The position numbers and the translations under genes are program-made. A DNA stretch of 64,000 bases from an uncultured Eubacteriales bacterium (lineage in GTDB: Bacteria > Bacillota > Clostridia > Christensenellales > Aristaeellaceae). This document shows, piece by piece, positions 1 to 64,000 of this stretch. Each line of letters starts with the position of its first letter. The first letter of the stretch is position 1. The notes beneath the pieces were generated by a model. It searched no databases. It saw nothing but the letters and a program-made list of their open reading frames with translations, and had not been told where the DNA came from. The stretch lies in contig OMZY01000014.1 in assembly GCA_900315675.1 (NCBI GenBank), forward strand, positions 1 to 64,000, in the 5' to 3' direction.

Positions 1-244
1 ATAACATTTGAATCGCGCGCGCACCGCGGGCACAAGTGCCTCGCGCACCGCGCACGAGATGGTCACAAACCTGAATCTTAGAAGGCTGTGCAGTTGTCAG
101 GATGCGTAAAGCGTCCGAGGGCCCCGGAAGAGGAAGAAAAGGACGATGGAAGGGGCCAACCGTTCCGCTAAAGGGACGATGAAATCGCTGGTAAGGAAGA
201 CCCAAGGGACAGAATGAAAAGCGATTTCCTAAATAGCTCACCAT
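1..244 (+). other. Structured spacer ahead of the 5S-like sequence
   Basis: No convincing protein gene. The stretch holds several inverted repeats: a ggcac/gtgcc hairpin near 29-41, a ggcccc/ggggcc pair around 119-159, and a nine-base pair gaaatcgct (181-189) with agcgatttc (220-228). This density of stems immediately before a 5S-like sequence fits a 23S-5S spacer with a processing stem. I could not match the first bases to a conserved 23S 3' end, so whether a 23S gene lies just upstream is an inference. Confidence 0.4.
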
Positions 245-325
245 TTCCGGTGGCAATGACGAAGAGGTTCCACCTGTTCCCATACCGAACACAGAAGTTA
301 AGCTCTTCAGTGCCGATGGTACTTG
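245..325 (+). rRNA. rrf: 5S rRNA, truncated at the 3' side
   Basis: The 5' two thirds of a bacterial 5S rRNA are clear: helix I strand tccggtggc, then cgaagagg, the near-invariant cccataccgaacacagaag, the ttaagctcttcag strand and gccgatggtact. The family length is about 115-120 bases. Homology stops near 325 and the 3' strands of helices IV/V and helix I (expected gccaccgga-like) are missing; a hairpin with a T run follows directly. It is therefore either a 5S pseudogene or a rearranged or misassembled copy. The 5S match is secure, its functionality is doubtful. Confidence 0.65.
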
Positions 326-327
326 AC

Positions 328-374
328 ATTCCATAAAAGATCACTCGCTTATGCGGGTGATTTTTTTATGGAAT
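328..374 (+). terminator. Long hairpin with T run after the 5S-like sequence
   Basis: The arms attccataaaa-gatcactcgc and gcgggtga-ttttttta-tggaat pair over about 20 bases around a ttat loop, with a T7 run inside the 3' arm. It could terminate the rRNA transcript, but its outer AT part is symmetrical, so it could equally be the end of a small palindromic repeat element that replaced the 5S 3' end. Confidence 0.6.
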
Positions 375-584
375 CTCGGCGGGAAAGCATATAGATCATA
401 ACGCTCGCTTTTTATAAGTTCCAATGACATTTATCTTCCTGCATGATATGCAGAATAAATGGCATTGGAACTTAGTTCGTTCACCTCTTCGAGGTTCACT
501 CACGGATCCCCTGGCAGGGATCCAAGCGAGCTACATATTGAGCTTCGTGTACAGGTGGGAGGGGGAGAGACGAAGAGGTTCCTC

Positions 585-763
585 CGCAACCTCAATCGTC
601 GCACTGCTCCCTTGGAGCGGTCGCATTGCTCGTTTCGGTTGACTCGTTCGCCTCATTTCGGCTTAGCCGACAGCCCACTGGGCTGACATTCGGCTCGCTC
701 CCCGCAACCTCAATCGTCGCACTGCTCGCTTGGAGCGCTTCGCATTGCTCGTTTCGGTTGACT
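585..763. repeat. Direct repeat pair (585-645 and 702-763)
   Basis: Two roughly 60-base units begin cgcaacctcaatcgtcgcac, continue through a cttggagcg and a cgcattgctcg block and end tttcggttgactc. They differ by a few substitutions and a two-base insertion. They are separated by a gcccactgggct segment that itself recurs at 673-684 and 794-805. Nothing indicates coding function; this looks like a duplicated non-coding element. Confidence 0.75.
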
Positions 764-826
764 CACTCAGGTCGCTTCCTGCTTCGCAGGATAGCCCACT
801 GGGCTACCGCTTCCTTCGTTCCCCTC

Positions 827-970
827 TTCCATACCGAACACAGAGCTCTGCAGACAAGCTGCAGAGCTGAATTACTCATATTCCCATTGATCTTTTTTTT
901 ATATACCCATATATGTTCAAAGGTTCCATACCAAACACAAAGCTCTGCAGACAAGCTGCAGATCTAAGTT
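827..970. repeat. Two 5S-like fragments with PstI-type palindromes
   Basis: Units at 827-873 and 924-970 share ttccatacc(g/a)aacaca followed by agctctgcag-acaa-gctgcag. The start ccataccgaacacaga is exactly the 5S core at 280-295. The following ctgcag/ctgcag arms form a hairpin. They read as degenerate 5S copies in which the part after the conserved core has been replaced. Confidence 0.6.
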
Positions 971-994
971 GCTTTTTTGCTTACTTATTCATGT

Positions 995-1498
995 TTATAC
1001 CCATTCCTCGGAGGAAGTGGGTTCTGTGATGTTATAGAGGGGATAAATGGCCTGTTGGGCGGCGAGGAGCTGCTGCCGGCCGACGTCGCCCCAGTTCAGT
1101 AAAAAAGCGGCTTTAACGGGCGGGACGAGGAGACGGTCATATGTTTTACCATTATCAGGATCAGGCCTTTTTATGCCGATTTTACGGATCAGAGCGGCCA
1201 TTCTGACCTGGGCATAGGGCGGTGTTCCGTCCTCTTCATTCACAAGCTGATAACCGATAAAAAGTGGCGTTTCTATTTCCGTATTGACTTCTTCAAGCAG
1301 TTCACGGCGGCAGGTGGCTTCCGGATCAGCGTCAAAGGGCTCGGGGCGGCCGCCGGCCAGGGAATACCTGACGCCGCCTTCCGGTTTATGAATGACCCTG
1401 AGCAGAACGCGTCCCAGACGATCAAACATCACGCAATATACCTGCCTGATTCTCATCGAGGCAGGTACAGTATCGGCGATCCAACGAATCTGCGGCAT
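995..1498 (-). CDS. NUDIX hydrolase
   Basis: Predicted 167-residue NUDIX-family pyrophosphohydrolase. A NUDIX box is visible at about residues 49-72: AGGRPEP followed by RRELLEEV, with the metal-binding REXXEE at 65-70. One extra residue appears between the box's glycine and the REXXEE part compared with the consensus. The family cleaves nucleoside diphosphates linked to another moiety; substrate cannot be told. The start is supported by agaggga seven to twelve bases upstream. It is the last gene of a minus-strand string running from 5240 down to here, 40 bases after the YhhN-type gene. Function at family level is secure. Confidence 0.85.
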   Translation of the reverse strand: MPQIRWIADTVPASMRIRQVYCVMFDRLGRVLLRVIHKPEGGVRYSLAGGRPEPFDADPEATCRRELLEEVNTEIETPLFIGYQLVNEEDGTPPYAQVRMAALIRKIGIKRPDPDNGKTYDRLLVPPVKAAFLLNWGDVGRQQLLAAQQAIYPLYNITEPTSSEEWV

Positions 1499-1538
1499 CG
1501 TAATATCCCTCTATCATCAACAGAATGGCAGAAGACGG

Positions 1539-2171
1539 TTACAGCAGGCAGGAGAGACCGAAGAGCAGCTGTGCTCCGTAATAGGTAATCATAATCGCCC
1601 AGTCCACCGCATGGGTGGCGGAGAAAAGCAGACGGGCCAGAATCATGACATCGCTGATATAGAAGAGCGCGCCGCCAAAGGCGATCAGCTGTCCCTGCAG
1701 GGTATTCAGGGTAAAACAGGCAATGGCACAGGCACAGGCCAGGCAGAGAACGGCGGCATAGACAGAGAACATCGGTATGTTTTTACCGATCTGTTTTCTC
1801 CACCGCCAGAAAAGAAAGGCGGTGATACCCAGCAGGAAGAGGGCGGTAATCAGATGTATTCCGCTTACTGGACACAGATGGGTAAAGAAACCAATATAGC
1901 AGATATGCCCGGCAATAAAGAAGCCGGCACCGAGCAGCATGCTGAATTCCAGACTCCAGTCTGCTGCCGCGTGCAGGCATAAGGCAGCAAAGCAGATCCA
2001 GAACTGCGGATCCAGGCGCAAAGCCGCGATCAGAGCCAGAGCGGCGGCACACAGGGTGCCGAGCGATTTGAAGGCAGCCGCAAGCTTCAGGCGCAGCGCC
2101 CTTTTATAATGCAGAAAAAAGGGAAGACAAACAAACATGGACAGAGCGCATACAGCGTACATCCACAGCAT
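1539..2171 (-). CDS. YhhN/TMEM86 family membrane protein (lysoplasmalogenase-like)
   Basis: A 210-residue protein made almost wholly of hydrophobic segments, about seven or eight helices. The conserved family patches are visible: AADWSLEFSMLLGAGFFIAG followed by HICYIGFF in the first half, and FGGALFYISDVMILARLLF in the second, with the polar Asp residues in the membrane that characterise YhhN/TMEM86 proteins. Characterised members hydrolyse the vinyl ether bond of lysoplasmalogens; some anaerobic Clostridia do make plasmalogens. The ATG is preceded by ggagg lying inside the end of the upstream CHAP-like gene (3-base gap), so translation is coupled. Confidence 0.75.
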   Translation of the reverse strand: MLWMYAVCALSMFVCLPFFLHYKRALRLKLAAAFKSLGTLCAAALALIAALRLDPQFWICFAALCLHAAADWSLEFSMLLGAGFFIAGHICYIGFFTHLCPVSGIHLITALFLLGITAFLFWRWRKQIGKNIPMFSVYAAVLCLACACAIACFTLNTLQGQLIAFGGALFYISDVMILARLLFSATHAVDWAIMITYYGAQLLFGLSCLL

Positions 2172-2174
2172 GGG

Positions 2175-2951
2175 TTATTCCTCCGTTGCGGCCTGAGATT
2201 CTTCAGGGATCCAGGGCATAAGGAAAATCGTAAGGTACATCTTTTTCTTGGTATAAGCATAACCGTAAGAGAAGATATTCGTTTCCTCCCGGTCACGCTC
2301 TTCTTCGGGAACGAGGGTCATATCCTTGGGCTTCTGCTTTTTATCGGAAGCCTTGTTCATATCATAATCCCGGACATACATACGGACGGTATGCCCTTTA
2401 ACATTGCCTTCAATAGTGGTGATCCGGTAGATTCCGTCGGAAAGCTTTTCCACGTCATAGACAAGTCCGACATGATAATAAGGCGTGGAACCGCCGGAAC
2501 CTTCATTGCCGTACACGGCGATAAAGCCCTTCTGGGGAACGCGAGTGATCCGGTTCAGCTTGGCGAAACCTTCGTAAAGCTTGCCGACGCCGGCTTCCTT
2601 GACGTGGAAGAGGCCGTCCACTTCGCCGTCTTCAATTTTGTTTTTCTCCTCCATGGGGATGCCGGCTTCCAGCATACACCAGGTGATGAAACCGCCGCAC
2701 CAGCCATAGGAGTAGTTGTTCCGCCATTTGGTGAATTTATTCTTTTCCTTCAGGTTTTTACCGTCTGTTTCAATCAGCTGCTGATAGGCGATATCCAGCA
2801 TATTCTGAATGTCTTCCGGGATATCCCGGATGACTTCCGGGTCAATTTCCCGGGCAGTATATTCCGGCGTCTTCTTTTTCGCGGCAAGCGAGGAGGAACA
2901 GCAGAATATGAGTACAAACATAAGCGCAAGGGCGCGTCTGATCCGGATCAT
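2175..2951 (-). CDS. Secreted CHAP/NlpC-like amidase or peptidase
   Basis: A 258-residue protein with a signal peptide (about residues 1-23, ending SSLAA). The central part has the arrangement of CHAP or NlpC/P60 cysteine peptidases: Cys85 in GWCGGFITW, His160 in YYHVGLVYDV, and a polar third position in TIEGN (about 181-183). Such enzymes usually cut peptidoglycan peptide cross-links or stems. The spacing and the IAVYG and VGLV strands favour CHAP. Its place after a SEDS-like and a FHA gene suggests a cell-wall role. The C-terminal 50 residues are charged and not recognised. Confidence 0.65.
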   Translation of the reverse strand: MIRIRRALALMFVLIFCCSSSLAAKKKTPEYTAREIDPEVIRDIPEDIQNMLDIAYQQLIETDGKNLKEKNKFTKWRNNYSYGWCGGFITWCMLEAGIPMEEKNKIEDGEVDGLFHVKEAGVGKLYEGFAKLNRITRVPQKGFIAVYGNEGSGGSTPYYHVGLVYDVEKLSDGIYRITTIEGNVKGHTVRMYVRDYDMNKASDKKQKPKDMTLVPEEERDREETNIFSYGYAYTKKKMYLTIFLMPWIPEESQAATEE

Positions 2952-2977
2952 CGGTCTATCATCCTTTCACGGGCTGA

Positions 2978-3280
2978 TTACAGTCCTGTTACATTATACT
3001 CCACTTCAGGGGGATTGTCAGTCCCCGGAACGGCGGGATCTTCAGAAGGTGTTTCCGAGGGAAGCGCGGAAGGGTCGGGCGTGGTATCCGGGGCAGGGGA
3101 AAGGTCCGGTGAAACAGAAGGATCGGGTGAAGCAGATACGCCGGGCAAAGGGATGGACAGGGAAGAAAGCGAAATGCCGGCGTTTTTCAGAACATGTCCC
3201 GTACACAGCACGATGACCACGAGAAAGGCGCAGGCCAGCAGCAGCGTCAGGAGACGGAAACGGGAACGCATCTGTTTCAT
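2978..3280 (-). CDS. Small membrane-anchored Pro/Ser-rich protein
   Basis: A 100-residue protein with one N-terminal hydrophobic segment (about 9-29) and a mostly disordered tail rich in Pro, Ser, Asp and Thr (repeated SPDxS and TPDP-type units). No catalytic motif is visible. The start is backed by aaagga seven bases upstream. It lies 26 bases from genes on both sides in the string. The tail could be an extracytoplasmic linker. No family recognised. Confidence 0.6.
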   Translation of the reverse strand: MKQMRSRFRLLTLLLACAFLVVIVLCTGHVLKNAGISLSSLSIPLPGVSASPDPSVSPDLSPAPDTTPDPSALPSETPSEDPAVPGTDNPPEVEYNVTGL

Positions 3281-3306
3281 AGGGAAATCCTTTCAGAGGC
3301 AATCAA

Positions 3307-4440
3307 TCATTTTGCCAGCATGGCAAGATGGGCGTCTTCCGCCAGGTCTGAATCATTACGGCCGGATATACCGCAGAGCAGACCGGCCAGGAAAAGATGG
3401 GCGCCAAGCGAAGCCGGCGAGGTTGTCAGCATCGGCATTTCCGATACGGTGAAGGGAAGGAAGCCGAAGAAGGACAGAACCGCGGCGATGGCATAAAGCC
3501 CAAGCAGCAGACAGGCTCCCATGGCCAGGATGGCGTGGATACGCGTCCGCGCACAGGAGGCAACAGTAGTGCCCCGCAGAATCAGCGGAAGATAGGTCAG
3601 GAAGGCCAGACCGGTGAAAACCGGGCCGTAATGACAGAAAAGACGGGGCAGGAGTGAACTGGTTTCCGGAAACGCCATTCCTTCGGGAAGCGTATCGATG
3701 CCGAGGACGCCGACCGTTTTCAGGAAATCCGCGGAGACAGCCTCCGGCAGAACAGCGTCCGGGACAGAACGGGAATACATTCCCCAGAACAGCAGGACAA
3801 AAGCGGCAAGAGCCGGCAGGAAAACCAGGGGCCTGCCGTCAACGGCAAAGAGCAGCAGAAGAACCGTAATTCCCCAGATCAGGCAGTCTGCAGGTTCTCC
3901 GCGCAGCAACAGCAGCACAGCGGAAAGAATACCGACCGCGGCCGCAGAAACAGGGCCTTCCCGGGACAGAAGCACCGCGAACGCAACCAGAAGCAGCGCA
4001 AGGGCCGGCTGGGTGACGGGGAGGGTAAAGGTGGGCGCAATCAGCTTTCCGCCCAGCAGAAGCAGGCCGAGAAAAGCGGAAACAATCGCGGTCAGCAGGG
4101 AACCGGAAAGGGAACGGACAAAGACAGCCCCGATAATCAGGACAATGATTCCGATCCCGCAGCCGAAGGCCTGAGCCATGGCTGCGGCAGGATCCGTGAG
4201 CGCCAGGGAGGCAATGCCCAGAGCACAGAACAGAAGGGATAAAGCCAGCACGAGCCTGTCCATGGAAAATGCCCGGGCAAGCACGGTACAGCACAGGAAC
4301 ATTACACAGGGAACGCCGGCGGCAAGCATATACAGCCTGTAATCTCCCACCTGTGTTGCGGGAACCAGGAAAAGGAAAAGAGCCAGGAACAGCATGAAGC
4401 CTGTAAAGCGGAACCGGGCAGAGGATTTCTGTTTTGTCAT
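3307..4440 (-). CDS. Divergent FtsW/RodA/SpoVE (SEDS)-like membrane protein
   Basis: A 377-residue polytopic protein with about ten hydrophobic helices. Family hints are the YGPVFTGLAFLTYLPLILRG segment near residue 275, which matches the conserved SEDS segment after the big outer loop, and the last-helix pair PFTVSEMPMLTTSPASLGAH, corresponding to the family's LPFVSYGGSS region. SEDS proteins polymerise lipid II glycan strands; the essential loop Asp (in the usual PEAHTDFIF) seems absent, since here one reads FPETSSLLPRLF. The start at 4440 is chosen because aggagg lies nine bases upstream and its ATG overlaps the FHA stop as ATGA. FHA plus SEDS is a known gene pair in Clostridia. Confidence 0.55.
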   Translation of the reverse strand: MTKQKSSARFRFTGFMLFLALFLFLVPATQVGDYRLYMLAAGVPCVMFLCCTVLARAFSMDRLVLALSLLFCALGIASLALTDPAAAMAQAFGCGIGIIVLIIGAVFVRSLSGSLLTAIVSAFLGLLLLGGKLIAPTFTLPVTQPALALLLVAFAVLLSREGPVSAAAVGILSAVLLLLRGEPADCLIWGITVLLLLFAVDGRPLVFLPALAAFVLLFWGMYSRSVPDAVLPEAVSADFLKTVGVLGIDTLPEGMAFPETSSLLPRLFCHYGPVFTGLAFLTYLPLILRGTTVASCARTRIHAILAMGACLLLGLYAIAAVLSFFGFLPFTVSEMPMLTTSPASLGAHLFLAGLLCGISGRNDSDLAEDAHLAMLAK

Positions 4441-5240
4441 TCGCTCCAGTCCTCCTTCCACTGTTCAGGCTGCCTGCGGCGGCGCGGGGCGGAAGCCGGC
4501 CGGGGTTCCGCTTCCGGTTCAGACTGCGCGGACACAGGCTGTTCCGCGGGGACCCGGGGCACAGAAGACTCCTGATAATACGGTTCCGGATACGGAACCG
4601 GGGCCTGCTGCGGATAAGGGGCAGGGGCAGGCGGGGGACAGTAAACCGGCTGTGTATTCACAGGCTCCGGAGCATAACTGAAGGGAACCGGAACCGGCTG
4701 CGGCATCGGATCAGAGAAGGAACCGGGAACCGGCTGCGGGGGGATAAAGGTACGGTTGGTATGAGAAAGGGCAGCAAAAAGCTGCAGGCGGAGCACGGCG
4801 CTGCCGATCTGGAGGACGGAACCATGCACCAGGGGCATATCCATTCCCCTGCGCGTAACAGGCACGCCGTCTATCAGCACTTCACAGCCCACCCGGGGAC
4901 GGATCAGCAGCCCTGTTCCGTCCTGCCAGGAGAAGTCCAGGTGATGGGAGCTGACCCCGGGACAGGGGATGACCAGGTCGCAGGAGCGCAGAGATCCCAG
5001 CACGCCTTCGCGGGGAACCGGAAACCAGGTGTCAGCGGGCAGTTCGTCGCTGCCGGATAGAACGACCAGTTCTCCGACCGTTCCGGCACCGGGCAGATTT
5101 TTGAACCGGTCCCGGCGTTCCTTCCTGTCGGAATGATGCCAGGACCAGGCCAGAGACAGGAGAATGAGCGCAAAGAGAATAAAAATCCAGCGTGAAGCCT
5201 GGGAAAGAACCAAGTAGATTTCCGGACTGACGCTGAACAT
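4437..5240 (-). CDS. Membrane-anchored FHA domain protein
   Basis: A 267-residue protein with an N-terminal transmembrane segment (about 15-33), a cytoplasmic FHA domain (about 55-155) and a Pro/Gln/Tyr-rich tail. The FHA signature is clear: GSLRSCDLVIPCPGVSSHH followed by a beta-rich stretch and DGVPV. FHA domains bind phosphothreonine peptides, typically on Ser/Thr-kinase substrates; in Firmicutes such proteins often sit with cell-wall synthases. The ATG at 5240 has aaagga seven bases upstream, better than the TTG two codons earlier. It heads the string that continues with the SEDS-like gene through a four-base overlap. Confidence 0.85.
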   Translation of the reverse strand: MFSVSPEIYLVLSQASRWIFILFALILLSLAWSWHHSDRKERRDRFKNLPGAGTVGELVVLSGSDELPADTWFPVPREGVLGSLRSCDLVIPCPGVSSHHLDFSWQDGTGLLIRPRVGCEVLIDGVPVTRRGMDMPLVHGSVLQIGSAVLRLQLFAALSHTNRTFIPPQPVPGSFSDPMPQPVPVPFSYAPEPVNTQPVYCPPPAPAPYPQQAPVPYPEPYYQESSVPRVPAEQPVSAQSEPEAEPRPASAPRRRRQPEQWKEDWSE

Positions 5241-5315
5241 GAACAAATCCTTTCGAATTCAATAATCAGAATTCATCATGATGTTGGGGCTGTTTACACT
5301 GTAATCGCAGAGAGG

Positions 5316-6209
5316 TTAATGATCCAAAGCGCTCATAAGAGTATGGACATTCCGGATCATGACCGATTCATAGTAATCCAGGGGAGGCTGATCCGGACCT
5401 GAGGTTACAGGATCGAGTTCACAGACCGGAATGCCGGTTTCATTCACCAGGGTATTGACGGAAGGATCCTCTTCCGAAGATTTCAGGATCAGCGGCATCG
5501 GTTCCCCGGTTCTGATGATCAGCTGCGTAACACGGACCAGCTGCGCGGTGGGAAGGATATCCTCCGGCTCCTTGTTGACAATGGCCGCGGCGGTCAGGCC
5601 GCAGGCTTCCGCAAAATAGGGGAAGGCTTCGTGGAAAATGATGACTTTCCGGTCAAAACCCGCTGTCTCCTCCCGGATCGTTTCATCCAGGGCAGAGAGA
5701 CGTTCCCTGTATTCCTTCAGATTATCCAGAATCTGCTGCTCCCGGGCCGGCATCAGGCGGATCAGCCCTTCCGCCAGGTTGGCAGCCATACCGGCGGCCC
5801 GCTGGGGATCCAGCCAGAGGTGGGAGTTGACCTCCTCACCCTCTTCGCTCTCACCGATTTCCACGGTTTCGGATTCACGGAGGAAGGGAAGACCGGCTGT
5901 GGCATCCACAACTGGCAGGTCGGGATAGGCGCCGGTGACCACCGGCAGGAAGGATTCCATACCGGCTCCATTGATCAGCAGGGCATCCGCCCCGGAAAGC
6001 GTGACCATATCGGAATTCTGCAGGGTGTAATCATGCAGACAGCCGGTGGCCTGTCCGGCAAGATTGACTACGCTGACATCCTCCATCCCTTCAGTCAGGT
6101 TCAGCGTCATGAGCCAGACCGGATAAAAGCTGGTGACAATGGTTTCAGCCCCGGCAAGGCAGGGGAGGAGGAAGAGGAAGGAGAGTATTATACAAAAGAC
6201 TTTTTTCAT
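5316..6209 (-). CDS. Zinc/manganese ABC transporter substrate-binding protein (ZnuA family)
   Basis: A 297-residue secreted protein with a signal peptide (MKKVFCII through AGA). Family metal ligands are visible: His in GCLHDYTL, His in SHLWLDPQ, His in IFHEAFPYFAEACG and the C-terminal acidic ligand region. The charged loop before the second His is Glu-rich (ESEEGEEV) where ZnuA proteins normally have a His-rich loop. No ATPase or permease gene is adjacent, so its partners are elsewhere or it works alone. Start at the second Met is preferred because gagg lies seven to ten bases before it. Confidence 0.88.
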   Translation of the reverse strand: MKKVFCIILSFLFLLPCLAGAETIVTSFYPVWLMTLNLTEGMEDVSVVNLAGQATGCLHDYTLQNSDMVTLSGADALLINGAGMESFLPVVTGAYPDLPVVDATAGLPFLRESETVEIGESEEGEEVNSHLWLDPQRAAGMAANLAEGLIRLMPAREQQILDNLKEYRERLSALDETIREETAGFDRKVIIFHEAFPYFAEACGLTAAAIVNKEPEDILPTAQLVRVTQLIIRTGEPMPLILKSSEEDPSVNTLVNETGIPVCELDPVTSGPDQPPLDYYESVMIRNVHTLMSALDH

Positions 6210-6268
6210 GATGTACCTCATGTCTAATTAAGAATGAATGGGTACCGAAATGAATTCAGGTCCTGGAT

Positions 6269-6766
6269 TCATTTCGGGGGCTGGTCTTCCGGATCCATCC
6301 AGGTTTCCCATTCGGCGCGGGGACGGCTGTCCCGCAGGATGCGGGCGATGACCTTCCTTTCGGGAGCGGACATGAATTCCGCATAGCGGGTATAAAGCAC
6401 CCGCATGGCGGACCAGGAGCCGGTGGACATGGCATAGTCATGCAGGGATTCATAGGTGACAGAGTAGACCTTCAGATGATCAAAAAGAACGCCCATCACA
6501 TCGTCTGCGGCGTCCCTGAACTCAACCGAGCGGATCCGGCGTACGGAGCCGTTATCCATCTGCGCACCCATGGATGGGCCGAGCTGTTCATATACGGTAT
6601 TGAAGAGAACATCCTCGAGGCTTGCGGCCAGAGCGGAGAAGGTATCCCTGTAGGGAGCAAAGTTCCGCAGCTGTTCGGCAGCCCGTTCCCAGATTCCGGG
6701 ACGGTCCACCAGGGCGGAGCCGAAACGGAAACGCAGGGCTTCCCTCACATGCCAGGCTTCGATCAT
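6269..6766 (-). CDS. Hypothetical helical protein
   Basis: A 165-residue protein that I do not recognise. It has no signal peptide or membrane segment, is rich in Arg, Glu and aromatic residues, and reads as mostly helical (ERAAEQLRNF, ADDVMGVLFDHLKVY). The ATG at 6766 is six bases after ggaggg; the ATG two codons upstream directly abuts that site and is unlikely. It is the nearest gene to the dnaA/oriC region on the minus strand and is separated from the ZnuA-type gene by about 60 bases. Confidence 0.55.
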   Translation of the reverse strand: MIEAWHVREALRFRFGSALVDRPGIWERAAEQLRNFAPYRDTFSALAASLEDVLFNTVYEQLGPSMGAQMDNGSVRRIRSVEFRDAADDVMGVLFDHLKVYSVTYESLHDYAMSTGSWSAMRVLYTRYAEFMSAPERKVIARILRDSRPRAEWETWMDPEDQPPK

Positions 6767-6772
6767 GCCCAT

Positions 6773-7185
6773 CCCTCCATAATAGTTTCCCTATATAATG
6801 TATACTGTATCATATCATAAAATGAAGTAATTGTTAACTTTTCACAGGGATTTTGTCAGGGAATACAAAAAACAGGAAAAAAACGAAGGAAAAATTCACG
6901 GAAGACCATAAATCTAGTGGATTCAGGCAGAACGGGTACAAAACCTTGACTACAAAAATGAAAGAATTCTTACAATTTAATCGTTTTATCCACAGGGCAG
7001 GAACCTTGAAATAACTCAATGTTTTTGCTATGATAGTCGAGCCGGTTTGCAAAAGGACAGTTTTCCACAGCCCGGTTATCCACAGCTCACGACCCCTCGT
7101 GCGCTTTTTTAGCCGCCTTTTGCAGCATGTACAGCAAATGATCGCTTATGCGTTTATCAATAACCAGATGAATGGAGAATGACTG
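6773..7185. other. oriC-like intergenic region upstream of dnaA
   Basis: A 413-base gene-free region immediately upstream of dnaA. Perfect DnaA boxes TTATCCACA occur at 6986-6994 and 7076-7084, with a one-mismatch copy TTTTCCACA at 7061-7069 and a weaker ttttcacag at 6838-6846. AT-rich stretches at about 6790-6840 and 6860-6900 could serve as the unwinding element. Only two perfect boxes are visible, so it may be the dnaA autoregulatory region plus part of a split origin. Usual neighbours rpmH and dnaN are not seen next to it. Confidence 0.6.
7006..7034 (+). promoter_or_regulatory. Promoter of dnaA
   Basis: TTGAAA (7006-7011), a 17-base spacer and TATGAT (7029-7034) form a good housekeeping promoter between two DnaA boxes. 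The sequence tatgatagtcgag is also found at the promoter of the L7Ae-family gene (63650-63662). Two DnaA boxes lie just downstream of the start point, compatible with autorepression. Confidence 0.75.
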
Positions 7186-8514
7186 ATGAATATGGAGTCG
7201 CTCTGGGAGCAGACGTGTGCCCTGCTGTCGCGGGAAATGCCCTTCGTGTCCTACAGCACGTGGGTGGACGGCAATATGGTACCGGGTGTGCTGCAGGACG
7301 ATACTCTGTTTATCACGGTGAAAATGGAGCGCATGATCTCCATGATCCAGAACAAGTATGCCGATCTGATTGAGCGGAAACTGACCGAGGTAGCCGGACG
7401 GGCGATGAAAATCGTGCTGCTGACGAAGGATGAGATGAACGCCAGGATTGAGCCGGATGACGGGACAGCCGCCCCTGACGATACGGATCCGCATCTGAAT
7501 CCCAAGTATACCTTTGAGAGCTTCGTGGTTGGCAACGGCAACCGGTTTGCCCATGCGGCAGCGCTGGCCGTGGCGGAAAGCCCGGCGGAGGCCTATAACC
7601 CGCTGTTTATCTATGGCGGCGTGGGACTGGGAAAGACCCACCTGATGCAGGCGATCGGACACTTTATCCATCAGACGGATCCGAAAAAGAAAATCCTGTA
7701 CATGACCAGCGAAAACTTTACCAATGAGCTGATCAGCGCGATCCAGATGAAAAAGACCTATGAATTCCGGGAAAAGATCCGGAAAGTGGACGTGCTGATG
7801 GTGGACGATATCCAGTTCATCGCCGGCCGCGAAAGTACCCAGCAGGAATTCTTCAACACTTTCAATGAACTGCATAACGACAACAAGCAGATTATCCTGA
7901 CCAGCGATAAACCGCCGAAAGATATCCAGCGCCTGGAGGAACGGCTGTGCAGCCGGTTCGAGTGGGGACTGGTAGCGGATATTCAGCGTCCTGATGTGGA
8001 TACCCGGGTGGCGATTCTGCGGGAGAAAACCGTACAGGACAATATCGAGGTTCCGGACGAGGTTCTGCAGCTGATCGCCGGCAAGATTGACAGCAATATC
8101 CGGGAACTGGAAGGCTGCCTGACCCGGCTGGTTGCCTATTCCACACTGGTAAAGGAACCGATCACGGTGGATCTGTGCGAACGTGCCCTGAAAGAAATCT
8201 TCGATTCCAAGCGCCACAAGCAGATTACCAGCGAACTGATCATGCAGACCGTGAGCGATTACTACGGCCTTTCCATGGAGGATATGACCGGGCCCACCCG
8301 CAAACGGGAAATCACGGTACCGCGGCAGATCGCCATGTACCTGACCCGGGAAATGACCGGCATGAGCCTGCCGCAGATCGGCAATGTTTTCGGAGGACGG
8401 GATCATACCACGGTGCTGCATAGCTGCAAGACGGTAGAGGCGAACATGACCGCGAACACGGACATCAAGGCTGTGGTGGAGGACATCAAGACCCTGGTGA
8501 AGAACGCGCAATGA
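7186..8514 (+). CDS. dnaA: Chromosomal replication initiator protein DnaA
   Basis: 442-residue DnaA, the usual length. It binds DnaA boxes and ATP and melts the origin. Domain I covers about 1-85, followed by a short acidic linker and the AAA+ domain with Walker A GGVGLGKTH (about 144-152) and Walker B LMVDDIQF, then the C-terminal helix-turn-helix with the DnaA signature GGRDHTTVLHSC. The promoter and DnaA boxes upstream fit autoregulation. The ATG at 7186 has only a modest ribosome binding site (ggagaatgactg-type). An isolated terminator follows, so it is transcribed without dnaN. Confidence 0.97.
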   Translation: MNMESLWEQTCALLSREMPFVSYSTWVDGNMVPGVLQDDTLFITVKMERMISMIQNKYADLIERKLTEVAGRAMKIVLLTKDEMNARIEPDDGTAAPDDTDPHLNPKYTFESFVVGNGNRFAHAAALAVAESPAEAYNPLFIYGGVGLGKTHLMQAIGHFIHQTDPKKKILYMTSENFTNELISAIQMKKTYEFREKIRKVDVLMVDDIQFIAGRESTQQEFFNTFNELHNDNKQIILTSDKPPKDIQRLEERLCSRFEWGLVADIQRPDVDTRVAILREKTVQDNIEVPDEVLQLIAGKIDSNIRELEGCLTRLVAYSTLVKEPITVDLCERALKEIFDSKRHKQITSELIMQTVSDYYGLSMEDMTGPTRKREITVPRQIAMYLTREMTGMSLPQIGNVFGGRDHTTVLHSCKTVEANMTANTDIKAVVEDIKTLVKNAQ

Positions 8515-8553
8515 CAATTCAGAAATAAGAATTCAGAATTCAGAATGAATAGC

Positions 8554-8582
8554 GGGCAGGCCGGATGGCCTGCCTGTTTTTA
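8554..8582 (+). terminator. Terminator of dnaA
   Basis: The stem gggcaggcc/ggcctgcct with a ggat loop is followed by gttttta. A typical intrinsic terminator about 40 bases after the dnaA stop. Confidence 0.8.
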
Positions 8583-8697
8583 ATGCATAATGAATAGTTC
8601 GCAGGCCGGGATTATAAATTAAGAATGAAGAATGATTGACGGGCAGACCGGAAGGTCTGCCTCAAGTATTGAAAAAACCAAGAAATACAAGAAATAA

Positions 8698-8726
8698 TTG
8701 ACATTTCACCGTTCTGGATTCATAAT
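8698..8726 (+). promoter_or_regulatory. Promoter of pheST
   Basis: Perfect TTGACA (8698-8703), 17-base spacer and CATAAT (8721-8726). Predicted start near 8733 leaves a leader of about 90 bases before pheS. Confidence 0.75.
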
Positions 8727-8824
8727 TTAAAAGATATGTGAACGGCGGAATCCGATTGCGTACGGGATGCCGCTGCTTATCACTATAATGCATTTTGATC
8801 TTTATTTTTTTAGGAGTGGAGCAC

Positions 8825-9847
8825 ATGGAGCAGAGGATTGCGGCACTGCGCGAGCAGATGGAGCAGAAGATCGGCCAGATTGACACAAAAGAAAAGCTGG
8901 CCGCGTTCTGGCAGGAGTTTCTGGGCAAAAAGGGCGCTATCGCTGACCTGATGAAAGGCCTGGGCGCCGTGGCCAAGGAAGACCGTCCGGCCATGGGCAA
9001 GGTGATCAACGATTTCAAGGTGCTGGCGGAAGAAAAGTACCAGGCCCTGAGCGCGAAGATGGACGAACTGGAACTGGCAGCCCGCAATCTCCGGGAACAG
9101 GTGGATATCACCCTACCGGGCAAAGCTCATCCCCTGGGCGGGCTTCATCCGCTGACCCTGGTGAAGAACGAGATTATCAACGTGTTCTCCAGCATGGGCT
9201 TTGATGTGTTCGAAGGACCGGAAATTGAGGACGATGATCATAACTTTACCCGGCTGAACGTGCCGAAGGATCATCCCTCCCGGGATATGCAGGACACCTT
9301 CTATCTGGACAATGAACTGCTGCTCCGCACCCAGACCAGCGGCGGCCAGATCCGTGTGATGGATATGCAGAAGCCGCCCATCAAGGTGCTGGTACCCGGA
9401 CGGGTGTTCCGCTCCGACAGCGACGCGACCCATTCTCCCATGTTCCACCAGATGGAAGGCCTTGTAGTGGATAAAGGGATTACCCTGTGCGACCTGCAGG
9501 GGATGCTGGATAAGTTTGTGCAGCAGCTGTTTGACGCGAATGTGCGTACGCGGCTGCGTCCCAGCTATTTCCCCTTCACCGAGCCCAGCGTCGAGGTGGA
9601 CGTGAGCTGCTTCGAATGCGGCGGAAAGGGATGCGGACTTTGCAAACATACCGGATGGATTGAAGTACTCGGCGGCGGCGTTGTGCATCCCAGAGTACTG
9701 GAGAACTGCGGTATTGACCCGAATGTTTATTCCGGTATCGCCTTCGGCATCGGCATTGAAAGAATTACCATGCTGAAATACGGCATCAACAATATCGGCC
9801 TGCTGTTTGAAAACGATGTGAATTTCCTGAAACAGTTCCGTGAATGA
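8825..9847 (+). CDS. pheS: Phenylalanyl-tRNA synthetase alpha subunit
   Basis: 340-residue PheS, the usual length. It forms the alpha2-beta2 enzyme with PheT that charges tRNA-Phe in the cytosol. The N-terminal coiled coil (about 1-90) is followed by the class II catalytic core: motif 1 around GFDVFEGPEIE, DTFYLDNELLLRTQTSGGQIR-type motif (residues about 160-180), motif 2 PGRVFRSDSDATHSPMFHQ and motif 3 GIAFGIGIERITML near the end. A Cys-rich ECGGKGCGLCKHTGW insertion is typical of many bacterial PheS. Start chosen at the ATG nine bases after aggag. pheT follows after 64 bases. Confidence 0.97.
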   Translation: MEQRIAALREQMEQKIGQIDTKEKLAAFWQEFLGKKGAIADLMKGLGAVAKEDRPAMGKVINDFKVLAEEKYQALSAKMDELELAARNLREQVDITLPGKAHPLGGLHPLTLVKNEIINVFSSMGFDVFEGPEIEDDDHNFTRLNVPKDHPSRDMQDTFYLDNELLLRTQTSGGQIRVMDMQKPPIKVLVPGRVFRSDSDATHSPMFHQMEGLVVDKGITLCDLQGMLDKFVQQLFDANVRTRLRPSYFPFTEPSVEVDVSCFECGGKGCGLCKHTGWIEVLGGGVVHPRVLENCGIDPNVYSGIAFGIGIERITMLKYGINNIGLLFENDVNFLKQFRE

Positions 9848-9911
9848 TTCATTCATCATCCGGATTACAGAATGAATTGTCCGGCGCAGAACGGACAGAG
9901 GAGAATGTAAG

Positions 9912-12320
9912 ATGAAAGTACCGTACAGCTGGTTAAAAGAATATGTGGATATCGACATCACCGCGGAGGAACTGCAGGACAAGCTGTTTGGCTGCGGCTT
10001 CGAAGTGGAGGAACTGATTTATCTCGGAAAGGAAATCAGCCGCGTGGTTGTGGGAGAAGTGCTTTCCTGCGACCCGGTGGAGGGAACGCACCTGTTCATC
10101 TGCCAGGTGAACTGCGGCTCCTTCGGCAATCCCATCCAGATCGTGACGGGCGCGCCGAACGTATATACCGGTATGCATACACCGGCAGCCCTGGATAATT
10201 CCACGCTTCCCGGCGGAATCACCATCAAGGCCAAGCCCCTGAAGGGAATTCCATCGGCCGGCATGCTGTGCTCCGGCGAAGAACTGGGCCTGAATGACGA
10301 CCTGTACCCCGGTGCGGAAGTCTACGGACTGATGGAACTGCCGAAGGATACCGTTCCCGGAACAGATATCCGGGAAGTTGTGGGACTGGACGATTATATC
10401 TTTGATATCAACGTTACGGCCAACCGGCCGGACTGCCAGAGCGTCCTGGGAATTGCCCGGGAGGTGGCAGCGGTGCTGGGAAAAGAACTGAAAATGCCCG
10501 CGACGGATTACACAGCAACGGATTATGTGTTCCCGGGACTGGATATCACCGTGGAAGCACCGGACCTGTGCCCCCGGTACCTGGGACACGGCGTGCGGAA
10601 TATCACGGTGGGGGAGAGCCCCCGCTGGATGAAGCGGAATCTGGCACTCTGCGGCCTGCGGAGCATCTCCAATGTGGTGGATATCACAAACTATGTGCTG
10701 CTGGAAATCGGCCAGCCGATGCATGCCTTTGATATGGACCAGCTCCAGGAACGGCGGATTATTGTGCGCCGGGCGAAGGAAGGGGAGAAGATCCAGACCC
10801 TGGATGAAAAGGAATTCACCCTGACCACTGAAAACCTGGTCATCTGCGACGGTAACCGGCCGGTTGCCCTGGCCGGTATCATGGGCGGCCTGAACAGCGA
10901 AATAACGGATAAGACGACTCAGCTGCTGTTTGAGGCAGCCAAGTTTGCCCGGGATAACGTACGCCGGACATCCCGCAGCCTGGGCCAGAGCAGCGATTCT
11001 TCCGCCCGGTTTGAAAAGGGAATCAGCGAATATACCACTGAGCTGGGCATGGCTCGCGCCCTTCATCTGATCCAGGAACTGGGCTGCGGCGAGATCACAG
11101 CCAGCGCTTTTGACTGCAGCGCCGGCGCGCCGCGGGAAGGCAAGCACTTCCAGGCCAGCCTGAAACGGATCAATGCGATCCTGGGCATCGAGGTGCCGGC
11201 GGAAGAGGTTCTCCGGATCCTGAAGGCCCTGAGCTTTGAGGTGGAACAGAACGGTGACACGCTGGAAGTGACCGCGCCGAGATACCGTGAGGATATCGAG
11301 GTCGGCGAACCGGATCTTGCCGAGGAAGTGATCCGTGAGTACGGCTATGACCATGTGGTTCCTACCTTCCTGAAGAACGCGACCGTGACCAGCGGCGGCA
11401 AAACGCCTGCACAGCAGCGCCGCGACAGGGTCGGCCGGATTATGTGCGGACAGGGGTACCATGAAGTCTACACGCTCTCTTTCTACGCGGACAGCGATCT
11501 GGACTTCATGCGGATTCCCGAAGGCGCACCGGAACGGAACGTGCTGCGTATCAAAAACCCGATCTCGGTAAATCTGTCGATCATGCGGCCGCTGCTTGTG
11601 CCCAGCCTGATGCGGGTGGTGGTGGACAACCTGAAGAAAGGGAACAATGACGGAAGACTCTTTGAGATCAGCAATATCTATATTCCGCGCGAAGCCGGGG
11701 AAATGCCCGAAGAACGGCCTCACCTGGGCTTTGCCGCCTTCGGCGACGCGGAGGACTTCTTCACGGTGAAGGGAACCGTGGAAGCATTGGGGAAGGCCCT
11801 GGGACTGTCCTTCGACGTGGAACGGGCTTCCGACGTACCGTGGCTGCATCCCGGAATCGCCGCCTATATCCTTTGCGAAGGGGAAAGGATTGGCTGCTTC
11901 GGAAAGCTGGCGAATGAAGTGACCGGTGAACTGAAGCTGCATAAGGACGCCAAGTCCAACCACAAGATCTTCCTGGGCGAAATTGACTACAACGCCATGA
12001 TGAACCATATGGCCGCCAGCTTCCGCTATCAGCCGCTGTCCGCGTTCCCGTCAGTCGTACGCGACCTGGCGCTGACCGTGGCGGAGGAAACTCCCTGCGG
12101 CGACCTGATGAAGGAAATCTCCCGGGCCTGTCCGAAGGTCAGCGATGTGGAGCTGTTCGATATCTACCGCGGAGAGCAGATCGGCGAGGGTCGCAAGAGC
12201 ATGGCCTTCAAAATCACCTTTGACGCGGATGACAAGCCTCTGACACCTGAAGAACTTGATAAATACATTAAAAAAATTCTCGGCAACCTGAAGTTCAAAC
12301 TTGGTGCAGAAATTCGGTAA
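9912..12320 (+). CDS. pheT: Phenylalanyl-tRNA synthetase beta subunit
   Basis: 802-residue PheT, normal length. The order of domains is standard: N-terminal tRNA-binding OB fold (about 40-150), B3/B4 editing domain (about 200-390; the hydrolytic site that removes mischarged Tyr), B5 DNA-binding-like domain (about 405-480), the catalytic-like core and the C-terminal anticodon-recognition FDX-ACB domain (about 708-800, ending LGNLKFKLGAEIR). The ribosome binding site is agaggag. Terminated by a strong hairpin 35 bases downstream. Confidence 0.97.
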   Translation: MKVPYSWLKEYVDIDITAEELQDKLFGCGFEVEELIYLGKEISRVVVGEVLSCDPVEGTHLFICQVNCGSFGNPIQIVTGAPNVYTGMHTPAALDNSTLPGGITIKAKPLKGIPSAGMLCSGEELGLNDDLYPGAEVYGLMELPKDTVPGTDIREVVGLDDYIFDINVTANRPDCQSVLGIAREVAAVLGKELKMPATDYTATDYVFPGLDITVEAPDLCPRYLGHGVRNITVGESPRWMKRNLALCGLRSISNVVDITNYVLLEIGQPMHAFDMDQLQERRIIVRRAKEGEKIQTLDEKEFTLTTENLVICDGNRPVALAGIMGGLNSEITDKTTQLLFEAAKFARDNVRRTSRSLGQSSDSSARFEKGISEYTTELGMARALHLIQELGCGEITASAFDCSAGAPREGKHFQASLKRINAILGIEVPAEEVLRILKALSFEVEQNGDTLEVTAPRYREDIEVGEPDLAEEVIREYGYDHVVPTFLKNATVTSGGKTPAQQRRDRVGRIMCGQGYHEVYTLSFYADSDLDFMRIPEGAPERNVLRIKNPISVNLSIMRPLLVPSLMRVVVDNLKKGNNDGRLFEISNIYIPREAGEMPEERPHLGFAAFGDAEDFFTVKGTVEALGKALGLSFDVERASDVPWLHPGIAAYILCEGERIGCFGKLANEVTGELKLHKDAKSNHKIFLGEIDYNAMMNHMAASFRYQPLSAFPSVVRDLALTVAEETPCGDLMKEISRACPKVSDVELFDIYRGEQIGEGRKSMAFKITFDADDKPLTPEELDKYIKKILGNLKFKLGAEIR

Positions 12321-12354
12321 AGCAAGAGAATTCAACATTGAAAACATTACCGGA

Positions 12355-12383
12355 AAAGCGGCGCTGTTCAGCGCCGCTTTTTT
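12355..12383 (+). terminator. Terminator of pheST
   Basis: Stem aaagcggcgct/agcgccgcttt with a gttc-type loop and a T6 run. Confidence 0.9.
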
Positions 12384-12393
12384 GTACGTACAA

Positions 12394-12422
12394 TTGACAC
12401 AGAATGATATTACCGATATAAT
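12394..12422 (+). promoter_or_regulatory. Promoter of the sugar-ABC locus
   Basis: Consensus TTGACA (12394-12399), 17-base spacer and TATAAT (12417-12422). Being at full consensus, it probably needs a repressor or is constitutively strong. Between start point and ribosome binding site lies acaacgttttttgcgttgt (12483-12501), a six-base inverted repeat that could be an operator or RNA hairpin. Confidence 0.8.
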
Positions 12423-12518
12423 TAACAAGGTGGTTTACTGATACTGTTTCTACCAATTTCACATCTGCTTGTTTGGAATTTTACAACGTTTTTTGCGTTG
12501 TGATTGGGAGATGAACTC

Positions 12519-15404
12519 ATGTCAAGAAAATGGCGGAACATTCTCATCGGCGCCCTCATTGCTGTCCTTGTGATTGGCGGTATCTGGCTTCTATCCAGAA
12601 GCCCCGAAAATTTCAAGGCCAAGTATGAGGGCGTTGACCTGTCTACCGATATCACGGGTATCGGACGGGGAAACACTTACGCTGCCTATAAGGCGCAATA
12701 CGAGGATCTGCCGGCGGTGAAAGAGACCGTTGAAGTGGATCTTGCGTCTTTTGAGGGCGAAGGCGGTACGGCTTGCGACGAGGGCGTACTTACAGAGGAT
12801 GAGTCTGTGCTCACCTGGAAAGTGAATGTGCCCCAGGCAGGCCTGTACAATATCCGTCTGGATTACCTGACAGTGGAAAGCCGCGGTATCGATATTGAGC
12901 GGGAACTGGAGATCAACGGTACCGTGCCGTTTGAAGGGGCCAGTACGCTCTGCTTTTCCCGGCTTTGGACAGACGCGGGAGAAATCCGCAAGGATAACCA
13001 GGGCAACGATATCCGTCCGACGCAGATAGAACGCTTTGAAAAGCAGAGCGTGAGCTGCCGCGACGACATGGGTTATCAGACAGAACCCTATGTCTTCTAT
13101 TTCAATGAAGGCGAAAACGAACTGACGCTGCGCGCGGTCAACGAACCCATGATCCTGTGCGGCATCACGCTGACGCCTCCCATGAAGTTCGACACTTACG
13201 CGGAATACAGCGCGGCCCAGCCGGCAGATCCTGCAGCCGAGGCAGCGAAGAACTTCAGCCTGACCATTCAGGGTGAATCCGCCGCGCTGCGCAGCGAACC
13301 GAGTCTTTATGCCCGGTATGACCGCAGCTCCGCCCTGACAGTGCCTTATTCCGTGAAGAACAATATCCTGAACTATATCGGCGGAGACGCCTGGACCAAT
13401 CCCGGTGAATGGATCCAGTGGGATTTTGAAGTGCCGGAGGACGGATACTACAATATTTCCATCAAGGCGCGCCAGATGTACCAGCGCGGCGCCCTGTCCG
13501 CCCGCACGGTGTACATTGACGGCGCAGTTCCCTTTGAAGAACTGGAAGCCGTGACGTTCGGCTACAGAAACAACTGGGAAATGCGCACCCTGGGGGACAA
13601 AGACGGAACCCCGTTCCGTTTCTGGCTGACCAAGGGAAGCCATAATATCCGGATGGAAGTTACGCTGGGTGAAATGGGACCGATCCTGAAAGACGTGGAA
13701 GACAGCATTTTCCGCCTGAACCAGATTTACCGGAAAATCCTGGTGCTGACCGGCGTCAATCCGGACCGCTTCCGTGACTATAACCTGAAGGGCGTCTATC
13801 CGGAAGTGATCGAGGCCATGGAACTGGAGAGCAAGCGGCTGTACAAGATTGTGGACGATACAGTGGCTACCACCGGTGAAAAGAGCGACCGGATTGCGAC
13901 CGCCCAGACGCTGGCCAACCAGCTGGAGCTTTTTGTAGAGCATAACGAACGGATTACCGAATCTTTTTCCAACTTCAAAGACAATATCACCTCCCTGGGC
14001 ACCGGCATGCAGAACATGTCTGAGAGCAAGCTGGATGTGGACCTGATCATGGTGACAGGGGAGAATGTCCGGGTGCCTCAGGTGAACGAGAATATTTTCC
14101 AGAGTATCGGACACGAGATCCGCAGCTGTATCGGTTCCTTCACCGTGGACTATAACAGCCTGGGCGACAAGTATGAGGATTCGGATGACGCATTGGAAAT
14201 CTGGATCACTACCGGCCGTGACCAGAGCACGGTTATGAAGACAATGATCGATGATTCGTTTACGGCGAAGACCGGTATAAAGGTCAACCTTAAGCTGGTG
14301 CTTCAGGACGCAATCCTGCCGGCAGTGGTGGCCGGAAACGGACCGGACCTGACGCTGAACCTGAGCAGCTGGTTCGCCGTAAACTATGCGATGCGCCACG
14401 CGGTGGAGGATCTGACCCAGTTCGAGGATTATGACGAGGTTACGAAAGTATTCACTCCCAGTATCATCGAACCGATGATTTATAACGACGGAACCCGCAA
14501 AGGTGTTTACGGTCTGCCGGAGACCATGAATTATCCGGTGCTGTTCTACCGCAAAGACATTATGCAGGAACTGGAACTGCCGATCCCGCAGACCTGGGAT
14601 GAGGTGATTGCCCAGCTGCCAACCCTGCAGGGAAACAGCCTGGAGTTCGGTATTTCTTTCCCCGACATTACGAACGCAGACGCGTCGATCCTGGACTCCA
14701 TGATCTTCCAGAACGGCGGATATATCTACGACGAGGACGCCAAGAAGACGCTGGTGGACAATGAAGCCGGCGTGGCGGGTTTCAAACTGTACACCAGCCT
14801 GTATAACGACTACGGACTGCCGACAGTATTCGACTTCAAGAGCCGTTTCCGCAGCGGTCAGATGCCGATGGGCGTAGCCAACTACGACACCTACAACCAG
14901 CTGATGGTTTCCGCTCCGGAAATCCGCGGACTGTGGGACTTCACACTGATCCCCGGTACCAGGCGGGCTGACGGTACCATTGACCATACAGCCCAGACAA
15001 GCGGTCTGTGCTGTATGATGATCGCCACTGACGATGAAAAAGTTAAGAAGAACGGCTGGGAATTCATGAAGTGGTGGGTCAGTACAGAGACGCAGGTTCG
15101 CTTCGGCCGGGAAATGGAGAGCATTCTGGGTGCTTCCGCCCGTTACCAGACAGCAAACCAGGAGGCAATGAAACAGCTGGCGTGGTCCGGTAAACAGCTG
15201 AAAATACTCCAGGAGCAAGCTGCTTCCACCAGAGGATGGCCGGAAATTGCCGGCGGTTACTCAACGGTAAGACATCTGATCAACGCGATCCGCCGCGTCA
15301 TCAACAACAAGGAAGACAAGCGTGAAACGCTGCTGAACTACGCACGGACCATTAACGAAGAGATCAAGATCAAACGGCGGGAATTCAACCTGCCGGTAGA
15401 CTGA
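12519..15404 (+). CDS. Large carbohydrate ABC transporter substrate-binding protein with CBM-like N-terminal half
   Basis: 961 residues, about twice the usual length of family-1 solute-binding proteins. A hydrophobic N-terminal segment (about 8-25) anchors or exports it; no lipobox Cys is seen. Residues about 60-230 and 275-405 look like two jelly-roll carbohydrate-binding modules, each with a WxVxxPxxGxYNI-type strand (KVNVPQAGLYNIRLD, DFEVPEDGYYNISIK) and INGTVPFE/IDGAVPFE. A helical linker (about 405-530) leads to a periplasmic-binding fold (about 560-960; AVVAGNGPDLTLNLSSWFAV, YGLPETMNYPVLFYRKD). Inferred role: capture of plant-wall oligosaccharides at the cell surface. gggag lies eight bases before the chosen ATG. 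The two permeases follow at once. Confidence 0.85.
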   Translation: MSRKWRNILIGALIAVLVIGGIWLLSRSPENFKAKYEGVDLSTDITGIGRGNTYAAYKAQYEDLPAVKETVEVDLASFEGEGGTACDEGVLTEDESVLTWKVNVPQAGLYNIRLDYLTVESRGIDIERELEINGTVPFEGASTLCFSRLWTDAGEIRKDNQGNDIRPTQIERFEKQSVSCRDDMGYQTEPYVFYFNEGENELTLRAVNEPMILCGITLTPPMKFDTYAEYSAAQPADPAAEAAKNFSLTIQGESAALRSEPSLYARYDRSSALTVPYSVKNNILNYIGGDAWTNPGEWIQWDFEVPEDGYYNISIKARQMYQRGALSARTVYIDGAVPFEELEAVTFGYRNNWEMRTLGDKDGTPFRFWLTKGSHNIRMEVTLGEMGPILKDVEDSIFRLNQIYRKILVLTGVNPDRFRDYNLKGVYPEVIEAMELESKRLYKIVDDTVATTGEKSDRIATAQTLANQLELFVEHNERITESFSNFKDNITSLGTGMQNMSESKLDVDLIMVTGENVRVPQVNENIFQSIGHEIRSCIGSFTVDYNSLGDKYEDSDDALEIWITTGRDQSTVMKTMIDDSFTAKTGIKVNLKLVLQDAILPAVVAGNGPDLTLNLSSWFAVNYAMRHAVEDLTQFEDYDEVTKVFTPSIIEPMIYNDGTRKGVYGLPETMNYPVLFYRKDIMQELELPIPQTWDEVIAQLPTLQGNSLEFGISFPDITNADASILDSMIFQNGGYIYDEDAKKTLVDNEAGVAGFKLYTSLYNDYGLPTVFDFKSRFRSGQMPMGVANYDTYNQLMVSAPEIRGLWDFTLIPGTRRADGTIDHTAQTSGLCCMMIATDDEKVKKNGWEFMKWWVSTETQVRFGREMESILGASARYQTANQEAMKQLAWSGKQLKILQEQAASTRGWPEIAGGYSTVRHLINAIRRVINNKEDKRETLLNYARTINEEIKIKRREFNLPVD

Positions 15405-15423
15405 GAAAGGAGGTAAGGAAAAC

Positions 15424-16368
15424 ATGCAGTCACAAAGTTTTGCATCCAGATACCTGACCATGAGACGGGAAAAGATCGCTCATGGCTGGGCGCTGGCCAA
15501 AAGGAACAAGGGATGCTACCTGTTCCTGGCGCCCTACGCCATCCTGTTTTTCACATTCTATATCCTGCCGATTGCGACTTCCATTTTCTACAGTTTTACA
15601 TACTATAACATCCTGGAACCGGCCAGGTTTATCGGCCTGCAGAATTATGTCAACCTGGTCCTGCAGGATGAAGTTTTCCTGACATCCATCAAAAACACTT
15701 TTGTGTGCGCGGTGATAGTCGGGCCGATCGGCTATATCCTTTCCTTCCTTTTTGCCTGGTTTATCAACGAGCTTCCGAAATGGCTGCGGGCTGTGGCGGT
15801 AATCATTTTCTACGCGCCCTCCCTCGGCGGCGGCGCCTACACGGTTTTCAACCATCTTTTCCGTGCCGACGCTTACGGCTGGCTGAACTCCATCCTGATG
15901 GAGCTGGGCATTATCAACGCGCCGCAGCTCTGGCTGCTGGATCCGCGGTATATGCTGCCGATTGTCATCATTGTCAGCCTGTGGATGAGCATGGGCACCG
16001 GCTTCCTGAGCTTTGTGGCCGGTTTGCAAAGCATTGACCGCAGCATGTATGAAGCCGGCTATGTGGACGGCGTACGGAACCGCTGGCAGGAACTGTATCA
16101 TATCACGCTGCCGAGCATGAAGCCGATGCTGCTGTTCGGCGCGGTTATGAGTATCTCGTCTTCCTTCAATATCAGTGATGTTCCGCGGGCCCTGTGCGGT
16201 TTCCCCTCCACAGACTACGCGGCCCGTACCGTGGTTACACACCTGTTTGACTACGGCTTTGTCCGCTTTGAGATGGGCTATGCCAGCGCCATCGCTGTGA
16301 TCCTGTTCCTGGCTATGATCCTCAGTAAAAAAGCAATCGCAGCATTGCTGGGAAGGGTGGGTACCTGA
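15424..16368 (+). CDS. Sugar ABC transporter permease (MalF/UgpA type)
   Basis: 314-residue inner-membrane permease with six transmembrane helices after a 30-residue cytoplasmic start. The EAA loop that contacts the ATPase is intact: EAGYVDGVRNRWQELYHITL, beginning at about residue 210. With the next gene it forms the transmembrane heterodimer for the 961-residue binding protein. The ribosome binding site aaaggaggt is very strong. No ATPase gene is in the locus; related Firmicute systems share an MsmX/UgpC-type ATPase encoded elsewhere. Confidence 0.93.
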   Translation: MQSQSFASRYLTMRREKIAHGWALAKRNKGCYLFLAPYAILFFTFYILPIATSIFYSFTYYNILEPARFIGLQNYVNLVLQDEVFLTSIKNTFVCAVIVGPIGYILSFLFAWFINELPKWLRAVAVIIFYAPSLGGGAYTVFNHLFRADAYGWLNSILMELGIINAPQLWLLDPRYMLPIVIIVSLWMSMGTGFLSFVAGLQSIDRSMYEAGYVDGVRNRWQELYHITLPSMKPMLLFGAVMSISSSFNISDVPRALCGFPSTDYAARTVVTHLFDYGFVRFEMGYASAIAVILFLAMILSKKAIAALLGRVGT

Positions 16369-16369
16369 G

Positions 16370-17605
16370 ATGAGTGAAAACAATACGGTCAGATCCAGCG
16401 GTACCCTGCAGCTGATCAACGGAAAGAAATACCGCGGCGAACTGGTCGCGGGTGAACTTGGCGCCGCATTCTATGCCAAGGGCCAGAAAGAACCCATGGC
16501 GGAGTGGCATTATGCCCGGATGAACCGGATGGACAATATCCGCCGGGGCGGCACCAGCAGCCAGATTACGGTCATCCTGAAGGATGATACCCGGTATGTG
16601 TTTGAGCTGGCCCAGGGCCTGAAGCTGCACAGCCAGATGGACAAACACTGGGTGGATAAGCCGGTGAGGGCCAAAACAAGGGGCGATATCCTGCATGAGC
16701 AGGCTGAGCGTCTCGGACAGAAGATTGAGGTGCCGAAAAAGCACCTGGTGACCCGCCGCCATCCGAACCGGTCCATCGGCGGCGATATCCTGGTCTATCT
16801 GATGCTCCTGCTGGTTGCGGTCGCGATGGTTTTCCCGCTGGTCTTCATGATTGGCTCCGCGCTGAAGCCTCTGGACGAGCTGCTGCGGATTCCGCCGCCC
16901 GTGTGGCCCAGCCATCCGACGCTGGATAACTTCTCCGACCTGTTCGTGACGATGGGCAAGAGCTTTGTCCCGTTCAGCCGGTACCTGATGAACACGATCT
17001 TCATCACGGTTGTCGGTACTTTCGGCCATCTTGTGGTTGCCGGCATGGCAGCTTTTGTGCTGGCAAAGTATGATTTCCCCGGAAACCGGCTGTTCTTCGG
17101 ACTTGTCACGACCTGCCTGATGTTCTCCGGCTATGTGACCGGCATTCCGAATTACCTGATTATGAGCAACCTGGGCATGGTGGACACCTACTGGTCGCTG
17201 ATTCTGCCAGCCTTCTGCGCGCCTATCGGCATGTTCCTGATGAAACAGTTTATGGACGGTCTGCCGACGGCCTTGATCGAGGCTGCGACGATTGACGGCG
17301 CCAGCAGGTTCAAGGTTTTCTGGAGCATTGTGATGCCGAACGTGAAGCCGGCCTGGCTGACGATGATCATCTTCAGCGTGCAGGGCCTGTGGAACAACCC
17401 GGCCACGACGCTGATCTACTCTGAAGCGAAGAAACCCCTGGTCTATGCCCTGAACCAGATCCAGGGACAGGCCGTGACCAACATTGCCCGGACGGGCGAG
17501 GTTGCAGCCGCAAATATGATTATCTTTATCGTACCGATTCTCATCTTTATTTTCAGCCAGAGCCGGATCCTGGAGACCATGGCTTCTTCCGGCATTAAGG
17601 ACTAA
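16370..17605 (+). CDS. Sugar ABC transporter permease (MalG/UgpE type) with extra N-terminal domain
   Basis: 411 residues; usual members have about 275-300. The permease core starts near residue 135 (six helices) and has the EAA loop EAATIDGASRFKVFWSIVMP at about 304. The additional 1-130 region is soluble and beta-rich (GTLQLINGKKYRGELVAGEL, TVILKDDTRYVFELAQG) and resembles a small PH/GRAM-like or lipid-binding fold only loosely; I do not assign it. It ends in a basic stretch just before the first helix. The start follows the previous stop by one base, with gggtgg upstream. Confidence 0.9.
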   Translation: MSENNTVRSSGTLQLINGKKYRGELVAGELGAAFYAKGQKEPMAEWHYARMNRMDNIRRGGTSSQITVILKDDTRYVFELAQGLKLHSQMDKHWVDKPVRAKTRGDILHEQAERLGQKIEVPKKHLVTRRHPNRSIGGDILVYLMLLLVAVAMVFPLVFMIGSALKPLDELLRIPPPVWPSHPTLDNFSDLFVTMGKSFVPFSRYLMNTIFITVVGTFGHLVVAGMAAFVLAKYDFPGNRLFFGLVTTCLMFSGYVTGIPNYLIMSNLGMVDTYWSLILPAFCAPIGMFLMKQFMDGLPTALIEAATIDGASRFKVFWSIVMPNVKPAWLTMIIFSVQGLWNNPATTLIYSEAKKPLVYALNQIQGQAVTNIARTGEVAAANMIIFIVPILIFIFSQSRILETMASSGIKD

Positions 17606-17616
17606 AGGGGAGGGAA

Positions 17617-19167
17617 ATGATGATGAAAAAGACAATTTCCTTTCTGCTGATCCTTCTGATGCTGCTGTCCCTGTCCCCGGCCATGGCAGACGTCAGTTAC
17701 AGCATGAAAGATGACGGATTCAGCACTTCCTATTCCTACATCTATGACTACTGGGGCGATGAGCAGGAATGCCCGGATCCCTACCGGGTCACCACTGTCA
17801 TTGACAGCATGACGCTCGGACTGGACAAACTGGAAGGGAAACGGATCAGCAGGCCGCAGAGCCTGTTTGTCCACGGCAATGACCTGTATATTGCCGACAC
17901 TTTCAACAACCGGATCCTGCAGGTTCACTACGACGGCAGGGATTACACCCTGACCCGGGTGATCAGCCAGGTGAACGGAGCGGAGCCCGCCACCTTCAAC
18001 AACCCGTATGATATTGCCGTGGACGATGAAGAAAACATTTACGTGGCTGACTATTTCAACTACCGGGTTGTGATGATGGACAAGGACCTGAACTTCATCA
18101 AGGAGTTTGTGAAGCCAACGGATTCCACTTACGACCAGGCACTGGATTTCCTGCCGAAAAAGATTGCGGTGGACGTGGCCGGACGGCTGTATGTCCTTGG
18201 CGCGAATATCAACAAGGGCTTCATCAAATACGAAGCCGACACGACGTTTACCGGCTATATCGGCGCGAATGCCGTCACCTTCAACATGGGGGAATATATC
18301 TGGAAACGGTATTTCATGACGCAGGAACAGCGCGACGCATCCCCGAGTTTCGCACCTACCGAATATGAAAACCTGTACATGGATGATAAAGGCTTCATTT
18401 ATGCGACAAACACCATTTTCAGCGAATGGGACCTGAAGACGGATAAAGCGAAGCCGATCCGCCGGCTGAACGGCCTGGGAAACGACATCCTGATCAAAAA
18501 CGACCGGTATCCCCCGATCGGTGATCTCTACTGGGTTGAAGAGGGAACGCAGTATTACGGACCGACCCGCCTGACGGATATCACCGTGCTGAGGAACGAT
18601 ATCTACGTGGCGCTGGACAGGACGCGCGGACGGCTCTTCGGATATGACAGCCAGGGCATTATGCTGTGGGCGTTCGGCACCCGCGGCAATGTTGAAGGCG
18701 CATTTACCAGCGCAATCAGCCTGGAGCATATGGGGTATGACCTGTTTGTGCTTGACCAGGTTGAGAACAGCATTACGGTATTCACACCGACCGAATACGG
18801 CCAGATGATCTATGACGCCAACGAGATGTACGTGATCGGCGAATATGACCGGAGCGCGGAAATCTGGGAGGATGTCATGCGGATGAACGCCAACTATCCG
18901 CTGGCGTTCCGCGGCATCGGGCGGGCGATCCTACGACAGGACGATTATGAAGGCGCCATGCGGTATTTCGAAATGGCGCATGACCGGGAAAACTACGGAC
19001 GGGCATTCAAGCTGTACCGGAAGAAATGGGTAGAGAAGAATATCCTGTGGGTGTTCCTGGTTATTGCAGTGATTATTGTGGTGCCGCTGCTGATCGGCAG
19101 GATCAAGAGATCAAAGTGGGAGGTGATGATGCATGAGCAGAGCAAAGTCCGCAGAAACAATGGCTAA
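17617..19167 (+). CDS. Secreted NHL-repeat protein with C-terminal TPR-like part and membrane anchor
   Basis: 516 residues. Signal peptide (about 1-23, ending SPAMA), then a beta-propeller of NHL-type repeats: LFVHGNDLYIADTFNNRILQV, IAVDDEENIYVADYFNYRVV, IAVDVAGRLYVLG and further blades up to about 390. A helical TPR-like pair follows (about 395-460; IGRAILRQDDYEGAMRYFEMA) and a single helix at about 475-495 with a basic end, placing the propeller outside. NHL propellers bind proteins, RNA or sugars; here a sensing or binding role beside the ABC transporter is inferred. Three consecutive ATGs make the exact start uncertain. The end overlaps the YIP1-type gene. Confidence 0.8.
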   Translation: MMMKKTISFLLILLMLLSLSPAMADVSYSMKDDGFSTSYSYIYDYWGDEQECPDPYRVTTVIDSMTLGLDKLEGKRISRPQSLFVHGNDLYIADTFNNRILQVHYDGRDYTLTRVISQVNGAEPATFNNPYDIAVDDEENIYVADYFNYRVVMMDKDLNFIKEFVKPTDSTYDQALDFLPKKIAVDVAGRLYVLGANINKGFIKYEADTTFTGYIGANAVTFNMGEYIWKRYFMTQEQRDASPSFAPTEYENLYMDDKGFIYATNTIFSEWDLKTDKAKPIRRLNGLGNDILIKNDRYPPIGDLYWVEEGTQYYGPTRLTDITVLRNDIYVALDRTRGRLFGYDSQGIMLWAFGTRGNVEGAFTSAISLEHMGYDLFVLDQVENSITVFTPTEYGQMIYDANEMYVIGEYDRSAEIWEDVMRMNANYPLAFRGIGRAILRQDDYEGAMRYFEMAHDRENYGRAFKLYRKKWVEKNILWVFLVIAVIIVVPLLIGRIKRSKWEVMMHEQSKVRRNNG

Positions 19168-19828
19168 AGCGGTAAGGGCTGAAAGCCGTAAAGCATGGTG
19201 GGCCCGGTACAGGGACTCCCTGCGGTACGCCCTGCATGTCATTACCCATCCCTTTGACGGATTCTGGGATCTGATTCACGAAAAGAGAGGCACCCTGGCG
19301 GCTGCCCATACCTTCCTGTTCCTGTTCCTGTTAGTACGTATCCTGAAGCTGATCCTGACCAGCTTCCAGTTCATCAACGCGCCGATTCAGTATCTGAATA
19401 TCCTGGAGCAGGCGGCCTCGCTGGCGCTGCCCTTCCTGGTACTGTGTATTGCCAACTGGGCGATGACCACCCTGTTTGAGGGCAAGGGCCGGTTCAGGGA
19501 TATTTATATGGCCATGTGCTACGCACTGGTGCCCTATATCCTGATCCAGCTTCCCATGGTGATTATCAGCAACGGACTGACCTTTGAAGAGGGCAGCATC
19601 TTTTCCGTTATGCTGACGGTCAGCGTGATCTGGTGTGCTTTCCTGGTATTCATCGGCCTGATGCAGGTGCATGATTACGGCCCCGGAAAAACGATGATCT
19701 TCATCATTGTTACCATTGTCGGCGCAATGGTCATCATTTTCCTGGTGCTTACCTTCTTCAGCCTGCTGAGCGACGCGATCGCATATTTCGTGAGCCTGTA
19801 CCGCGAAATTGTGTACCGCATGTTTTAA
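19133..19828 (+). CDS. YIP1-family membrane protein
   Basis: 231 residues with about five transmembrane helices and the overall layout of YIP1-domain proteins: a short cytoplasmic start, HPFDGFWDLIHEKRGTLAAA before the first helix, and a central LFEGKGRFRDIYMAMCYALVPY motif typical of bacterial YIP1. Molecular role unknown in bacteria. It overlaps the previous gene by 35 bases with gggaggtg inside that gene's end, so the two are translationally coupled. The same NHL/YIP1/DUF5696 neighbours recur beside sugar permeases in other Firmicutes as far as I recall. Confidence 0.8.
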   Translation: MSRAKSAETMAKAVRAESRKAWWARYRDSLRYALHVITHPFDGFWDLIHEKRGTLAAAHTFLFLFLLVRILKLILTSFQFINAPIQYLNILEQAASLALPFLVLCIANWAMTTLFEGKGRFRDIYMAMCYALVPYILIQLPMVIISNGLTFEEGSIFSVMLTVSVIWCAFLVFIGLMQVHDYGPGKTMIFIIVTIVGAMVIIFLVLTFFSLLSDAIAYFVSLYREIVYRMF

Positions 19829-19842
19829 GGAGGGAAGAAACA

Positions 19843-22419
19843 ATGAAGAAGAAAAAATCCCTCATTCTGCGGCTGCTTCCCTGGCTGATCGTTCTGGCAG
19901 CAATCGCCGCCCTGGTTATCTTTGTGTTCGTGCCGATCTATTCCCAGAAGGAATCCAAATTCGGGCCTGATCCGGAAGTTTACGAATATGAAGCAGAGAA
20001 AGCACCCCTGACGATGGAAAGTGACAATCTGCTGTTTGAAATGGATCCGGACACAACGCAGTTTACACTGACGGACAAGCGGACCGGAAAAGTATGGAAT
20101 TCCAACCCAGCTGACAGGGAAAAGGATCCCATTGCCCGCGGAGTCAACAAGGAAACCCTGTCCTCCACGCTCAATGTGACCTATACCACCAGCGGCGGTG
20201 AAGTTGAGCTCAACAACTACACCTATTCCATCATGAACAAGAATTATCAGATCACCCGGGGCGAGGACGGTTCCATCCGGGTGGACTACGCAATCGGTAA
20301 GATTGAAAAGAGATATCTTGTTCCGCAGGCCATCACAAAGGAAAGATATGAGCAGTTCACCAACGCGATGAGCAAGAAGAACAGGAAACAGGTTTCCACA
20401 AACTATTCCCTGTATGAGCCATCCAAGCTGGATAAAAAGGACAACAAAGCAGAGATTATTGCACGCTATCCTTCTGTGACCGAACAGGCGCTCTACATCC
20501 TGAAATCCGACACATCGTCCACGAACAAGGGTAAAATTGAAGGATTGTTCGCGGAAGTCGGATACAACGAGGAAGAGTACGCGGCCGATATGGAACTGGT
20601 CGCGGAAGCAACGAACAACAACGGCCCGGTTTTCAACGCCGGCGTGATCTACCGGCTGGACCGGGACGAACTGGTTGTGGAAGTGCCCTATGACAGCCTC
20701 CGGTGCGAGAGCGACTATCCGATGTCCTACGTGAGTGTTCTTCCGTATTTCGGCGCCGCCGGTACTGAACAGGAAGGATTTATGCTGCTGCCGGAAGGCG
20801 GCGGAGCCCTGATCAACTACAACAACGGAAAGCTTTCCCAGAGCGCATATTACGCCAACCTGTACGGATGGGACTACGCTACGGAAAGAAAAGAAGTCAT
20901 CAGCGAAACCCGGAACGCATTCCCGGTGTTCGGCATGGGCCAGCCCGACGGATCGTTTATCTGCGTTATCGAAGGCGCCAGCTCCTACGCGGGCATCAAC
21001 GCGGACATTGCCGGACGTTTCAACAATTACAACTTTATTTACGCCAAGTACAACGTGATCCATTATGACCGGTTCAACGTTTCAAACAGAACCGCCCAGC
21101 TGCTTTACATGTATGAGCAGAAAATTCCGAATGACACGGTCGTCCAGCGGTACTTCTTCACAGAAGGGGACAACTACGTGGATATGGCCAATGTCTACGG
21201 AAAGTACCTGAGACGGGATCCGGAGCTGCGGTACGAATCGGCCAGCGAAGACGTGCCGGTGAATGTGGAAATCGTCGGCGCAATTGACAAGAAAGTTCCC
21301 AAACTGGGTGTGCCGGTCAAGACCGTGCTTCCCATGACCACCTTTGAGCAGACGGAAGCCATTATCACCGACCTTCAGGAAAAAGGCGTCAAGGACCTGA
21401 ATATCCGGGTAACCGGATGGGCGAACGGCGGCGTCCGGCAGAAGGTGCTGACCAGCGTTCATACCCTGAACGAACTGGGCGGCGACCGAGGCATGAAGAA
21501 GCTGATCGCCTTTGCCAGGGACAAGGGAATCAACCTGTTCTTTGACGGAATCAGCTGCTTCGCCTATGACAGCGGTCTGTTCGAAGGGTTCCTGCCCTTC
21601 TCAAACGCAGCACGGTTTACCACCCGCGAGCAGGCGATCCTGTACAATTATGACATGGTAACATATAAACAGTGCGACTGGCAGGATACCTATTATCTGG
21701 TCCGGCCCGACTATGCCCAGAAGTGCGCGGACAACCTGATCAACGCGCTGAAGGACCGCGACGCGGCCGGAGTTGCCTTCCGGGATATCGGCAACCTGCT
21801 GAGCGCAGACTACTATATGCAGAATACCGTGACACGGGAACAGGTGAAGGCGATGAACGTCGATACCCTGCGCGACGCGGTGAGCAAAGGCCTGAAGATC
21901 AGCATTAAGGAAGGCAACAATTACGCCGTTCCCTATGCGGATATGATTACGGATATGAACCTGACGGGAAATGCCTACGCGATTATCGACCGGAGGATTC
22001 CCTTCTACCAGATCGCGCTGCACGGGATGAAGGATTATACCGGAGAGGCTATCAACCTGGCCGGAGATTACCAGACAGCACTGCTGGAGTGCGCGGAATA
22101 CGGCGCGGGCCTGAACTTCACCTTTATGAAGGAAGATACCGCGGTTCTGCGGGATTCCATGTATTCCTGCTATCACGCAGCCTCCTATGACCGGTGGAAA
22201 GATATCCTGGTTCCGGTGATCCGGCGCTACCAGACGGATATGGCCGGCCTGAACCGGCAGAACATTGTGAACCATGACAAGCTGGAAAAGGAAGTTTCCG
22301 TGACAACGTACGCGGACGGAACCCAGGTCTTTGTCAACTACGGCAGCAGTGACTACAAAGGAAACGGCGTCACTGTTCCCGCAAGAGATTATCTGGTGAA
22401 AGGGGGGAACAGGCAGTGA
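19843..22419 (+). CDS. Membrane-anchored DUF5696-type protein
   Basis: 858 residues. A hydrophobic segment (about 10-30) anchors a large extracytoplasmic part. The order is beta-rich N-terminal region (about 50-470, LLFEMDPDTTQFTLTDKRTG and aromatic strands) followed by a TIM-barrel-like half (GVKDLNIRVTGWANGG, INLFFDGISCFAYDSG, GVAFRDIGNLLSADYY) and a final beta domain (EKEVSVTTYADGTQVFVNYG). This layout recalls glycoside-hydrolase families with a beta-sandwich plus barrel, and the protein family is usually annotated DUF5696. A polysaccharide-processing role is inference from fold and context. Strong aaggagg site; the stop overlaps the next GTG. Confidence 0.8.
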   Translation: MKKKKSLILRLLPWLIVLAAIAALVIFVFVPIYSQKESKFGPDPEVYEYEAEKAPLTMESDNLLFEMDPDTTQFTLTDKRTGKVWNSNPADREKDPIARGVNKETLSSTLNVTYTTSGGEVELNNYTYSIMNKNYQITRGEDGSIRVDYAIGKIEKRYLVPQAITKERYEQFTNAMSKKNRKQVSTNYSLYEPSKLDKKDNKAEIIARYPSVTEQALYILKSDTSSTNKGKIEGLFAEVGYNEEEYAADMELVAEATNNNGPVFNAGVIYRLDRDELVVEVPYDSLRCESDYPMSYVSVLPYFGAAGTEQEGFMLLPEGGGALINYNNGKLSQSAYYANLYGWDYATERKEVISETRNAFPVFGMGQPDGSFICVIEGASSYAGINADIAGRFNNYNFIYAKYNVIHYDRFNVSNRTAQLLYMYEQKIPNDTVVQRYFFTEGDNYVDMANVYGKYLRRDPELRYESASEDVPVNVEIVGAIDKKVPKLGVPVKTVLPMTTFEQTEAIITDLQEKGVKDLNIRVTGWANGGVRQKVLTSVHTLNELGGDRGMKKLIAFARDKGINLFFDGISCFAYDSGLFEGFLPFSNAARFTTREQAILYNYDMVTYKQCDWQDTYYLVRPDYAQKCADNLINALKDRDAAGVAFRDIGNLLSADYYMQNTVTREQVKAMNVDTLRDAVSKGLKISIKEGNNYAVPYADMITDMNLTGNAYAIIDRRIPFYQIALHGMKDYTGEAINLAGDYQTALLECAEYGAGLNFTFMKEDTAVLRDSMYSCYHAASYDRWKDILVPVIRRYQTDMAGLNRQNIVNHDKLEKEVSVTTYADGTQVFVNYGSSDYKGNGVTVPARDYLVKGGNRQ

Positions 22420-23402
22420 GTAAAAATACGCGGATACACCGGGAACACTGGTACAGCGGCATCCTGGAGGCGCTCCAGATGTATATTCCCGGAAACAAGC
22501 TTTACCATACCATGCCGGCAAAACGTGCCCGTACAGGGACCCTGTTTATTCTCCCGTTTATTATCGGCTTCCTCTTCTTCATGGTCCGGCCGCTGATTCT
22601 GTCCCTTCAGATGAGCCTGAACGAGGTCAACCTGATCCGCGGCGGCGGTTTTACCATGACGTGGAATGATTTCTACAACTATCATTACGCGCTGCAGACC
22701 GACCCGAACTTCAACGAATATCTGGTACAGGAAATCGGGCGTATGGCGATCAACACGATTGCCACGCTGGTTTTGAGCTTTGTTATCGCCGTGATCCTGA
22801 ACCAGAAATTCAAGGGAAGGATCCTGTGCCGGATTATCTTCTTCCTGCCGGTTATCCTGTCCTCCGGCGTACTGCCCGGTATTGAAAGCTCCAACGAGTT
22901 TTTCAACATGATGACCGATATCGGAAAATCCGTGGAGGAATCCTCGGGCGTCAACGTTTCGCTGGCACTGCAGGAGCTGCTGCAGGTTTCCGGTGTGGCC
23001 GGTGACATTTTCGACGTGGTTTTCCAGATGATCGACGCGATTTACGACATTGTCATGTCCAGCGGCATCCAGATCATCGTGTTCCTGTCCGGACTGCAGG
23101 CTATTTCCCCGTCGCTTTATGAAGCGGCGGATGTGGAAGGCTGCTCCGCGTGGGAATCCTTCTGGAAGATCACCTTCCCGATGGTCAGCCCGCTGCTGCT
23201 TGTGAACTGCATCTACACCATCATTGACTTCTTCATGAAGAATGACAACCGGGTCATTGAGAAGATCAACGACGTTATGTACGGCGTCCGGATGGACTTC
23301 GGCGCGGCGTCAGCCATGAGCTGGATTTATTTCGGCGTAGCGCTGCTGTTTATCGGTATCAGTACATTCATTATCACAAGGGCGGTGAAGTCTTATGAGT
23401 AA
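22416..23402 (+). CDS. Sugar ABC transporter permease (second pair, MalF type)
   Basis: 328-residue permease with a cytoplasmic start of about 40 residues and six helices. The EAA loop EAADVEGCSAWESFWKITFP starts at about residue 236. Compared with the first pair it has a longer extracytoplasmic loop (about 155-215: NEFFNMMTDIGKSVEESSGV). The GTG start is chosen because it overlaps the previous stop (GTGA) and aaaggggggaac lies just upstream. Forms a heterodimer with the next permease, most likely serving the 492-residue binding protein. Confidence 0.92.
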   Translation: MSKNTRIHREHWYSGILEALQMYIPGNKLYHTMPAKRARTGTLFILPFIIGFLFFMVRPLILSLQMSLNEVNLIRGGGFTMTWNDFYNYHYALQTDPNFNEYLVQEIGRMAINTIATLVLSFVIAVILNQKFKGRILCRIIFFLPVILSSGVLPGIESSNEFFNMMTDIGKSVEESSGVNVSLALQELLQVSGVAGDIFDVVFQMIDAIYDIVMSSGIQIIVFLSGLQAISPSLYEAADVEGCSAWESFWKITFPMVSPLLLVNCIYTIIDFFMKNDNRVIEKINDVMYGVRMDFGAASAMSWIYFGVALLFIGISTFIITRAVKSYE

Positions 23403-24405
23403 AGATAATACGATCTTTATTGGTAAGAACAAAAGTTTCCGGGAACGGAACCGCCGCAGCGGCGGATACCTGATGAAACGCAGAGCCAAGGAAATCTGTG
23501 TTTCCGTGATCCGTGCCCTGCTGATGTTCGGCCTGTGCTTCATGATTATCCAGCCTATGCTGACCCGTTTCTCCATGAGTTTCATGGAGGAAAGGGATCT
23601 GTATGACTCCACCATCATCCTGCTGCCCCGCCATGTGACGCTGGAAAACTATAAGATCGTGGCGGATCTGACGTCCTTCCCGGAATCCATGATCAACACG
23701 TTCTGGATTTCCATCGTCATTTCACTGTGCCAGGTGGTTGCGGCGACACTGGTGGCCTACGGATTTGCCAGGTATGATTTCCCGCTGAAGAAGTTCTGGT
23801 TTGCCTGTGTGGTTGTGCTGATCATTATTCCGCCGCAGACGATCCAGACATCCCTGTATATCACATTTGCCCAGTTTGACCTGTTCGGTATCATCAAGGC
23901 GCTTACAGGGGACACGGTGAATCTTCGTTCATCCATGCTGCCCTATGTCCTGATGAGCCTGACCTGTATGGGGCTGAAGAACGGCCTGTTCATTTACATG
24001 ATGCGGCAGTACTTCAAGAACGTACCGGCGAGCCTGGAAGAGGCCGCCTATGTGGACGGCTGCGGCACCATGCATACTTTCGTGAAAATCATGCTGCCGG
24101 ACGCCATTCCGACTATCGCCAGCTGCTTCCTGTTCAGCTTTGTATGGCAGTGGACAGACCTGTTCTACTCCCGGAACTTCCTGACCAGCTACCGGCTGTA
24201 CGCCGTTCAGATGAGTACGATGGTCAGCCGTATGGGCCGCTATTTCTCCAGCGACGCCACACAGTCCGTCATTGTGCCGAACGGGCGTCAGCTGCAGCTG
24301 ATTTCCATCGCCGTGCTGTTCTGCTGTATTCCGCTGATTATCCTGTACTGTTTCACCCAGAGGACTTTCGTGGAAAGCCTGGCGATGACCGGTTCCAAGG
24401 AATAA
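23395..24405 (+). CDS. Sugar ABC transporter permease (second pair, MalG type)
   Basis: 336-residue permease; six helices after an N-terminal basic region. The EAA loop EAAYVDGCGTMHTFVKIMLP begins at about residue 216. It starts inside the previous gene (eight-base overlap) with ggcggtgaag as binding site. It ends 156 bases before the second solute-binding protein, which has its own promoter. Confidence 0.92.
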   Translation: MSKDNTIFIGKNKSFRERNRRSGGYLMKRRAKEICVSVIRALLMFGLCFMIIQPMLTRFSMSFMEERDLYDSTIILLPRHVTLENYKIVADLTSFPESMINTFWISIVISLCQVVAATLVAYGFARYDFPLKKFWFACVVVLIIIPPQTIQTSLYITFAQFDLFGIIKALTGDTVNLRSSMLPYVLMSLTCMGLKNGLFIYMMRQYFKNVPASLEEAAYVDGCGTMHTFVKIMLPDAIPTIASCFLFSFVWQWTDLFYSRNFLTSYRLYAVQMSTMVSRMGRYFSSDATQSVIVPNGRQLQLISIAVLFCCIPLIILYCFTQRTFVESLAMTGSKE

Positions 24406-24438
24406 AACAATTAATGCGGAAAATGTACATACTTCTAC

Positions 24439-24467
24439 TTGAATATTTGTGTTAAACGGTCTATAAT
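24439..24467 (+). promoter_or_regulatory. Promoter of the second solute-binding protein
   Basis: TTGAAT (24439-24444), 17-base spacer and TATAAT (24462-24467). This internal promoter would give the binding protein a higher level than the membrane components, as is common for ABC importers. Confidence 0.7.
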
Positions 24468-24510
24468 TGTCCTGAACAGCGGGGGCACCGCGATTTACAA
24501 TTGTACCTAT

Positions 24511-24533
24511 ACAGATTTCCGCGGGAAATCTGT
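24511..24533 (+). promoter_or_regulatory. Perfect palindrome in the leader of the binding protein
   Basis: acagatttcc-gcg-ggaaatctgt: ten-base perfect arms around three bases, lying between the predicted start point (about 24474) and the ribosome binding site. As RNA it is a stable hairpin that could protect the 5' end of an abundant mRNA or mark a processing site; as DNA it could be an operator. Confidence 0.6.
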
Positions 24534-24561
24534 AAGGAAATAAAAAAGGAGGTTTTCTCGT

Positions 24562-26040
24562 ATGAAGAAAATCCTGGCTCTGGTTCTGGCCGCAATGCTG
24601 CTGATGGGAATGTGCAGCGCTCTGGCCGAAGCTCCTGAAGGGTATCCCGAAAAGATCGAAGGCCTTGACTTTGGCGGCCGTACGGTCTACATCTATGACT
24701 GGTGGGGAAATGACGATGCTGAGCACAGCACCCGCAATCCCGAACCCGATCCCGAGACCCAGGCTCTGTATGACTACCGTGACTGGCTCGAAGAGACCTA
24801 CAACGTGAAAATCGTTGAGACCGCTCTGAGCGACTGGGGCGGAAACCCCACCGAACTGACCAACATCAACATGAATGGCGGTCTGAACGGTAAGGGCGAC
24901 GAAGGCGACTGGTGCATCATCGCGATCGCTGCCGACTTTGCTCCCTCCACGCTGAAGAACGATCTGTATATGCCCTGGCAGATCGATCTGTCCGGTGAAA
25001 AGTGGAATCCTGTTACCAACAAGTTCATGACCAAGGCTGACGGTAAAGTGTACGGCGTGCATGTCGGCAAGACCGAACCCCGCAGCTGCCTGTTCTTCAA
25101 CAAGCGCGTGCTGGAAGAAGCCGGTGTTGACTGGAACACCATCTATGACATGCAGGCTGAAGGCACCTGGACCTGGGAAGCCTGGGAAAACATCATGGCT
25201 CAGGTGCAGCGTGACACCGACAACGACGGTACGATCGATATCTACGGTCTGACCGGTTCCGGCGACGACATGGCGGTTGCGCTCGTGTTCGCCAACGGCG
25301 CTTCCTTCTTCGACAAGGACGACAACGGCCGCATCACCCTGGCTGTGGACAGCCAGGCTGCCCTGGACGCTCTGGAAGAGCGCGTCAAGGTTTGGGACAC
25401 CTACGCTTGCCCGACGCCCGAAGGCGCCAACTGGGACTGGTTCAAGACCTATTGGGAAGAAGGCACCTCTGCGTTCTATGCCGGCCAGACCTGGCAGGGC
25501 TTCAACGACGGTGCTGAAATGGCCGACATGGAAGATCCGTGGGGCTGCGTCATGGTTCCGAAGGGACCCAACGCGACCGACTACGTAGCCATGGCCTGCG
25601 ACAACATCTACGGCGTGCCGAACGTCTACAGTGATGAAGTTGCCCTGAAGATCCAGCAGATCTACGATCTGTACACCGACGACGTGCCCGGCACCGACGC
25701 CGAGGACAACTGGATCGGCAACAAGTACAACTTCACCGACGAGCGTGCTGTTGACGAGACCTACGCGATGATGCGTGAGCCCGAGCACAGCGCTCCGAAC
25801 TACACCTTCAACCTGGGCTCCACCAACGACGTTCTGGGCAACGCGCTGCTGTGGGGACCGATCAACAGCAAGGGACCGGCTCAGGCTGTTGAAGAATCCA
25901 AGCCTTTCTGGCAGGATCTGATGGACGTGTTCAACGGCGACAAGACTCAGGAACAGGTTGACGCCGAGAAGGCCGCCCGCGAAGCTGAAGAAGCTGCCGC
26001 TGCTGAAGCTGCTGCTGAAGCTGAAGCTGCTGCTGAATAA
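24562..26040 (+). CDS. Carbohydrate ABC transporter substrate-binding protein, Ala/Glu-tailed
   Basis: 492 residues. Signal peptide about 1-22 (ends CSALA); no standard lipobox. A family-1-type sugar-binding fold follows (FGGRTVYIYDWWGND, GKVYGVHVGKTEPRSCLFFNKRVLEEAGVD split across lobe I, WTWEAWENIMAQVQRD, YAGQTWQGFNDGAEMADMED). The last 30 residues are a low-complexity Ala/Glu helix with no known role. Codon choice is strongly restricted, suggesting very high expression, and the aaaaaggaggt site is excellent. It lies downstream of the second permease pair with its own promoter and terminator. Confidence 0.92.
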   Translation: MKKILALVLAAMLLMGMCSALAEAPEGYPEKIEGLDFGGRTVYIYDWWGNDDAEHSTRNPEPDPETQALYDYRDWLEETYNVKIVETALSDWGGNPTELTNINMNGGLNGKGDEGDWCIIAIAADFAPSTLKNDLYMPWQIDLSGEKWNPVTNKFMTKADGKVYGVHVGKTEPRSCLFFNKRVLEEAGVDWNTIYDMQAEGTWTWEAWENIMAQVQRDTDNDGTIDIYGLTGSGDDMAVALVFANGASFFDKDDNGRITLAVDSQAALDALEERVKVWDTYACPTPEGANWDWFKTYWEEGTSAFYAGQTWQGFNDGAEMADMEDPWGCVMVPKGPNATDYVAMACDNIYGVPNVYSDEVALKIQQIYDLYTDDVPGTDAEDNWIGNKYNFTDERAVDETYAMMREPEHSAPNYTFNLGSTNDVLGNALLWGPINSKGPAQAVEESKPFWQDLMDVFNGDKTQEQVDAEKAAREAEEAAAAEAAAEAEAAAE

Positions 26041-26060
26041 GCAAACACAAACGGTATCCC

Positions 26061-26089
26061 GGACCGCCCGTCAAGGGCGGTCCTTTTTT
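26061..26089 (+). terminator. Terminator after the sugar-ABC locus
   Basis: Stem ggaccgccc/gggcggtcc with a gtcaa-type loop and T6. Confidence 0.9.
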
Positions 26090-26110
26090 GTGAAAATAAT
26101 GTGCAACACC

Positions 26111-26139
26111 TTGAATAATCCGCTCGGAGCAGGTAGAAT
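26111..26139 (+). promoter_or_regulatory. Promoter of the xylanase gene
   Basis: TTGAAT (26111-26116), 17-base spacer and TAGAAT (26134-26139), about 35 bases ahead of the GH10 start codon. Confidence 0.65.
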
Positions 26140-26176
26140 ATGTACGAACAACTTGTTCCTGAAAGGATGGTATATC

Positions 26177-27733
26177 ATGGTCAAGAAGCTCCTGGCTATC
26201 CTGATGATTATGACCCTGCTGGGCAGCTGCGTTTCTGCACTGGCGGATGAAGCGAAAACAGTCTATGTTTCCGATTTTTCAAAGAATTCGGACGACTGGT
26301 ACGGCCGCGGCGCACAATGCTACAACACGGTGGACGCTACACTGAAGACCATCGGACGGCAGAATAGCTGGAATTCACCGGGACGGGATTTTCCCCTGAT
26401 CGAGGGCGGAAAATACGATCTGAGCGTTGAAGTCAAACAGGATGACCTGGAAAAGGCCAGTTTCATGATCTCCATTGCACACAGCGTGGAAGGAATGGAA
26501 ACCTATGAAAACCTAGCCTTTGGTGAGGCAAAAAAGGGCGAATGGACAACGCTGACCGGCAAATATACCGCGGGGGACTATTCCCGTTATGTGCTGTATG
26601 TGGAAACGGCCGGGGCAGAGAACCTGGATTTCGAAATCCGGAATTTCACGGTGACCGCGCCTGAAGGAGAACCGGAACCCAAGCCTACTGTGCCGCCGAT
26701 GGTGATTGAGGAAGCCGGAGAGGTGCCGAGCCTGAAGGAAATCTATGCGGACAGGTTTGACTTTGGCTCCGCGGCTCCCCAGATGGTTTTCCGGGATCTC
26801 AAATGGCTAAAACTGATGAAAGAGCAGTTCAGTATCCTGACACCGGAAAATGAAATGAAGCCGGATTCTGTGCTGGATGTGGCCGGGAGTAAGAAGCTGC
26901 TGGAGGAAACCGGGGATGAAACCGCCGTGGCGGTCCGCTTTGACGCGGCAAAGGCGCTGCTGAGATTCGCCCAGGACACCGGGGTCAAAGTACACGGACA
27001 CGTGCTGATCTGGCACAGCCAGACGCCGGAAACCTTCTTCCATGAGGGTTATGACTCCAAAAAGCCGCTGGTGACCCGTGAGGTAATGCTGGGCCGGATG
27101 GAGAACTATATCAAAGGCGTTTTTGAATACCTGGACGCCAATTATCCGGGCGTGGTCGTTTCCTGGGACGTGCTGAACGAGGCGATTGACGACGGCTCCA
27201 ACTGGCTGCGGAACAGTAACTGGAAGAAGATCATCGGCGAGGATTATCCGAATTTCGCCTATGCCTATGCCCGCAAGTATGCCCCGGCGGATGTGAAGCT
27301 TTATTACAATGACTACAACACGGCAATGCCGGGCAAGCTGCGCGGGATTGTGAAGCTGCTGAACAGCCTGATCCCGGAGGGAAACATTGACGGCTACGGT
27401 TTCCAGATGCATCACAGCGTCTCGTTTCCGTCCATCCAGCAGATTGACACAGCCGTGAATACCATTGCCAATATGGGCATCCGCCTGCGCGTGAGCGAGC
27501 TGGACGTGACCGTGAGCAACAACAGTGAGGCATCCTTCAGAAAACAGGCACAGTATTATGCCGAAGTGATGAAGATTATCCTCAAGCACAGCGATCAGTT
27601 TGAAGCGGTTCAGGTATGGGGCCTGACCGATACGATGAGCTGGCGCGGTTCCCAGTACCCGCTGCTGTTTGACGGCAGGGGCAATCCGAAACCCGCGTTC
27701 TGGGCGGTAGCGGATCCTGAACACTGGCATTAA
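26177..27733 (+). CDS. Secreted GH10 endo-1,4-beta-xylanase with N-terminal CBM22-like module
   Basis: 518 residues. Signal peptide about 1-23 (ends VSALA). Residues about 25-170 form a beta-sandwich resembling CBM22 (GRGAQCYNTVDATLKTIGR, FPLIEGGKYDLSVEVKQD). The GH10 barrel covers about 190-518, with HGHVLIWHSQTPE, the acid/base Glu335 in WDVLNEAID and the nucleophile Glu441 in RVSELDVTV; both catalytic residues are intact. It hydrolyses xylan backbones outside the cell. aaagg precedes the chosen ATG; the long open frame upstream in this phase is not coding. Single-gene unit between its own promoter and terminator. Confidence 0.95.
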   Translation: MVKKLLAILMIMTLLGSCVSALADEAKTVYVSDFSKNSDDWYGRGAQCYNTVDATLKTIGRQNSWNSPGRDFPLIEGGKYDLSVEVKQDDLEKASFMISIAHSVEGMETYENLAFGEAKKGEWTTLTGKYTAGDYSRYVLYVETAGAENLDFEIRNFTVTAPEGEPEPKPTVPPMVIEEAGEVPSLKEIYADRFDFGSAAPQMVFRDLKWLKLMKEQFSILTPENEMKPDSVLDVAGSKKLLEETGDETAVAVRFDAAKALLRFAQDTGVKVHGHVLIWHSQTPETFFHEGYDSKKPLVTREVMLGRMENYIKGVFEYLDANYPGVVVSWDVLNEAIDDGSNWLRNSNWKKIIGEDYPNFAYAYARKYAPADVKLYYNDYNTAMPGKLRGIVKLLNSLIPEGNIDGYGFQMHHSVSFPSIQQIDTAVNTIANMGIRLRVSELDVTVSNNSEASFRKQAQYYAEVMKIILKHSDQFEAVQVWGLTDTMSWRGSQYPLLFDGRGNPKPAFWAVADPEHWH

Positions 27734-27740
27734 ACGATGA

Positions 27741-27767
27741 ACAGGAGGGGAGACCTTCCTGTTTTTG
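27741..27767 (+). terminator. Terminator of the xylanase gene
   Basis: Stem acagga/tcctgt with an internal gggg-agacct loop and a short T5 run. Moderate strength. Confidence 0.65.
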
Positions 27768-27783
27768 TATATCTGGAAAAAAC

Positions 27784-27812
27784 TTGAAATGAAAAATGAA
27801 AAGCGTTATACT
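27784..27812 (+). promoter_or_regulatory. Promoter of the pilus-assembly-like operon
   Basis: TTGAAA (27784-27789), 17-base spacer and TATACT (27807-27812). Leader of about 80 bases before the first gene. Confidence 0.65.
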
Positions 27813-27899
27813 CACTATGAGTACTTGTATACATAAATAAATGCATTTTTCCGGTGACTGTTCCAGCTGGTTTCCGGAAACCGGACATGGAGAGAACGG

Positions 27900-28823
27900 A
27901 TGGAAATCTATCATCCCAGAGACGAAGAACTGCTTCGCGAAATGAAGCGGGTGAGACGCTCCGACAGACGGAAGCGCCTTTTCCGGGGCCTGTCCATTCT
28001 GCTGATCCTGAGCTTTGCCGTCGGTCTCATTGTTTTCCATCGCTATTATCAGCTGGCCGTTACCCATGGCACCGCCATGGGGGATACGCTGCCGGAGGGA
28101 AGCCTGGTGCTGGTCCGCAGGCCTGAAGCCGGACAGATCTACAGCGCCGGGGATATCATCCTGTACGAAAAGCGGCTGGCCAAGCCGGTGGAGCTGACCA
28201 TCCTGAATGCGAAAGGCAAGACCCGCCGGTATTGCCGGTATGTGCTGTACCGGGACGTGGGAACCACGAGACAATACTATGTTTCGTCAGAAAATGGCTT
28301 TTCATGGATTGAAAGCGTTAACGGCGCGGAAATATTTGAAAGCACCGAAGAGGGGACTGTCAGCATCGGAACGGAGAATCTGAAGAACGGTGAATACTGG
28401 CTGAAAGAAGTGCAGGCCTCCTACGGGCAGCCGCTGCTGACGGATCCGATTCCGTTTGCAGTGGTCAACCCTGTGAAAACCCAGATGAAACGGGTGCTGG
28501 CCGGACCCGGAGAACGGGTGGTCCTGAGCCCCTATGCGGAAACCAGGGTGAACAGCCGGGAAATCAGTAAAACCTATACCTCCGGACGAACAGAGGACGC
28601 GGCTCCTGAGGGACGCCGGCTGATCATGGCACGGGACCGGTACTTCGTCCAGGGCGATCAGCTGAGCCTTTCTGTGGACAGCCGGGAAACAGACTACAGT
28701 ACTGTTTCTGAAGGAGAAATAATCGGACGGGCGGAGTTTGCCCTCTGGCCTCTGCAATGCTTCGGGAACCTGACAGGTGTGCAGACGACCATCGCCGGAA
28801 CAGAAACGGAGGCGATGGAATGA
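27900..28823 (+). CDS. Signal peptidase I-like (S26) protein, catalytic Ser lost, with inserted SpaA-like domain
   Basis: 307 residues with one transmembrane helix (about 30-48). S26 boxes are recognisable: box B is GTAMGDTLPEGSLVLV, where the nucleophile Ser of GxSMxPTL is Ala59; box D is MKRVLAGPGERVVL with the general-base Lys197 present; box E is FVQGDQLSLSVDSRET. Between boxes B and D, at about residues 94-190, lies an insertion that reads as a SpaA/Cna-B-like domain, including GTVSIGTENLKNGEYWLKEV and ASYGQPLLTDPIPFAVV. A dead signal-peptidase fold is known as a pilus-assembly factor (SipA of group A streptococcus), so a chaperone role is inferred. It overlaps the next gene by ATGA. Confidence 0.8.
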   Translation: MEIYHPRDEELLREMKRVRRSDRRKRLFRGLSILLILSFAVGLIVFHRYYQLAVTHGTAMGDTLPEGSLVLVRRPEAGQIYSAGDIILYEKRLAKPVELTILNAKGKTRRYCRYVLYRDVGTTRQYYVSSENGFSWIESVNGAEIFESTEEGTVSIGTENLKNGEYWLKEVQASYGQPLLTDPIPFAVVNPVKTQMKRVLAGPGERVVLSPYAETRVNSREISKTYTSGRTEDAAPEGRRLIMARDRYFVQGDQLSLSVDSRETDYSTVSEGEIIGRAEFALWPLQCFGNLTGVQTTIAGTETEAME

Positions 28824-29785
28824 AGAAGCTGGCTGCAGGAATCCTGATTATTCTGCTGATTTTTGCCGTTGCCGGTTATTTCCTGTATCCGGTGATTTCC
28901 GATCAGCTGGGCCGGAGACGGGACAGCGGCATTATGCAGGACTACCGAGCAAAGACCGCGCAGATGAGCAGCGAACAGCGGGAAAAGCTGTTCGGCGAAG
29001 CAAAGGCATGGAACGAAAGCCTGGAGGAGATCCGCGTTGAAGATGTCTTTATGAAAGACAATCAGCGGACTACGAGGGATTATCAGAATCATATGAACGT
29101 GCACGACGGCGTCATTGCAGAGCTGGTGATCCCGGATATCGGCGTGACGCTGCCGGTTTTCCACCAGAGCACGGAGACGCCGGCAAACCTGAAACTGGTA
29201 CATGTGAATACCAGCTCCCTTCCAGCGGACGGAAGCAGGGAGAACATTGTGCTGGCGGGGCCCGGCTTGCTCAAAGCTGAAGGCTTTTTGAGTGAGATCG
29301 GACTGACAGATGACAGGATGTTGGAAGGCCTGGACAAATTGATTCCGGGTAATCTGGTGATCCTGAACGTATTGGACCGGACCATGGTTTACCGTGTAAA
29401 AGGCGTACAGATGCTTGCTTCAGCCGGACTTGGGGACCTTGATCTGACGCCGGAGGAAGGCGATGAAAAGCTGACGCTGATTACCCAGCGGAAGGATCAG
29501 CGGCTGCTGGTCCAGACAGAACGCATTCCTATTTGGGAGGCAAGGACACTGCTGGCGGAAACAGACCGGGTTTCATTCCCAGCGGACTGGCAGAATGTAC
29601 TGTTCCTGGGCTTTCCGGTGCTGCTGGCGGGCCTGCTTGTGCTGTGGGTTATAGAAATCATCAAAGGACGTGCCTACAGGCTGCCCGGGGAGGGCAGGAA
29701 AGCAGACCAGGAACAAAGAGAAAAAAATGCAAGAGAGACGATAGAGCAGATCGGAACAGAAATCAGTGAGGGTGAAGAGCCATGA
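28820..29785 (+). CDS. Class C sortase-like protein with catalytic residues lost
   Basis: 321 residues with the class C sortase layout: N-terminal helix (about 3-22), helical linker, sortase beta-barrel (about 95-245) and C-terminal helix (about 258-283) with a charged tail. ELVIPDIGVTLPVFHQS and HVNTSSLPADG align with the family, but the catalytic His (usually SGHRGLP) is Pro148 in VLAGPGLL, and the catalytic Cys (TCTPYG) is Gln223 in LITQRKDQRLLV, with four residues deleted before the retained Arg228. It cannot work as a transpeptidase. Compare the intact sortase at 36767. Start chosen at the ATG after ggaggc, overlapping the previous stop. Confidence 0.8.
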   Translation: MKKLAAGILIILLIFAVAGYFLYPVISDQLGRRRDSGIMQDYRAKTAQMSSEQREKLFGEAKAWNESLEEIRVEDVFMKDNQRTTRDYQNHMNVHDGVIAELVIPDIGVTLPVFHQSTETPANLKLVHVNTSSLPADGSRENIVLAGPGLLKAEGFLSEIGLTDDRMLEGLDKLIPGNLVILNVLDRTMVYRVKGVQMLASAGLGDLDLTPEEGDEKLTLITQRKDQRLLVQTERIPIWEARTLLAETDRVSFPADWQNVLFLGFPVLLAGLLVLWVIEIIKGRAYRLPGEGRKADQEQREKNARETIEQIGTEISEGEEP

Positions 29786-30552
29786 GAAAACCTGGAATAA
29801 GACTGGTATACGCTATGCTGGCATTTATGCTTCTGTTTTCCTGTGCGCCTGTTTTTGCAGAAACGCAGGAGAAGGCAGATGGCTGGCTGAGTATTACTGT
29901 CGGGGATGAGAGGAGCGGGTTCAATCCGGAAGGAACCCGTATAGCCATCTATCTGCTGGCCACAGGTGATTACGGAGACTGGAAAATGACTGATAACTTC
30001 AGTGATATAACGGTCTTTACAAGGGATGACGGATCTGCGTCAGTCGATATTACACTCGGACAAATTCGCAGACGCATCGATGACCGGAAGCTCAAGCCTG
30101 TGGAAGAGGCGGTCAGCGATGAAAAGGGAAAAATCGAGTTTAAAAACCTGTCACATGGTATTTATTATGCTGAGATGATTGCTGGTCCTGACAGACTGAA
30201 GATGAGTCCCATGCTGATTTCGATACCGAGCAAGAGCGGAAATCCACAGGTGCGAGCAGTTGCAAAGTATGAATATGAAACGCCTTCACCCAGCCCGACT
30301 CCGTCACCAAAGCCGACACTGACGCCTTTCGTACCGCCGGTGACGCCGACCAGTGACAATACGCCGGCACCGCCTACCAGAGAACCGGAACCGACGCCGA
30401 CAAATTCCCCGAATCCGAATACGACCCCGGTACCGCCGCATGTTCCGACACTTCCGCCCGGACCGCAGGAATCCACTGTTCCGCTGGAGGATTATGAAGC
30501 GGCGCTGGGCCTGGGGAATATCCAGATGCATGTAGGCGTTTGTTATGAATAA
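29782..30552 (+). CDS. Secreted SpaA-like protein with Pro/Thr-rich tail and no cell-wall anchor
   Basis: 256 residues. Signal peptide about 1-26 (ends PVFA). Residues about 30-165 resemble a pilin prealbumin-like domain: GTRIAIYLLATGDYGDW, EKGKIEFKNLSHGIYYAEMI and KMSPMLISIPS. Residues about 170-232 are a low-complexity spacer of repeated PTPSP/TPxPP units. There is no LPXTG motif and no C-terminal hydrophobic helix; the protein ends in a short soluble region (YEAALGLGNIQMHVGVCYE). It could be a non-covalently held minor pilin or a ligand of the neighbouring pseudo-sortase. Overlaps the previous gene by ATGA. Confidence 0.7.
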   Translation: MRKPGIRLVYAMLAFMLLFSCAPVFAETQEKADGWLSITVGDERSGFNPEGTRIAIYLLATGDYGDWKMTDNFSDITVFTRDDGSASVDITLGQIRRRIDDRKLKPVEEAVSDEKGKIEFKNLSHGIYYAEMIAGPDRLKMSPMLISIPSKSGNPQVRAVAKYEYETPSPSPTPSPKPTLTPFVPPVTPTSDNTPAPPTREPEPTPTNSPNPNTTPVPPHVPTLPPGPQESTVPLEDYEAALGLGNIQMHVGVCYE

Positions 30553-30589
30553 ACAAAACCGGAAGAAAGAACACGGGAGACGGACGTAT

Positions 30590-32620
30590 ATGAAACGACT
30601 GATTGCGATCATAGCGGCAGGAATAATGCTTCTGGGCGCAATGTCCGCTTTTGCGGAAGACCGGCCGGAGGCAACGGTGGAGCCGGTTCTCTCGTATCCG
30701 GACAGGAATTATGAGGAACTGGTTGTCGGCAATCCTACTCCGATGGACGGAAAGTTCTTTACGGGAATGTGGGGAAATGCCACTACAGATATTGACGTTC
30801 GTACGCTGGTCAACTCTTATTACCTGACCATCTGGGGTTATGACACAGGTTTTTTCCGGGCCAATCCGGTGACGGTAGCGGGACTCAGCGTGACAGAGGA
30901 CGCCAAACAGTACAGAAAGTACCGTTTTCAGCTTGCAGATGATCTGTTCTATTCTGACGGAACCCGGATTACCGCCTGGGATTATGCTTTTTCCGTGTTG
31001 TTCCAGATTGCACCGGAAATCAGCGAATTGGGCGGATTGCCCATGGATCTTTCCTATCTGGAAGGATATGAAGATTATGTTTCCGGTGAGGTGCCGTATC
31101 TTGCAGGCGTCCGGGTGACAGACGATCTGAAAATTGAGTTTTCAGTCAAACCGGAGGCACTTCCATATTTCTTTGAATTGTATCGGCTCGGTTTCCTGCC
31201 GTACCCGATCCATGAGATTGCACCCGGATGCAAGGTCTTTGATGACGGAATGGGAATCTATATCGGGAATGAAGATCCGGATGTCCTTGAAAAGATCTTC
31301 AGCACGGAGCTGCTGCAAAAAACCGTAATGGATCCTGATAACGGTTATTTGTCCCATCCAACGGTAGGAAGCGGCCCTTATGTGCTTACTTCCTGGGACG
31401 GGCAAACCTGCACGTTTGAGATTAACCCTTATTTCAAGGGAAATTCAGAAGGCTTTACGCCCAGTATTCCTAAGCTGCGTTTCACCCTGGCTGAAAATGA
31501 CACCATGATTGACAAACTGGAAGCAGATGAGTTCCAGCTGCTGAATAAGGTGGTCCGCAGGGACGTAATTGAAAAGGGAATCGGGTTGGTTTCCTCCGGG
31601 AAAGGATACACGCTGACAAATTATCCGCGTATCGGTTTATCCTTTATTGTTTTTACGCCGGACAGCCCCGCACTGCAGGAACAGGATGTGCGCCAGGCGA
31701 TCAATTTCTGCATGGACAAAGACGCTATGCGGGAAGACTATACCCATCTGTACGGGATAACCATGGACGGCATGATCGGTATCGGACAGTGGATGTACGG
31801 TATGGTCATGGGTACAGAGGAGTATCCGGAAACCCTGCCGGAGAATCCGACACCGGAGGAAGAGGAGGAATACAACCAGAAGATCAGCGAGTGGAAGGCA
31901 CTCTCCCTGGATGGATTGAAGCACTATGAGCTGGATGTGAACAAAGCAGTCCGTCTGCTGGACGGAAACGGCTGGACGATGAACACGGAAGGCAGACGTT
32001 TTCAGGCAGGACGGGATGAAGTGCGCTGCAAGAAGATCCGGGGCGAGCTGATCACACTGGAGCTGACCTGTGCATATCCGAAGGATAATATCATGGCAGC
32101 TTCCATGGAAGAGTATTTTGTACCTTTCCTGAAGGAAGCGGGAATAAAGCTGACACTGATTCCCATGGAAATGAAGGAACTACTGAAAGCTTACAATGAC
32201 AGGGATATTGAAAACATCGACATGTTCTACCTGGGAGATGACTTCAATATAGAATTTGATCCGCAGCTGTTCTTCCTGGCCGGTGATCCTGACGCATCGA
32301 AGGAGGATACGCTGGCCTGGGCACATGCTCAGATGGCGGAATACGCACGGCTGATGTGTGAGACGGTACCAAGCGACGCACTGGGATTTGTCCGGAAATG
32401 GATTACCTTCCAGGAAAAACTGAGCGATCTGCTGCCGCTGATTCCGGTATATTCCAATGTGTATTATGACTTCTACACCAGCGACCTGATGAACTACGAT
32501 ATTATCAAGTATATAACCTGGGGCGACGCCATTGTCCCGGCCAATTACTACAATGTCTATCAGTCCATGCTGGACATGGGGATAGATCCCACGGTTATGG
32601 AGGAAGAAGAAAATCCGTAA
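30590..32620 (+). CDS. Family-5 (oligopeptide-type) ABC solute-binding protein, orphan
   Basis: 676 residues. Signal peptide about 1-22 (ends SAFA); no lipobox. Family-5 features: FQLADDLFYSDGTRITAWDYAFS near residue 110, YRLGFLPYPIHEIAP, HPTVGSGPYVLTSWDGQTCTFE and QDVRQAINFCMDKDAMRED. These proteins bind peptides, nickel or oligosaccharides such as cellobiose in some anaerobes. There are no permease or ATPase genes next to it, and it lies in the middle of the pilus-assembly-like operon. The chosen ATG starts the signal peptide and follows gggag; a longer form beginning at 30545 is possible. Confidence 0.8.
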   Translation: MKRLIAIIAAGIMLLGAMSAFAEDRPEATVEPVLSYPDRNYEELVVGNPTPMDGKFFTGMWGNATTDIDVRTLVNSYYLTIWGYDTGFFRANPVTVAGLSVTEDAKQYRKYRFQLADDLFYSDGTRITAWDYAFSVLFQIAPEISELGGLPMDLSYLEGYEDYVSGEVPYLAGVRVTDDLKIEFSVKPEALPYFFELYRLGFLPYPIHEIAPGCKVFDDGMGIYIGNEDPDVLEKIFSTELLQKTVMDPDNGYLSHPTVGSGPYVLTSWDGQTCTFEINPYFKGNSEGFTPSIPKLRFTLAENDTMIDKLEADEFQLLNKVVRRDVIEKGIGLVSSGKGYTLTNYPRIGLSFIVFTPDSPALQEQDVRQAINFCMDKDAMREDYTHLYGITMDGMIGIGQWMYGMVMGTEEYPETLPENPTPEEEEEYNQKISEWKALSLDGLKHYELDVNKAVRLLDGNGWTMNTEGRRFQAGRDEVRCKKIRGELITLELTCAYPKDNIMAASMEEYFVPFLKEAGIKLTLIPMEMKELLKAYNDRDIENIDMFYLGDDFNIEFDPQLFFLAGDPDASKEDTLAWAHAQMAEYARLMCETVPSDALGFVRKWITFQEKLSDLLPLIPVYSNVYYDFYTSDLMNYDIIKYITWGDAIVPANYYNVYQSMLDMGIDPTVMEEEENP

Positions 32621-32643
32621 AAAACCGAGCGGAGGAACAGCGC

Positions 32644-33039
32644 ATGGCAAAGAACATGCTGAAAAACTACGGGCGTTTTGAACTGCTGGAACTGATATAC
32701 AACATGCGGAAGGAAAACCTGGAACTGAAGGAACGCTGCGACGCGGCGGAACGACAGGTGGTTGAGATCCGGATGCAGACGGAAAAGCAGCTGGATAACG
32801 CACGGCGGGACTACGAGAACCGGATTGAAGAGCTCCGGATGCAGGGTGCTGCAAAAGATCTGCAGATCCGGATGAAGAAGATCGAGGAACAGCTGCGACT
32901 GCTGCAGAAACTGACCATGGTGGATATAGATTTGCCGGAAATGCCTACGGAGGAAGAAATCGAGCAGGTGGCAGAACAGGAAGCCCGTGACCGTGAGGGG
33001 CAGATGAGACTCCTGAAAGAAGAACAGAAAACTGAGTAA
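32644..33039 (+). CDS. Coiled-coil protein of sortase loci
   Basis: 131 residues, predicted as one long coiled coil (about 10-100) of Glu/Lys/Arg-rich heptads, cytosolic, without signal peptide. The N-terminal MLKNYGRFELLELIYNMRKE resembles the beginning of small coiled-coil proteins I remember next to pilin and signal-peptidase genes in Clostridia; biochemical role unknown. ggagg lies nine bases upstream. It sits 23 bases after the binding protein and 14 before the second S26-like gene. Confidence 0.65.
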   Translation: MAKNMLKNYGRFELLELIYNMRKENLELKERCDAAERQVVEIRMQTEKQLDNARRDYENRIEELRMQGAAKDLQIRMKKIEEQLRLLQKLTMVDIDLPEMPTEEEIEQVAEQEARDREGQMRLLKEEQKTE

Positions 33040-33053
33040 ACGAGGGGACAGCC

Positions 33054-33653
33054 ATGGCCGGAAAAACAAGAAAAGCCGACACAATGCCGGATCTGAAAGA
33101 AATAGAGACCGAAATGAGCCAGGTCCGGAGCAAAGGAAGGTTCAGGCAGGCGCTCAGAGGCACTTTCGGAACCTTTATTGTGGTGGCGGCACTGGCGGTG
33201 ATTATTGCCTTCATTTTCCTGCCTGTTTTACGGATTACGAACGGACATAACATGGAGCCCGGACTCCAGCCTGGAGACATAGTTATTCTTCAGAAAACTG
33301 ACGACGTGAAGACTGGGGACGTATGCGCTTTCTACTTCAATAACAAACTTCTCCTGCGCCGTGTGATTGCGCGGGAAGGGGATAAGGTGGAGATTGATGA
33401 GAAGGGATACGTGAAGGTGAACGGGGAGTTCCTGGAAGAAGACGGGTACATTTCAGAGCATGCCCTGGGTCAGTGTGATATTGATTTCCCGTTCCGTGTG
33501 CCGGCGGGACAGCTCTTCGTGATGGGAGATAACCGGGACTATGCCCTGGACAGCCGGGCGACCAATTTCGGGTGCATTGCGCAGGACGAAATCTTTGGGA
33601 AACCGTTGGCGCGGATCTATCCCTTTGGCAGCCTGACCTGGTATGGGTTATGA
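33054..33653 (+). CDS. Signal peptidase I-like (S26) protein, catalytic dyad replaced
   Basis: 199 residues with a transmembrane helix at about 39-60. The S26 fold is clear (QPGDIVILQ, VKTGDVCAFYFNNKLLLRRVI, EGDKVEIDEKGYVKVNGEFL, FVMGDNRDYALDSRATNFGCI). The nucleophile Ser is Asn66 in NGHNMEPGL and the general-base Lys is Arg102 in LLLRRVIA, so proteolysis is not expected. Overall it resembles the signal-peptidase homologues that accompany class C sortases. A pilin chaperone role, as for streptococcal SipA, is inferred. Last gene of the operon that begins at 27900; the pilin gene follows under its own promoter. Confidence 0.82.
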   Translation: MAGKTRKADTMPDLKEIETEMSQVRSKGRFRQALRGTFGTFIVVAALAVIIAFIFLPVLRITNGHNMEPGLQPGDIVILQKTDDVKTGDVCAFYFNNKLLLRRVIAREGDKVEIDEKGYVKVNGEFLEEDGYISEHALGQCDIDFPFRVPAGQLFVMGDNRDYALDSRATNFGCIAQDEIFGKPLARIYPFGSLTWYGL

Positions 33654-33701
33654 CAGAATGAAGGTATGACAAGAAAAATACAACATTAGTATTCAATCTT
33701 G

Positions 33702-33730
33702 TTGACAACTATTGGAAATCAGCCTATAAT
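33702..33730 (+). promoter_or_regulatory. Strong promoter of the pilin gene
   Basis: Perfect TTGACA (33702-33707), 17-base spacer and TATAAT (33725-33730). A 120-base leader contains a ggcatt-gaga-aatgcc hairpin (33785-33800) before the agagggga binding site. Confidence 0.85.
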
Positions 33731-33858
33731 TACATCACAGTATAGGATACATATACCATGTTACTTTTCACAGGGAACCTTGAAGGCATTGAGAAATGCC
33801 GGATTTGAATGATAGAAGTCTACTTTGCGACTATATTATTTAAGAGGGGATGCTTACA

Positions 33859-35310
33859 ATGAAGAAACTGTTTGCTTTGATGCTCGCGCTGGCAATGGTA
33901 CTTGTGGCAACTGGTGCATTCGCTGCGAAGATCACCATTAACAGTACAGCCGGTGACGATGTCCAGGCGGATACAACGGTATACACATATTATAAGATTC
34001 TTGATGCAGATATCGAGAATCCCACAGCGGTTACCGTTGATCCTGATAGCGGAGAATCTACCGCTGCGACTGAAGGCGATAATGTTCCCAGAGTCTCATA
34101 TTATGTAACGACTCAGGCTAAGGCTACGGCTTTGGAAGAAACCGGCTTGTTCACTGTAACAAAAGATGCTACTGCTGACAAATGGTACGTTGCATTAAAA
34201 GATGACAGCACTACAGGTGCCGATATTGCAACAGCATTGAACGCAATAAAGACTGTTTTTGCTGATGCATCCGATACTTTTGCACAGACTGCGCCCGGCG
34301 GTACTGCAGTAAAAGATGGACTGGCTCCCGGTTATTATCTGATCACTTCGACGCTGGGTGATGTGCTGGCTGTACAGACACTGGCCGATATCACAATCAA
34401 CACAAAGAATGATTATCCCACTGTGGATAAGACGATTCCGGAAACAGACAAGTCAGCACAGATTGGGGACACCATTACTTACACAATTACAGTAGATGTT
34501 CCTGATTCCGCTGTTGATCAGATCGTTGTTACAGATACGATGACGTCAGGATTGACTTTCAAAAGTATCACTTCTGTGGAGAATGGTACTGATGCACTTG
34601 TTGCTGACACAGACTATACTTTCGCAAAGGCCAACGATCAAAGCTTTACGGTCACATTGAGCGCCACTACTGTTACAGCGAACAAAGGGAAAACAATTTC
34701 TATTATCTATACGGCAGTCCTTAATAAAAATGCAGTGGTCGATGCGGCTGATGACACTGACGCAGATGCAACGAGCAACGACAATACTGTCAAGATCAAT
34801 TATGGAAACCATTTTGAGTCCAAGCCTGTGACTGTTGAAACGGATACCCAGAAATTCACCTTTGATAAGGTTGACGGCGCAGATCAGAAAAAACTTCCCG
34901 GTGCCATATTCGAACTCCGGCTGAATGATACGGCCCTGAATCTGATTGAAGTTACCGCGGGAGAAGTTTATCGCATTGCCACTGCGGAAGAAATAGCGGA
35001 TGACAGCATTGCCAAGGTCACCCAGATGACAACAACCGGTAAAGTCATTACTGTCAATGGTGTGGACGGGGATGTTACCTATCAGCTTGTTGAAACGCAG
35101 GCGCCGACCGGATACAACCTGCCTGATGATCCCACCACTGTAATTAAACCCGCAACAGATAATACCCTGGAAGTCACCATTGAGAACAACAAGGGTACGG
35201 TGCTCCCCAGCACAGGCGGTATGGGTACCACGATCTTCTATGTGGTCGGCGGACTGCTGATCATCGGCGCGGCCATCGTGCTGGTGGCTCGTCGCAAGGC
35301 TCACGAATAA
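33859..35310 (+). CDS. Major pilin-like protein with SpaA and isopeptide-D2 domains and LPSTG anchor
   Basis: 483 residues. Signal peptide about 1-22 (ends GAFA). N-terminal pilin domain about 25-183, then a YPTVDK motif (Lys191) that resembles the YPK pilin motif used as the sortase acceptor, a fimbrial isopeptide-D2-type domain (about 190-330; SAQIGDTITYTITVDVPDSA), a SpaA domain (about 335-440; KKLPGAIFELR, and the E-box VTYQLVETQAPTGYN), LPSTG at 449-453, a hydrophobic helix and the basic tail RRKAHE. Expected to be polymerised by a class C sortase, presumably that at 36767. Codons are more AT-ending than in neighbouring housekeeping genes. Confidence 0.92.
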   Translation: MKKLFALMLALAMVLVATGAFAAKITINSTAGDDVQADTTVYTYYKILDADIENPTAVTVDPDSGESTAATEGDNVPRVSYYVTTQAKATALEETGLFTVTKDATADKWYVALKDDSTTGADIATALNAIKTVFADASDTFAQTAPGGTAVKDGLAPGYYLITSTLGDVLAVQTLADITINTKNDYPTVDKTIPETDKSAQIGDTITYTITVDVPDSAVDQIVVTDTMTSGLTFKSITSVENGTDALVADTDYTFAKANDQSFTVTLSATTVTANKGKTISIIYTAVLNKNAVVDAADDTDADATSNDNTVKINYGNHFESKPVTVETDTQKFTFDKVDGADQKKLPGAIFELRLNDTALNLIEVTAGEVYRIATAEEIADDSIAKVTQMTTTGKVITVNGVDGDVTYQLVETQAPTGYNLPDDPTTVIKPATDNTLEVTIENNKGTVLPSTGGMGTTIFYVVGGLLIIGAAIVLVARRKAHE

Positions 35311-35334
35311 CAAATCAAATAAGCAATCCCTCTT

Positions 35335-35362
35335 CCCGGGCTCTGAGGAGCCCGGTTTTTTC
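35335..35362 (+). terminator. Terminator of the pilin gene
   Basis: Stem ccgggctc/gagcccgg with T6. Confidence 0.9.
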
Positions 35363-35451
35363 AATTCGTGATTCATCATCAAATGAATTACCGATTTCGT
35401 AAAGACCAATGGGTATAAATACAGTTCACAGAGTGAAATCCATTCATTGTA

Positions 35452-35491
35452 CAAACGTTTGCTTGAAGAAACAGGAGCCTTCGCATATAAT
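35452..35491 (+). promoter_or_regulatory. Promoter and operator-like site of the cellulase gene
   Basis: TTGAAG (35463-35468), 17-base spacer and TATAAT (35486-35491). Directly upstream is the palindrome caaacgtttg (35452-35461) followed by c, with the AACG/CGTT centre typical of LacI-family operators. The same aaacgtttgc lies in the promoter of the cellobiose phosphorylase gene. Confidence 0.7.
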
Positions 35492-35531
35492 GACAACAGG
35501 AAGAAAACTATACACTGGAGGAACATAAAAG

Positions 35532-36749
35532 ATGCGGAATAAGACGATGATCTCCCTGCTGCTGGCTTTATGCCTGATGTTCAGTATTGCGGCCGGACTG
35601 GCGGAACCGCCGGTTCAGACAGAAGGGATTGTTATACCAGTGCTGGATGATCTGAAAAAGTTCGAAATTCCAGATAACGACGCCATGAAACTGCTGAAAG
35701 ACATGAAGTGCGGCTGGAACCTGGGAAATACCTTTGACGCATACAACGGGTACGGCTCGCATGCCTGGGGAACATCCATGGAAACCAGCTGGGTAGGCGT
35801 AAAAACTACAAAGAACCTAATTGCCGCCATCAAGGAAGCAGGTTTCAATACCATCCGGATGCCGGTCAGCTGGCATAACCACGTGGATGAAAACGACATC
35901 ATTGACCAGGACTGGATGGACAGGGTGAAGCAGGTTGCCGGCTGGGCTTTGGATGAAGGTATGTATGTAATCGTCAACACACATCATGACAACGATGTGA
36001 AATACTACTATCCGGATACGGTTCATTATGACCGTTCCGAGGCCTATCTTTCCTCTATCTGGACACAGATGGCGGAGGCATTCAAAGACTGTGATGACCA
36101 CCTGATCCTGGAGTCCCTGAATGAACCCCGGCTGGTGGGAACTGCGTATGAATGGAACTGGAACAGCAATGTGTCAGAATGCCGGCTGTCAGCCAAATAC
36201 CTGAACCAGCTGAACCAGAAATTTGTGGATATTGTACGCGCTTCCGGCGGGAACAATGCTACGCGCTATCTGGCGGTTCCGGCTTACTGCGCGTCACCCT
36301 GGAACGCCATAGACCAGGCCTTCCAGCTGCCGGAGGACACGGCGGATAACCGGATTATTGTCGCGGCCCACGCCTACACGCCTTACAACTTTGCCCTGAA
36401 CATTCAGAGCAAGGACCGGACGTTTGACATTGAAAAGGATCAAAGCAAAAAAGGCGAAATTGCCAACTTTATGAACGGCCTGTATAACCGTTTCATTCAG
36501 AACGGCATCCCGGTCATGATGGATGAATTCGGCGCGCTGGACAAGGACGGAAACCTGCAGGACCGCGTCAACTTTACCGCATACTATGTTGCGTCCGCCA
36601 GCGCACGGGGCATTACCTGCGTGTGGTGGGACAACCACAACTTTACAGGCGGCGGCGAACGTTTCGGCCTGATCCGGCGCAATACGCTGGAATGGGTTTA
36701 TCCGGATATTGCCCTGGCGATTCAAGCCAACTGTCTCTATAACCGGTAA
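35532..36749 (+). CDS. Secreted GH5 endoglucanase (cellulase)
   Basis: 405 residues. Signal peptide about 1-24 (ends AGLA); the GH5 barrel covers about 45-400 with MKCGWNLGNTFDA, the RMPVSWHNH strand, the His pair in VIVNTHHD, the acid/base Glu198 in ESLNEPR and the nucleophile Glu332 in MMDEFGA. It looks like subfamily GH5_4, which cuts beta-1,4-glucan and xyloglucan. No binding module, dockerin or LPXTG is present. Strong site ctggagg. It ends only 17 bases before the class C sortase gene with no terminator between them, so the two are probably co-transcribed. Confidence 0.93.
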   Translation: MRNKTMISLLLALCLMFSIAAGLAEPPVQTEGIVIPVLDDLKKFEIPDNDAMKLLKDMKCGWNLGNTFDAYNGYGSHAWGTSMETSWVGVKTTKNLIAAIKEAGFNTIRMPVSWHNHVDENDIIDQDWMDRVKQVAGWALDEGMYVIVNTHHDNDVKYYYPDTVHYDRSEAYLSSIWTQMAEAFKDCDDHLILESLNEPRLVGTAYEWNWNSNVSECRLSAKYLNQLNQKFVDIVRASGGNNATRYLAVPAYCASPWNAIDQAFQLPEDTADNRIIVAAHAYTPYNFALNIQSKDRTFDIEKDQSKKGEIANFMNGLYNRFIQNGIPVMMDEFGALDKDGNLQDRVNFTAYYVASASARGITCVWWDNHNFTGGGERFGLIRRNTLEWVYPDIALAIQANCLYNR

Positions 36750-36766
36750 GAAAGAAAGCGAAGGGT

Positions 36767-37681
36767 ATGAGGGAAAAGGGAAGAACTCCGCAGGGCGGAA
36801 TCGGGAAGAAGAAAAGCCACCGGGTATCCAATACGATCCTGGTGTTGATTCTGCTTGCCGGCGTGGCCATTGCGGGTTATCCCATGTTCAGTGAATACTG
36901 GAACAGCATGCACCAGTCCAGGGCGATCATGGGCTATGCGGAACGCGTGGCAGAGCTTTCCAACGATGAATATGTAAGCGTATGGGAAGACGCCCTGGAG
37001 TATAACCGCAGACTTTCCTCGGATCCAAATCCGTGGGCGATGACGGATGAAGATATTGACGAATATGAACGGCAGCTGAATGTGGACGGAACAGGAAATA
37101 TGGGATTTATTTCCATTCCAAAGATCGATGTAAATCTGCCGGTTTATCACGGCACCAGTGACGCGGTACTGCAAACTTCCATCGGACATATAGACGGTAC
37201 CTCCCTGCCGGCCGGAAGTATCCATCCGGATCCGGATCAATATGACAAGGTGGAATTTGCTTCCCACAGTGTGCTGAGCGGTCATCGGGGCCTGCCCAGC
37301 GCAAAGCTTTTCAGCGACCTGGACGCTATGGAGGAAGGAGATGTATTTTACCTGACCATCCTGGACCAGACGCTGACTTACCAGGTAGACAAGATCACAG
37401 TGATTCTTCCGGAAGACAGTTCCGAACTGGCATTGTTTTCCGGAAAAGATTATTGTACCCTGATGACCTGTACGCCGTACGGTATCAATACGCATCGTCT
37501 GCTGGTGAGAGGCGTACGGGTGGAAAATGATAAGGAACTGCTGGATATACGTGTAACAGCGGATGCCCTGAAAATCGAGCCGCTTTATGTGGTTCCGTTC
37601 ATAGCAGGGCCAGTTCTGCTGCTGATGATTCTGTGGGTTGTACTCTTCGCAGGAAGAAAAAAGAAATCAAGATATTACTGA
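36767..37681 (+). CDS. srtC: Class C sortase (intact)
   Basis: 304 residues with an N-terminal helix (about 22-41) and a C-terminal helix (about 270-292). Catalytic residues are all present: His173 in VLSGHRGLP, Cys235 in MTCTPYG and Arg244 in HRLLVRG. A lid segment of the DPxW type (DPNPW) precedes the barrel. It joins pilin subunits through an LPXTG-type motif to a Lys of the next subunit; likely substrates are the LPSTG proteins at 33859 and 37845. Its position behind the cellulase gene rather than behind the pilin is unusual. Confidence 0.95.
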   Translation: MREKGRTPQGGIGKKKSHRVSNTILVLILLAGVAIAGYPMFSEYWNSMHQSRAIMGYAERVAELSNDEYVSVWEDALEYNRRLSSDPNPWAMTDEDIDEYERQLNVDGTGNMGFISIPKIDVNLPVYHGTSDAVLQTSIGHIDGTSLPAGSIHPDPDQYDKVEFASHSVLSGHRGLPSAKLFSDLDAMEEGDVFYLTILDQTLTYQVDKITVILPEDSSELALFSGKDYCTLMTCTPYGINTHRLLVRGVRVENDKELLDIRVTADALKIEPLYVVPFIAGPVLLLMILWVVLFAGRKKKSRYY

Positions 37682-37703
37682 GAAAAAAACAATATCAATA
37701 CCC

Positions 37704-37732
37704 AAAAAAGCCGGATTTATCCGGCTTTTTTG
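37704..37732 (+). terminator. Terminator of the cellulase-sortase unit
   Basis: Stem aaaaagccgga/tccggcttttt with a ttta-type loop; symmetrical enough to work in both directions. Confidence 0.9.
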
Positions 37733-37742
37733 GTACAAATTA

Positions 37743-37771
37743 TTGACAAAAACAGGAAACGGATACATAAT
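37743..37771 (+). promoter_or_regulatory. Promoter of the giant adhesin gene
   Basis: TTGACA (37743-37748), 17-base spacer and CATAAT (37766-37771). The leader contains atgtaaccgat (37790-37800), also found upstream of the Thr/Glu-rich protein gene. Confidence 0.75.
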
Positions 37772-37844
37772 AATCATGGACAGTTGTACAATGTAACCGA
37801 TACATCATAAATGTGTTTGATTTCTGCAAGAAAGGTCGCTTTTT

Positions 37845-40800
37845 ATGACCAACCGAAGAGAACGGAAACGTGAATTTCGGCAGCCGAACCCCTGGAGGAG
37901 ACTGTTAGCTTTCCTGTGCGCGTTTGAGCTGCTTATTTCTGTTTCCGGCGAAACGGCTTATGCGAAGAATAATAACACGATCTATTCCGCGCCTGTAACA
38001 GCACCGATCCGGAATCAGGAAACCCCGCAGCCGGAAGAAGCTGCAGAGACACCTGAACCTGAAGGTGCAACGGTAAATACAGAAGAGCATACAGAGGTCA
38101 ATTCAGAAACGGAAGAACCGACAGAAACTGAAACAACTGTAGAAAATCCTGAAGATAACCATAACGAACAGGAAGAGATGCCCGCGGCAGAGGAAACCAC
38201 CGGGAATCAGGAGGATATACCCGCTGCGGAAGAGACTGACATAGAATCCGGAGAGAAAACAGAAACGGGGACTGAAAGGGAAGAAACAGAAACATCAGAA
38301 GCAACAGGAGAAGAAGCGGTAACAGAGAAAAACGAAGGAGAAATCCCCCCTGCTCCTGAAAAAATCTATACATCCGGAAGCCTTCAGGCAGAAACTGAAG
38401 ACTGTTCGGTTCAGATCAATTATACCGAAGCAGCCTGTATTCCGGATGAAACGACCCTTACTGTGACGCAGGCCCAGGGGGCGGATCTGTATGCTGCACT
38501 GAAATCGGCTGCCAAAGTAATCCGGAATGAAGAAGATGAGATCTGGAAGCGGCAGATAGCGGATGAAGGAAATGCATTTTATCTGCTGTCCCTTACAGAC
38601 GCTGAAGGAAACGAAGTATATCCGGGAGCACAGGTTGAGCTGATTCTTGAACAGAAGAATCGGCCGGACGGTACTACGTGCTTCCTGACCGGTGAAAATG
38701 CCAGAATTCTGGATGAAGAAGAAGGAAAGATCTCTGTCACGGATTACAGTATGGAACCTGTCGGATATGCGACGATCCAGCTGATCCAGACCGGGATAGT
38801 AACGAAGGAATACTCCGGTGCAGATTATATTGTAACGGCTTCCTATGGCCCGGAAGCAAACTTCCCGGCCAATACGGAAATGAAGGTGCGGGAAATTCGT
38901 CCCGATACGCCGGAATATGCTCTGTACAGCGGGCTGACAGAAGAAGCACTGGCGGAGGAATGGAATGAAATCACGCTGGAGCGCTACTTTGATATTACAT
39001 TCATCAGCGGCGGAAAAGAAGTGGAACCGTCGGGGAATGTGGATGTGCAGATCGTCTTCAAAGACGTGATTGAACTGACAGAAGAGCATGATATTCAGGC
39101 TGTTCATTTTGAAAACAAAGAAGCGGTCGTGATTGAGTCTGAAACGGATTCCATCGACGAAGAAGCCAAACGAAGCGAAGAAGTGATCGACACGGTGTCC
39201 TTCACATCTGACAGCTTCTCTGTATTCGGTGTGGTTCAGCGCACAAAGATTACTCAGAAGATGCTGGCTGCGGACGGCAATACCTATCTAATCAACGTTA
39301 CATACAATCAGGATTCAGGATTGCCGGTGGACGCGGAACTGGTGGTTACAGAACTGCTACCCGGGGACGAACGGTATGATGAATACCTGCAGAAAGCAGT
39401 CAGAGCGGCACTCAATGAATCAGATGACGGTGAAGTTGCCGATGAAGATCAGGAATTGTTTGTCTCAGAAGATCAGTACGCACGCTTCTTCGATATTGAA
39501 ATCCGCTCCGGAGATCAGAAGATTGAACCGGAAGGCAACGTATCTGTAAGTATTACACTGGCGGATGCTCCGGAAGATCGACTGGATGATCTGATGGTTG
39601 TACACTTCACAGGGGAAAATGCGAATATCCTTGAGGCAGAGGTCAATGTGGAAACTGGGATTCAGTTTGCTGCAGATTCCTTCTCGGTGTACGGTATAAT
39701 AACTATGCCGCTTGATCAGCCGCAAGGTGTGGATGATCTGGATGAGAGATCGTTTACGATCAGCCACAATGGGAAGTATGTGACATCTAGTATTCTCACC
39801 GGCGGAAATGCAGACAGATTTGCTGAAACGGGAAACAGCAATGATGCTACTGTATGGACTTTTGAAGCAACCGGTCAAAGCGGAAAATATAACATTTATA
39901 CTATAGATAATCAGGGAAACAAGATTTACATGCATTTAAAGCGAAAGAACAATAATCGCGCAGATGCAGAAATAGGCACAGAACCCCAGGAATTTACTAT
40001 TACCCGGAGCAACAATGGTAGATATGTTTTTGCCGCAACGAGCAATGGCAGTACTTATTATCTGAATGATTACAACGGTGAAGATGGATTTGCCGGATGG
40101 CACCGGCAGAATTCCAGCTATGATGAGATGACTCTTGAGTTTAAGGATCTTGCTGTGGAAAATGGTAAATCCTACATAACTCTGGTGAAGTATAACGGAA
40201 AGTATTACATTGTGAATAATGATGGGTCACTGACGGAAGTCGTGTATAATGAATCGACAAAAAAGGTTAAAGTGGAAAACCCGCTTTTGTGGAAATATGA
40301 AAACAACGGTCAGGGGGCTACTCTGTCTATAAACACAGAGGGCAGTGTTTTTGGTGGCCCCGGTGGCGTTGCAACTGAGTATTATAAGCGTTATATCGAT
40401 GTAAATACAGACAGTGGTATTTATACAGAAGATGCTTCCCACACAAGTGGTGCCAGTGAATCAAAATTTGTTTTTGCTGATGGACATATCAGAAGCTTGG
40501 ATGGTTCTTATTATTTGGGCGTGGAAGAAGATGAGAATGGTCTGAGAATATCCGGCAACAAAAATGCCAGTGATGCGGTTGAAGTCTTGTTTGCAAGCGT
40601 TGAGGATGTAACAGTTCCTTCACATTATGCCAGAAATCACGCTGTTACACATTTGGATGTTTCTGTTCATGGAAATGCACAATTGGACTATCCGCTGCCT
40701 CGGGGAACATATTATGACGAGAACGGTAATGTGTTGTACACAATCGGCCGAGATAATCCTAAATCCATTACAATCAAAGAAGCAGTTCCTATCACAAAAG

Positions 40801-43800
40801 AAGATATCAAGAATGCGGATATCATAGCTACAGATAAAAATGGCAATGAGATCAACAATGCTTTCTATATAACTGGATATACGGGAAACCAAGGAGATAA
40901 CGACCCGAATATGCCGACACAAATCCGGATTGAAGGCTCCTTCCTGGTAGCAAGCAATGTAACAACTGCGTATCCCACAGAATGGACCGGAGATGAAGGC
41001 GAATACTGGGGCATTCTGAGGGACAATGCAACCCATCAGGCAATCCGGACGGAGCGGAAAGACGGTGAGATCACCTATACAGTTACAACGACAAAGATGG
41101 TTACTTTTACACTAACAGATGGTGACCAGATTCTATATGATGCAGAGCATCAGCCGATTACTGTTGAAGTACCCGTGACCATGACAGGCAGTTGCTCGTA
41201 TTGGAGCAAGAAAAATTCTTGCCCTGGTATTGATTATGCTCTGGGTGGCGGCAGGGCGGAAAATGGAGCCTGGGATTCTGGCTGTATTGTTGCAGATGGT
41301 GATGCGTCTAATAGTAGTGGAATTGACTTTACGCTGGGCGGCTCCACCAAACAGGCAGAGAATGCATATCCCTCTGTTGATATTACCAAATATATTGTTG
41401 ATGAAGAGGGAACGCTGCTTGCAACGACTGAGGCCTTCCAGAATTCTTTTACAGTATATCAAATCGAGAATAACAATTTGGCTTCAGAATGTAATTCTGA
41501 TTACAGCGCTTATACAGAAGAAGCCAAACTGGACGTTTCAGTTGCCGGTGGTGTTGGGAAAAACTATTATGATCTGAATGTGCTCGGTGCAATGATTTAC
41601 ATCGAGGAGGATAAAAAATCCATTCCGAAAACAGTCAAGGTTGATGGTATTGAATGGCAATATGTGAAGACAGTAATTGAAACAGAGTATGTCCGCAGGG
41701 GAGAAGAAAATGAGTCCAACCACAGGACAGAGGAACTGACCCTGGGAAATGATGAGCATTACAACAGTATTCCTGAACTTGCCGGTGCATACAGGTATAA
41801 TAATGAAGATCTAAACAACGCAATTCTGAACTTCTATGTATATAATGTTTATAGGGCCCCAACGGAAATTAACGTTGAAAAGATTTGGTCGGATGACGCA
41901 AGCCATTATGAAAGTAATGAACTCACTTTGAAGTTGATCAGATATAAAAAGAATACACAGCAGACAGAGGAAAAAGGGATATTGAATCTTTCTCATGTAG
42001 TAGAGGGATTGAATGGATTACCGGATGATTTCACGTATATAGCGACCAGTAGTTCTTCGGGCAAACTTTACACGCTACATATAGGTGAAAACACACAGTT
42101 GCCTTTGGGTAGATACACGATTACGGTGGAGAGAAATGGTAACAACTGTCCGGAGGGTTATACCTATGATGGCACTGATATTGACAGAACTGAGGTCTTG
42201 CTTGATACAGCAAGCGAGCCTGTGAATGTAACAGTTACCAGCAGATATAGGCAGAATGCACCTGTGGAAATGACCACGGTGATACTGTATATAAATAATT
42301 CGATTCAGACGGACAGGAATAGTAATGTCGGTATTACATTAGAGGTACCGAAAAATTCGACTATTTATTTAAGCTGTACTACTTTTGTGATGAATCAGTA
42401 TAATGCTTGGGATGAACCTTGCTCGCTACTGTATTGGGATGAAGTATCAAATCCGGGTTGGCATCATTGGACGAAGATACAGGATATTGGGAAGACTCCT
42501 ATGACCAACATGCCTATTCAGCTCGGAGATGAAGATGCATACTGTGTATTGATCGAACACTGGAGTGGTCAAAGCAATTTGGCAACTTATTCTCTTTCTG
42601 CAAGTGCATCAGGCAGAATGAATACAATTCGTATGCGTGGATATCGGGCGGCCAGTGGCGCTGTATCGGGAGGGAGCAGATCTTCCGAAATACCGGACGA
42701 TTATAGTCTGGACACCTATACAAAAACGATTACGCTTACACAGGCACAAGGCTGGCAAGATATGGTTGATGAACTGCCGGTCTATGATAAGAATGGTGAT
42801 CCTTACTATTATGAAGTAGTAGAAGAGGATGTACCTGAAGGATATACGGTAAGCTATAGTCCGAATACACCGGTACTTGCTACAGAAACTGAAGGGATTA
42901 CACTGACTGTTTATAACACATATCCGACAACTGGTGATCTTCTCGTGTCCAAAACAACGGGAGGAAATGCGGCGGATTATAATAAGGGATTTAACTTTAC
43001 AGTGACAGCATTGGATTCCGTTGGAAATCCGATTCCAAACAGGCAATATGGAGACATGGTATTTACAAACGGTATAGCTGAGTTTGCCCTTTCACATGGA
43101 CAAAGCGCCAAAGCCCAGGGATTACCGGAAGGTACTGCCTTTACTGTAAGGGAAGATCCGGATGGATATGAAGCTGACCGAGAGAGTGAAGATGGCACGA
43201 TTGTTGCCGGACAGACTCAGAATGTTGCCTTTACCAACATATTGAATACATATCAATTCTTTGTTAAGAAGAGTTGGGTCAGTGTAGAAGATACATCTGC
43301 CATGCCGACGGTTTTCTTCTCCCTGATGTATTATCTAGAAGGACAACAGCCGCACGAAGCAACCGTCTATAACGGTTATGAGAACATCCCCCTGAGTGGT
43401 CCGAATTGGATCTGGGCCTGTCCGGAAGAACTTCCGACAGAGATCAATGGAAGACGTGTTACTTATTTTGCCAAGGAACGTACAGCTGCGGGCAGCAATA
43501 TATATGCGTATTATGACATGTCCGGTTATGATATTCCAGAAGCGTTAAGACAACAGTATATGTTCTTCATAGATGGCTATCAGAACAGTCTTGGTAATTA
43601 CACACCGGGCAATGATCAGCCGTATAATGCCGGAATTCAGGGCAATGCAGGTATTATAACCATCAGGAACCGGATGCCTCAGTACATGCAGATGGAAGTT
43701 AAGAAGAAATTCCTGGAATACAGAACTGATTCCAACGGAGCCACCAGCCTTTATACGACTACCCAGGAAGAAGTAAACCAGAGGAATATGGTTATTGAAC

Positions 43801-45971
43801 TCCAGTTGATGAGAAGGGTCATCGATGAACGACCGAATCATAACAACGCACCTTTGACAGGCTGGGAGGAATATGGCAATTCTTTCAAAGTGGGGCATAT
43901 TACGAGTGGGGACGATTATTATATTTCAAATGACAATGTATTTGAAGTAGAATATGCTGGGAGTCCATGGGCTTTCCGTATTCCTGAGGACAAAAATATG
44001 AAACGTGGACTTCCTGCTTATGGATACTATAAGCTTGATGACGGGACAGAAGTTCCGGTCAGGTTCCAGTATGTCTATAAAGAAGTACAGGTATATGATG
44101 GAGCTATGAACCCGATTGGCGGCCAGTGGACATCCTGGCTTCCTGAAGCAAAGGATATCAATGGAACATTTAGCGTTGCTCCTGCAGCAACAGCCCAGGA
44201 CGGAGATCGACTGCTGAATGTTGCGGGAACTTCACTACACATTGAGAAGGAATGGAATCCAGACGGTGCTGATACGGATATTGAGGAAGTATATGTCAAG
44301 ATCTGGCGCAGAGAATACGGAAGCGGAAATGACTATGAAGATTATCTCGCTGTGATCAAGCAGGAAATGGACAGCCTGGGGCACCTGGCCCCGAATCATT
44401 TTGAAACGAGCAGTCTGGAGGTGTTCGATGCAGATAACAACAGACTGATCCTGAAAAAAGGGAAAGACTGGAATGCTGTTATTGATAAAGTTGCGTTGTT
44501 CCCCGATGGAAATCAGGCAAAACAATATGAGTTCCTTATAGAAGAAGTCGGATATAAAGACAGTACAGGAGCTTTCAATAGCAATCTGGATGTGTTTGAA
44601 CCAGTGAAGTATTATAAAAAGAATGGAAATGATAATGACTGGGTTGAACAGGCCACTATCCTACCTACCCGCGATGGCACGAACAGCCTGAAAGTGACAA
44701 ATACGTTGCAATATGGCTCCCTCCAAATCATCAAACAGGTACCCGAAGTCAGCACGGAGAATGCCGCAGAAGAGTCCTTTGTATTCAATGTTGCTTTGAA
44801 TTTGCCGGCAGGAACTACACTGAATCTGGATGCACTAAGTGTCAGCGGCGGAACGATAGGGGAAATTCAGGATAATGGAACAAGTGTTGAGTTTACCGTA
44901 ACTATTCATGGTGTCGGAACTGCAACCATTAACGGGATTCCGTTTGGTACCACGTACACGGTTACAGAAGACGCAAATTCTATCCCGGAAGGCTGGGAAG
45001 AAGTGGCTCGGAGTGACAATGAAAAATACAGCGATTCCGGCAAAGAGGTTTCCAATACAGACACGCAGCCAGATACTGTAACAATCGTCAACAGGGAGAT
45101 TACTTCCGTTTCTGTTGCAAAGGTCTGGAAGGTTAATGGAGAGGAAACTGCATGGCCGGAGGAAGTTGATTCTATTACGGTTGGCTTGTATCGCAGCGCG
45201 AATGGTGAAGAGTCGCCTGTACTGAACGGGGACGGGACGCCAAAGACACTGACATTTGATAAAACTACGAATCCGGAGGGACGTACGTTCTCAGGACTGC
45301 CAGTCTATGATGAAGGCGAACCGGTCTATGATGACGATGGGAAACCTGTTCCGATCACTTATACGATTCATGAACTCAGTGTTGCACCCGCGGATGATCC
45401 TACCACTGCGACAGAAGTGACAGAAGAAAAAACGGTCACAATAGGTGATTACACATGGATTGTTTCCGTGGGCGAACCGGTGAACGGCTTGACGACCATT
45501 ACAAACAGCCGTATGGAGATTCATATCCTGAAGGTTGATATAGAAACAGATCCGAAGGAACCCCTGCCGGGCGCAAAGTTCATGCTGAAGCGGAAAAATA
45601 CAGAGGGTCAGTATGTGACTGTGACCGGATACGAAGCAATCGAAGTGGATGAGAACGGGAAAGCAGATATCAGGAATCTGGAGGACGGCGATTACCGTTT
45701 GCTGGAGACGAAGTCTCCCGCGGGACATATTCCGATGGGTATGCCGGTTGAATTTTCCGTGACAAATGGTGCTGTAGCATCATTTGAGGACACGGAGTAT
45801 GTGACCTATAATGCCAACAATCAGACGTTTACCATCGGGAACAAAGCCGGGCTTGCATTGCCCAGTACAGGCGGAAGCGGAACGCTGCCCTATACTGCGG
45901 GCGGATTGTCGCTGATTCTGATGGCAGTGTTGCTGAAACTTATGAAAAAAAGAAGAAAAAAATACCAATAA
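37845..45971 (+). CDS. Giant multi-domain surface adhesin (Cna-B/SpaA repeats, LPSTG anchor)
   Basis: 2708 residues. Long signal peptide (about 1-41, ends TAYA), then a disordered Glu/Thr/Pro-rich region (about 55-170). Two homologous beta modules end in SFSVFG (about 457) and SFSVYG (about 612). A beta-trefoil-like segment spans about 640-780 (SFTISHNGKYVTS, YNIYTIDNQGNK). Cna-B-type modules follow at about 1338, 1695, 1803, 2131, 2288 and 2422, and a final SpaA module at about 2558-2650 (EPLPGAKFMLKRK, DGDYRLLETKSPAGH). LPSTG is at 2672-2676, then a hydrophobic helix and KKRRKKYQ. It probably forms the pilus tip or a separate cell-wall adhesin attached by the class C or a housekeeping sortase. 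Confidence 0.93.
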   Translation: MTNRRERKREFRQPNPWRRLLAFLCAFELLISVSGETAYAKNNNTIYSAPVTAPIRNQETPQPEEAAETPEPEGATVNTEEHTEVNSETEEPTETETTVENPEDNHNEQEEMPAAEETTGNQEDIPAAEETDIESGEKTETGTEREETETSEATGEEAVTEKNEGEIPPAPEKIYTSGSLQAETEDCSVQINYTEAACIPDETTLTVTQAQGADLYAALKSAAKVIRNEEDEIWKRQIADEGNAFYLLSLTDAEGNEVYPGAQVELILEQKNRPDGTTCFLTGENARILDEEEGKISVTDYSMEPVGYATIQLIQTGIVTKEYSGADYIVTASYGPEANFPANTEMKVREIRPDTPEYALYSGLTEEALAEEWNEITLERYFDITFISGGKEVEPSGNVDVQIVFKDVIELTEEHDIQAVHFENKEAVVIESETDSIDEEAKRSEEVIDTVSFTSDSFSVFGVVQRTKITQKMLAADGNTYLINVTYNQDSGLPVDAELVVTELLPGDERYDEYLQKAVRAALNESDDGEVADEDQELFVSEDQYARFFDIEIRSGDQKIEPEGNVSVSITLADAPEDRLDDLMVVHFTGENANILEAEVNVETGIQFAADSFSVYGIITMPLDQPQGVDDLDERSFTISHNGKYVTSSILTGGNADRFAETGNSNDATVWTFEATGQSGKYNIYTIDNQGNKIYMHLKRKNNNRADAEIGTEPQEFTITRSNNGRYVFAATSNGSTYYLNDYNGEDGFAGWHRQNSSYDEMTLEFKDLAVENGKSYITLVKYNGKYYIVNNDGSLTEVVYNESTKKVKVENPLLWKYENNGQGATLSINTEGSVFGGPGGVATEYYKRYIDVNTDSGIYTEDASHTSGASESKFVFADGHIRSLDGSYYLGVEEDENGLRISGNKNASDAVEVLFASVEDVTVPSHYARNHAVTHLDVSVHGNAQLDYPLPRGTYYDENGNVLYTIGRDNPKSITIKEAVPITKEDIKNADIIATDKNGNEINNAFYITGYTGNQGDNDPNMPTQIRIEGSFLVASNVTTAYPTEWTGDEGEYWGILRDNATHQAIRTERKDGEITYTVTTTKMVTFTLTDGDQILYDAEHQPITVEVPVTMTGSCSYWSKKNSCPGIDYALGGGRAENGAWDSGCIVADGDASNSSGIDFTLGGSTKQAENAYPSVDITKYIVDEEGTLLATTEAFQNSFTVYQIENNNLASECNSDYSAYTEEAKLDVSVAGGVGKNYYDLNVLGAMIYIEEDKKSIPKTVKVDGIEWQYVKTVIETEYVRRGEENESNHRTEELTLGNDEHYNSIPELAGAYRYNNEDLNNAILNFYVYNVYRAPTEINVEKIWSDDASHYESNELTLKLIRYKKNTQQTEEKGILNLSHVVEGLNGLPDDFTYIATSSSSGKLYTLHIGENTQLPLGRYTITVERNGNNCPEGYTYDGTDIDRTEVLLDTASEPVNVTVTSRYRQNAPVEMTTVILYINNSIQTDRNSNVGITLEVPKNSTIYLSCTTFVMNQYNAWDEPCSLLYWDEVSNPGWHHWTKIQDIGKTPMTNMPIQLGDEDAYCVLIEHWSGQSNLATYSLSASASGRMNTIRMRGYRAASGAVSGGSRSSEIPDDYSLDTYTKTITLTQAQGWQDMVDELPVYDKNGDPYYYEVVEEDVPEGYTVSYSPNTPVLATETEGITLTVYNTYPTTGDLLVSKTTGGNAADYNKGFNFTVTALDSVGNPIPNRQYGDMVFTNGIAEFALSHGQSAKAQGLPEGTAFTVREDPDGYEADRESEDGTIVAGQTQNVAFTNILNTYQFFVKKSWVSVEDTSAMPTVFFSLMYYLEGQQPHEATVYNGYENIPLSGPNWIWACPEELPTEINGRRVTYFAKERTAAGSNIYAYYDMSGYDIPEALRQQYMFFIDGYQNSLGNYTPGNDQPYNAGIQGNAGIITIRNRMPQYMQMEVKKKFLEYRTDSNGATSLYTTTQEEVNQRNMVIELQLMRRVIDERPNHNNAPLTGWEEYGNSFKVGHITSGDDYYISNDNVFEVEYAGSPWAFRIPEDKNMKRGLPAYGYYKLDDGTEVPVRFQYVYKEVQVYDGAMNPIGGQWTSWLPEAKDINGTFSVAPAATAQDGDRLLNVAGTSLHIEKEWNPDGADTDIEEVYVKIWRREYGSGNDYEDYLAVIKQEMDSLGHLAPNHFETSSLEVFDADNNRLILKKGKDWNAVIDKVALFPDGNQAKQYEFLIEEVGYKDSTGAFNSNLDVFEPVKYYKKNGNDNDWVEQATILPTRDGTNSLKVTNTLQYGSLQIIKQVPEVSTENAAEESFVFNVALNLPAGTTLNLDALSVSGGTIGEIQDNGTSVEFTVTIHGVGTATINGIPFGTTYTVTEDANSIPEGWEEVARSDNEKYSDSGKEVSNTDTQPDTVTIVNREITSVSVAKVWKVNGEETAWPEEVDSITVGLYRSANGEESPVLNGDGTPKTLTFDKTTNPEGRTFSGLPVYDEGEPVYDDDGKPVPITYTIHELSVAPADDPTTATEVTEEKTVTIGDYTWIVSVGEPVNGLTTITNSRMEIHILKVDIETDPKEPLPGAKFMLKRKNTEGQYVTVTGYEAIEVDENGKADIRNLEDGDYRLLETKSPAGHIPMGMPVEFSVTNGAVASFEDTEYVTYNANNQTFTIGNKAGLALPSTGGSGTLPYTAGGLSLILMAVLLKLMKKRRKKYQ

Positions 45972-46083
45972 TTGTTGTATGTAACCGATCGTGCAACTAT
46001 TCGGGGCTATAATAAGGGTACAGAAACCGGAACGGAGGATTAACGACCATCTTGCCGTAGTCACACAAGGGGAGGTGACGGAA

Positions 46084-47022
46084 ATGACCTGGCGCATCAG
46101 AAGGATTATCTCGATCATCCTGTCTGTGATTTTGCTGGCTTTTGTTTCCGCAGCTCCTTTTGCGTATGCTCTTGAAGCAGAAGAAACGCCGGACGTTACA
46201 GAAAGCATAACGGAGACGGTGGAAGATTCGGCGGAAATGACAGAAGACAAGAAGCGGGAGGAACAGGCAGCAGAATCTGTCCAGGAGGAACCAGCAGGAG
46301 AACCTGTTCAGGAGGAACCAGCAGCGGAATCTGCGACAGGAGAAGCTGATCAGGAGAAAACAGAAACTATCTATACTACAGATGAACCAGATCCAACAGC
46401 AACGGTAGAGATACCGGACGATGACTGGGGATACATTGAGCAGGAAGTTCTTGCCGCACATATTTCCGATCCAACAGAGGAGACCGTTCATTCCGAACCT
46501 GAGGCAACGCCAGACGCTACGGTAACAGAAGCGCCTGATACAGAAGCGCCGATAATGGAAATTCCGATCACAGAAGCACCGATAACGGAAGCACCGATAA
46601 TCGAAATTCCTGTAACGGAGCAACTTCCGGAAGAAACGCCCGCAGAAGCAACACCGGCTCCGGCAGAAGAAAACGGAACTGAAATACAACATACGGCAGA
46701 GGAAATATCGGAACCTGTGGAGGCTGAAAAAGCCACGGAGGAACCGAATTCCGCCGATGAAACTGTACAGCCTGAGACCACGGGGGAAGATGAAGAAGTA
46801 ACAGTAACGATTGTTGCTACCATGATTGATGAAAACATCATGAAGCTTCACGCGGAAGTGCATGGGCCTCAAGAACAGAAGTACTATTACCAGTGGCAGA
46901 TATCTGAAGACGGCGGAAAAACCTACTGGGATATTCTGGGCGCAAATGAAGAAGATATGGAAATTGAACTGACGGATTCCAACCATGACGATCTCTGGAG
47001 AGTGTGGATTCAGGCAATCTGA
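46084..47022 (+). CDS. Secreted Thr/Glu/Pro-rich protein with C-terminal Ig-like module
   Basis: 312 residues. Signal peptide about 1-31 (ends FAYA). About 32-240 is low complexity: QEEPAxE repeats and a run of ITEAPITEAPI-type units. The last 70 residues form a compact beta domain (VTIVATMIDENIMKLHAEV, YYYQWQISEDGGKTYWDIL) like an Ig-type or listerial repeat fold. No LPXTG or C-terminal helix, so anchoring is unclear. The ATG follows aaggggaggtg. A longer open frame upstream is not needed. It shares the Glu/Thr-rich style with the start of the giant adhesin. Confidence 0.7.
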   Translation: MTWRIRRIISIILSVILLAFVSAAPFAYALEAEETPDVTESITETVEDSAEMTEDKKREEQAAESVQEEPAGEPVQEEPAAESATGEADQEKTETIYTTDEPDPTATVEIPDDDWGYIEQEVLAAHISDPTEETVHSEPEATPDATVTEAPDTEAPIMEIPITEAPITEAPIIEIPVTEQLPEETPAEATPAPAEENGTEIQHTAEEISEPVEAEKATEEPNSADETVQPETTGEDEEVTVTIVATMIDENIMKLHAEVHGPQEQKYYYQWQISEDGGKTYWDILGANEEDMEIELTDSNHDDLWRVWIQAI

Positions 47023-47044
47023 ACGATAGAACAGAAACAAAAAA

Positions 47045-47073
47045 GGCGGATTTCGATGGAAATCCGTCTTTGT
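47045..47073 (+). terminator. Terminator after the Thr/Glu-rich protein gene
   Basis: Stem ggcggattt/aaatccgtc with a cgatgg-type loop, then ttt-g-tt. Moderate. Confidence 0.7.
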
Positions 47074-47080
47074 TATTCAC

Positions 47081-47110
47081 TTGCAGAGAAAGGCCTGTAT
47101 TCAGTATAAT
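47081..47110 (+). promoter_or_regulatory. Promoter of the aminopeptidase gene
   Basis: TTGCAG (47081-47086), 18-base spacer and TATAAT (47105-47110). Confidence 0.65.
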
Positions 47111-47168
47111 ATATGAGCGTTTCCGCCTGTTGGAAACAAGAAAAGCAAAAAGGAATGAGACCAGAATT

Positions 47169-48392
47169 ATGAAAAAGACAATCCTGAAAAAGTATGCCCG
47201 GCTGATTGCTGAATGCGGCGCAAATGTCCAGAAGGGACAGGACGTATTCATCGGAGCCGGTATGGACCAGCCTGAGTTCGTCAAAATGGTGGCGGAAGAA
47301 TGCTACAAACTGGGTGCAGCCAGAGTCGTTGTTGATTTTGACTATCCTCCGCTGACTAAACTGGCCATGCGGTACAGCAGCGTGAAGACACTCGGCAACC
47401 TGACGAGCTACCAGAAGGCCCGCTGGGAATACTATGTGGAGAAGCTGCCCTGCAGAATCTTTATCGAGTCTGACGATCCGGACGGACTGAAAGGGATTAA
47501 CCAGGATAAAATGCTGAAGGTTCAGCGGCTCCGGTATCCGCTGATCAAAGGCTACCGGGATGAGATGGAAAACAAGTACCAGTGGTGCATCGCCGCGGTG
47601 CCGGGTGCGGCCTGGGCGAAAAAAGTGTTTCCGGGTCTGCGGACCAGCCAGGCAATGGAGAAAATGTGGGAAGCCATCCTGACGGCCAGCCGGGTGAATG
47701 AGGACCCGGTGGCAGCCTGGAAAGAACATAACGCGGATCTGCAGGAACGCTGCAAGTACCTGAACAGCCTTGGGATTGCCGAACTGCACTATACCGCCGG
47801 AAACGGAACGGATTTCACGGTCGGCATGATTCCGGAAGCGGAGTTCAAGGGCGGCGGAGACACCAGCCTGCAGAAGATCTTCTACAATCCGAACATTCCC
47901 ACAGAGGAATGCTTTATTTCCCCGATGAAAGGCAAAGCGGAAGGTATTGTCTATGCCAGCCTGCCGCTGAGCTATCAGGGCCAGATGATTGAGAACTTCA
48001 ATATCCGTTTTGAAAACGGCAAGGCAGTGGAATGGCACGCGGAGAAGAATGAGCAGCTGCTGACCAACATGCTTACCGCTGATGAGGGTGCTTCCTACCT
48101 GGGAGAGTGCGCGCTGATTCCTTATGATTCCCCGATCCGCAACAGCGGCGTGCTGTTCTACAATACCCTGTTTGATGAAAACGCCGCCTGCCATCTGGCG
48201 GTAGGCCATGGATTCCCTGACACGATCAAGGGCTTTGAGAACAAGACCCTGGAGGAGTGCCAGGCGCTGGGTGTGAACGACTCCATGATCCATGTGGACT
48301 TCATGATCGGCACAAAGGATATGAATATCGACGCCAAGACCCGGGACGGCAAGATTGTACCGATCTTCCGGAACGGAAACTGGGCGTTCTGA
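47169..48392 (+). CDS. M29-family aminopeptidase (AmpS/PepS type)
   Basis: 407 residues, usual length for M29 enzymes, cytosolic, two-metal aminopeptidase releasing N-terminal amino acids. Typical segments are visible: the N-terminal domain IAECGANVQKGQDVFI, then the metal-site half with GNGTDFTVGM, IPTEECFISPMKG, ADEGASYLGECALIP, FDENAACHLAVGHGFP and the final MIHVDFMIGT. The Glu of TEECF and of LGECAL and the His of ACHLA and HVDFMIG are the expected ligands. Start chosen at the ATG with aggaatgag upstream. Monocistronic between its own promoter and terminator. Confidence 0.92.
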   Translation: MKKTILKKYARLIAECGANVQKGQDVFIGAGMDQPEFVKMVAEECYKLGAARVVVDFDYPPLTKLAMRYSSVKTLGNLTSYQKARWEYYVEKLPCRIFIESDDPDGLKGINQDKMLKVQRLRYPLIKGYRDEMENKYQWCIAAVPGAAWAKKVFPGLRTSQAMEKMWEAILTASRVNEDPVAAWKEHNADLQERCKYLNSLGIAELHYTAGNGTDFTVGMIPEAEFKGGGDTSLQKIFYNPNIPTEECFISPMKGKAEGIVYASLPLSYQGQMIENFNIRFENGKAVEWHAEKNEQLLTNMLTADEGASYLGECALIPYDSPIRNSGVLFYNTLFDENAACHLAVGHGFPDTIKGFENKTLEECQALGVNDSMIHVDFMIGTKDMNIDAKTRDGKIVPIFRNGNWAF

Positions 48393-48400
48393 GAAAGACA

Positions 48401-48437
48401 GGGAGCAGTCCAGCAAAGAGGACTGCTCCCTTTTTTG
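48401..48437 (+). terminator. Terminator of the aminopeptidase gene
   Basis: Stem gggagcagtcc/ggactgctccc with an agcaaaga-type loop and T6. Confidence 0.95.
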
Positions 48438-48439
48438 GA

Positions 48440-48468
48440 TTGCGGGTAAACGTTTGCTGTGCTACAAT
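48440..48468 (+). promoter_or_regulatory. Promoter and operator-like site of the cellobiose phosphorylase gene
   Basis: TTGCGG (48440-48445), 17-base spacer and TACAAT (48463-48468). The spacer contains taaacgtttgc (48447-48457), matching the aaacgtttgc ahead of the GH5 cellulase promoter. A repressor bound here would cover the polymerase site. Confidence 0.65.
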
Positions 48469-48550
48469 AAAAAATCGGAGAACAAAGGATAACACAAATT
48501 CAGAGCACATCAAAAAGATTCAAAAACGGGAACCACAGGAGGAAAGAGGC

Positions 48551-50938
48551 ATGAATTACGGCTATTTTGATGAAAAAGCCAGAGAGTATGTCATTACCAA
48601 TCCCAATACCCCCGCCCCCTGGGCAAACTACCTCGGATCACCGGATTACGGTGCCATCGTAACGGTGAACGCCGGAGGCTACAGCTTTGTCAAGAGCGGC
48701 GCCGCGGGACGAATCCTGCGCTATACCTTCAATCAGTTTGACGAGCCCGGCCGGTATATCTACCTGCGGGACGAGGAAACAGGAGACTTCTGGTCTGCCA
48801 GCTGGAAACCCGTGGGCAAGCCGCTGGAAGAGTATAAGACTGAATGCCACCACGGCACCAGCTATACGGAATTCATCAGTGAATATAACGGCATCCGCAG
48901 CCGGGCACTGTATTACGTTCCCATGGGCGCGACCCATGAAGTCTGGCGGATCAGCCTGGAGAACCTGACGAACCGGGAACGGAAGATCAGCGTATTCGGC
49001 TACTGTGAATTTACAACAGAGAGTCTGTACACGCAGGATCTGGTGAACATGCAGTATACCCAGTTTATTACCAAGACAGAGTTCCATGACAGCTTTATCC
49101 TGGAGCAGATCAACGAATTCAACTATCCGCGGCCGGATGGAACCACGGGCCGGGAACGCTTCTTCGGCCTGGCAGGCGCGAAGATTGAAAGCTATACCGG
49201 CCGCCGGGAGCAGTTCCTCGGCAGAAGCCGGTTTGACAAACCCCAGGCGGTTGCGGACGGACGCTGCGACAACAGTCTGAACTACAACGGCAACCCCTGC
49301 GGCGCCCTGCAGTTCAGTGCGGCGCTGAAGCCCGGCGAAAAGCAGACAGCGGCTTTCCTGCTGGGACAGAAAACTGTGTTTGAGGCGAAGGAGATCGTAG
49401 ACCGCTACGCGAAGACGGCAGAAACCGTGGACGCGGAACTGGCGGAGCTGATCCGCTACTGGCACGGCGAACTGGAGAACCTGAAGATCTGCACACCGGA
49501 CAAGAATTTTGACACGATGGTGAACACCTGGAATGCTTTCCAGTGTTTCATTACCTTTGTCTGGAGCCGGGCGGCCAGCCTGGTTTACTGCGGCGAGCGC
49601 AACGGTTACGGCTACCGGGATACGGTGCAGGACATCCAGGGCATTATGCACCTTGATCCCGAACTGGCCCGGAAGCAGCTGACCTTTATGCTCAGCGCCC
49701 AGGTTCATCACGGTGCCGGACTCCCATTGGTCAAATTCACCCATAACGCGGGTCATGAGGATACGCCAGAACAGGAAAGCTATGTGAAAGCCACCGGCCA
49801 TCCCAGCTACCGGGCGGACGATGCCCTGTGGCTGTTCCCGACGGTATACAAGTATATTGCGGAAACCGGCAATGTGGCTTACCTGGACGAGGAGATTCCC
49901 TTTGCGGACAAGGATACAGGCACCGTACGGGAACACCTGAAGCGGGCAATCAATTTCAGCATGACGCACCTGGGCCCCCACGGCATGCCTGCAGGCCTGC
50001 ACGCGGACTGGAACGACTGCCTGGTGCTGGGCTCCCAGGGTGAGAGCACCTTCGTGGCCTTCCAGCTGTATTATGCGCTGAACATTATGAAGGAGTTCTG
50101 TGAGAACGAGCCTGAATATGTGAAGTATCTGGATGAAACCGCTGCAAAGCTGCTGAAGATCCTGAACGAAAAATGCTTCGAGGATGACCGCTTTATCCGC
50201 GGTTTCCGTGAGGACGGCAAGGTGATCGGCAGCAAGAAAGACAACGAGGCCAATATGTGGCTGAACCCGCAGAGCTGGGCCGTAATCAGCCGCGGTGCCA
50301 CGCCGGAACAGGCGGAGATTATCCTGAATACCGCCTGCGAGAAGCTGAATACCCCCTATGGACTGGAAGTCATGCAGCCGAGCTACCGGTATGAATACTT
50401 CGAGGGCGCGCGTATGCGCCTGTTTAACCCCGGTACAAAGGAGAACGGCGGCATCTTCTGCCAGCCCCAGGGATGGGCAATCCTGGCAGAGGCCCTCTGC
50501 GGCCACGGAAACCGGGCTTTCCGGTATTTCCAGGAAAGCAGCCCTGCTTCCTTCAATGACGACGCGGATCGCCGGGTGATTGAACCCTACGTCCACGGAC
50601 AGTTCATTGAAGGACATGAGAGTCCCTTCGCCGGACGCAGCCATGTACACTGGCTGACGGGTACCGCCAGCACGGTGATGGTCGGCTGCGTGGAAGGCAT
50701 CCTGGGCCTGCGGCCGACCCCCAAGGGCATTGAAATCGCGCCCGCGATTCCGCAGGAATGGGACGGATTCACCATGGAAAAGGTATTCCGGGGAAAGAAA
50801 CTGCATATTACCGTGGATAACAGCGCCCACAAGGAAGGCAAGCCGGTGAAGGTGATCCTGAACGGTACGGAACGGGCGGCAGGACTGATTCCGGAAGGCG
50901 AACTGAAGGATGAAAACCAGATCACGGTCGTGATGTAA
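48551..50938 (+). CDS. Cellobiose phosphorylase (GH94)
   Basis: 795 residues, close to known cellobiose phosphorylases. No signal peptide: it acts in the cytosol, splitting cellobiose with phosphate to glucose 1-phosphate and glucose. N-terminal beta-sandwich (about 1-270; TPAPWANYLGSPDYGAIV is typical of this clade), linker helices, (alpha/alpha)6 barrel (about 320-700) with GYRDTVQDIQG and the catalytic acid in LHADWNDCL (Asp489), and a small C-terminal beta cap. Strong aggaggaaag site before the chosen ATG. A TrmO gene follows after one base. It links the extracellular cellulase to central metabolism. Confidence 0.95.
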   Translation: MNYGYFDEKAREYVITNPNTPAPWANYLGSPDYGAIVTVNAGGYSFVKSGAAGRILRYTFNQFDEPGRYIYLRDEETGDFWSASWKPVGKPLEEYKTECHHGTSYTEFISEYNGIRSRALYYVPMGATHEVWRISLENLTNRERKISVFGYCEFTTESLYTQDLVNMQYTQFITKTEFHDSFILEQINEFNYPRPDGTTGRERFFGLAGAKIESYTGRREQFLGRSRFDKPQAVADGRCDNSLNYNGNPCGALQFSAALKPGEKQTAAFLLGQKTVFEAKEIVDRYAKTAETVDAELAELIRYWHGELENLKICTPDKNFDTMVNTWNAFQCFITFVWSRAASLVYCGERNGYGYRDTVQDIQGIMHLDPELARKQLTFMLSAQVHHGAGLPLVKFTHNAGHEDTPEQESYVKATGHPSYRADDALWLFPTVYKYIAETGNVAYLDEEIPFADKDTGTVREHLKRAINFSMTHLGPHGMPAGLHADWNDCLVLGSQGESTFVAFQLYYALNIMKEFCENEPEYVKYLDETAAKLLKILNEKCFEDDRFIRGFREDGKVIGSKKDNEANMWLNPQSWAVISRGATPEQAEIILNTACEKLNTPYGLEVMQPSYRYEYFEGARMRLFNPGTKENGGIFCQPQGWAILAEALCGHGNRAFRYFQESSPASFNDDADRRVIEPYVHGQFIEGHESPFAGRSHVHWLTGTASTVMVGCVEGILGLRPTPKGIEIAPAIPQEWDGFTMEKVFRGKKLHITVDNSAHKEGKPVKVILNGTERAAGLIPEGELKDENQITVVM

Positions 50939-50939
50939 G

Positions 50940-51626
50940 ATGAAGATCATTGCCAGAATCCGGAACGCCTACGACGGGAAGTTCGGCGTTCCCAGGCAGA
51001 GCGGCCTGGTGGAACAGGTGGTATCAACCATTGTGTTTGAACCGGAATACCGGGTAACGGAGGCCCTGCGGGGGATTGAGGAGTTTTCTCATCTGTGGCT
51101 GATCTGGAGTTTTGACCGGGCGGAAAGGGAGAACTGGTCTCCCACTGTGAGGCCGCCCAGGCTCGGCGGAAACCAGCGGGTCGGCGTATTCGCCACCCGC
51201 TCGCCCTTCCGGCCCAATGCTATCGGCCTTAGCTGCGTAAAGCTGCTGGGCGTGGAAAAGGGAAGCGAAGGCACTGTACTGAAGGTGGCCGGAGCGGATC
51301 TGATGAACGGTACGCCGATTTATGACATCAAGCCCTATCTGCCCTATGCGGACTGCAGACCTGAAGCTACCGGTGGTTTCACGGACCGGACGGAAAAACG
51401 CAGGGTGGAAGTGGAGATTCCGGATGAGTTTGCCAAGCAAATGAAAGCGGAGGATCTGGAAGCACTGAAAGCCGTCCTGCGGGAGGATCCCCGGCCGGCG
51501 TACCAGGATGATCCGGAGAGGGTCTACGCGTTTGAGTTTGCAGGGAGTAATGTACGGTTTAGCGTGAAAGACGGAACGCTGCACGTTTTGTCAATTCAGA
51601 ATTCAGAATTCAGAATTCAGAATTAA
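50940..51626 (+). CDS. trmO: tRNA (N6-threonylcarbamoyladenosine37-N6)-methyltransferase-like TrmO
   Basis: 228 residues. The TsaA/TrmO fold is clear: IARIRNAYDGKFGVPRQSGL, the EFSHLWLIWSFD segment, VRPPRLGGNQRVGVFATRSPFRPNAIGLSCV which binds the methyl donor, and the DIKPYLPYAD motif. It methylates t6A37 of certain tRNAs using S-adenosylmethionine. The last eleven residues (SIQNSEFRIQN) are encoded by an intergenic attcagaattcag repeat array that supplies the stop codon, so the natural C-terminus was probably changed by repeat insertion. It lies one base after the GH94 stop with no clear binding site, implying coupled translation. Confidence 0.93.
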   Translation: MKIIARIRNAYDGKFGVPRQSGLVEQVVSTIVFEPEYRVTEALRGIEEFSHLWLIWSFDRAERENWSPTVRPPRLGGNQRVGVFATRSPFRPNAIGLSCVKLLGVEKGSEGTVLKVAGADLMNGTPIYDIKPYLPYADCRPEATGGFTDRTEKRRVEVEIPDEFAKQMKAEDLEALKAVLREDPRPAYQDDPERVYAFEFAGSNVRFSVKDGTLHVLSIQNSEFRIQN

Positions 51627-51627
51627 T
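51588..51627. repeat. aattcag tandem repeat array
   Basis: Four to five units of attcaga/aattcag between 51593 and 51626 run through the 3' end of trmO. Related arrays occur at 8518-8550 and, as gaattatgaattatg, at 63566-63609. Confidence 0.8.
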
Positions 51628-51669
51628 GGTCAGCCTGCATTCAGAAGTGTTGAACAAGCCGGAAAAAGG

Positions 51670-51698
51670 AGTGTGCGGTATGCACATTCTTTTTTTCT
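51670..51698 (+). terminator. Terminator of the GH94-trmO unit
   Basis: Stem agtgtgc/gcacatt with a ggtat loop followed by cttttttt. Confidence 0.75.
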
Positions 51699-51804
51699 GA
51701 CAAATAAGTATAAGTATATATCATTATGAATGATGAATTGTGAATTAGGAATTTAACTTGTACGGGGCAATCCGTATGACATTGTATTTGAACTGCATTT
51801 TGGG

Positions 51805-51833
51805 TTGATCTTTTGGATAATTTATGGCATACT
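51805..51833 (+). promoter_or_regulatory. Promoter of serCA with leader hairpin
   Basis: TTGATC (51805-51810), 17-base spacer and CATACT (51828-51833). The 60-base leader contains gtgggacaaaagcgtcccac (51858-51877), a six-base-pair hairpin just upstream of the aggagg site. It has no T run, so its role is unclear. Confidence 0.6.
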
Positions 51834-51900
51834 ATCGCTGTGGTTAAAAAATAACCCTGTGGGACAAAAGCGTCCCACGCAATAAGAGGAGGATGAAATC

Positions 51901-52977
51901 ATGGAACGTGTTTATAACTTTTCTCCCGGACCTTCCCAGCTGGCTCTGCCTGTGCTTGAAAAGGCGCAGAAAGATCTGGTCTGTTATGGCGATACAGGTA
52001 TGTCTGTGATGGAAATGAGCCATCGCAGCAAGATGTACACCGATATCTATGATAAGACGGTGGCGGATCTTCGTGATCTGATGAACATTCCTGAGGACTA
52101 TGACGTTGTCTTCCTCCAGGGTGGCGCGACCCAGCAGTTCTCCGCTGTTCCGCTGAACCTGATGGTCAACAAAAAGGCAGACTATATCGACAGCGGTAAC
52201 TTCGCCCATCTGGCCGCCGAAGAAGGCAAGCGCTACGGTGAAGTGAACGTTGTGGCTTCCAGCCGTGATGACGTATACACCTACGTTCCGGATGTGAATG
52301 CCATCAAGTACAATGATGACGCGGATTACCTGCACATCACCCAGAACAACACCATTTACGGCACCCGGTTCGTTGAACTGCCCAAGTGCAAGGCGCCCAT
52401 CGTCTGCGACGCGAGCAGCATGATCCTGAGCGAGGAAATGGATGTGACCAAGTACGGTGCCATCTATGCCGGCGCCCAGAAGAACATCGGACCCAGCGGT
52501 CTGTGCGTCCTGATCGTGAAGCATGACCTGGTAGGCCATGCCATGGATATCTGCCCCAAACTGCTGAACTGGCAGATTCAGGTGGAAAAGGGAAGCATGT
52601 ACAATACGCCCAACACATGGGGTATTTACCTGGCCGGCCTGACCTTTGACTGGCTGAAGAACATTGGCGGCGTGAAGGCGGTTGAAGCCGTGAACATCGA
52701 AAAAGCTGCCATGCTGTATGACTTCCTGGACAACAGCAAGCTGTTCAAGGCGACTGCCCAGCCCAAGTACCGTAGCCGCATGAACGTGACCTTCGTGACC
52801 GGCGACGCCGATAAGGACGCTGCCTTCGTGAAGGCTGCCGCGGCTGAAGGCCTGGTGAATCTGAAGGGACACCGTTCTGTCGGCGGTATGCGCGCCAGCA
52901 TTTACAACGCCATGCCCATTGAAGGCGTGAAGAAGCTGGTGGACTTCATGAAGAAGTTCGAAGCTGAAAACGTCTGA
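51901..52977 (+). CDS. serC: Phosphoserine aminotransferase
   Basis: 358 residues, the usual length of this PLP enzyme, which converts 3-phosphohydroxypyruvate and glutamate to phosphoserine. Recognisable are the N-terminal YNFSPGPSQLALPVLEKAQ, the substrate-site SHRS, FLQGGATQQFSAVP, the PLP-lysine segment YAGAQKNIGPSGL (Lys about 197) and the C-terminal HRSVGGMRASIYNAMP. A strong aggagg site precedes it. The next gene, serA, is 136 bases downstream after a hairpin; together they make serine from glycolytic 3-phosphoglycerate (the serB phosphatase is not in the window). Confidence 0.97.
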   Translation: MERVYNFSPGPSQLALPVLEKAQKDLVCYGDTGMSVMEMSHRSKMYTDIYDKTVADLRDLMNIPEDYDVVFLQGGATQQFSAVPLNLMVNKKADYIDSGNFAHLAAEEGKRYGEVNVVASSRDDVYTYVPDVNAIKYNDDADYLHITQNNTIYGTRFVELPKCKAPIVCDASSMILSEEMDVTKYGAIYAGAQKNIGPSGLCVLIVKHDLVGHAMDICPKLLNWQIQVEKGSMYNTPNTWGIYLAGLTFDWLKNIGGVKAVEAVNIEKAAMLYDFLDNSKLFKATAQPKYRSRMNVTFVTGDADKDAAFVKAAAAEGLVNLKGHRSVGGMRASIYNAMPIEGVKKLVDFMKKFEAENV

Positions 52978-52997
52978 TAATTCCTGCAACGATACTG

Positions 52998-53037
52998 ACT
53001 GCGGGCGGGGGAGACTTCGACTTCGCCCGCAGTTTTA
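52998..53037 (+). terminator. Hairpin between serC and serA
   Basis: actgcgggcg pairs with cgcccgcagt, followed by tttta. It may act as a partial terminator lowering serA expression, because no strong promoter for serA was found downstream. Confidence 0.65.
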
Positions 53038-53113
53038 TATCAAAATGAAGAGAAGCACCAACAACGTATCCGGTAACGGGTGCACTGGACAAAATAGTGT
53101 AAGGAGAAAACAC

Positions 53114-54289
53114 ATGTATAAGATTCAGACACTGAATGCGATCTCTGATGTGATTTATACACAGCTGAGCGCGGACAAGTATACCGTCAGCAAGGATGAG
53201 CCCGTGCCGGACGCTATCCTGGTGCGCAGCGCAGCCATGCATGACATGGAGTTCAACAAGGAACTGCTGGCCATCGGCCGTGCCGGTGCCGGCGTCAACA
53301 ATATCCCGATTGACCGTTGCTCCAAGGAAGGTATCGTGGTCTTCAATACGCCCGGTGCCAACGCCAACGCAGTGGCCGAACTGGTGATTTCCGGCATGAT
53401 GATGTGCGGCCGGAAAATCGCCGACGCGCTGGACTGGGTGAAGACCCTGAAGGGCAAGGGAGACGAAGTGGCCAAGCTGGTAGAAAAGGGAAAGAGCCAG
53501 TTCGTGGGCGCTGAAGTACGGGGCAAAACCCTGGGCGTGATCGGTCTGGGCGCTATCGGCTCTATCGTAGCCAACGCTGCCAGCCGCGGCCTGGGAATGA
53601 ACGTCATCGGCTATGATCCCGGAATTTCCGTGGAACGCGCCTGGAGCCTGAGCACCTCCGTGCATCGCGCGGCGTCTGAAGATGAAGTGCTTGCACAGGC
53701 TGATTTTATCACCTTCCATATTCCGCTGAACGACTCCACCCGCGGTTCCATCAACGCGGAAAAGTTCGCGAAGATGAAGGACGGTGCCTGCATCATGAAC
53801 TTTGCCCGGGGCGAGCTGGTCAATAACGACGATATGCTGGCAGCACTGGCGAGCGGAAAGATCGGCCGTTATGTGACTGACTTCCCGAATGACGCGATTA
53901 TCGGCGCTGAAAACGTGGTCTGCATTCCGCACCTGGGCGCAAGCACGCCGGAGAGCGAAGAAAACTGCGCCACCATGGCGGCAGCTGAAATCCGGGATTA
54001 TCTGGAAAACGGCAGCATCCACAACAGCGTGAACTATCCCGAACTGCAGCTGGGTGAGCCGGAAGCGGTCCGCGTCCTGGTTCTGCATGAGAATATCCCG
54101 AACATGATTTCCAACATCACCGCGGCCGCGGCGAAAGAGGGAATCAACATCGAGAACATGGTCAACAAGAGCCGCAAGGATATGTCCGTGACCGTGATGG
54201 AAATGGCCGAGCTTCCTTCCGTTCATGCGCTGCAGACGCTGCAGGAACTGCAGGGAATTATCCGGATACGGACATTTACAAAAGAGTAA
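53114..54289 (+). CDS. serA: D-3-phosphoglycerate dehydrogenase with ACT domain
   Basis: 391 residues, the short form with one C-terminal ACT domain. NAD-binding Rossmann motif in LGVIGLGAIGSIVANAA (about 140-160); catalytic Arg in GRAGAGVNNIPID, Glu/His region in the dehydrogenase core (IPHLGASTPESEENCA). The ACT part (about 318-391) resembles VLVLHENIPNMISNITAAAA, consistent with feedback inhibition by serine. Start chosen at the ATG eight bases after aaggag. Catalyses the first step of serine synthesis. Terminator follows. Confidence 0.95.
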   Translation: MYKIQTLNAISDVIYTQLSADKYTVSKDEPVPDAILVRSAAMHDMEFNKELLAIGRAGAGVNNIPIDRCSKEGIVVFNTPGANANAVAELVISGMMMCGRKIADALDWVKTLKGKGDEVAKLVEKGKSQFVGAEVRGKTLGVIGLGAIGSIVANAASRGLGMNVIGYDPGISVERAWSLSTSVHRAASEDEVLAQADFITFHIPLNDSTRGSINAEKFAKMKDGACIMNFARGELVNNDDMLAALASGKIGRYVTDFPNDAIIGAENVVCIPHLGASTPESEENCATMAAAEIRDYLENGSIHNSVNYPELQLGEPEAVRVLVLHENIPNMISNITAAAAKEGINIENMVNKSRKDMSVTVMEMAELPSVHALQTLQELQGIIRIRTFTKE

Positions 54290-54305
54290 AGTATATATGT
54301 TTAGT

Positions 54306-54337
54306 CAAAAAGGCGGCTGCTGGTGCAGGCGCCTTTT
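54306..54337 (+). terminator. Terminator of serA
   Basis: caaaaaggcg(gct)gc-tggt-gc-aggcgcctttttg: a GC stem flanked by A and T runs. Confidence 0.8.
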
Positions 54338-54691
54338 TGAATGATATGCGGCTACGCAGCATGTGATGATAAGGGATTCTTCGACCCATTCGCTGCGCTC
54401 ACTTGTTCAGAATGACATTCTGAGAGTGAGAAGACAAGAGAGAAATGTTAGATGAGTGAACGCGACTGCGGGGGAGATTCTTCGACGCGGCCTTCGGCCT
54501 TGCTCAGAATGACAACCGGAAGTATAGGATTCTATCAAAAGGAAAACATCGTTTACAGAAAGGAACGAGATCCCTCCACGCGGCCTGCGGCCTTGGTCGG
54601 GATGACAATACAGGCGCAGTGAAGATAACCATCTTCGTTGATTGCACTATATTATTAATCATTTTTAAATCTTAAGTTTTCAGTATTCATT
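54338..54691. other. Gene-free region with dispersed hairpin repeats
   Basis: No gene. It holds three related hairpin units at 54374-54417, 54474-54514 and 54567-54607, described separately, plus AT-rich filler up to the rpoC terminator. The two flanking operons (serCA and rpoBC) converge here. Confidence 0.7.
54374..54607. repeat. Three copies of a TTCTTCGAC...CAGAATGACA hairpin element
   Basis: Copies at 54374-54417, 54474-54514 and 54567-54607. Each begins ga(t)tcttcgac or a variant (gatccctccac), has a GC-rich self-complementary middle (gcggccttcggcc, gcggcctgcggcc) and ends cagaatgaca or cgggatgaca. Such elements occur dispersed between genes in many bacterial genomes; they are non-coding and probably mobilised in trans. 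Confidence 0.8.
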
Positions 54692-54724
54692 AGAAAGGGA
54701 CTGGAATTTCTTCCAGTCCCTTTA
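54692..54724 (-). terminator. Terminator of rpoBC
   Basis: On the minus strand gggactgga-agaaat-tccagtccc followed by tttct, just after the rpoC stop. Confidence 0.85.
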
Positions 54725-54734
54725 GCTTTGCTTA

Positions 54735-58304
<3,570 letters not shown>

Positions 58305-58324
58305 AAGGGGCACACTCCCTTCGA

Positions 58325-61300
58325 TTAAATATCATCGTCAAGGTCAAGGTCGGACAGGTCTTCTACGCTGAAGTCTTCAAGGTCTTCCGTGTTGGCTTCG
58401 GAAACGGTGAAGTCATCGTCGCTGTCTTCCGCTTCATCTTCAGTACCGAAGGACAGGTCGTCTTCGGACATGCTGAAGGCTTCTTCAGCGGCGGCTTCCA
58501 CATCCTCGTTCTCTTCCGCGGCAGCTTCGCCTTCACCTTCGGGCTTAGCGGCAATGGAAGCACGCAGCGCGTCGGACTGAGGCATATCTTCGGGATCAAG
58601 TTCGGGGATTTCGATTTCGTTCCGGGCGGCATCCAGCACGCGGATGTCCAGGCTCAGAGCCTGCATTTCCTTCAGCAGGACCTTGAAGCTCTCAGGCACA
58701 CCCGGGTTCGGGATGTTCTGACCCTTGATGATTGCTTCGTAAGTCTTGACGCGGCCGACGGTATCGTCGGACTTCACGGTCAGGATTTCCTGCAGCGTGT
58801 TGGCAGCACCGTAAGCTTCCAGAGCCCAGACTTCCATTTCACCGAAGCGCTGACCGCCGAACTGGGCTTTACCGCCCAGAGGCTGCTGGGTAACAAGGCT
58901 GTAGGGACCGGTGGAACGGGCATGCATCTTGTCATCGACCAGGTGGTGCAGCTTCAGGAAGTACATGATACCGACGGTAACAGGATTCTCGAAGTAGTCG
59001 CCGGTACGGCCGTCGCGGACGCGGATCTTACCCTGACGGAAGAGGGCTTTGCCTTCTTCGTCCAGATCCAGGCGCAGGGGCTTGCCGTTATGGAAGTGAT
59101 ATTCATTTACGTGCGGATCGTTCTCATCCTCGGGAGCGGCCATCTTTTCTTCGGCCTTCACCAGGTGCTCCAGGATTTCCTCATAGGTGGCACCGTCAAA
59201 GACCGGGGTGGCGATGTGCCAGCCCAGCGCGCGGCAGGCCAGACCCAGGTGCACTTCCAGAACCTGACCCAGGTTCATACGGGAAGGAACGCCCAGGGGG
59301 TTCAGCACGATCTGCAGGGGAGTACCGTCGGGCAGGAAGGGCATATCCTCTTCACGCAGGATGCGGGAAACAACACCCTTGTTGCCGTGACGGCCGGCCA
59401 TCTTATCGCCGACGGAAATCTTACGCTTCTGGGCGATATAGATACGGACCATTTCGTTGACGCCGGGGGAGAGCTCGTCCTTGTTCTCACGGGTGAAGAC
59501 CTTGACATCAACAACGATGCCGCCTTCGCCGTGGGGAACACGCAGGGAGGTATCCCGGACTTCACGGGCTTTTTCACCGAAGATGGCACGCAGCAGGCGC
59601 TCTTCAGCGGTCAGTTCGGTTTCGCCCTTGGGAGTTACCTTACCGACCAGGATGTCGCCGGCATGCACTTCGGCGCCGATACGGACGATACCGCCTTCAT
59701 CCAGATCCTTGACCGCGTCGTCAGAGATGTTCGGGATATCCCGGGTGATCTCTTCCGGTCCGAGCTTGGTTTCGCGGGCTTCGGATTCGAACTCTTCGAT
59801 GTGGATGGAGGTGTAGATATCTTCCTTAACCAGTTTCTCACTCAGCAGGACAGCGTCCTCGTAGTTGTAACCTTCCCAGGTCATGAAGCCGATCAGGGCG
59901 TTGCGGCCCAGACCGATTTCACCCTTTTCGGTGGAAGGACCGTCAGCCAGCAGGTCGCCTTTTTCGATCTTCTGACCAGCGGAAACCACAGGATGCTGGT
60001 TGATGCAGGTGGACTGGTTGGAACGGGCAAACTTGGTGAGGGTGTAGGTGTGACGCTCGCCGAAATTATCACGGATGATAATCTGGTCGGCATCCACCTT
60101 TTCCACCACGCCGTCTTCCTTGGCCAGGATCACAACGCCGGAGTCGTGGGCGGCACGGTATTCCATACCGGTGGCGACAACAGGCGCTTCGGGAACCAGC
60201 AGCGGCACAGCCTGACGCTGCATGTTGGAACCCATCAGAGCACGGGTAGCGTCGTCGTTCTCCAGGAAGGGAACCATGGCGGTGGCGACGGAAACAACCT
60301 GACGGGGGCTGACGTCCATGAAGTCCACCTGGGAAACAGGCACTTCAACGATTTCAGCCTTGTCACGGACCGTGATGCGGTCGTGCGCAAAGGTTCCGTC
60401 GGCATTCAGGGGTTCGTTGGCGGTGGCGACCTTGTACAGGTCTTCCTCGTCAGCAGTCATGTAGTCAATTTCATCCAGCACGCGGCCGTTTTCCTTGTCC
60501 ACACGGCGGTAGGGAGCTTCGATGAAGCCGTACTCGTTGATGCGGGCATAGGTGGCCAGAGAACCGATCAGACCGATGTTGGGACCTTCAGGAGTCTCAA
60601 TCGGGCAGATGCGGGCGTAATGGCTGTAGTGCACGTCGCGGACCTCGAAGGAGGCGCGGTCACGGTTCAGACCTCCGGGTCCCAGAGCGCTCAGACGGCG
60701 CTTGTGGGTCAGCTCAGCCAGGGGGTTGGGCTGGTCCATGAACTGGGACAGCTGGGAGGAACCGAAGAACTCCTTGATGGCGGCGCTGACGGGACGGATG
60801 TTGATCAGGTCACCGGGCTTGATGTCGGTGGAATCCTGAATGGACATACGCTCGCGAACCACGCGCTCCAGACGGCTCAGGCCGATCCGGATCTGGTTCT
60901 GCAGGAGTTCGCCGACGCTGCGCAGACGGCGGTTGCCCAGATGGTCAATATCATCCGTGGAACCGATGCCGAAGGGCAGGCCCAGCATATAGTTGATGGA
61001 GGAAACCACGTCGTCGGGGATGATGTGCTTCGGCACCAGGGCGGCGACGTTTTCCTTCACGGCGTCAAAGAGCTGATCCGGTTCCACGGAGGAGATGATC
61101 TCCTTCAGGGTGGGCAGGTGGACCATCTCAAGGATGCCGGCATCCTTCGGATCGAAGGGCAGGTAAGCGGAAGCGTCAACAAAGTTGTTGCCGACGACCT
61201 TACGGATCTGGCCTTCGCAGTCCAGCAGCACGGAATTCACGCCGGCATTCTGGATTTCGCGGGCCACATCCAGGGCGATGGATTCGCCCTTCTTGACCAT

Positions 61301-62206
61301 GATCTCTCCGGTCTGGGGATTGACAATATCTTCCGCTGCCACATGGTTATGGATACGGGTGGCAATGGAAAGCTTCTTATTATACTTATAGCGGCCAACC
61401 CTCATCAGGTCATAACGCTTGGGATCAAAGAAGAGGGAATTGAAGAGATTGGTGGCGCTTTCGAGGCTGGCGGGTTCGCCGGGCTTCTGGCGCTTATAGA
61501 TCTCAATCAGACCTTCTTCACGGGTCTTGGCGTTGTCACCCTTCTGGATGGTGGCCATGAGGCGTTCATCCTCACCCATGATGTCGATGATCTCGGCGTC
61601 GGTGCCATAACCAAGGGCGCGCAGGATCACGGTGATGGGCAGTTTGCGGGCACGGTCAATACGGACCCACAGCACGTCGTTGGAGTCCGTCTCATATTCA
61701 AGCCAGGCACCGCGGTTCGGGATGATCTGGGAGGAATAGAGCTTTTTACCAGCTTTATCGTATGCAACGTCAAAATAGACGCCGGGAGAGCGGACCAGCT
61801 GGCTGACGATCACGCGCTCGGCACCGTTGATAATGAAAGTGCCATGGTCGGTCATGAGGGGAAAGTCGCCCATAAAAACGTCGGATTCCTTGATTTCACC
61901 GGTCTCCTTATTCTTCAGGCGAACAAACACCTTCAGCGGCGCCGCGTAAGTGATGTCGCGCTCACGGCAGCGGGCAATGGAATTTTTCGGCTCGTCCAGA
62001 GAATAGTCCACGAACTCCAGCACAAGATTCCCATTATAGTCGGTAATGGGAGAAACATCGGCCAGAACTTCGCGCAGATCGGTATCGAGAAAACGCTGAT
62101 AGGAGTTCTTCTGTACCTCAATCAGGTTGGGCATTTCGAGAACTTCATCAATGCGTGAGAAGCTCATACGTTCGCGGAGCTTCCCCATGTGGACCTCGTG
62201 TACCAT
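58325..62206 (-). CDS. rpoB: RNA polymerase beta subunit with long acidic C-terminal tail
   Basis: 1293 residues. Conserved blocks are present: the rifampicin region [37 protein letters not shown] and [19 protein letters not shown], then [16 protein letters not shown] and the C-terminal [20 protein letters not shown]. The rifampicin-contacting residues (Gln, Asp, His-to-Lys position HKRRLSAL, Ser) look wild type. After the usual end (LSLDIRVLD), about 95 residues continue as an acidic Glu/Asp/Ala stretch ending DLDLDDDI. The ATG at 62206 follows aggggtga. rplL is not immediately upstream; a promoter is. Confidence 0.97.
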
Positions 62207-62437
62207 GTTTTGAAATCACCCCTTATTTCGTCCGACCAGAACGTCATGAGACCCGGAAAAAATGGGACTTGCGTTTCACACAGAAGCTGTGTAAAATAAG
62301 GAAGTCAACATGGGTTTCCAGGCACCAAGACGATACTGATGCAATTATAAATTCTAACATGGTGTGAAACAAAAGTCAACGACATTTTGTCTGGTTTTTA
62401 TTTTTTTATATATATTTTAAATAGGAAGGTTTAAAGT
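62207..62437. other. Divergent regulatory region between rpoB and the MBL-fold gene
   Basis: 231 bases without a gene. It holds the minus-strand rpoB promoter, a 138-base rpoB leader with a cacacagaagctgtgt hairpin (62277-62292), and AT-rich DNA (62395-62420) ahead of the TTG-started gene on the plus strand. Confidence 0.6.
62351..62379 (-). promoter_or_regulatory. Promoter of rpoBC
   Basis: Read on the minus strand: TTGACT (62379-62374), 17-base spacer and TAGAAT (62356-62351). Predicted start near 62344, giving a leader of about 138 bases. Confidence 0.75.
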
Positions 62438-63436
62438 TTGAAGAGATTGCATGGATCCGGGGCGGCTTTCCTGATTGCGGTTGTGCTGATTCTGCTGATG
62501 AGTACCGCCTGCGGGGAGGAGACGCTCCGGATTTTACCGCCGACACCGGACCCCCCGGAAGCCAGTCTGTGGATCAGACCTACCCCGGCCCCCACGGAAC
62601 CGCCGGCGGATATTATTGTGGACCATATTCATAATCCGTCGGATCATCCGGATTACCGCTTTCCGAAGGACGCGAAGCTGCTGGAGATCTGGTTCCCCAA
62701 TATCCGGGACGCGGATGAAGCTATCCTGATGTATGACGGACAGGTCTGGATGATTGACTGCGGGGATGAAAGAGCGGCCAGCAGGGGAGTTCTGCTGCTG
62801 AAACAGCTCGGGATTGAAAAAATAGAGACGCTGTTCAATTCTCATCTGCACCACGACCACATCAACGGTCTGGCTCTTACCGATGATACGGCCCGGGTGA
62901 AAGAGGTAAGAATCTGTTTCCAGCCGGACCTGACAGAAAGCGGGCTGAGGCTCATCCGGGTTGCGGAAGAAAGACAGATACCGATCAGGGAATTCAAGAG
63001 CGGGGACATATTTACCATGGGAGACGGCGCTGTCAAGTTGCTGTTCCTGAAGAACAACGAAAGCTTTCTGGACATGAATAACCAGAGCGCCCAGACCCTG
63101 ATCACTTACGGAGAACGTTCGATTCTTTTCACGGCGGATATGGAAGCGGCGGGACAGAAGACGATGATTGACCGGATCGGTTCCGAGATCCTGAAATGCG
63201 ATATTGTAAAATATCCCCATCACGCCAAGTCGGATATGTATACCCCCTTCTATAACGCCATGGGCGCGAAGCTGGCGATTGTCACGTCCGTGGAGGGCAG
63301 GGGAGACGCCGGACAGATTGCTCTTTTCAACAGGGGAATGCCGACGGTCTATACGGCGGTGAAAGGAAAGTTTACGCACCTGGTCACAGACGGAAAATAC
63401 TGGCTGTGCGAGAGGGTGGAAATCACGGCGAAATGA
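62438..63436 (+). CDS. Secreted metallo-beta-lactamase-fold hydrolase (ComEC C-terminal type)
   Basis: 332 residues. N-terminal hydrophobic segment with a Cys at 25 (LLMSTACGEE) looks like a lipoprotein signal although the lipobox is imperfect; a Pro/Thr-rich linker follows (about 30-65). The metal site is HLHHDH (His136, His138, Asp140, His141), with later ligands in LFTADME and VKYPHHAKSD. The family resembles the soluble C-terminal domain of ComEC and stand-alone ComEC-like nucleases or hydrolases; substrate unknown. TTG start, chosen because aggaagg is nine bases upstream and no ATG gives the signal peptide. Confidence 0.8.
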   Translation: MKRLHGSGAAFLIAVVLILLMSTACGEETLRILPPTPDPPEASLWIRPTPAPTEPPADIIVDHIHNPSDHPDYRFPKDAKLLEIWFPNIRDADEAILMYDGQVWMIDCGDERAASRGVLLLKQLGIEKIETLFNSHLHHDHINGLALTDDTARVKEVRICFQPDLTESGLRLIRVAEERQIPIREFKSGDIFTMGDGAVKLLFLKNNESFLDMNNQSAQTLITYGERSILFTADMEAAGQKTMIDRIGSEILKCDIVKYPHHAKSDMYTPFYNAMGAKLAIVTSVEGRGDAGQIALFNRGMPTVYTAVKGKFTHLVTDGKYWLCERVEITAK

Positions 63437-63459
63437 CGGCGTCATTCCGCCGCTTTTTC
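63425..63459 (+). terminator. Terminator overlapping the MBL-fold gene's stop
   Basis: cggcgaaatgac pairs with gtcattccgccg around ggc, followed by cttttt. The 5' arm includes the stop codon. Confidence 0.8.
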
Positions 63460-63737
63460 ATTTTCAATTCCAATGACCGGTATCCGGGCCGGACAACTTC
63501 GGAAGAAGAAGGCCCTTCCGGTTCCTGTTAAATAATGAGCTTATCCCGGACGGCGGGACATTTTCATTATGAATTGTGAATTATGAATTATGAATTATGA
63601 ATTAAAGAATGAAATTGCCATTTCTCTTGACAACACTTGACTGTGATGTTATGATAGTCGAGTTGCAGTGTGCTTCCGGGTGAAGTGCGCCCTTTTTGAG
63701 GCGCCCAGCCGGGATGCGGAAGGAGGGACTCAGACGC
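63437..63737. other. Intergenic region with gaattatg repeats
   Basis: 301 bases without a gene. It contains the terminator above, five to six units of gaattatg or gaattgtg (63566-63609), the promoter of the L7Ae-type gene and a leader with gggtgaagtgcgccc/gaggcgcccagccgg that can fold. Confidence 0.6.
63627..63655 (+). promoter_or_regulatory. Promoter of the L7Ae-family gene
   Basis: TTGACA (63627-63632), 17-base spacer and TATGAT (63650-63655). The -10 region and discriminator tatgatagtcgag are identical to the dnaA promoter. Confidence 0.85.
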
Positions 63738-63986
63738 ATGGAAATGCTGAAAACGGCCGGCAGCCGGAAGGTGGTCGGAACGAAACAGGTGCTCCGTGCG
63801 CTGAAGGCCGGAACCGTATCGAAAGTATATGTCTGCAGCGACGCTGATACCTTCATTTACCAGCAGGTAATCAGGGCGGCTGAGGAAGCCGGCATCCCCT
63901 GCGTAAGGGCGGCGTCCATGAAAGAGCTTGGCATGATCTGCGGAGTGGACGTACCCACCGCTGCCGCGGGCCTGCTCAAGGCGTAA
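63738..63986 (+). CDS. Ribosomal L7Ae/L30e-family protein (YbxF type)
   Basis: 82 residues, the usual size. The L7Ae fold reads clearly: VVGTKQVLRALKAGTVSKVY, then VCSDAD, QVIRAAEEAGIPCVRAASM and ELGMICGVDVPTAAAGLL. Bacterial members bind kink-turn RNA and associate with the ribosome. ggaggg lies nine bases before the chosen ATG. In Firmicutes this gene sits between rpoC and rpsL and starts the rpsL-rpsG-fusA operon; here it is divergent from rpoBC and that operon would continue beyond the window. Confidence 0.88.
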   Translation: MEMLKTAGSRKVVGTKQVLRALKAGTVSKVYVCSDADTFIYQQVIRAAEEAGIPCVRAASMKELGMICGVDVPTAAAGLLKA

Positions 63987-64000
63987 CACAAATAAGAGGG

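What the first reader, a model, noticed from the sequence alone, without database searches (positions are those of the whole stretch)
27784..33653. Operon of pseudo-enzymes: a candidate non-catalytic surface-assembly module
One promoter and tight spacing join a dead S26 with SpaA insert, a dead sortase, a secreted SpaA/Pro-rich protein without anchor, a family-5 binding protein, a coiled-coil protein and a second dead S26. The only intact catalytic sortase is in a different transcript. Three families losing catalysis in one operon points to a coherent function such as a chaperone or sensing platform rather than random decay.
Basis: inference. Interest (0 to 1): 0.82.

Follow-up and report, generated by a model that had tools for sequence, protein, structure and literature searches.

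The report
Pilus-base cassette with new C-terminal tag
A gut bacterium's surface-pilus locus keeps, under selection, enzyme look-alikes that have lost their catalytic residues, next to a protein whose last 26 residues look like a previously unreported surface-sorting tag paired with its own peptide-binding-protein partner.

Summary
The six genes are real, tightly packed (two ATGA overlaps) and conserved: S26a, srtX, spaA, SBP5, CC, S26b keep this order in all 19 loci not cut by a contig end (window plus 18 relatives, two genera). The pseudo-sortase srtX lacks catalytic His and Cys in 21 of 21 members and S26a has a broken Ser-Lys dyad in 21 of 21, but S26b is intact in 11 of 20 cassettes, so 'three dead families' holds for the window's sub-clade only. 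All six are under purifying selection. The tag profile matches 103 of 308 family genomes and 0 of 244 others sampled; in 95 of 150 listed cases the next gene is this SBP5 subfamily, and tag class follows the SBP5 tree. Best reading: base-assembly and anchoring part of a sortase-built pilus, in which pseudo-enzymes hold the basal pilin and an OppA-fold protein binds its tag in place of an LPXTG anchor. Binding and location are inferred, not shown.

The parts
27739..27764 (+). terminator-like hairpin before the operon
   Evidence: pattern scan
27784..27812 (+). promoter-like site of the operon (10 of 12)
   Evidence: pattern scan; weak on its own
27900..28823 (+). S26a: membrane-anchored pseudo-signal peptidase with SpaA insert; Ser to Ala, Lys kept
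   Evidence: Pfam; dyad broken in 21 of 21; one hydrophobic helix
28820..29785 (+). srtX: pseudo class C sortase; catalytic His, Cys and Arg replaced; hydrophobic helix at each end
   Evidence: Pfam; residues; AF2 and Foldseek; helices
29782..30552 (+). spaA: secreted SpaA-like/Pro-rich protein, proposed basal pilin, ending in the tag
   Evidence: (SpaA below cut-off)
30475..30549 (+). codons of the C-terminal tag that the profile matches; the stop codon follows
   Evidence: tail profile A4, E 7.6e-16
30590..32620 (+). SBP5: secreted OppA-fold protein without lipobox, proposed tag receptor
   Evidence: Pfam; pairing; AF2 and Foldseek
32644..33039 (+). CC: coiled-coil-like protein without signal peptide or helix through the membrane
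33054..33653 (+). S26b: signal peptidase family, dead here (Ser to Asn, Lys to Arg), intact in 11 of 20 cassettes
33850..35310 (+). major pilin with LPSTG signal, own promoter-like site at 33702
35532..36749 (+). GH5 cellulase-family enzyme, in the unit of srtC
36767..37681 (+). srtC: intact class C sortase
   Evidence: Pfam; motifs
37845..45971 (+). 2708-aa adhesin with LPSTG signal

Best explanation
The six genes are the base-assembly and anchoring part of a sortase-built pilus. spaA is the basal pilin: a SpaA-like head, a Pro-rich stalk and, where such pilins normally carry LPXTG plus a membrane helix, a C-terminal tag. S26a and srtX are membrane-bound look-alikes of the two enzymes that bind a pilin's two ends (signal peptidase and sortase); they bind without cutting and hold spaA at the assembly site, as proposed for SipA. 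SBP5, an OppA-fold protein, is the tag's receptor: it binds the free C-terminal peptide, as chaperone or anchor adaptor, in place of anchoring by a housekeeping sortase. CC and S26b are older, more general partners of pilus loci; S26b has an intact dyad in most relatives and became a pseudo-enzyme in the window's sub-clade. Shown here: gene order, residue losses, constraint, the tag, its pairing with SBP5, and the link of the pseudo-S26/second-sortase pair to a protein with the DYxTPL motif. Inferred: the basal position of spaA, physical binding, and how SBP5 stays at the cell.
For: Order kept in 19 of 19 uncut loci; a pilin downstream in 12 of 13 uncut genus-g1 loci. srtX dead in 21 of 21 and one clade, with class C pilus-sortase fold in the model. 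dN/dS 0 to 0.36. The tag ends at the stop codon in 58 of 59 distinct proteins. 95 of 150 listed tails are followed by SBP5; 131 of 150 listed SBP5 rows have a tagged protein upstream, 5 do not, 3 run off the contig, 11 not examined (my count). By genome 97 of 103 tail genomes hold SBP5 at 1e-150. The HVGDC tail class is one SBP5 clade of 27, and tag and SBP5 change together within otherwise related cassettes. SBP5 model nearest to OppA-peptide complexes. In six loci of other genera the protein after the second sortase has DYxTPL beside an ordinary sortase signal.
Against: No binding, expression or localisation data. Tag and SBP5 occur in many genomes without srtX (103 genomes with a tail; 21 srtX members), so srtX is not needed for the tag system. 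The six uncut genus-g30 cassettes have no recognised pilin next to them. spaA's SpaA match is below the Pfam cut-off, and the g30 spaA L127 has no Pfam match. SBP5 has no visible anchor. 6 of 103 tail genomes lack SBP5 and 26 genomes have SBP5 at 1e-150 without a profile-listed tail. For SipA itself, pull-downs showed no association with FctA or the sortase (PMC7900414 passages). Both AF2 models are of middling confidence (pLDDT 78).
Confidence: 0.42

Rival explanations
1. The tag is a docking module that displays SBP5 on surface proteins and pili; SBP5 is a catcher of nutrients or oligosaccharides for fibre-degrading cells, not an anchoring receptor. Binding would be the same, the purpose reversed.
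For: SBP_bac_5 proteins bind peptides, nickel or chitin oligosaccharides (titles). GH10 and GH5 genes lie beside the cassette in several loci, and a GH10 gene lies next to a 2264-aa tagged protein in L187.
Against: No permease within 6 kb of the four SBP5 genes of G000. The tag class follows the SBP5 clade, which a general display signal would not need. The tag stands on a basal-pilin-like protein in each uncut cassette.
Confidence: 0.2
2. The tag is a substrate of an unidentified enzyme that modifies the Cys three residues from the end (lipid, thioester or disulfide), and SBP5 is an escort that keeps the tag free until then.
For: Cys at position -3 in 68 of 75 tails with SBP5 and G at -5 in 73 of 75. 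MYXO-CTERM, another C-terminal tag, has an invariant Cys predicted to be lipidated (PMC11980579 passages).
Against: 7 of 75 tails have Thr, Ser or Ala there and still pair with SBP5. No candidate enzyme was seen or searched for by phylogenetic profile.
Confidence: 0.2
3. Random decay: the operon is a degenerating pilus cluster and shared losses reflect descent only.
For: Several catalytic residues are gone in all three enzyme-like genes of the window. In other genera the second sortase ranges from intact (L062) through Cys lost (L091) to His and Cys lost.
Against: dN/dS 0 to 0.36 for all six genes and 0 to 0.064 for the dead S26b; open frames and the same residue losses in 21 of 21 members of two genes; srtX is one supported clade, 98/96.
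Confidence: 0.03

Closest known systems
SipA/LepA pseudo-signal peptidase of Streptococcus pyogenes FCT pilus operons (PMC4049620, PMC7900414; passages read)
   Same: S26 fold without the Ser-Lys dyad, one membrane helix, encoded in a pilus operon; proposed peptide-holding or chaperone role
   Different: Two S26 genes here, one often intact; S26a of the window has a SpaA insert; a pseudo-sortase and SBP5 stand beside it; the assembling sortase in the window is class C, in GAS it is class B
Class C pilin sortases
   Same: Sortase domain, class C fold in the model, helices at both ends
   Different: srtX lacks His and Cys in 21 of 21 members; none of the other-family loci inspected has this
FctB-type basal pilin (PMC7900414 passages)
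   Same: Small, SpaA- or Ig-like head, Pro-rich tail, gene beside a pseudo-S26
   Different: No LPXTG, helix or basic end; a conserved soluble C-terminal tag instead
C-terminal sorting tags: LPXTG, PEP-CTERM, GlyGly-CTERM, MYXO-CTERM (PMC11980579 passages; PMC1569441 and PMC3237569 seen in a listing only)
   Same: Short homology at the extreme C-terminus of otherwise unrelated surface proteins, several tags per partner
   Different: No membrane helix and no basic cluster; the linked partner is a substrate-binding-protein fold, not a protease or transpeptidase
OppA and other family-5 substrate-binding proteins
   Same: Fold; nearest solved structures are lactococcal OppA with peptide
   Different: No lipobox in the window member, no adjacent permease in G000, next to a tagged surface protein

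Membership tests
SipA-like pseudo-signal peptidase (S26a, S26b) | S26 signal-peptidase profile | tested here: met
   Pfam PF10502 above cut-off for both
SipA-like pseudo-signal peptidase (S26a, S26b) | Ser-Lys dyad lost | tested here: met
   S26a 21 of 21 broken; S26b of the window broken, but 11 of 20 S26b intact and 1 with Ser to Thr
SipA-like pseudo-signal peptidase (S26a, S26b) | required for pilus polymerisation | not testable with these tools
   needs a knockout
Class C sortase (srtX) | sortase domain and class C fold | tested here: met
   Pfam PF04203; Foldseek; but NCBIfam class_C_sortase 106.9 bits, below its cut-off of 160
Class C sortase (srtX) | catalytic His, Cys and Arg | tested here: not met
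   His and Cys absent in 21 of 21; all three absent in the window
LPXTG-anchored basal pilin (spaA) | SpaA-type domain with Pro-rich stalk | tested here: inconclusive
   Pro-rich stalk seen directly; SpaA 18.7 bits against cut-off 23.1
LPXTG-anchored basal pilin (spaA) | LPXTG, membrane helix, basic end | tested here: not met
C-terminal sorting tag (CTERM type) | same motif at the C-terminus of unrelated secreted proteins | tested here: met
   58 of 59 matches end at the stop; bearers differ in domains
C-terminal sorting tag (CTERM type) | membrane helix and basic cluster after the motif | tested here: not met
   the motif is the last residues
C-terminal sorting tag (CTERM type) | cognate processing enzyme | tested here: inconclusive
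   linked partner is SBP5, no enzyme; no profile search for an enzyme was run
ABC-transporter oligopeptide-binding protein (SBP5) | family-5 fold | tested here: met
   Pfam PF00496; Foldseek
ABC-transporter oligopeptide-binding protein (SBP5) | lipoprotein encoded with permeases | tested here: not met
   lipobox-like stretch in 11 of 80 (3 of 80 by the narrower window), none seen in the window member; no PF00528 match within 6 kb of the four G000 genes

The most novel reading that the evidence does not exclude
A new protein-sorting system: a soluble C-terminal tag (DYxTPLGxG...[HN]VGxC[FY][ED]-COOH) read by a dedicated OppA-fold receptor, with no cutting enzyme. It arose when a basal pilin kept its DYxTPL motif but lost the sortase signal beside it, and a pseudo-sortase and a pseudo-signal peptidase were kept as non-catalytic holdases for that pilin.
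Probability: 0.36. Interest if true: 0.9.

Novelty: new variant of a known kind. Interest (0 to 1): 0.74.

Why it matters
If right, surface proteins and pili of a bacterial family with ruminant-gut members are held by a receptor that binds a tag rather than by sortase chemistry, and a class C sortase fold has been kept as a non-enzyme. The open question of what SipA-type pseudo-enzymes do would become testable in a system with a defined peptide motif and a soluble partner, and pseudo-sortases would be a thing to look for elsewhere.

Tried and rejected
Decay was tested by dN/dS and by residue conservation and rejected. 'Three families lost catalysis together' was rejected: S26b is intact in 11 of 20 cassettes. 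The idea that the tag's main partner is the pseudo-sortase was dropped, since tails occur in 103 family genomes against 21 srtX members. The tag as a chance domain end was rejected (58 of 59 matches end at the stop on differing domain sets). A local ABC-transporter role for SBP5 was tested in G000 and not supported. Dead class C sortases in other families: 16 of 137 other genomes of the class had class C hits at 1e-10; in the loci kept for the best of them every sortase whose Cys motif was covered holds a Cys (four short frames not covered). NCBIfam gave no sorting-tag model for two tagged proteins from elsewhere in G000 nor for spaA, and Pfam matches did not cover the tail. Literature: no paper holds any of six tail strings; searches for inactive or pseudo-sortases gave two papers that were not opened and nothing on point in the listing and 22 papers of which 12 were listed, none on a pseudo-sortase by title. 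This covers only the open-licence PMC library.

Rows dropped or handled by hand: L001 has the contig length of G066's C44 and was left out of counts as a duplicate; overlapping re-fetches (L136, L137, L140, L141) were left out. In one search, seven partial duplicates and five out-of-family SBP5 were dropped from 92, and three tails (L058, L299, L303) were assigned by hand because the regular expression took a wrong frame or missed 'DDC' endings. Many of those 80 were fetched for a tail or for lacking a listed one, so 75 of 80 is not a random sample. The loose regular expression used there also matched 49 of 2997 ORF C-termini in sixty 20-kb loci, true tails included, and 1 of 157 in the window. 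The count 131/5/3/11 of 150 was added up by me. Listings are cut at 150 rows, and one search scored at most three candidates per genome. In the first four-group sortase tree four long rows of other sortase types were left in the 'live' group.
Full report
WHAT IS THERE. The window is contig C28 of a 3.6-Mb draft genome, G000. Six genes run in one direction between a terminator-like hairpin and the promoter-like site of the next gene: S26a, srtX, spaA, SBP5, CC, S26b. S26a/srtX and srtX/spaA overlap by ATGA. Downstream follow an LPSTG major pilin, a GH5 enzyme with the intact class C sortase srtC, and a 2708-aa LPSTG adhesin, each unit behind its own promoter-like site. By hydropathy S26a and S26b have one membrane helix, srtX one at each end, spaA and SBP5 only an N-terminal one that reads as a signal peptide, CC none.

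CO-OCCURRENCE. A family search with srtX (31 of 150 genomes matched, any sortase counted) and a genus search (15 of 45) led to loci of up to 20 kb. The six genes are present in all 19 loci that are not cut by a contig end, window included, in the same order (maps; CC of L058): 13 of genus g1 and 6 of genus g30. Three more are cut by contig ends (L061 of genus g12, L082, L123). The CC profile has 20 of 308 family genomes at E below 1e-20, all of them genomes of these loci. G276 (L129) has a variant with an intact sortase, without S26a and srtX in the stretch seen. A pilin lies downstream in 12 of the 13 g1 loci and in none of the 6 g30 loci by my profile, apart from one 16-bit match.

CATALYTIC RESIDUES. 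srtX: His and Cys absent in 21 of 21; AGP stands where the live enzymes have SGH in 15 of 21. S26a: Ser replaced by Ala or Gly with Lys kept in 20 of 21; one (L128) keeps Ser and has Arg for Lys. S26b: both residues lost in 8 of 20 (G000, G066, G112, G132, G150, G168, G173, G175), which form one group in the tree of four joined genes; Ser to Thr in one (G186); both intact in 11. srtX of the cassettes is one supported clade, 98/96. Pairwise dN/dS among close species: S26a 0.06-0.17, srtX 0.12-0.26, spaA 0.11-0.26, SBP5 0.03-0.13, CC 0-0.36, S26b 0-0.064; for comparison srtC 0.03-0.09 and the pilin 0.21-0.24. The genes are maintained, the dead S26b strictly.

THE TAG. spaA has no LPXTG and no C-terminal helix, but its last residues are conserved up to the stop codon in the complete members (in L083 only the second half). 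A profile of this tail, A4, matches 103 of 308 genomes of the family at E 0.01, up to nine times per genome. In the loci held at that point 58 of 59 distinct matches end exactly at the stop codon; the exception is a variant tail in which the alignment stops 7 residues short. The bearers differ in domains: Cna_B repeats, 21 stretches in a 2750-aa protein; DUF7507/DUF11 repeats with MucBP; SpaA/Pro-rich proteins; a protein with FctA, DUF7601 and Cna_B. A class B-like sortase with MucBP repeats (L186) ends in a more divergent variant (VGICAE-stop) that the regular expression caught but the profile did not. A broader profile, A5, finds none in the 244 other genomes sampled from the class.

THE PARTNER. 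In 95 of 150 listed tails the next gene downstream on the same strand is a listed SBP5 (gap 8-601 bp, median 85); no other arrangement within 1 kb was seen. The upstream genes of SBP5 rows without a listed tail mostly end in divergent tails: altogether 131 of 150 SBP5 rows have a tagged protein upstream, 5 do not, 3 run off the contig and 11 were not examined (my addition). By genome, 97 of 103 with a tail hold an SBP5 at 1e-150 and 6 do not; 26 genomes have SBP5 only (Fisher p 2e-47; relatedness not corrected, and some of the 26 have divergent tails). On a tree of 80 SBP5 the HVGDC tail class is one clade of 27 (support 100), and HVGVC needs two changes for 16 rows, against 22.8 and 14.7 in shuffles. 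The tree of S26a, srtX, CC and S26b keeps the g30 cassettes together (support 1.0), yet L128 carries an HVGVC tag with an SBP5 of the HVGVC group while the other five carry HVGDC tags with SBP5 of the HVGDC clade. So tag gene and SBP5 gene change as a pair. In G000 three HVGDC tails (contigs C22, C36, C7) stand against one HVGDC-clade SBP5 on C7, which suggests a many-to-one pairing. The SBP5 model (pLDDT 78) is nearest to lactococcal OppA with bound peptide. None of the four SBP5 genes in G000 has a PF00528 permease match within 6 kb.

WHERE THE TAG MAY COME FROM. In six loci of other genera (L062, L065, L067, L068, L090, L091) an S26 with a broken dyad (Ser to Gly in five; L091 keeps a Ser and has Arg for Lys) and a second sortase stand together; the second sortase is intact in L062, has lost Cys in L091 and both residues in the other four. 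The next gene ends in DYGTPLWG or a close variant, followed by a TG sortase-type motif, a membrane helix and basic residues. Of 70 sorting-signal-like C-termini found by pattern in the loci held, only these six carry the DYxTPL pattern. The motif thus goes with the pseudo-S26 and second-sortase pair, and the window's tag has the motif without the sortase signal. A locus in another family (L134) has CC, an intact S26b, two pilins, an intact sortase and a SpaA-like protein with an ordinary LPXTG-type end, which I take as the ordinary state. The direction of change is inferred.

MECHANISM (inference). By size, composition and neighbours spaA resembles FctB, the basal pilin of S. pyogenes, which has an Ig-like domain and a Pro-rich tail and sits at the base (PMC7900414, passages). 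I propose that S26a and srtX bind spaA at the membrane without cutting and that SBP5 binds its tag. SipA precedent: essential for polymerisation, dyad lost, peptide cleft kept (PMC4049620, passages). Against: pull-downs with SipA found no partner (PMC7900414, passages). [quoted passage not shown] How SBP5 is held at the cell is open: docking to a permease encoded elsewhere, an uncleaved signal peptide, or a role as chaperone only.

A SECOND EXAMPLE IN THE SAME GENOME. Contig C24 (L186) carries a large surface protein, a pilin-like protein with DUF7601 just below cut-off, an S26 that by eye has Ser to Asp and Lys to Cys (SipA has Asp48 there), an intact class B-like sortase ending in a variant tag, and SBP5. 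G011 (L197) has an S26 without the Ser by eye, a DUF7601 protein, a class B-like sortase, a tagged protein (Thr for Cys) and SBP5. Pseudo-S26, tag and SBP5 thus recur in a setting like the FCT pili, without srtX.

LIMITS. That the family is Aristaeellaceae is my guess from the rumen origin of the one named relative and was not tested (L001, a goat-omasum Clostridia bacterium; only shows that the name exists). Tag-to-SBP5 binding rests on gene pairing and shared phylogeny alone. Absence from print was checked only in the open-licence PMC library.

Noticed in passing
L186 10193-11494 (G000 contig C24): A class B-like sortase with intact Cys and His carries two MucBP matches and ends in a variant of the tag; SBP5 follows and an S26 with a broken dyad precedes.
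   Followed up: partly
L062, L065, L067, L068, L090, L091: Intact sortase, S26 with broken dyad, second sortase (dead in five of six) and a protein with DYxTPL next to an ordinary sortase signal: a graded series of sortase loss in other genera of the family.
   Followed up: partly
L184, L188, L195, L200: Tagged protein plus SBP5 pairs in different genomes have ROK-family and/or xylose-isomerase-like genes as neighbours.
   Followed up: no
L134 (G384, another family of the class): CC and an intact S26b stand next to pilins and an intact sortase, so the CC-S26b pair seems older than the cassette.
   Followed up: partly
window 26177-27733 and 35532-36749: GH10 and GH5 genes flank the cassette and keep their places in several g1 relatives (GH10 beside S26a in L056, L057, L059, L076, L077, L078), hinting at a link of the pilus with plant fibre.
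   Followed up: no
window 246-327: A 5S rRNA match spanning 82 bases for a 120-position model at the left end of the contig; no tRNA in the window.
   Followed up: no
L061 501-3347 and L141 16769-17767: Extra copies: a second spaA-SBP5 pair upstream of the cassette in G056, and a second spaA with the same kind of tag in G152, with no SBP5 listed beside it.
   Followed up: no
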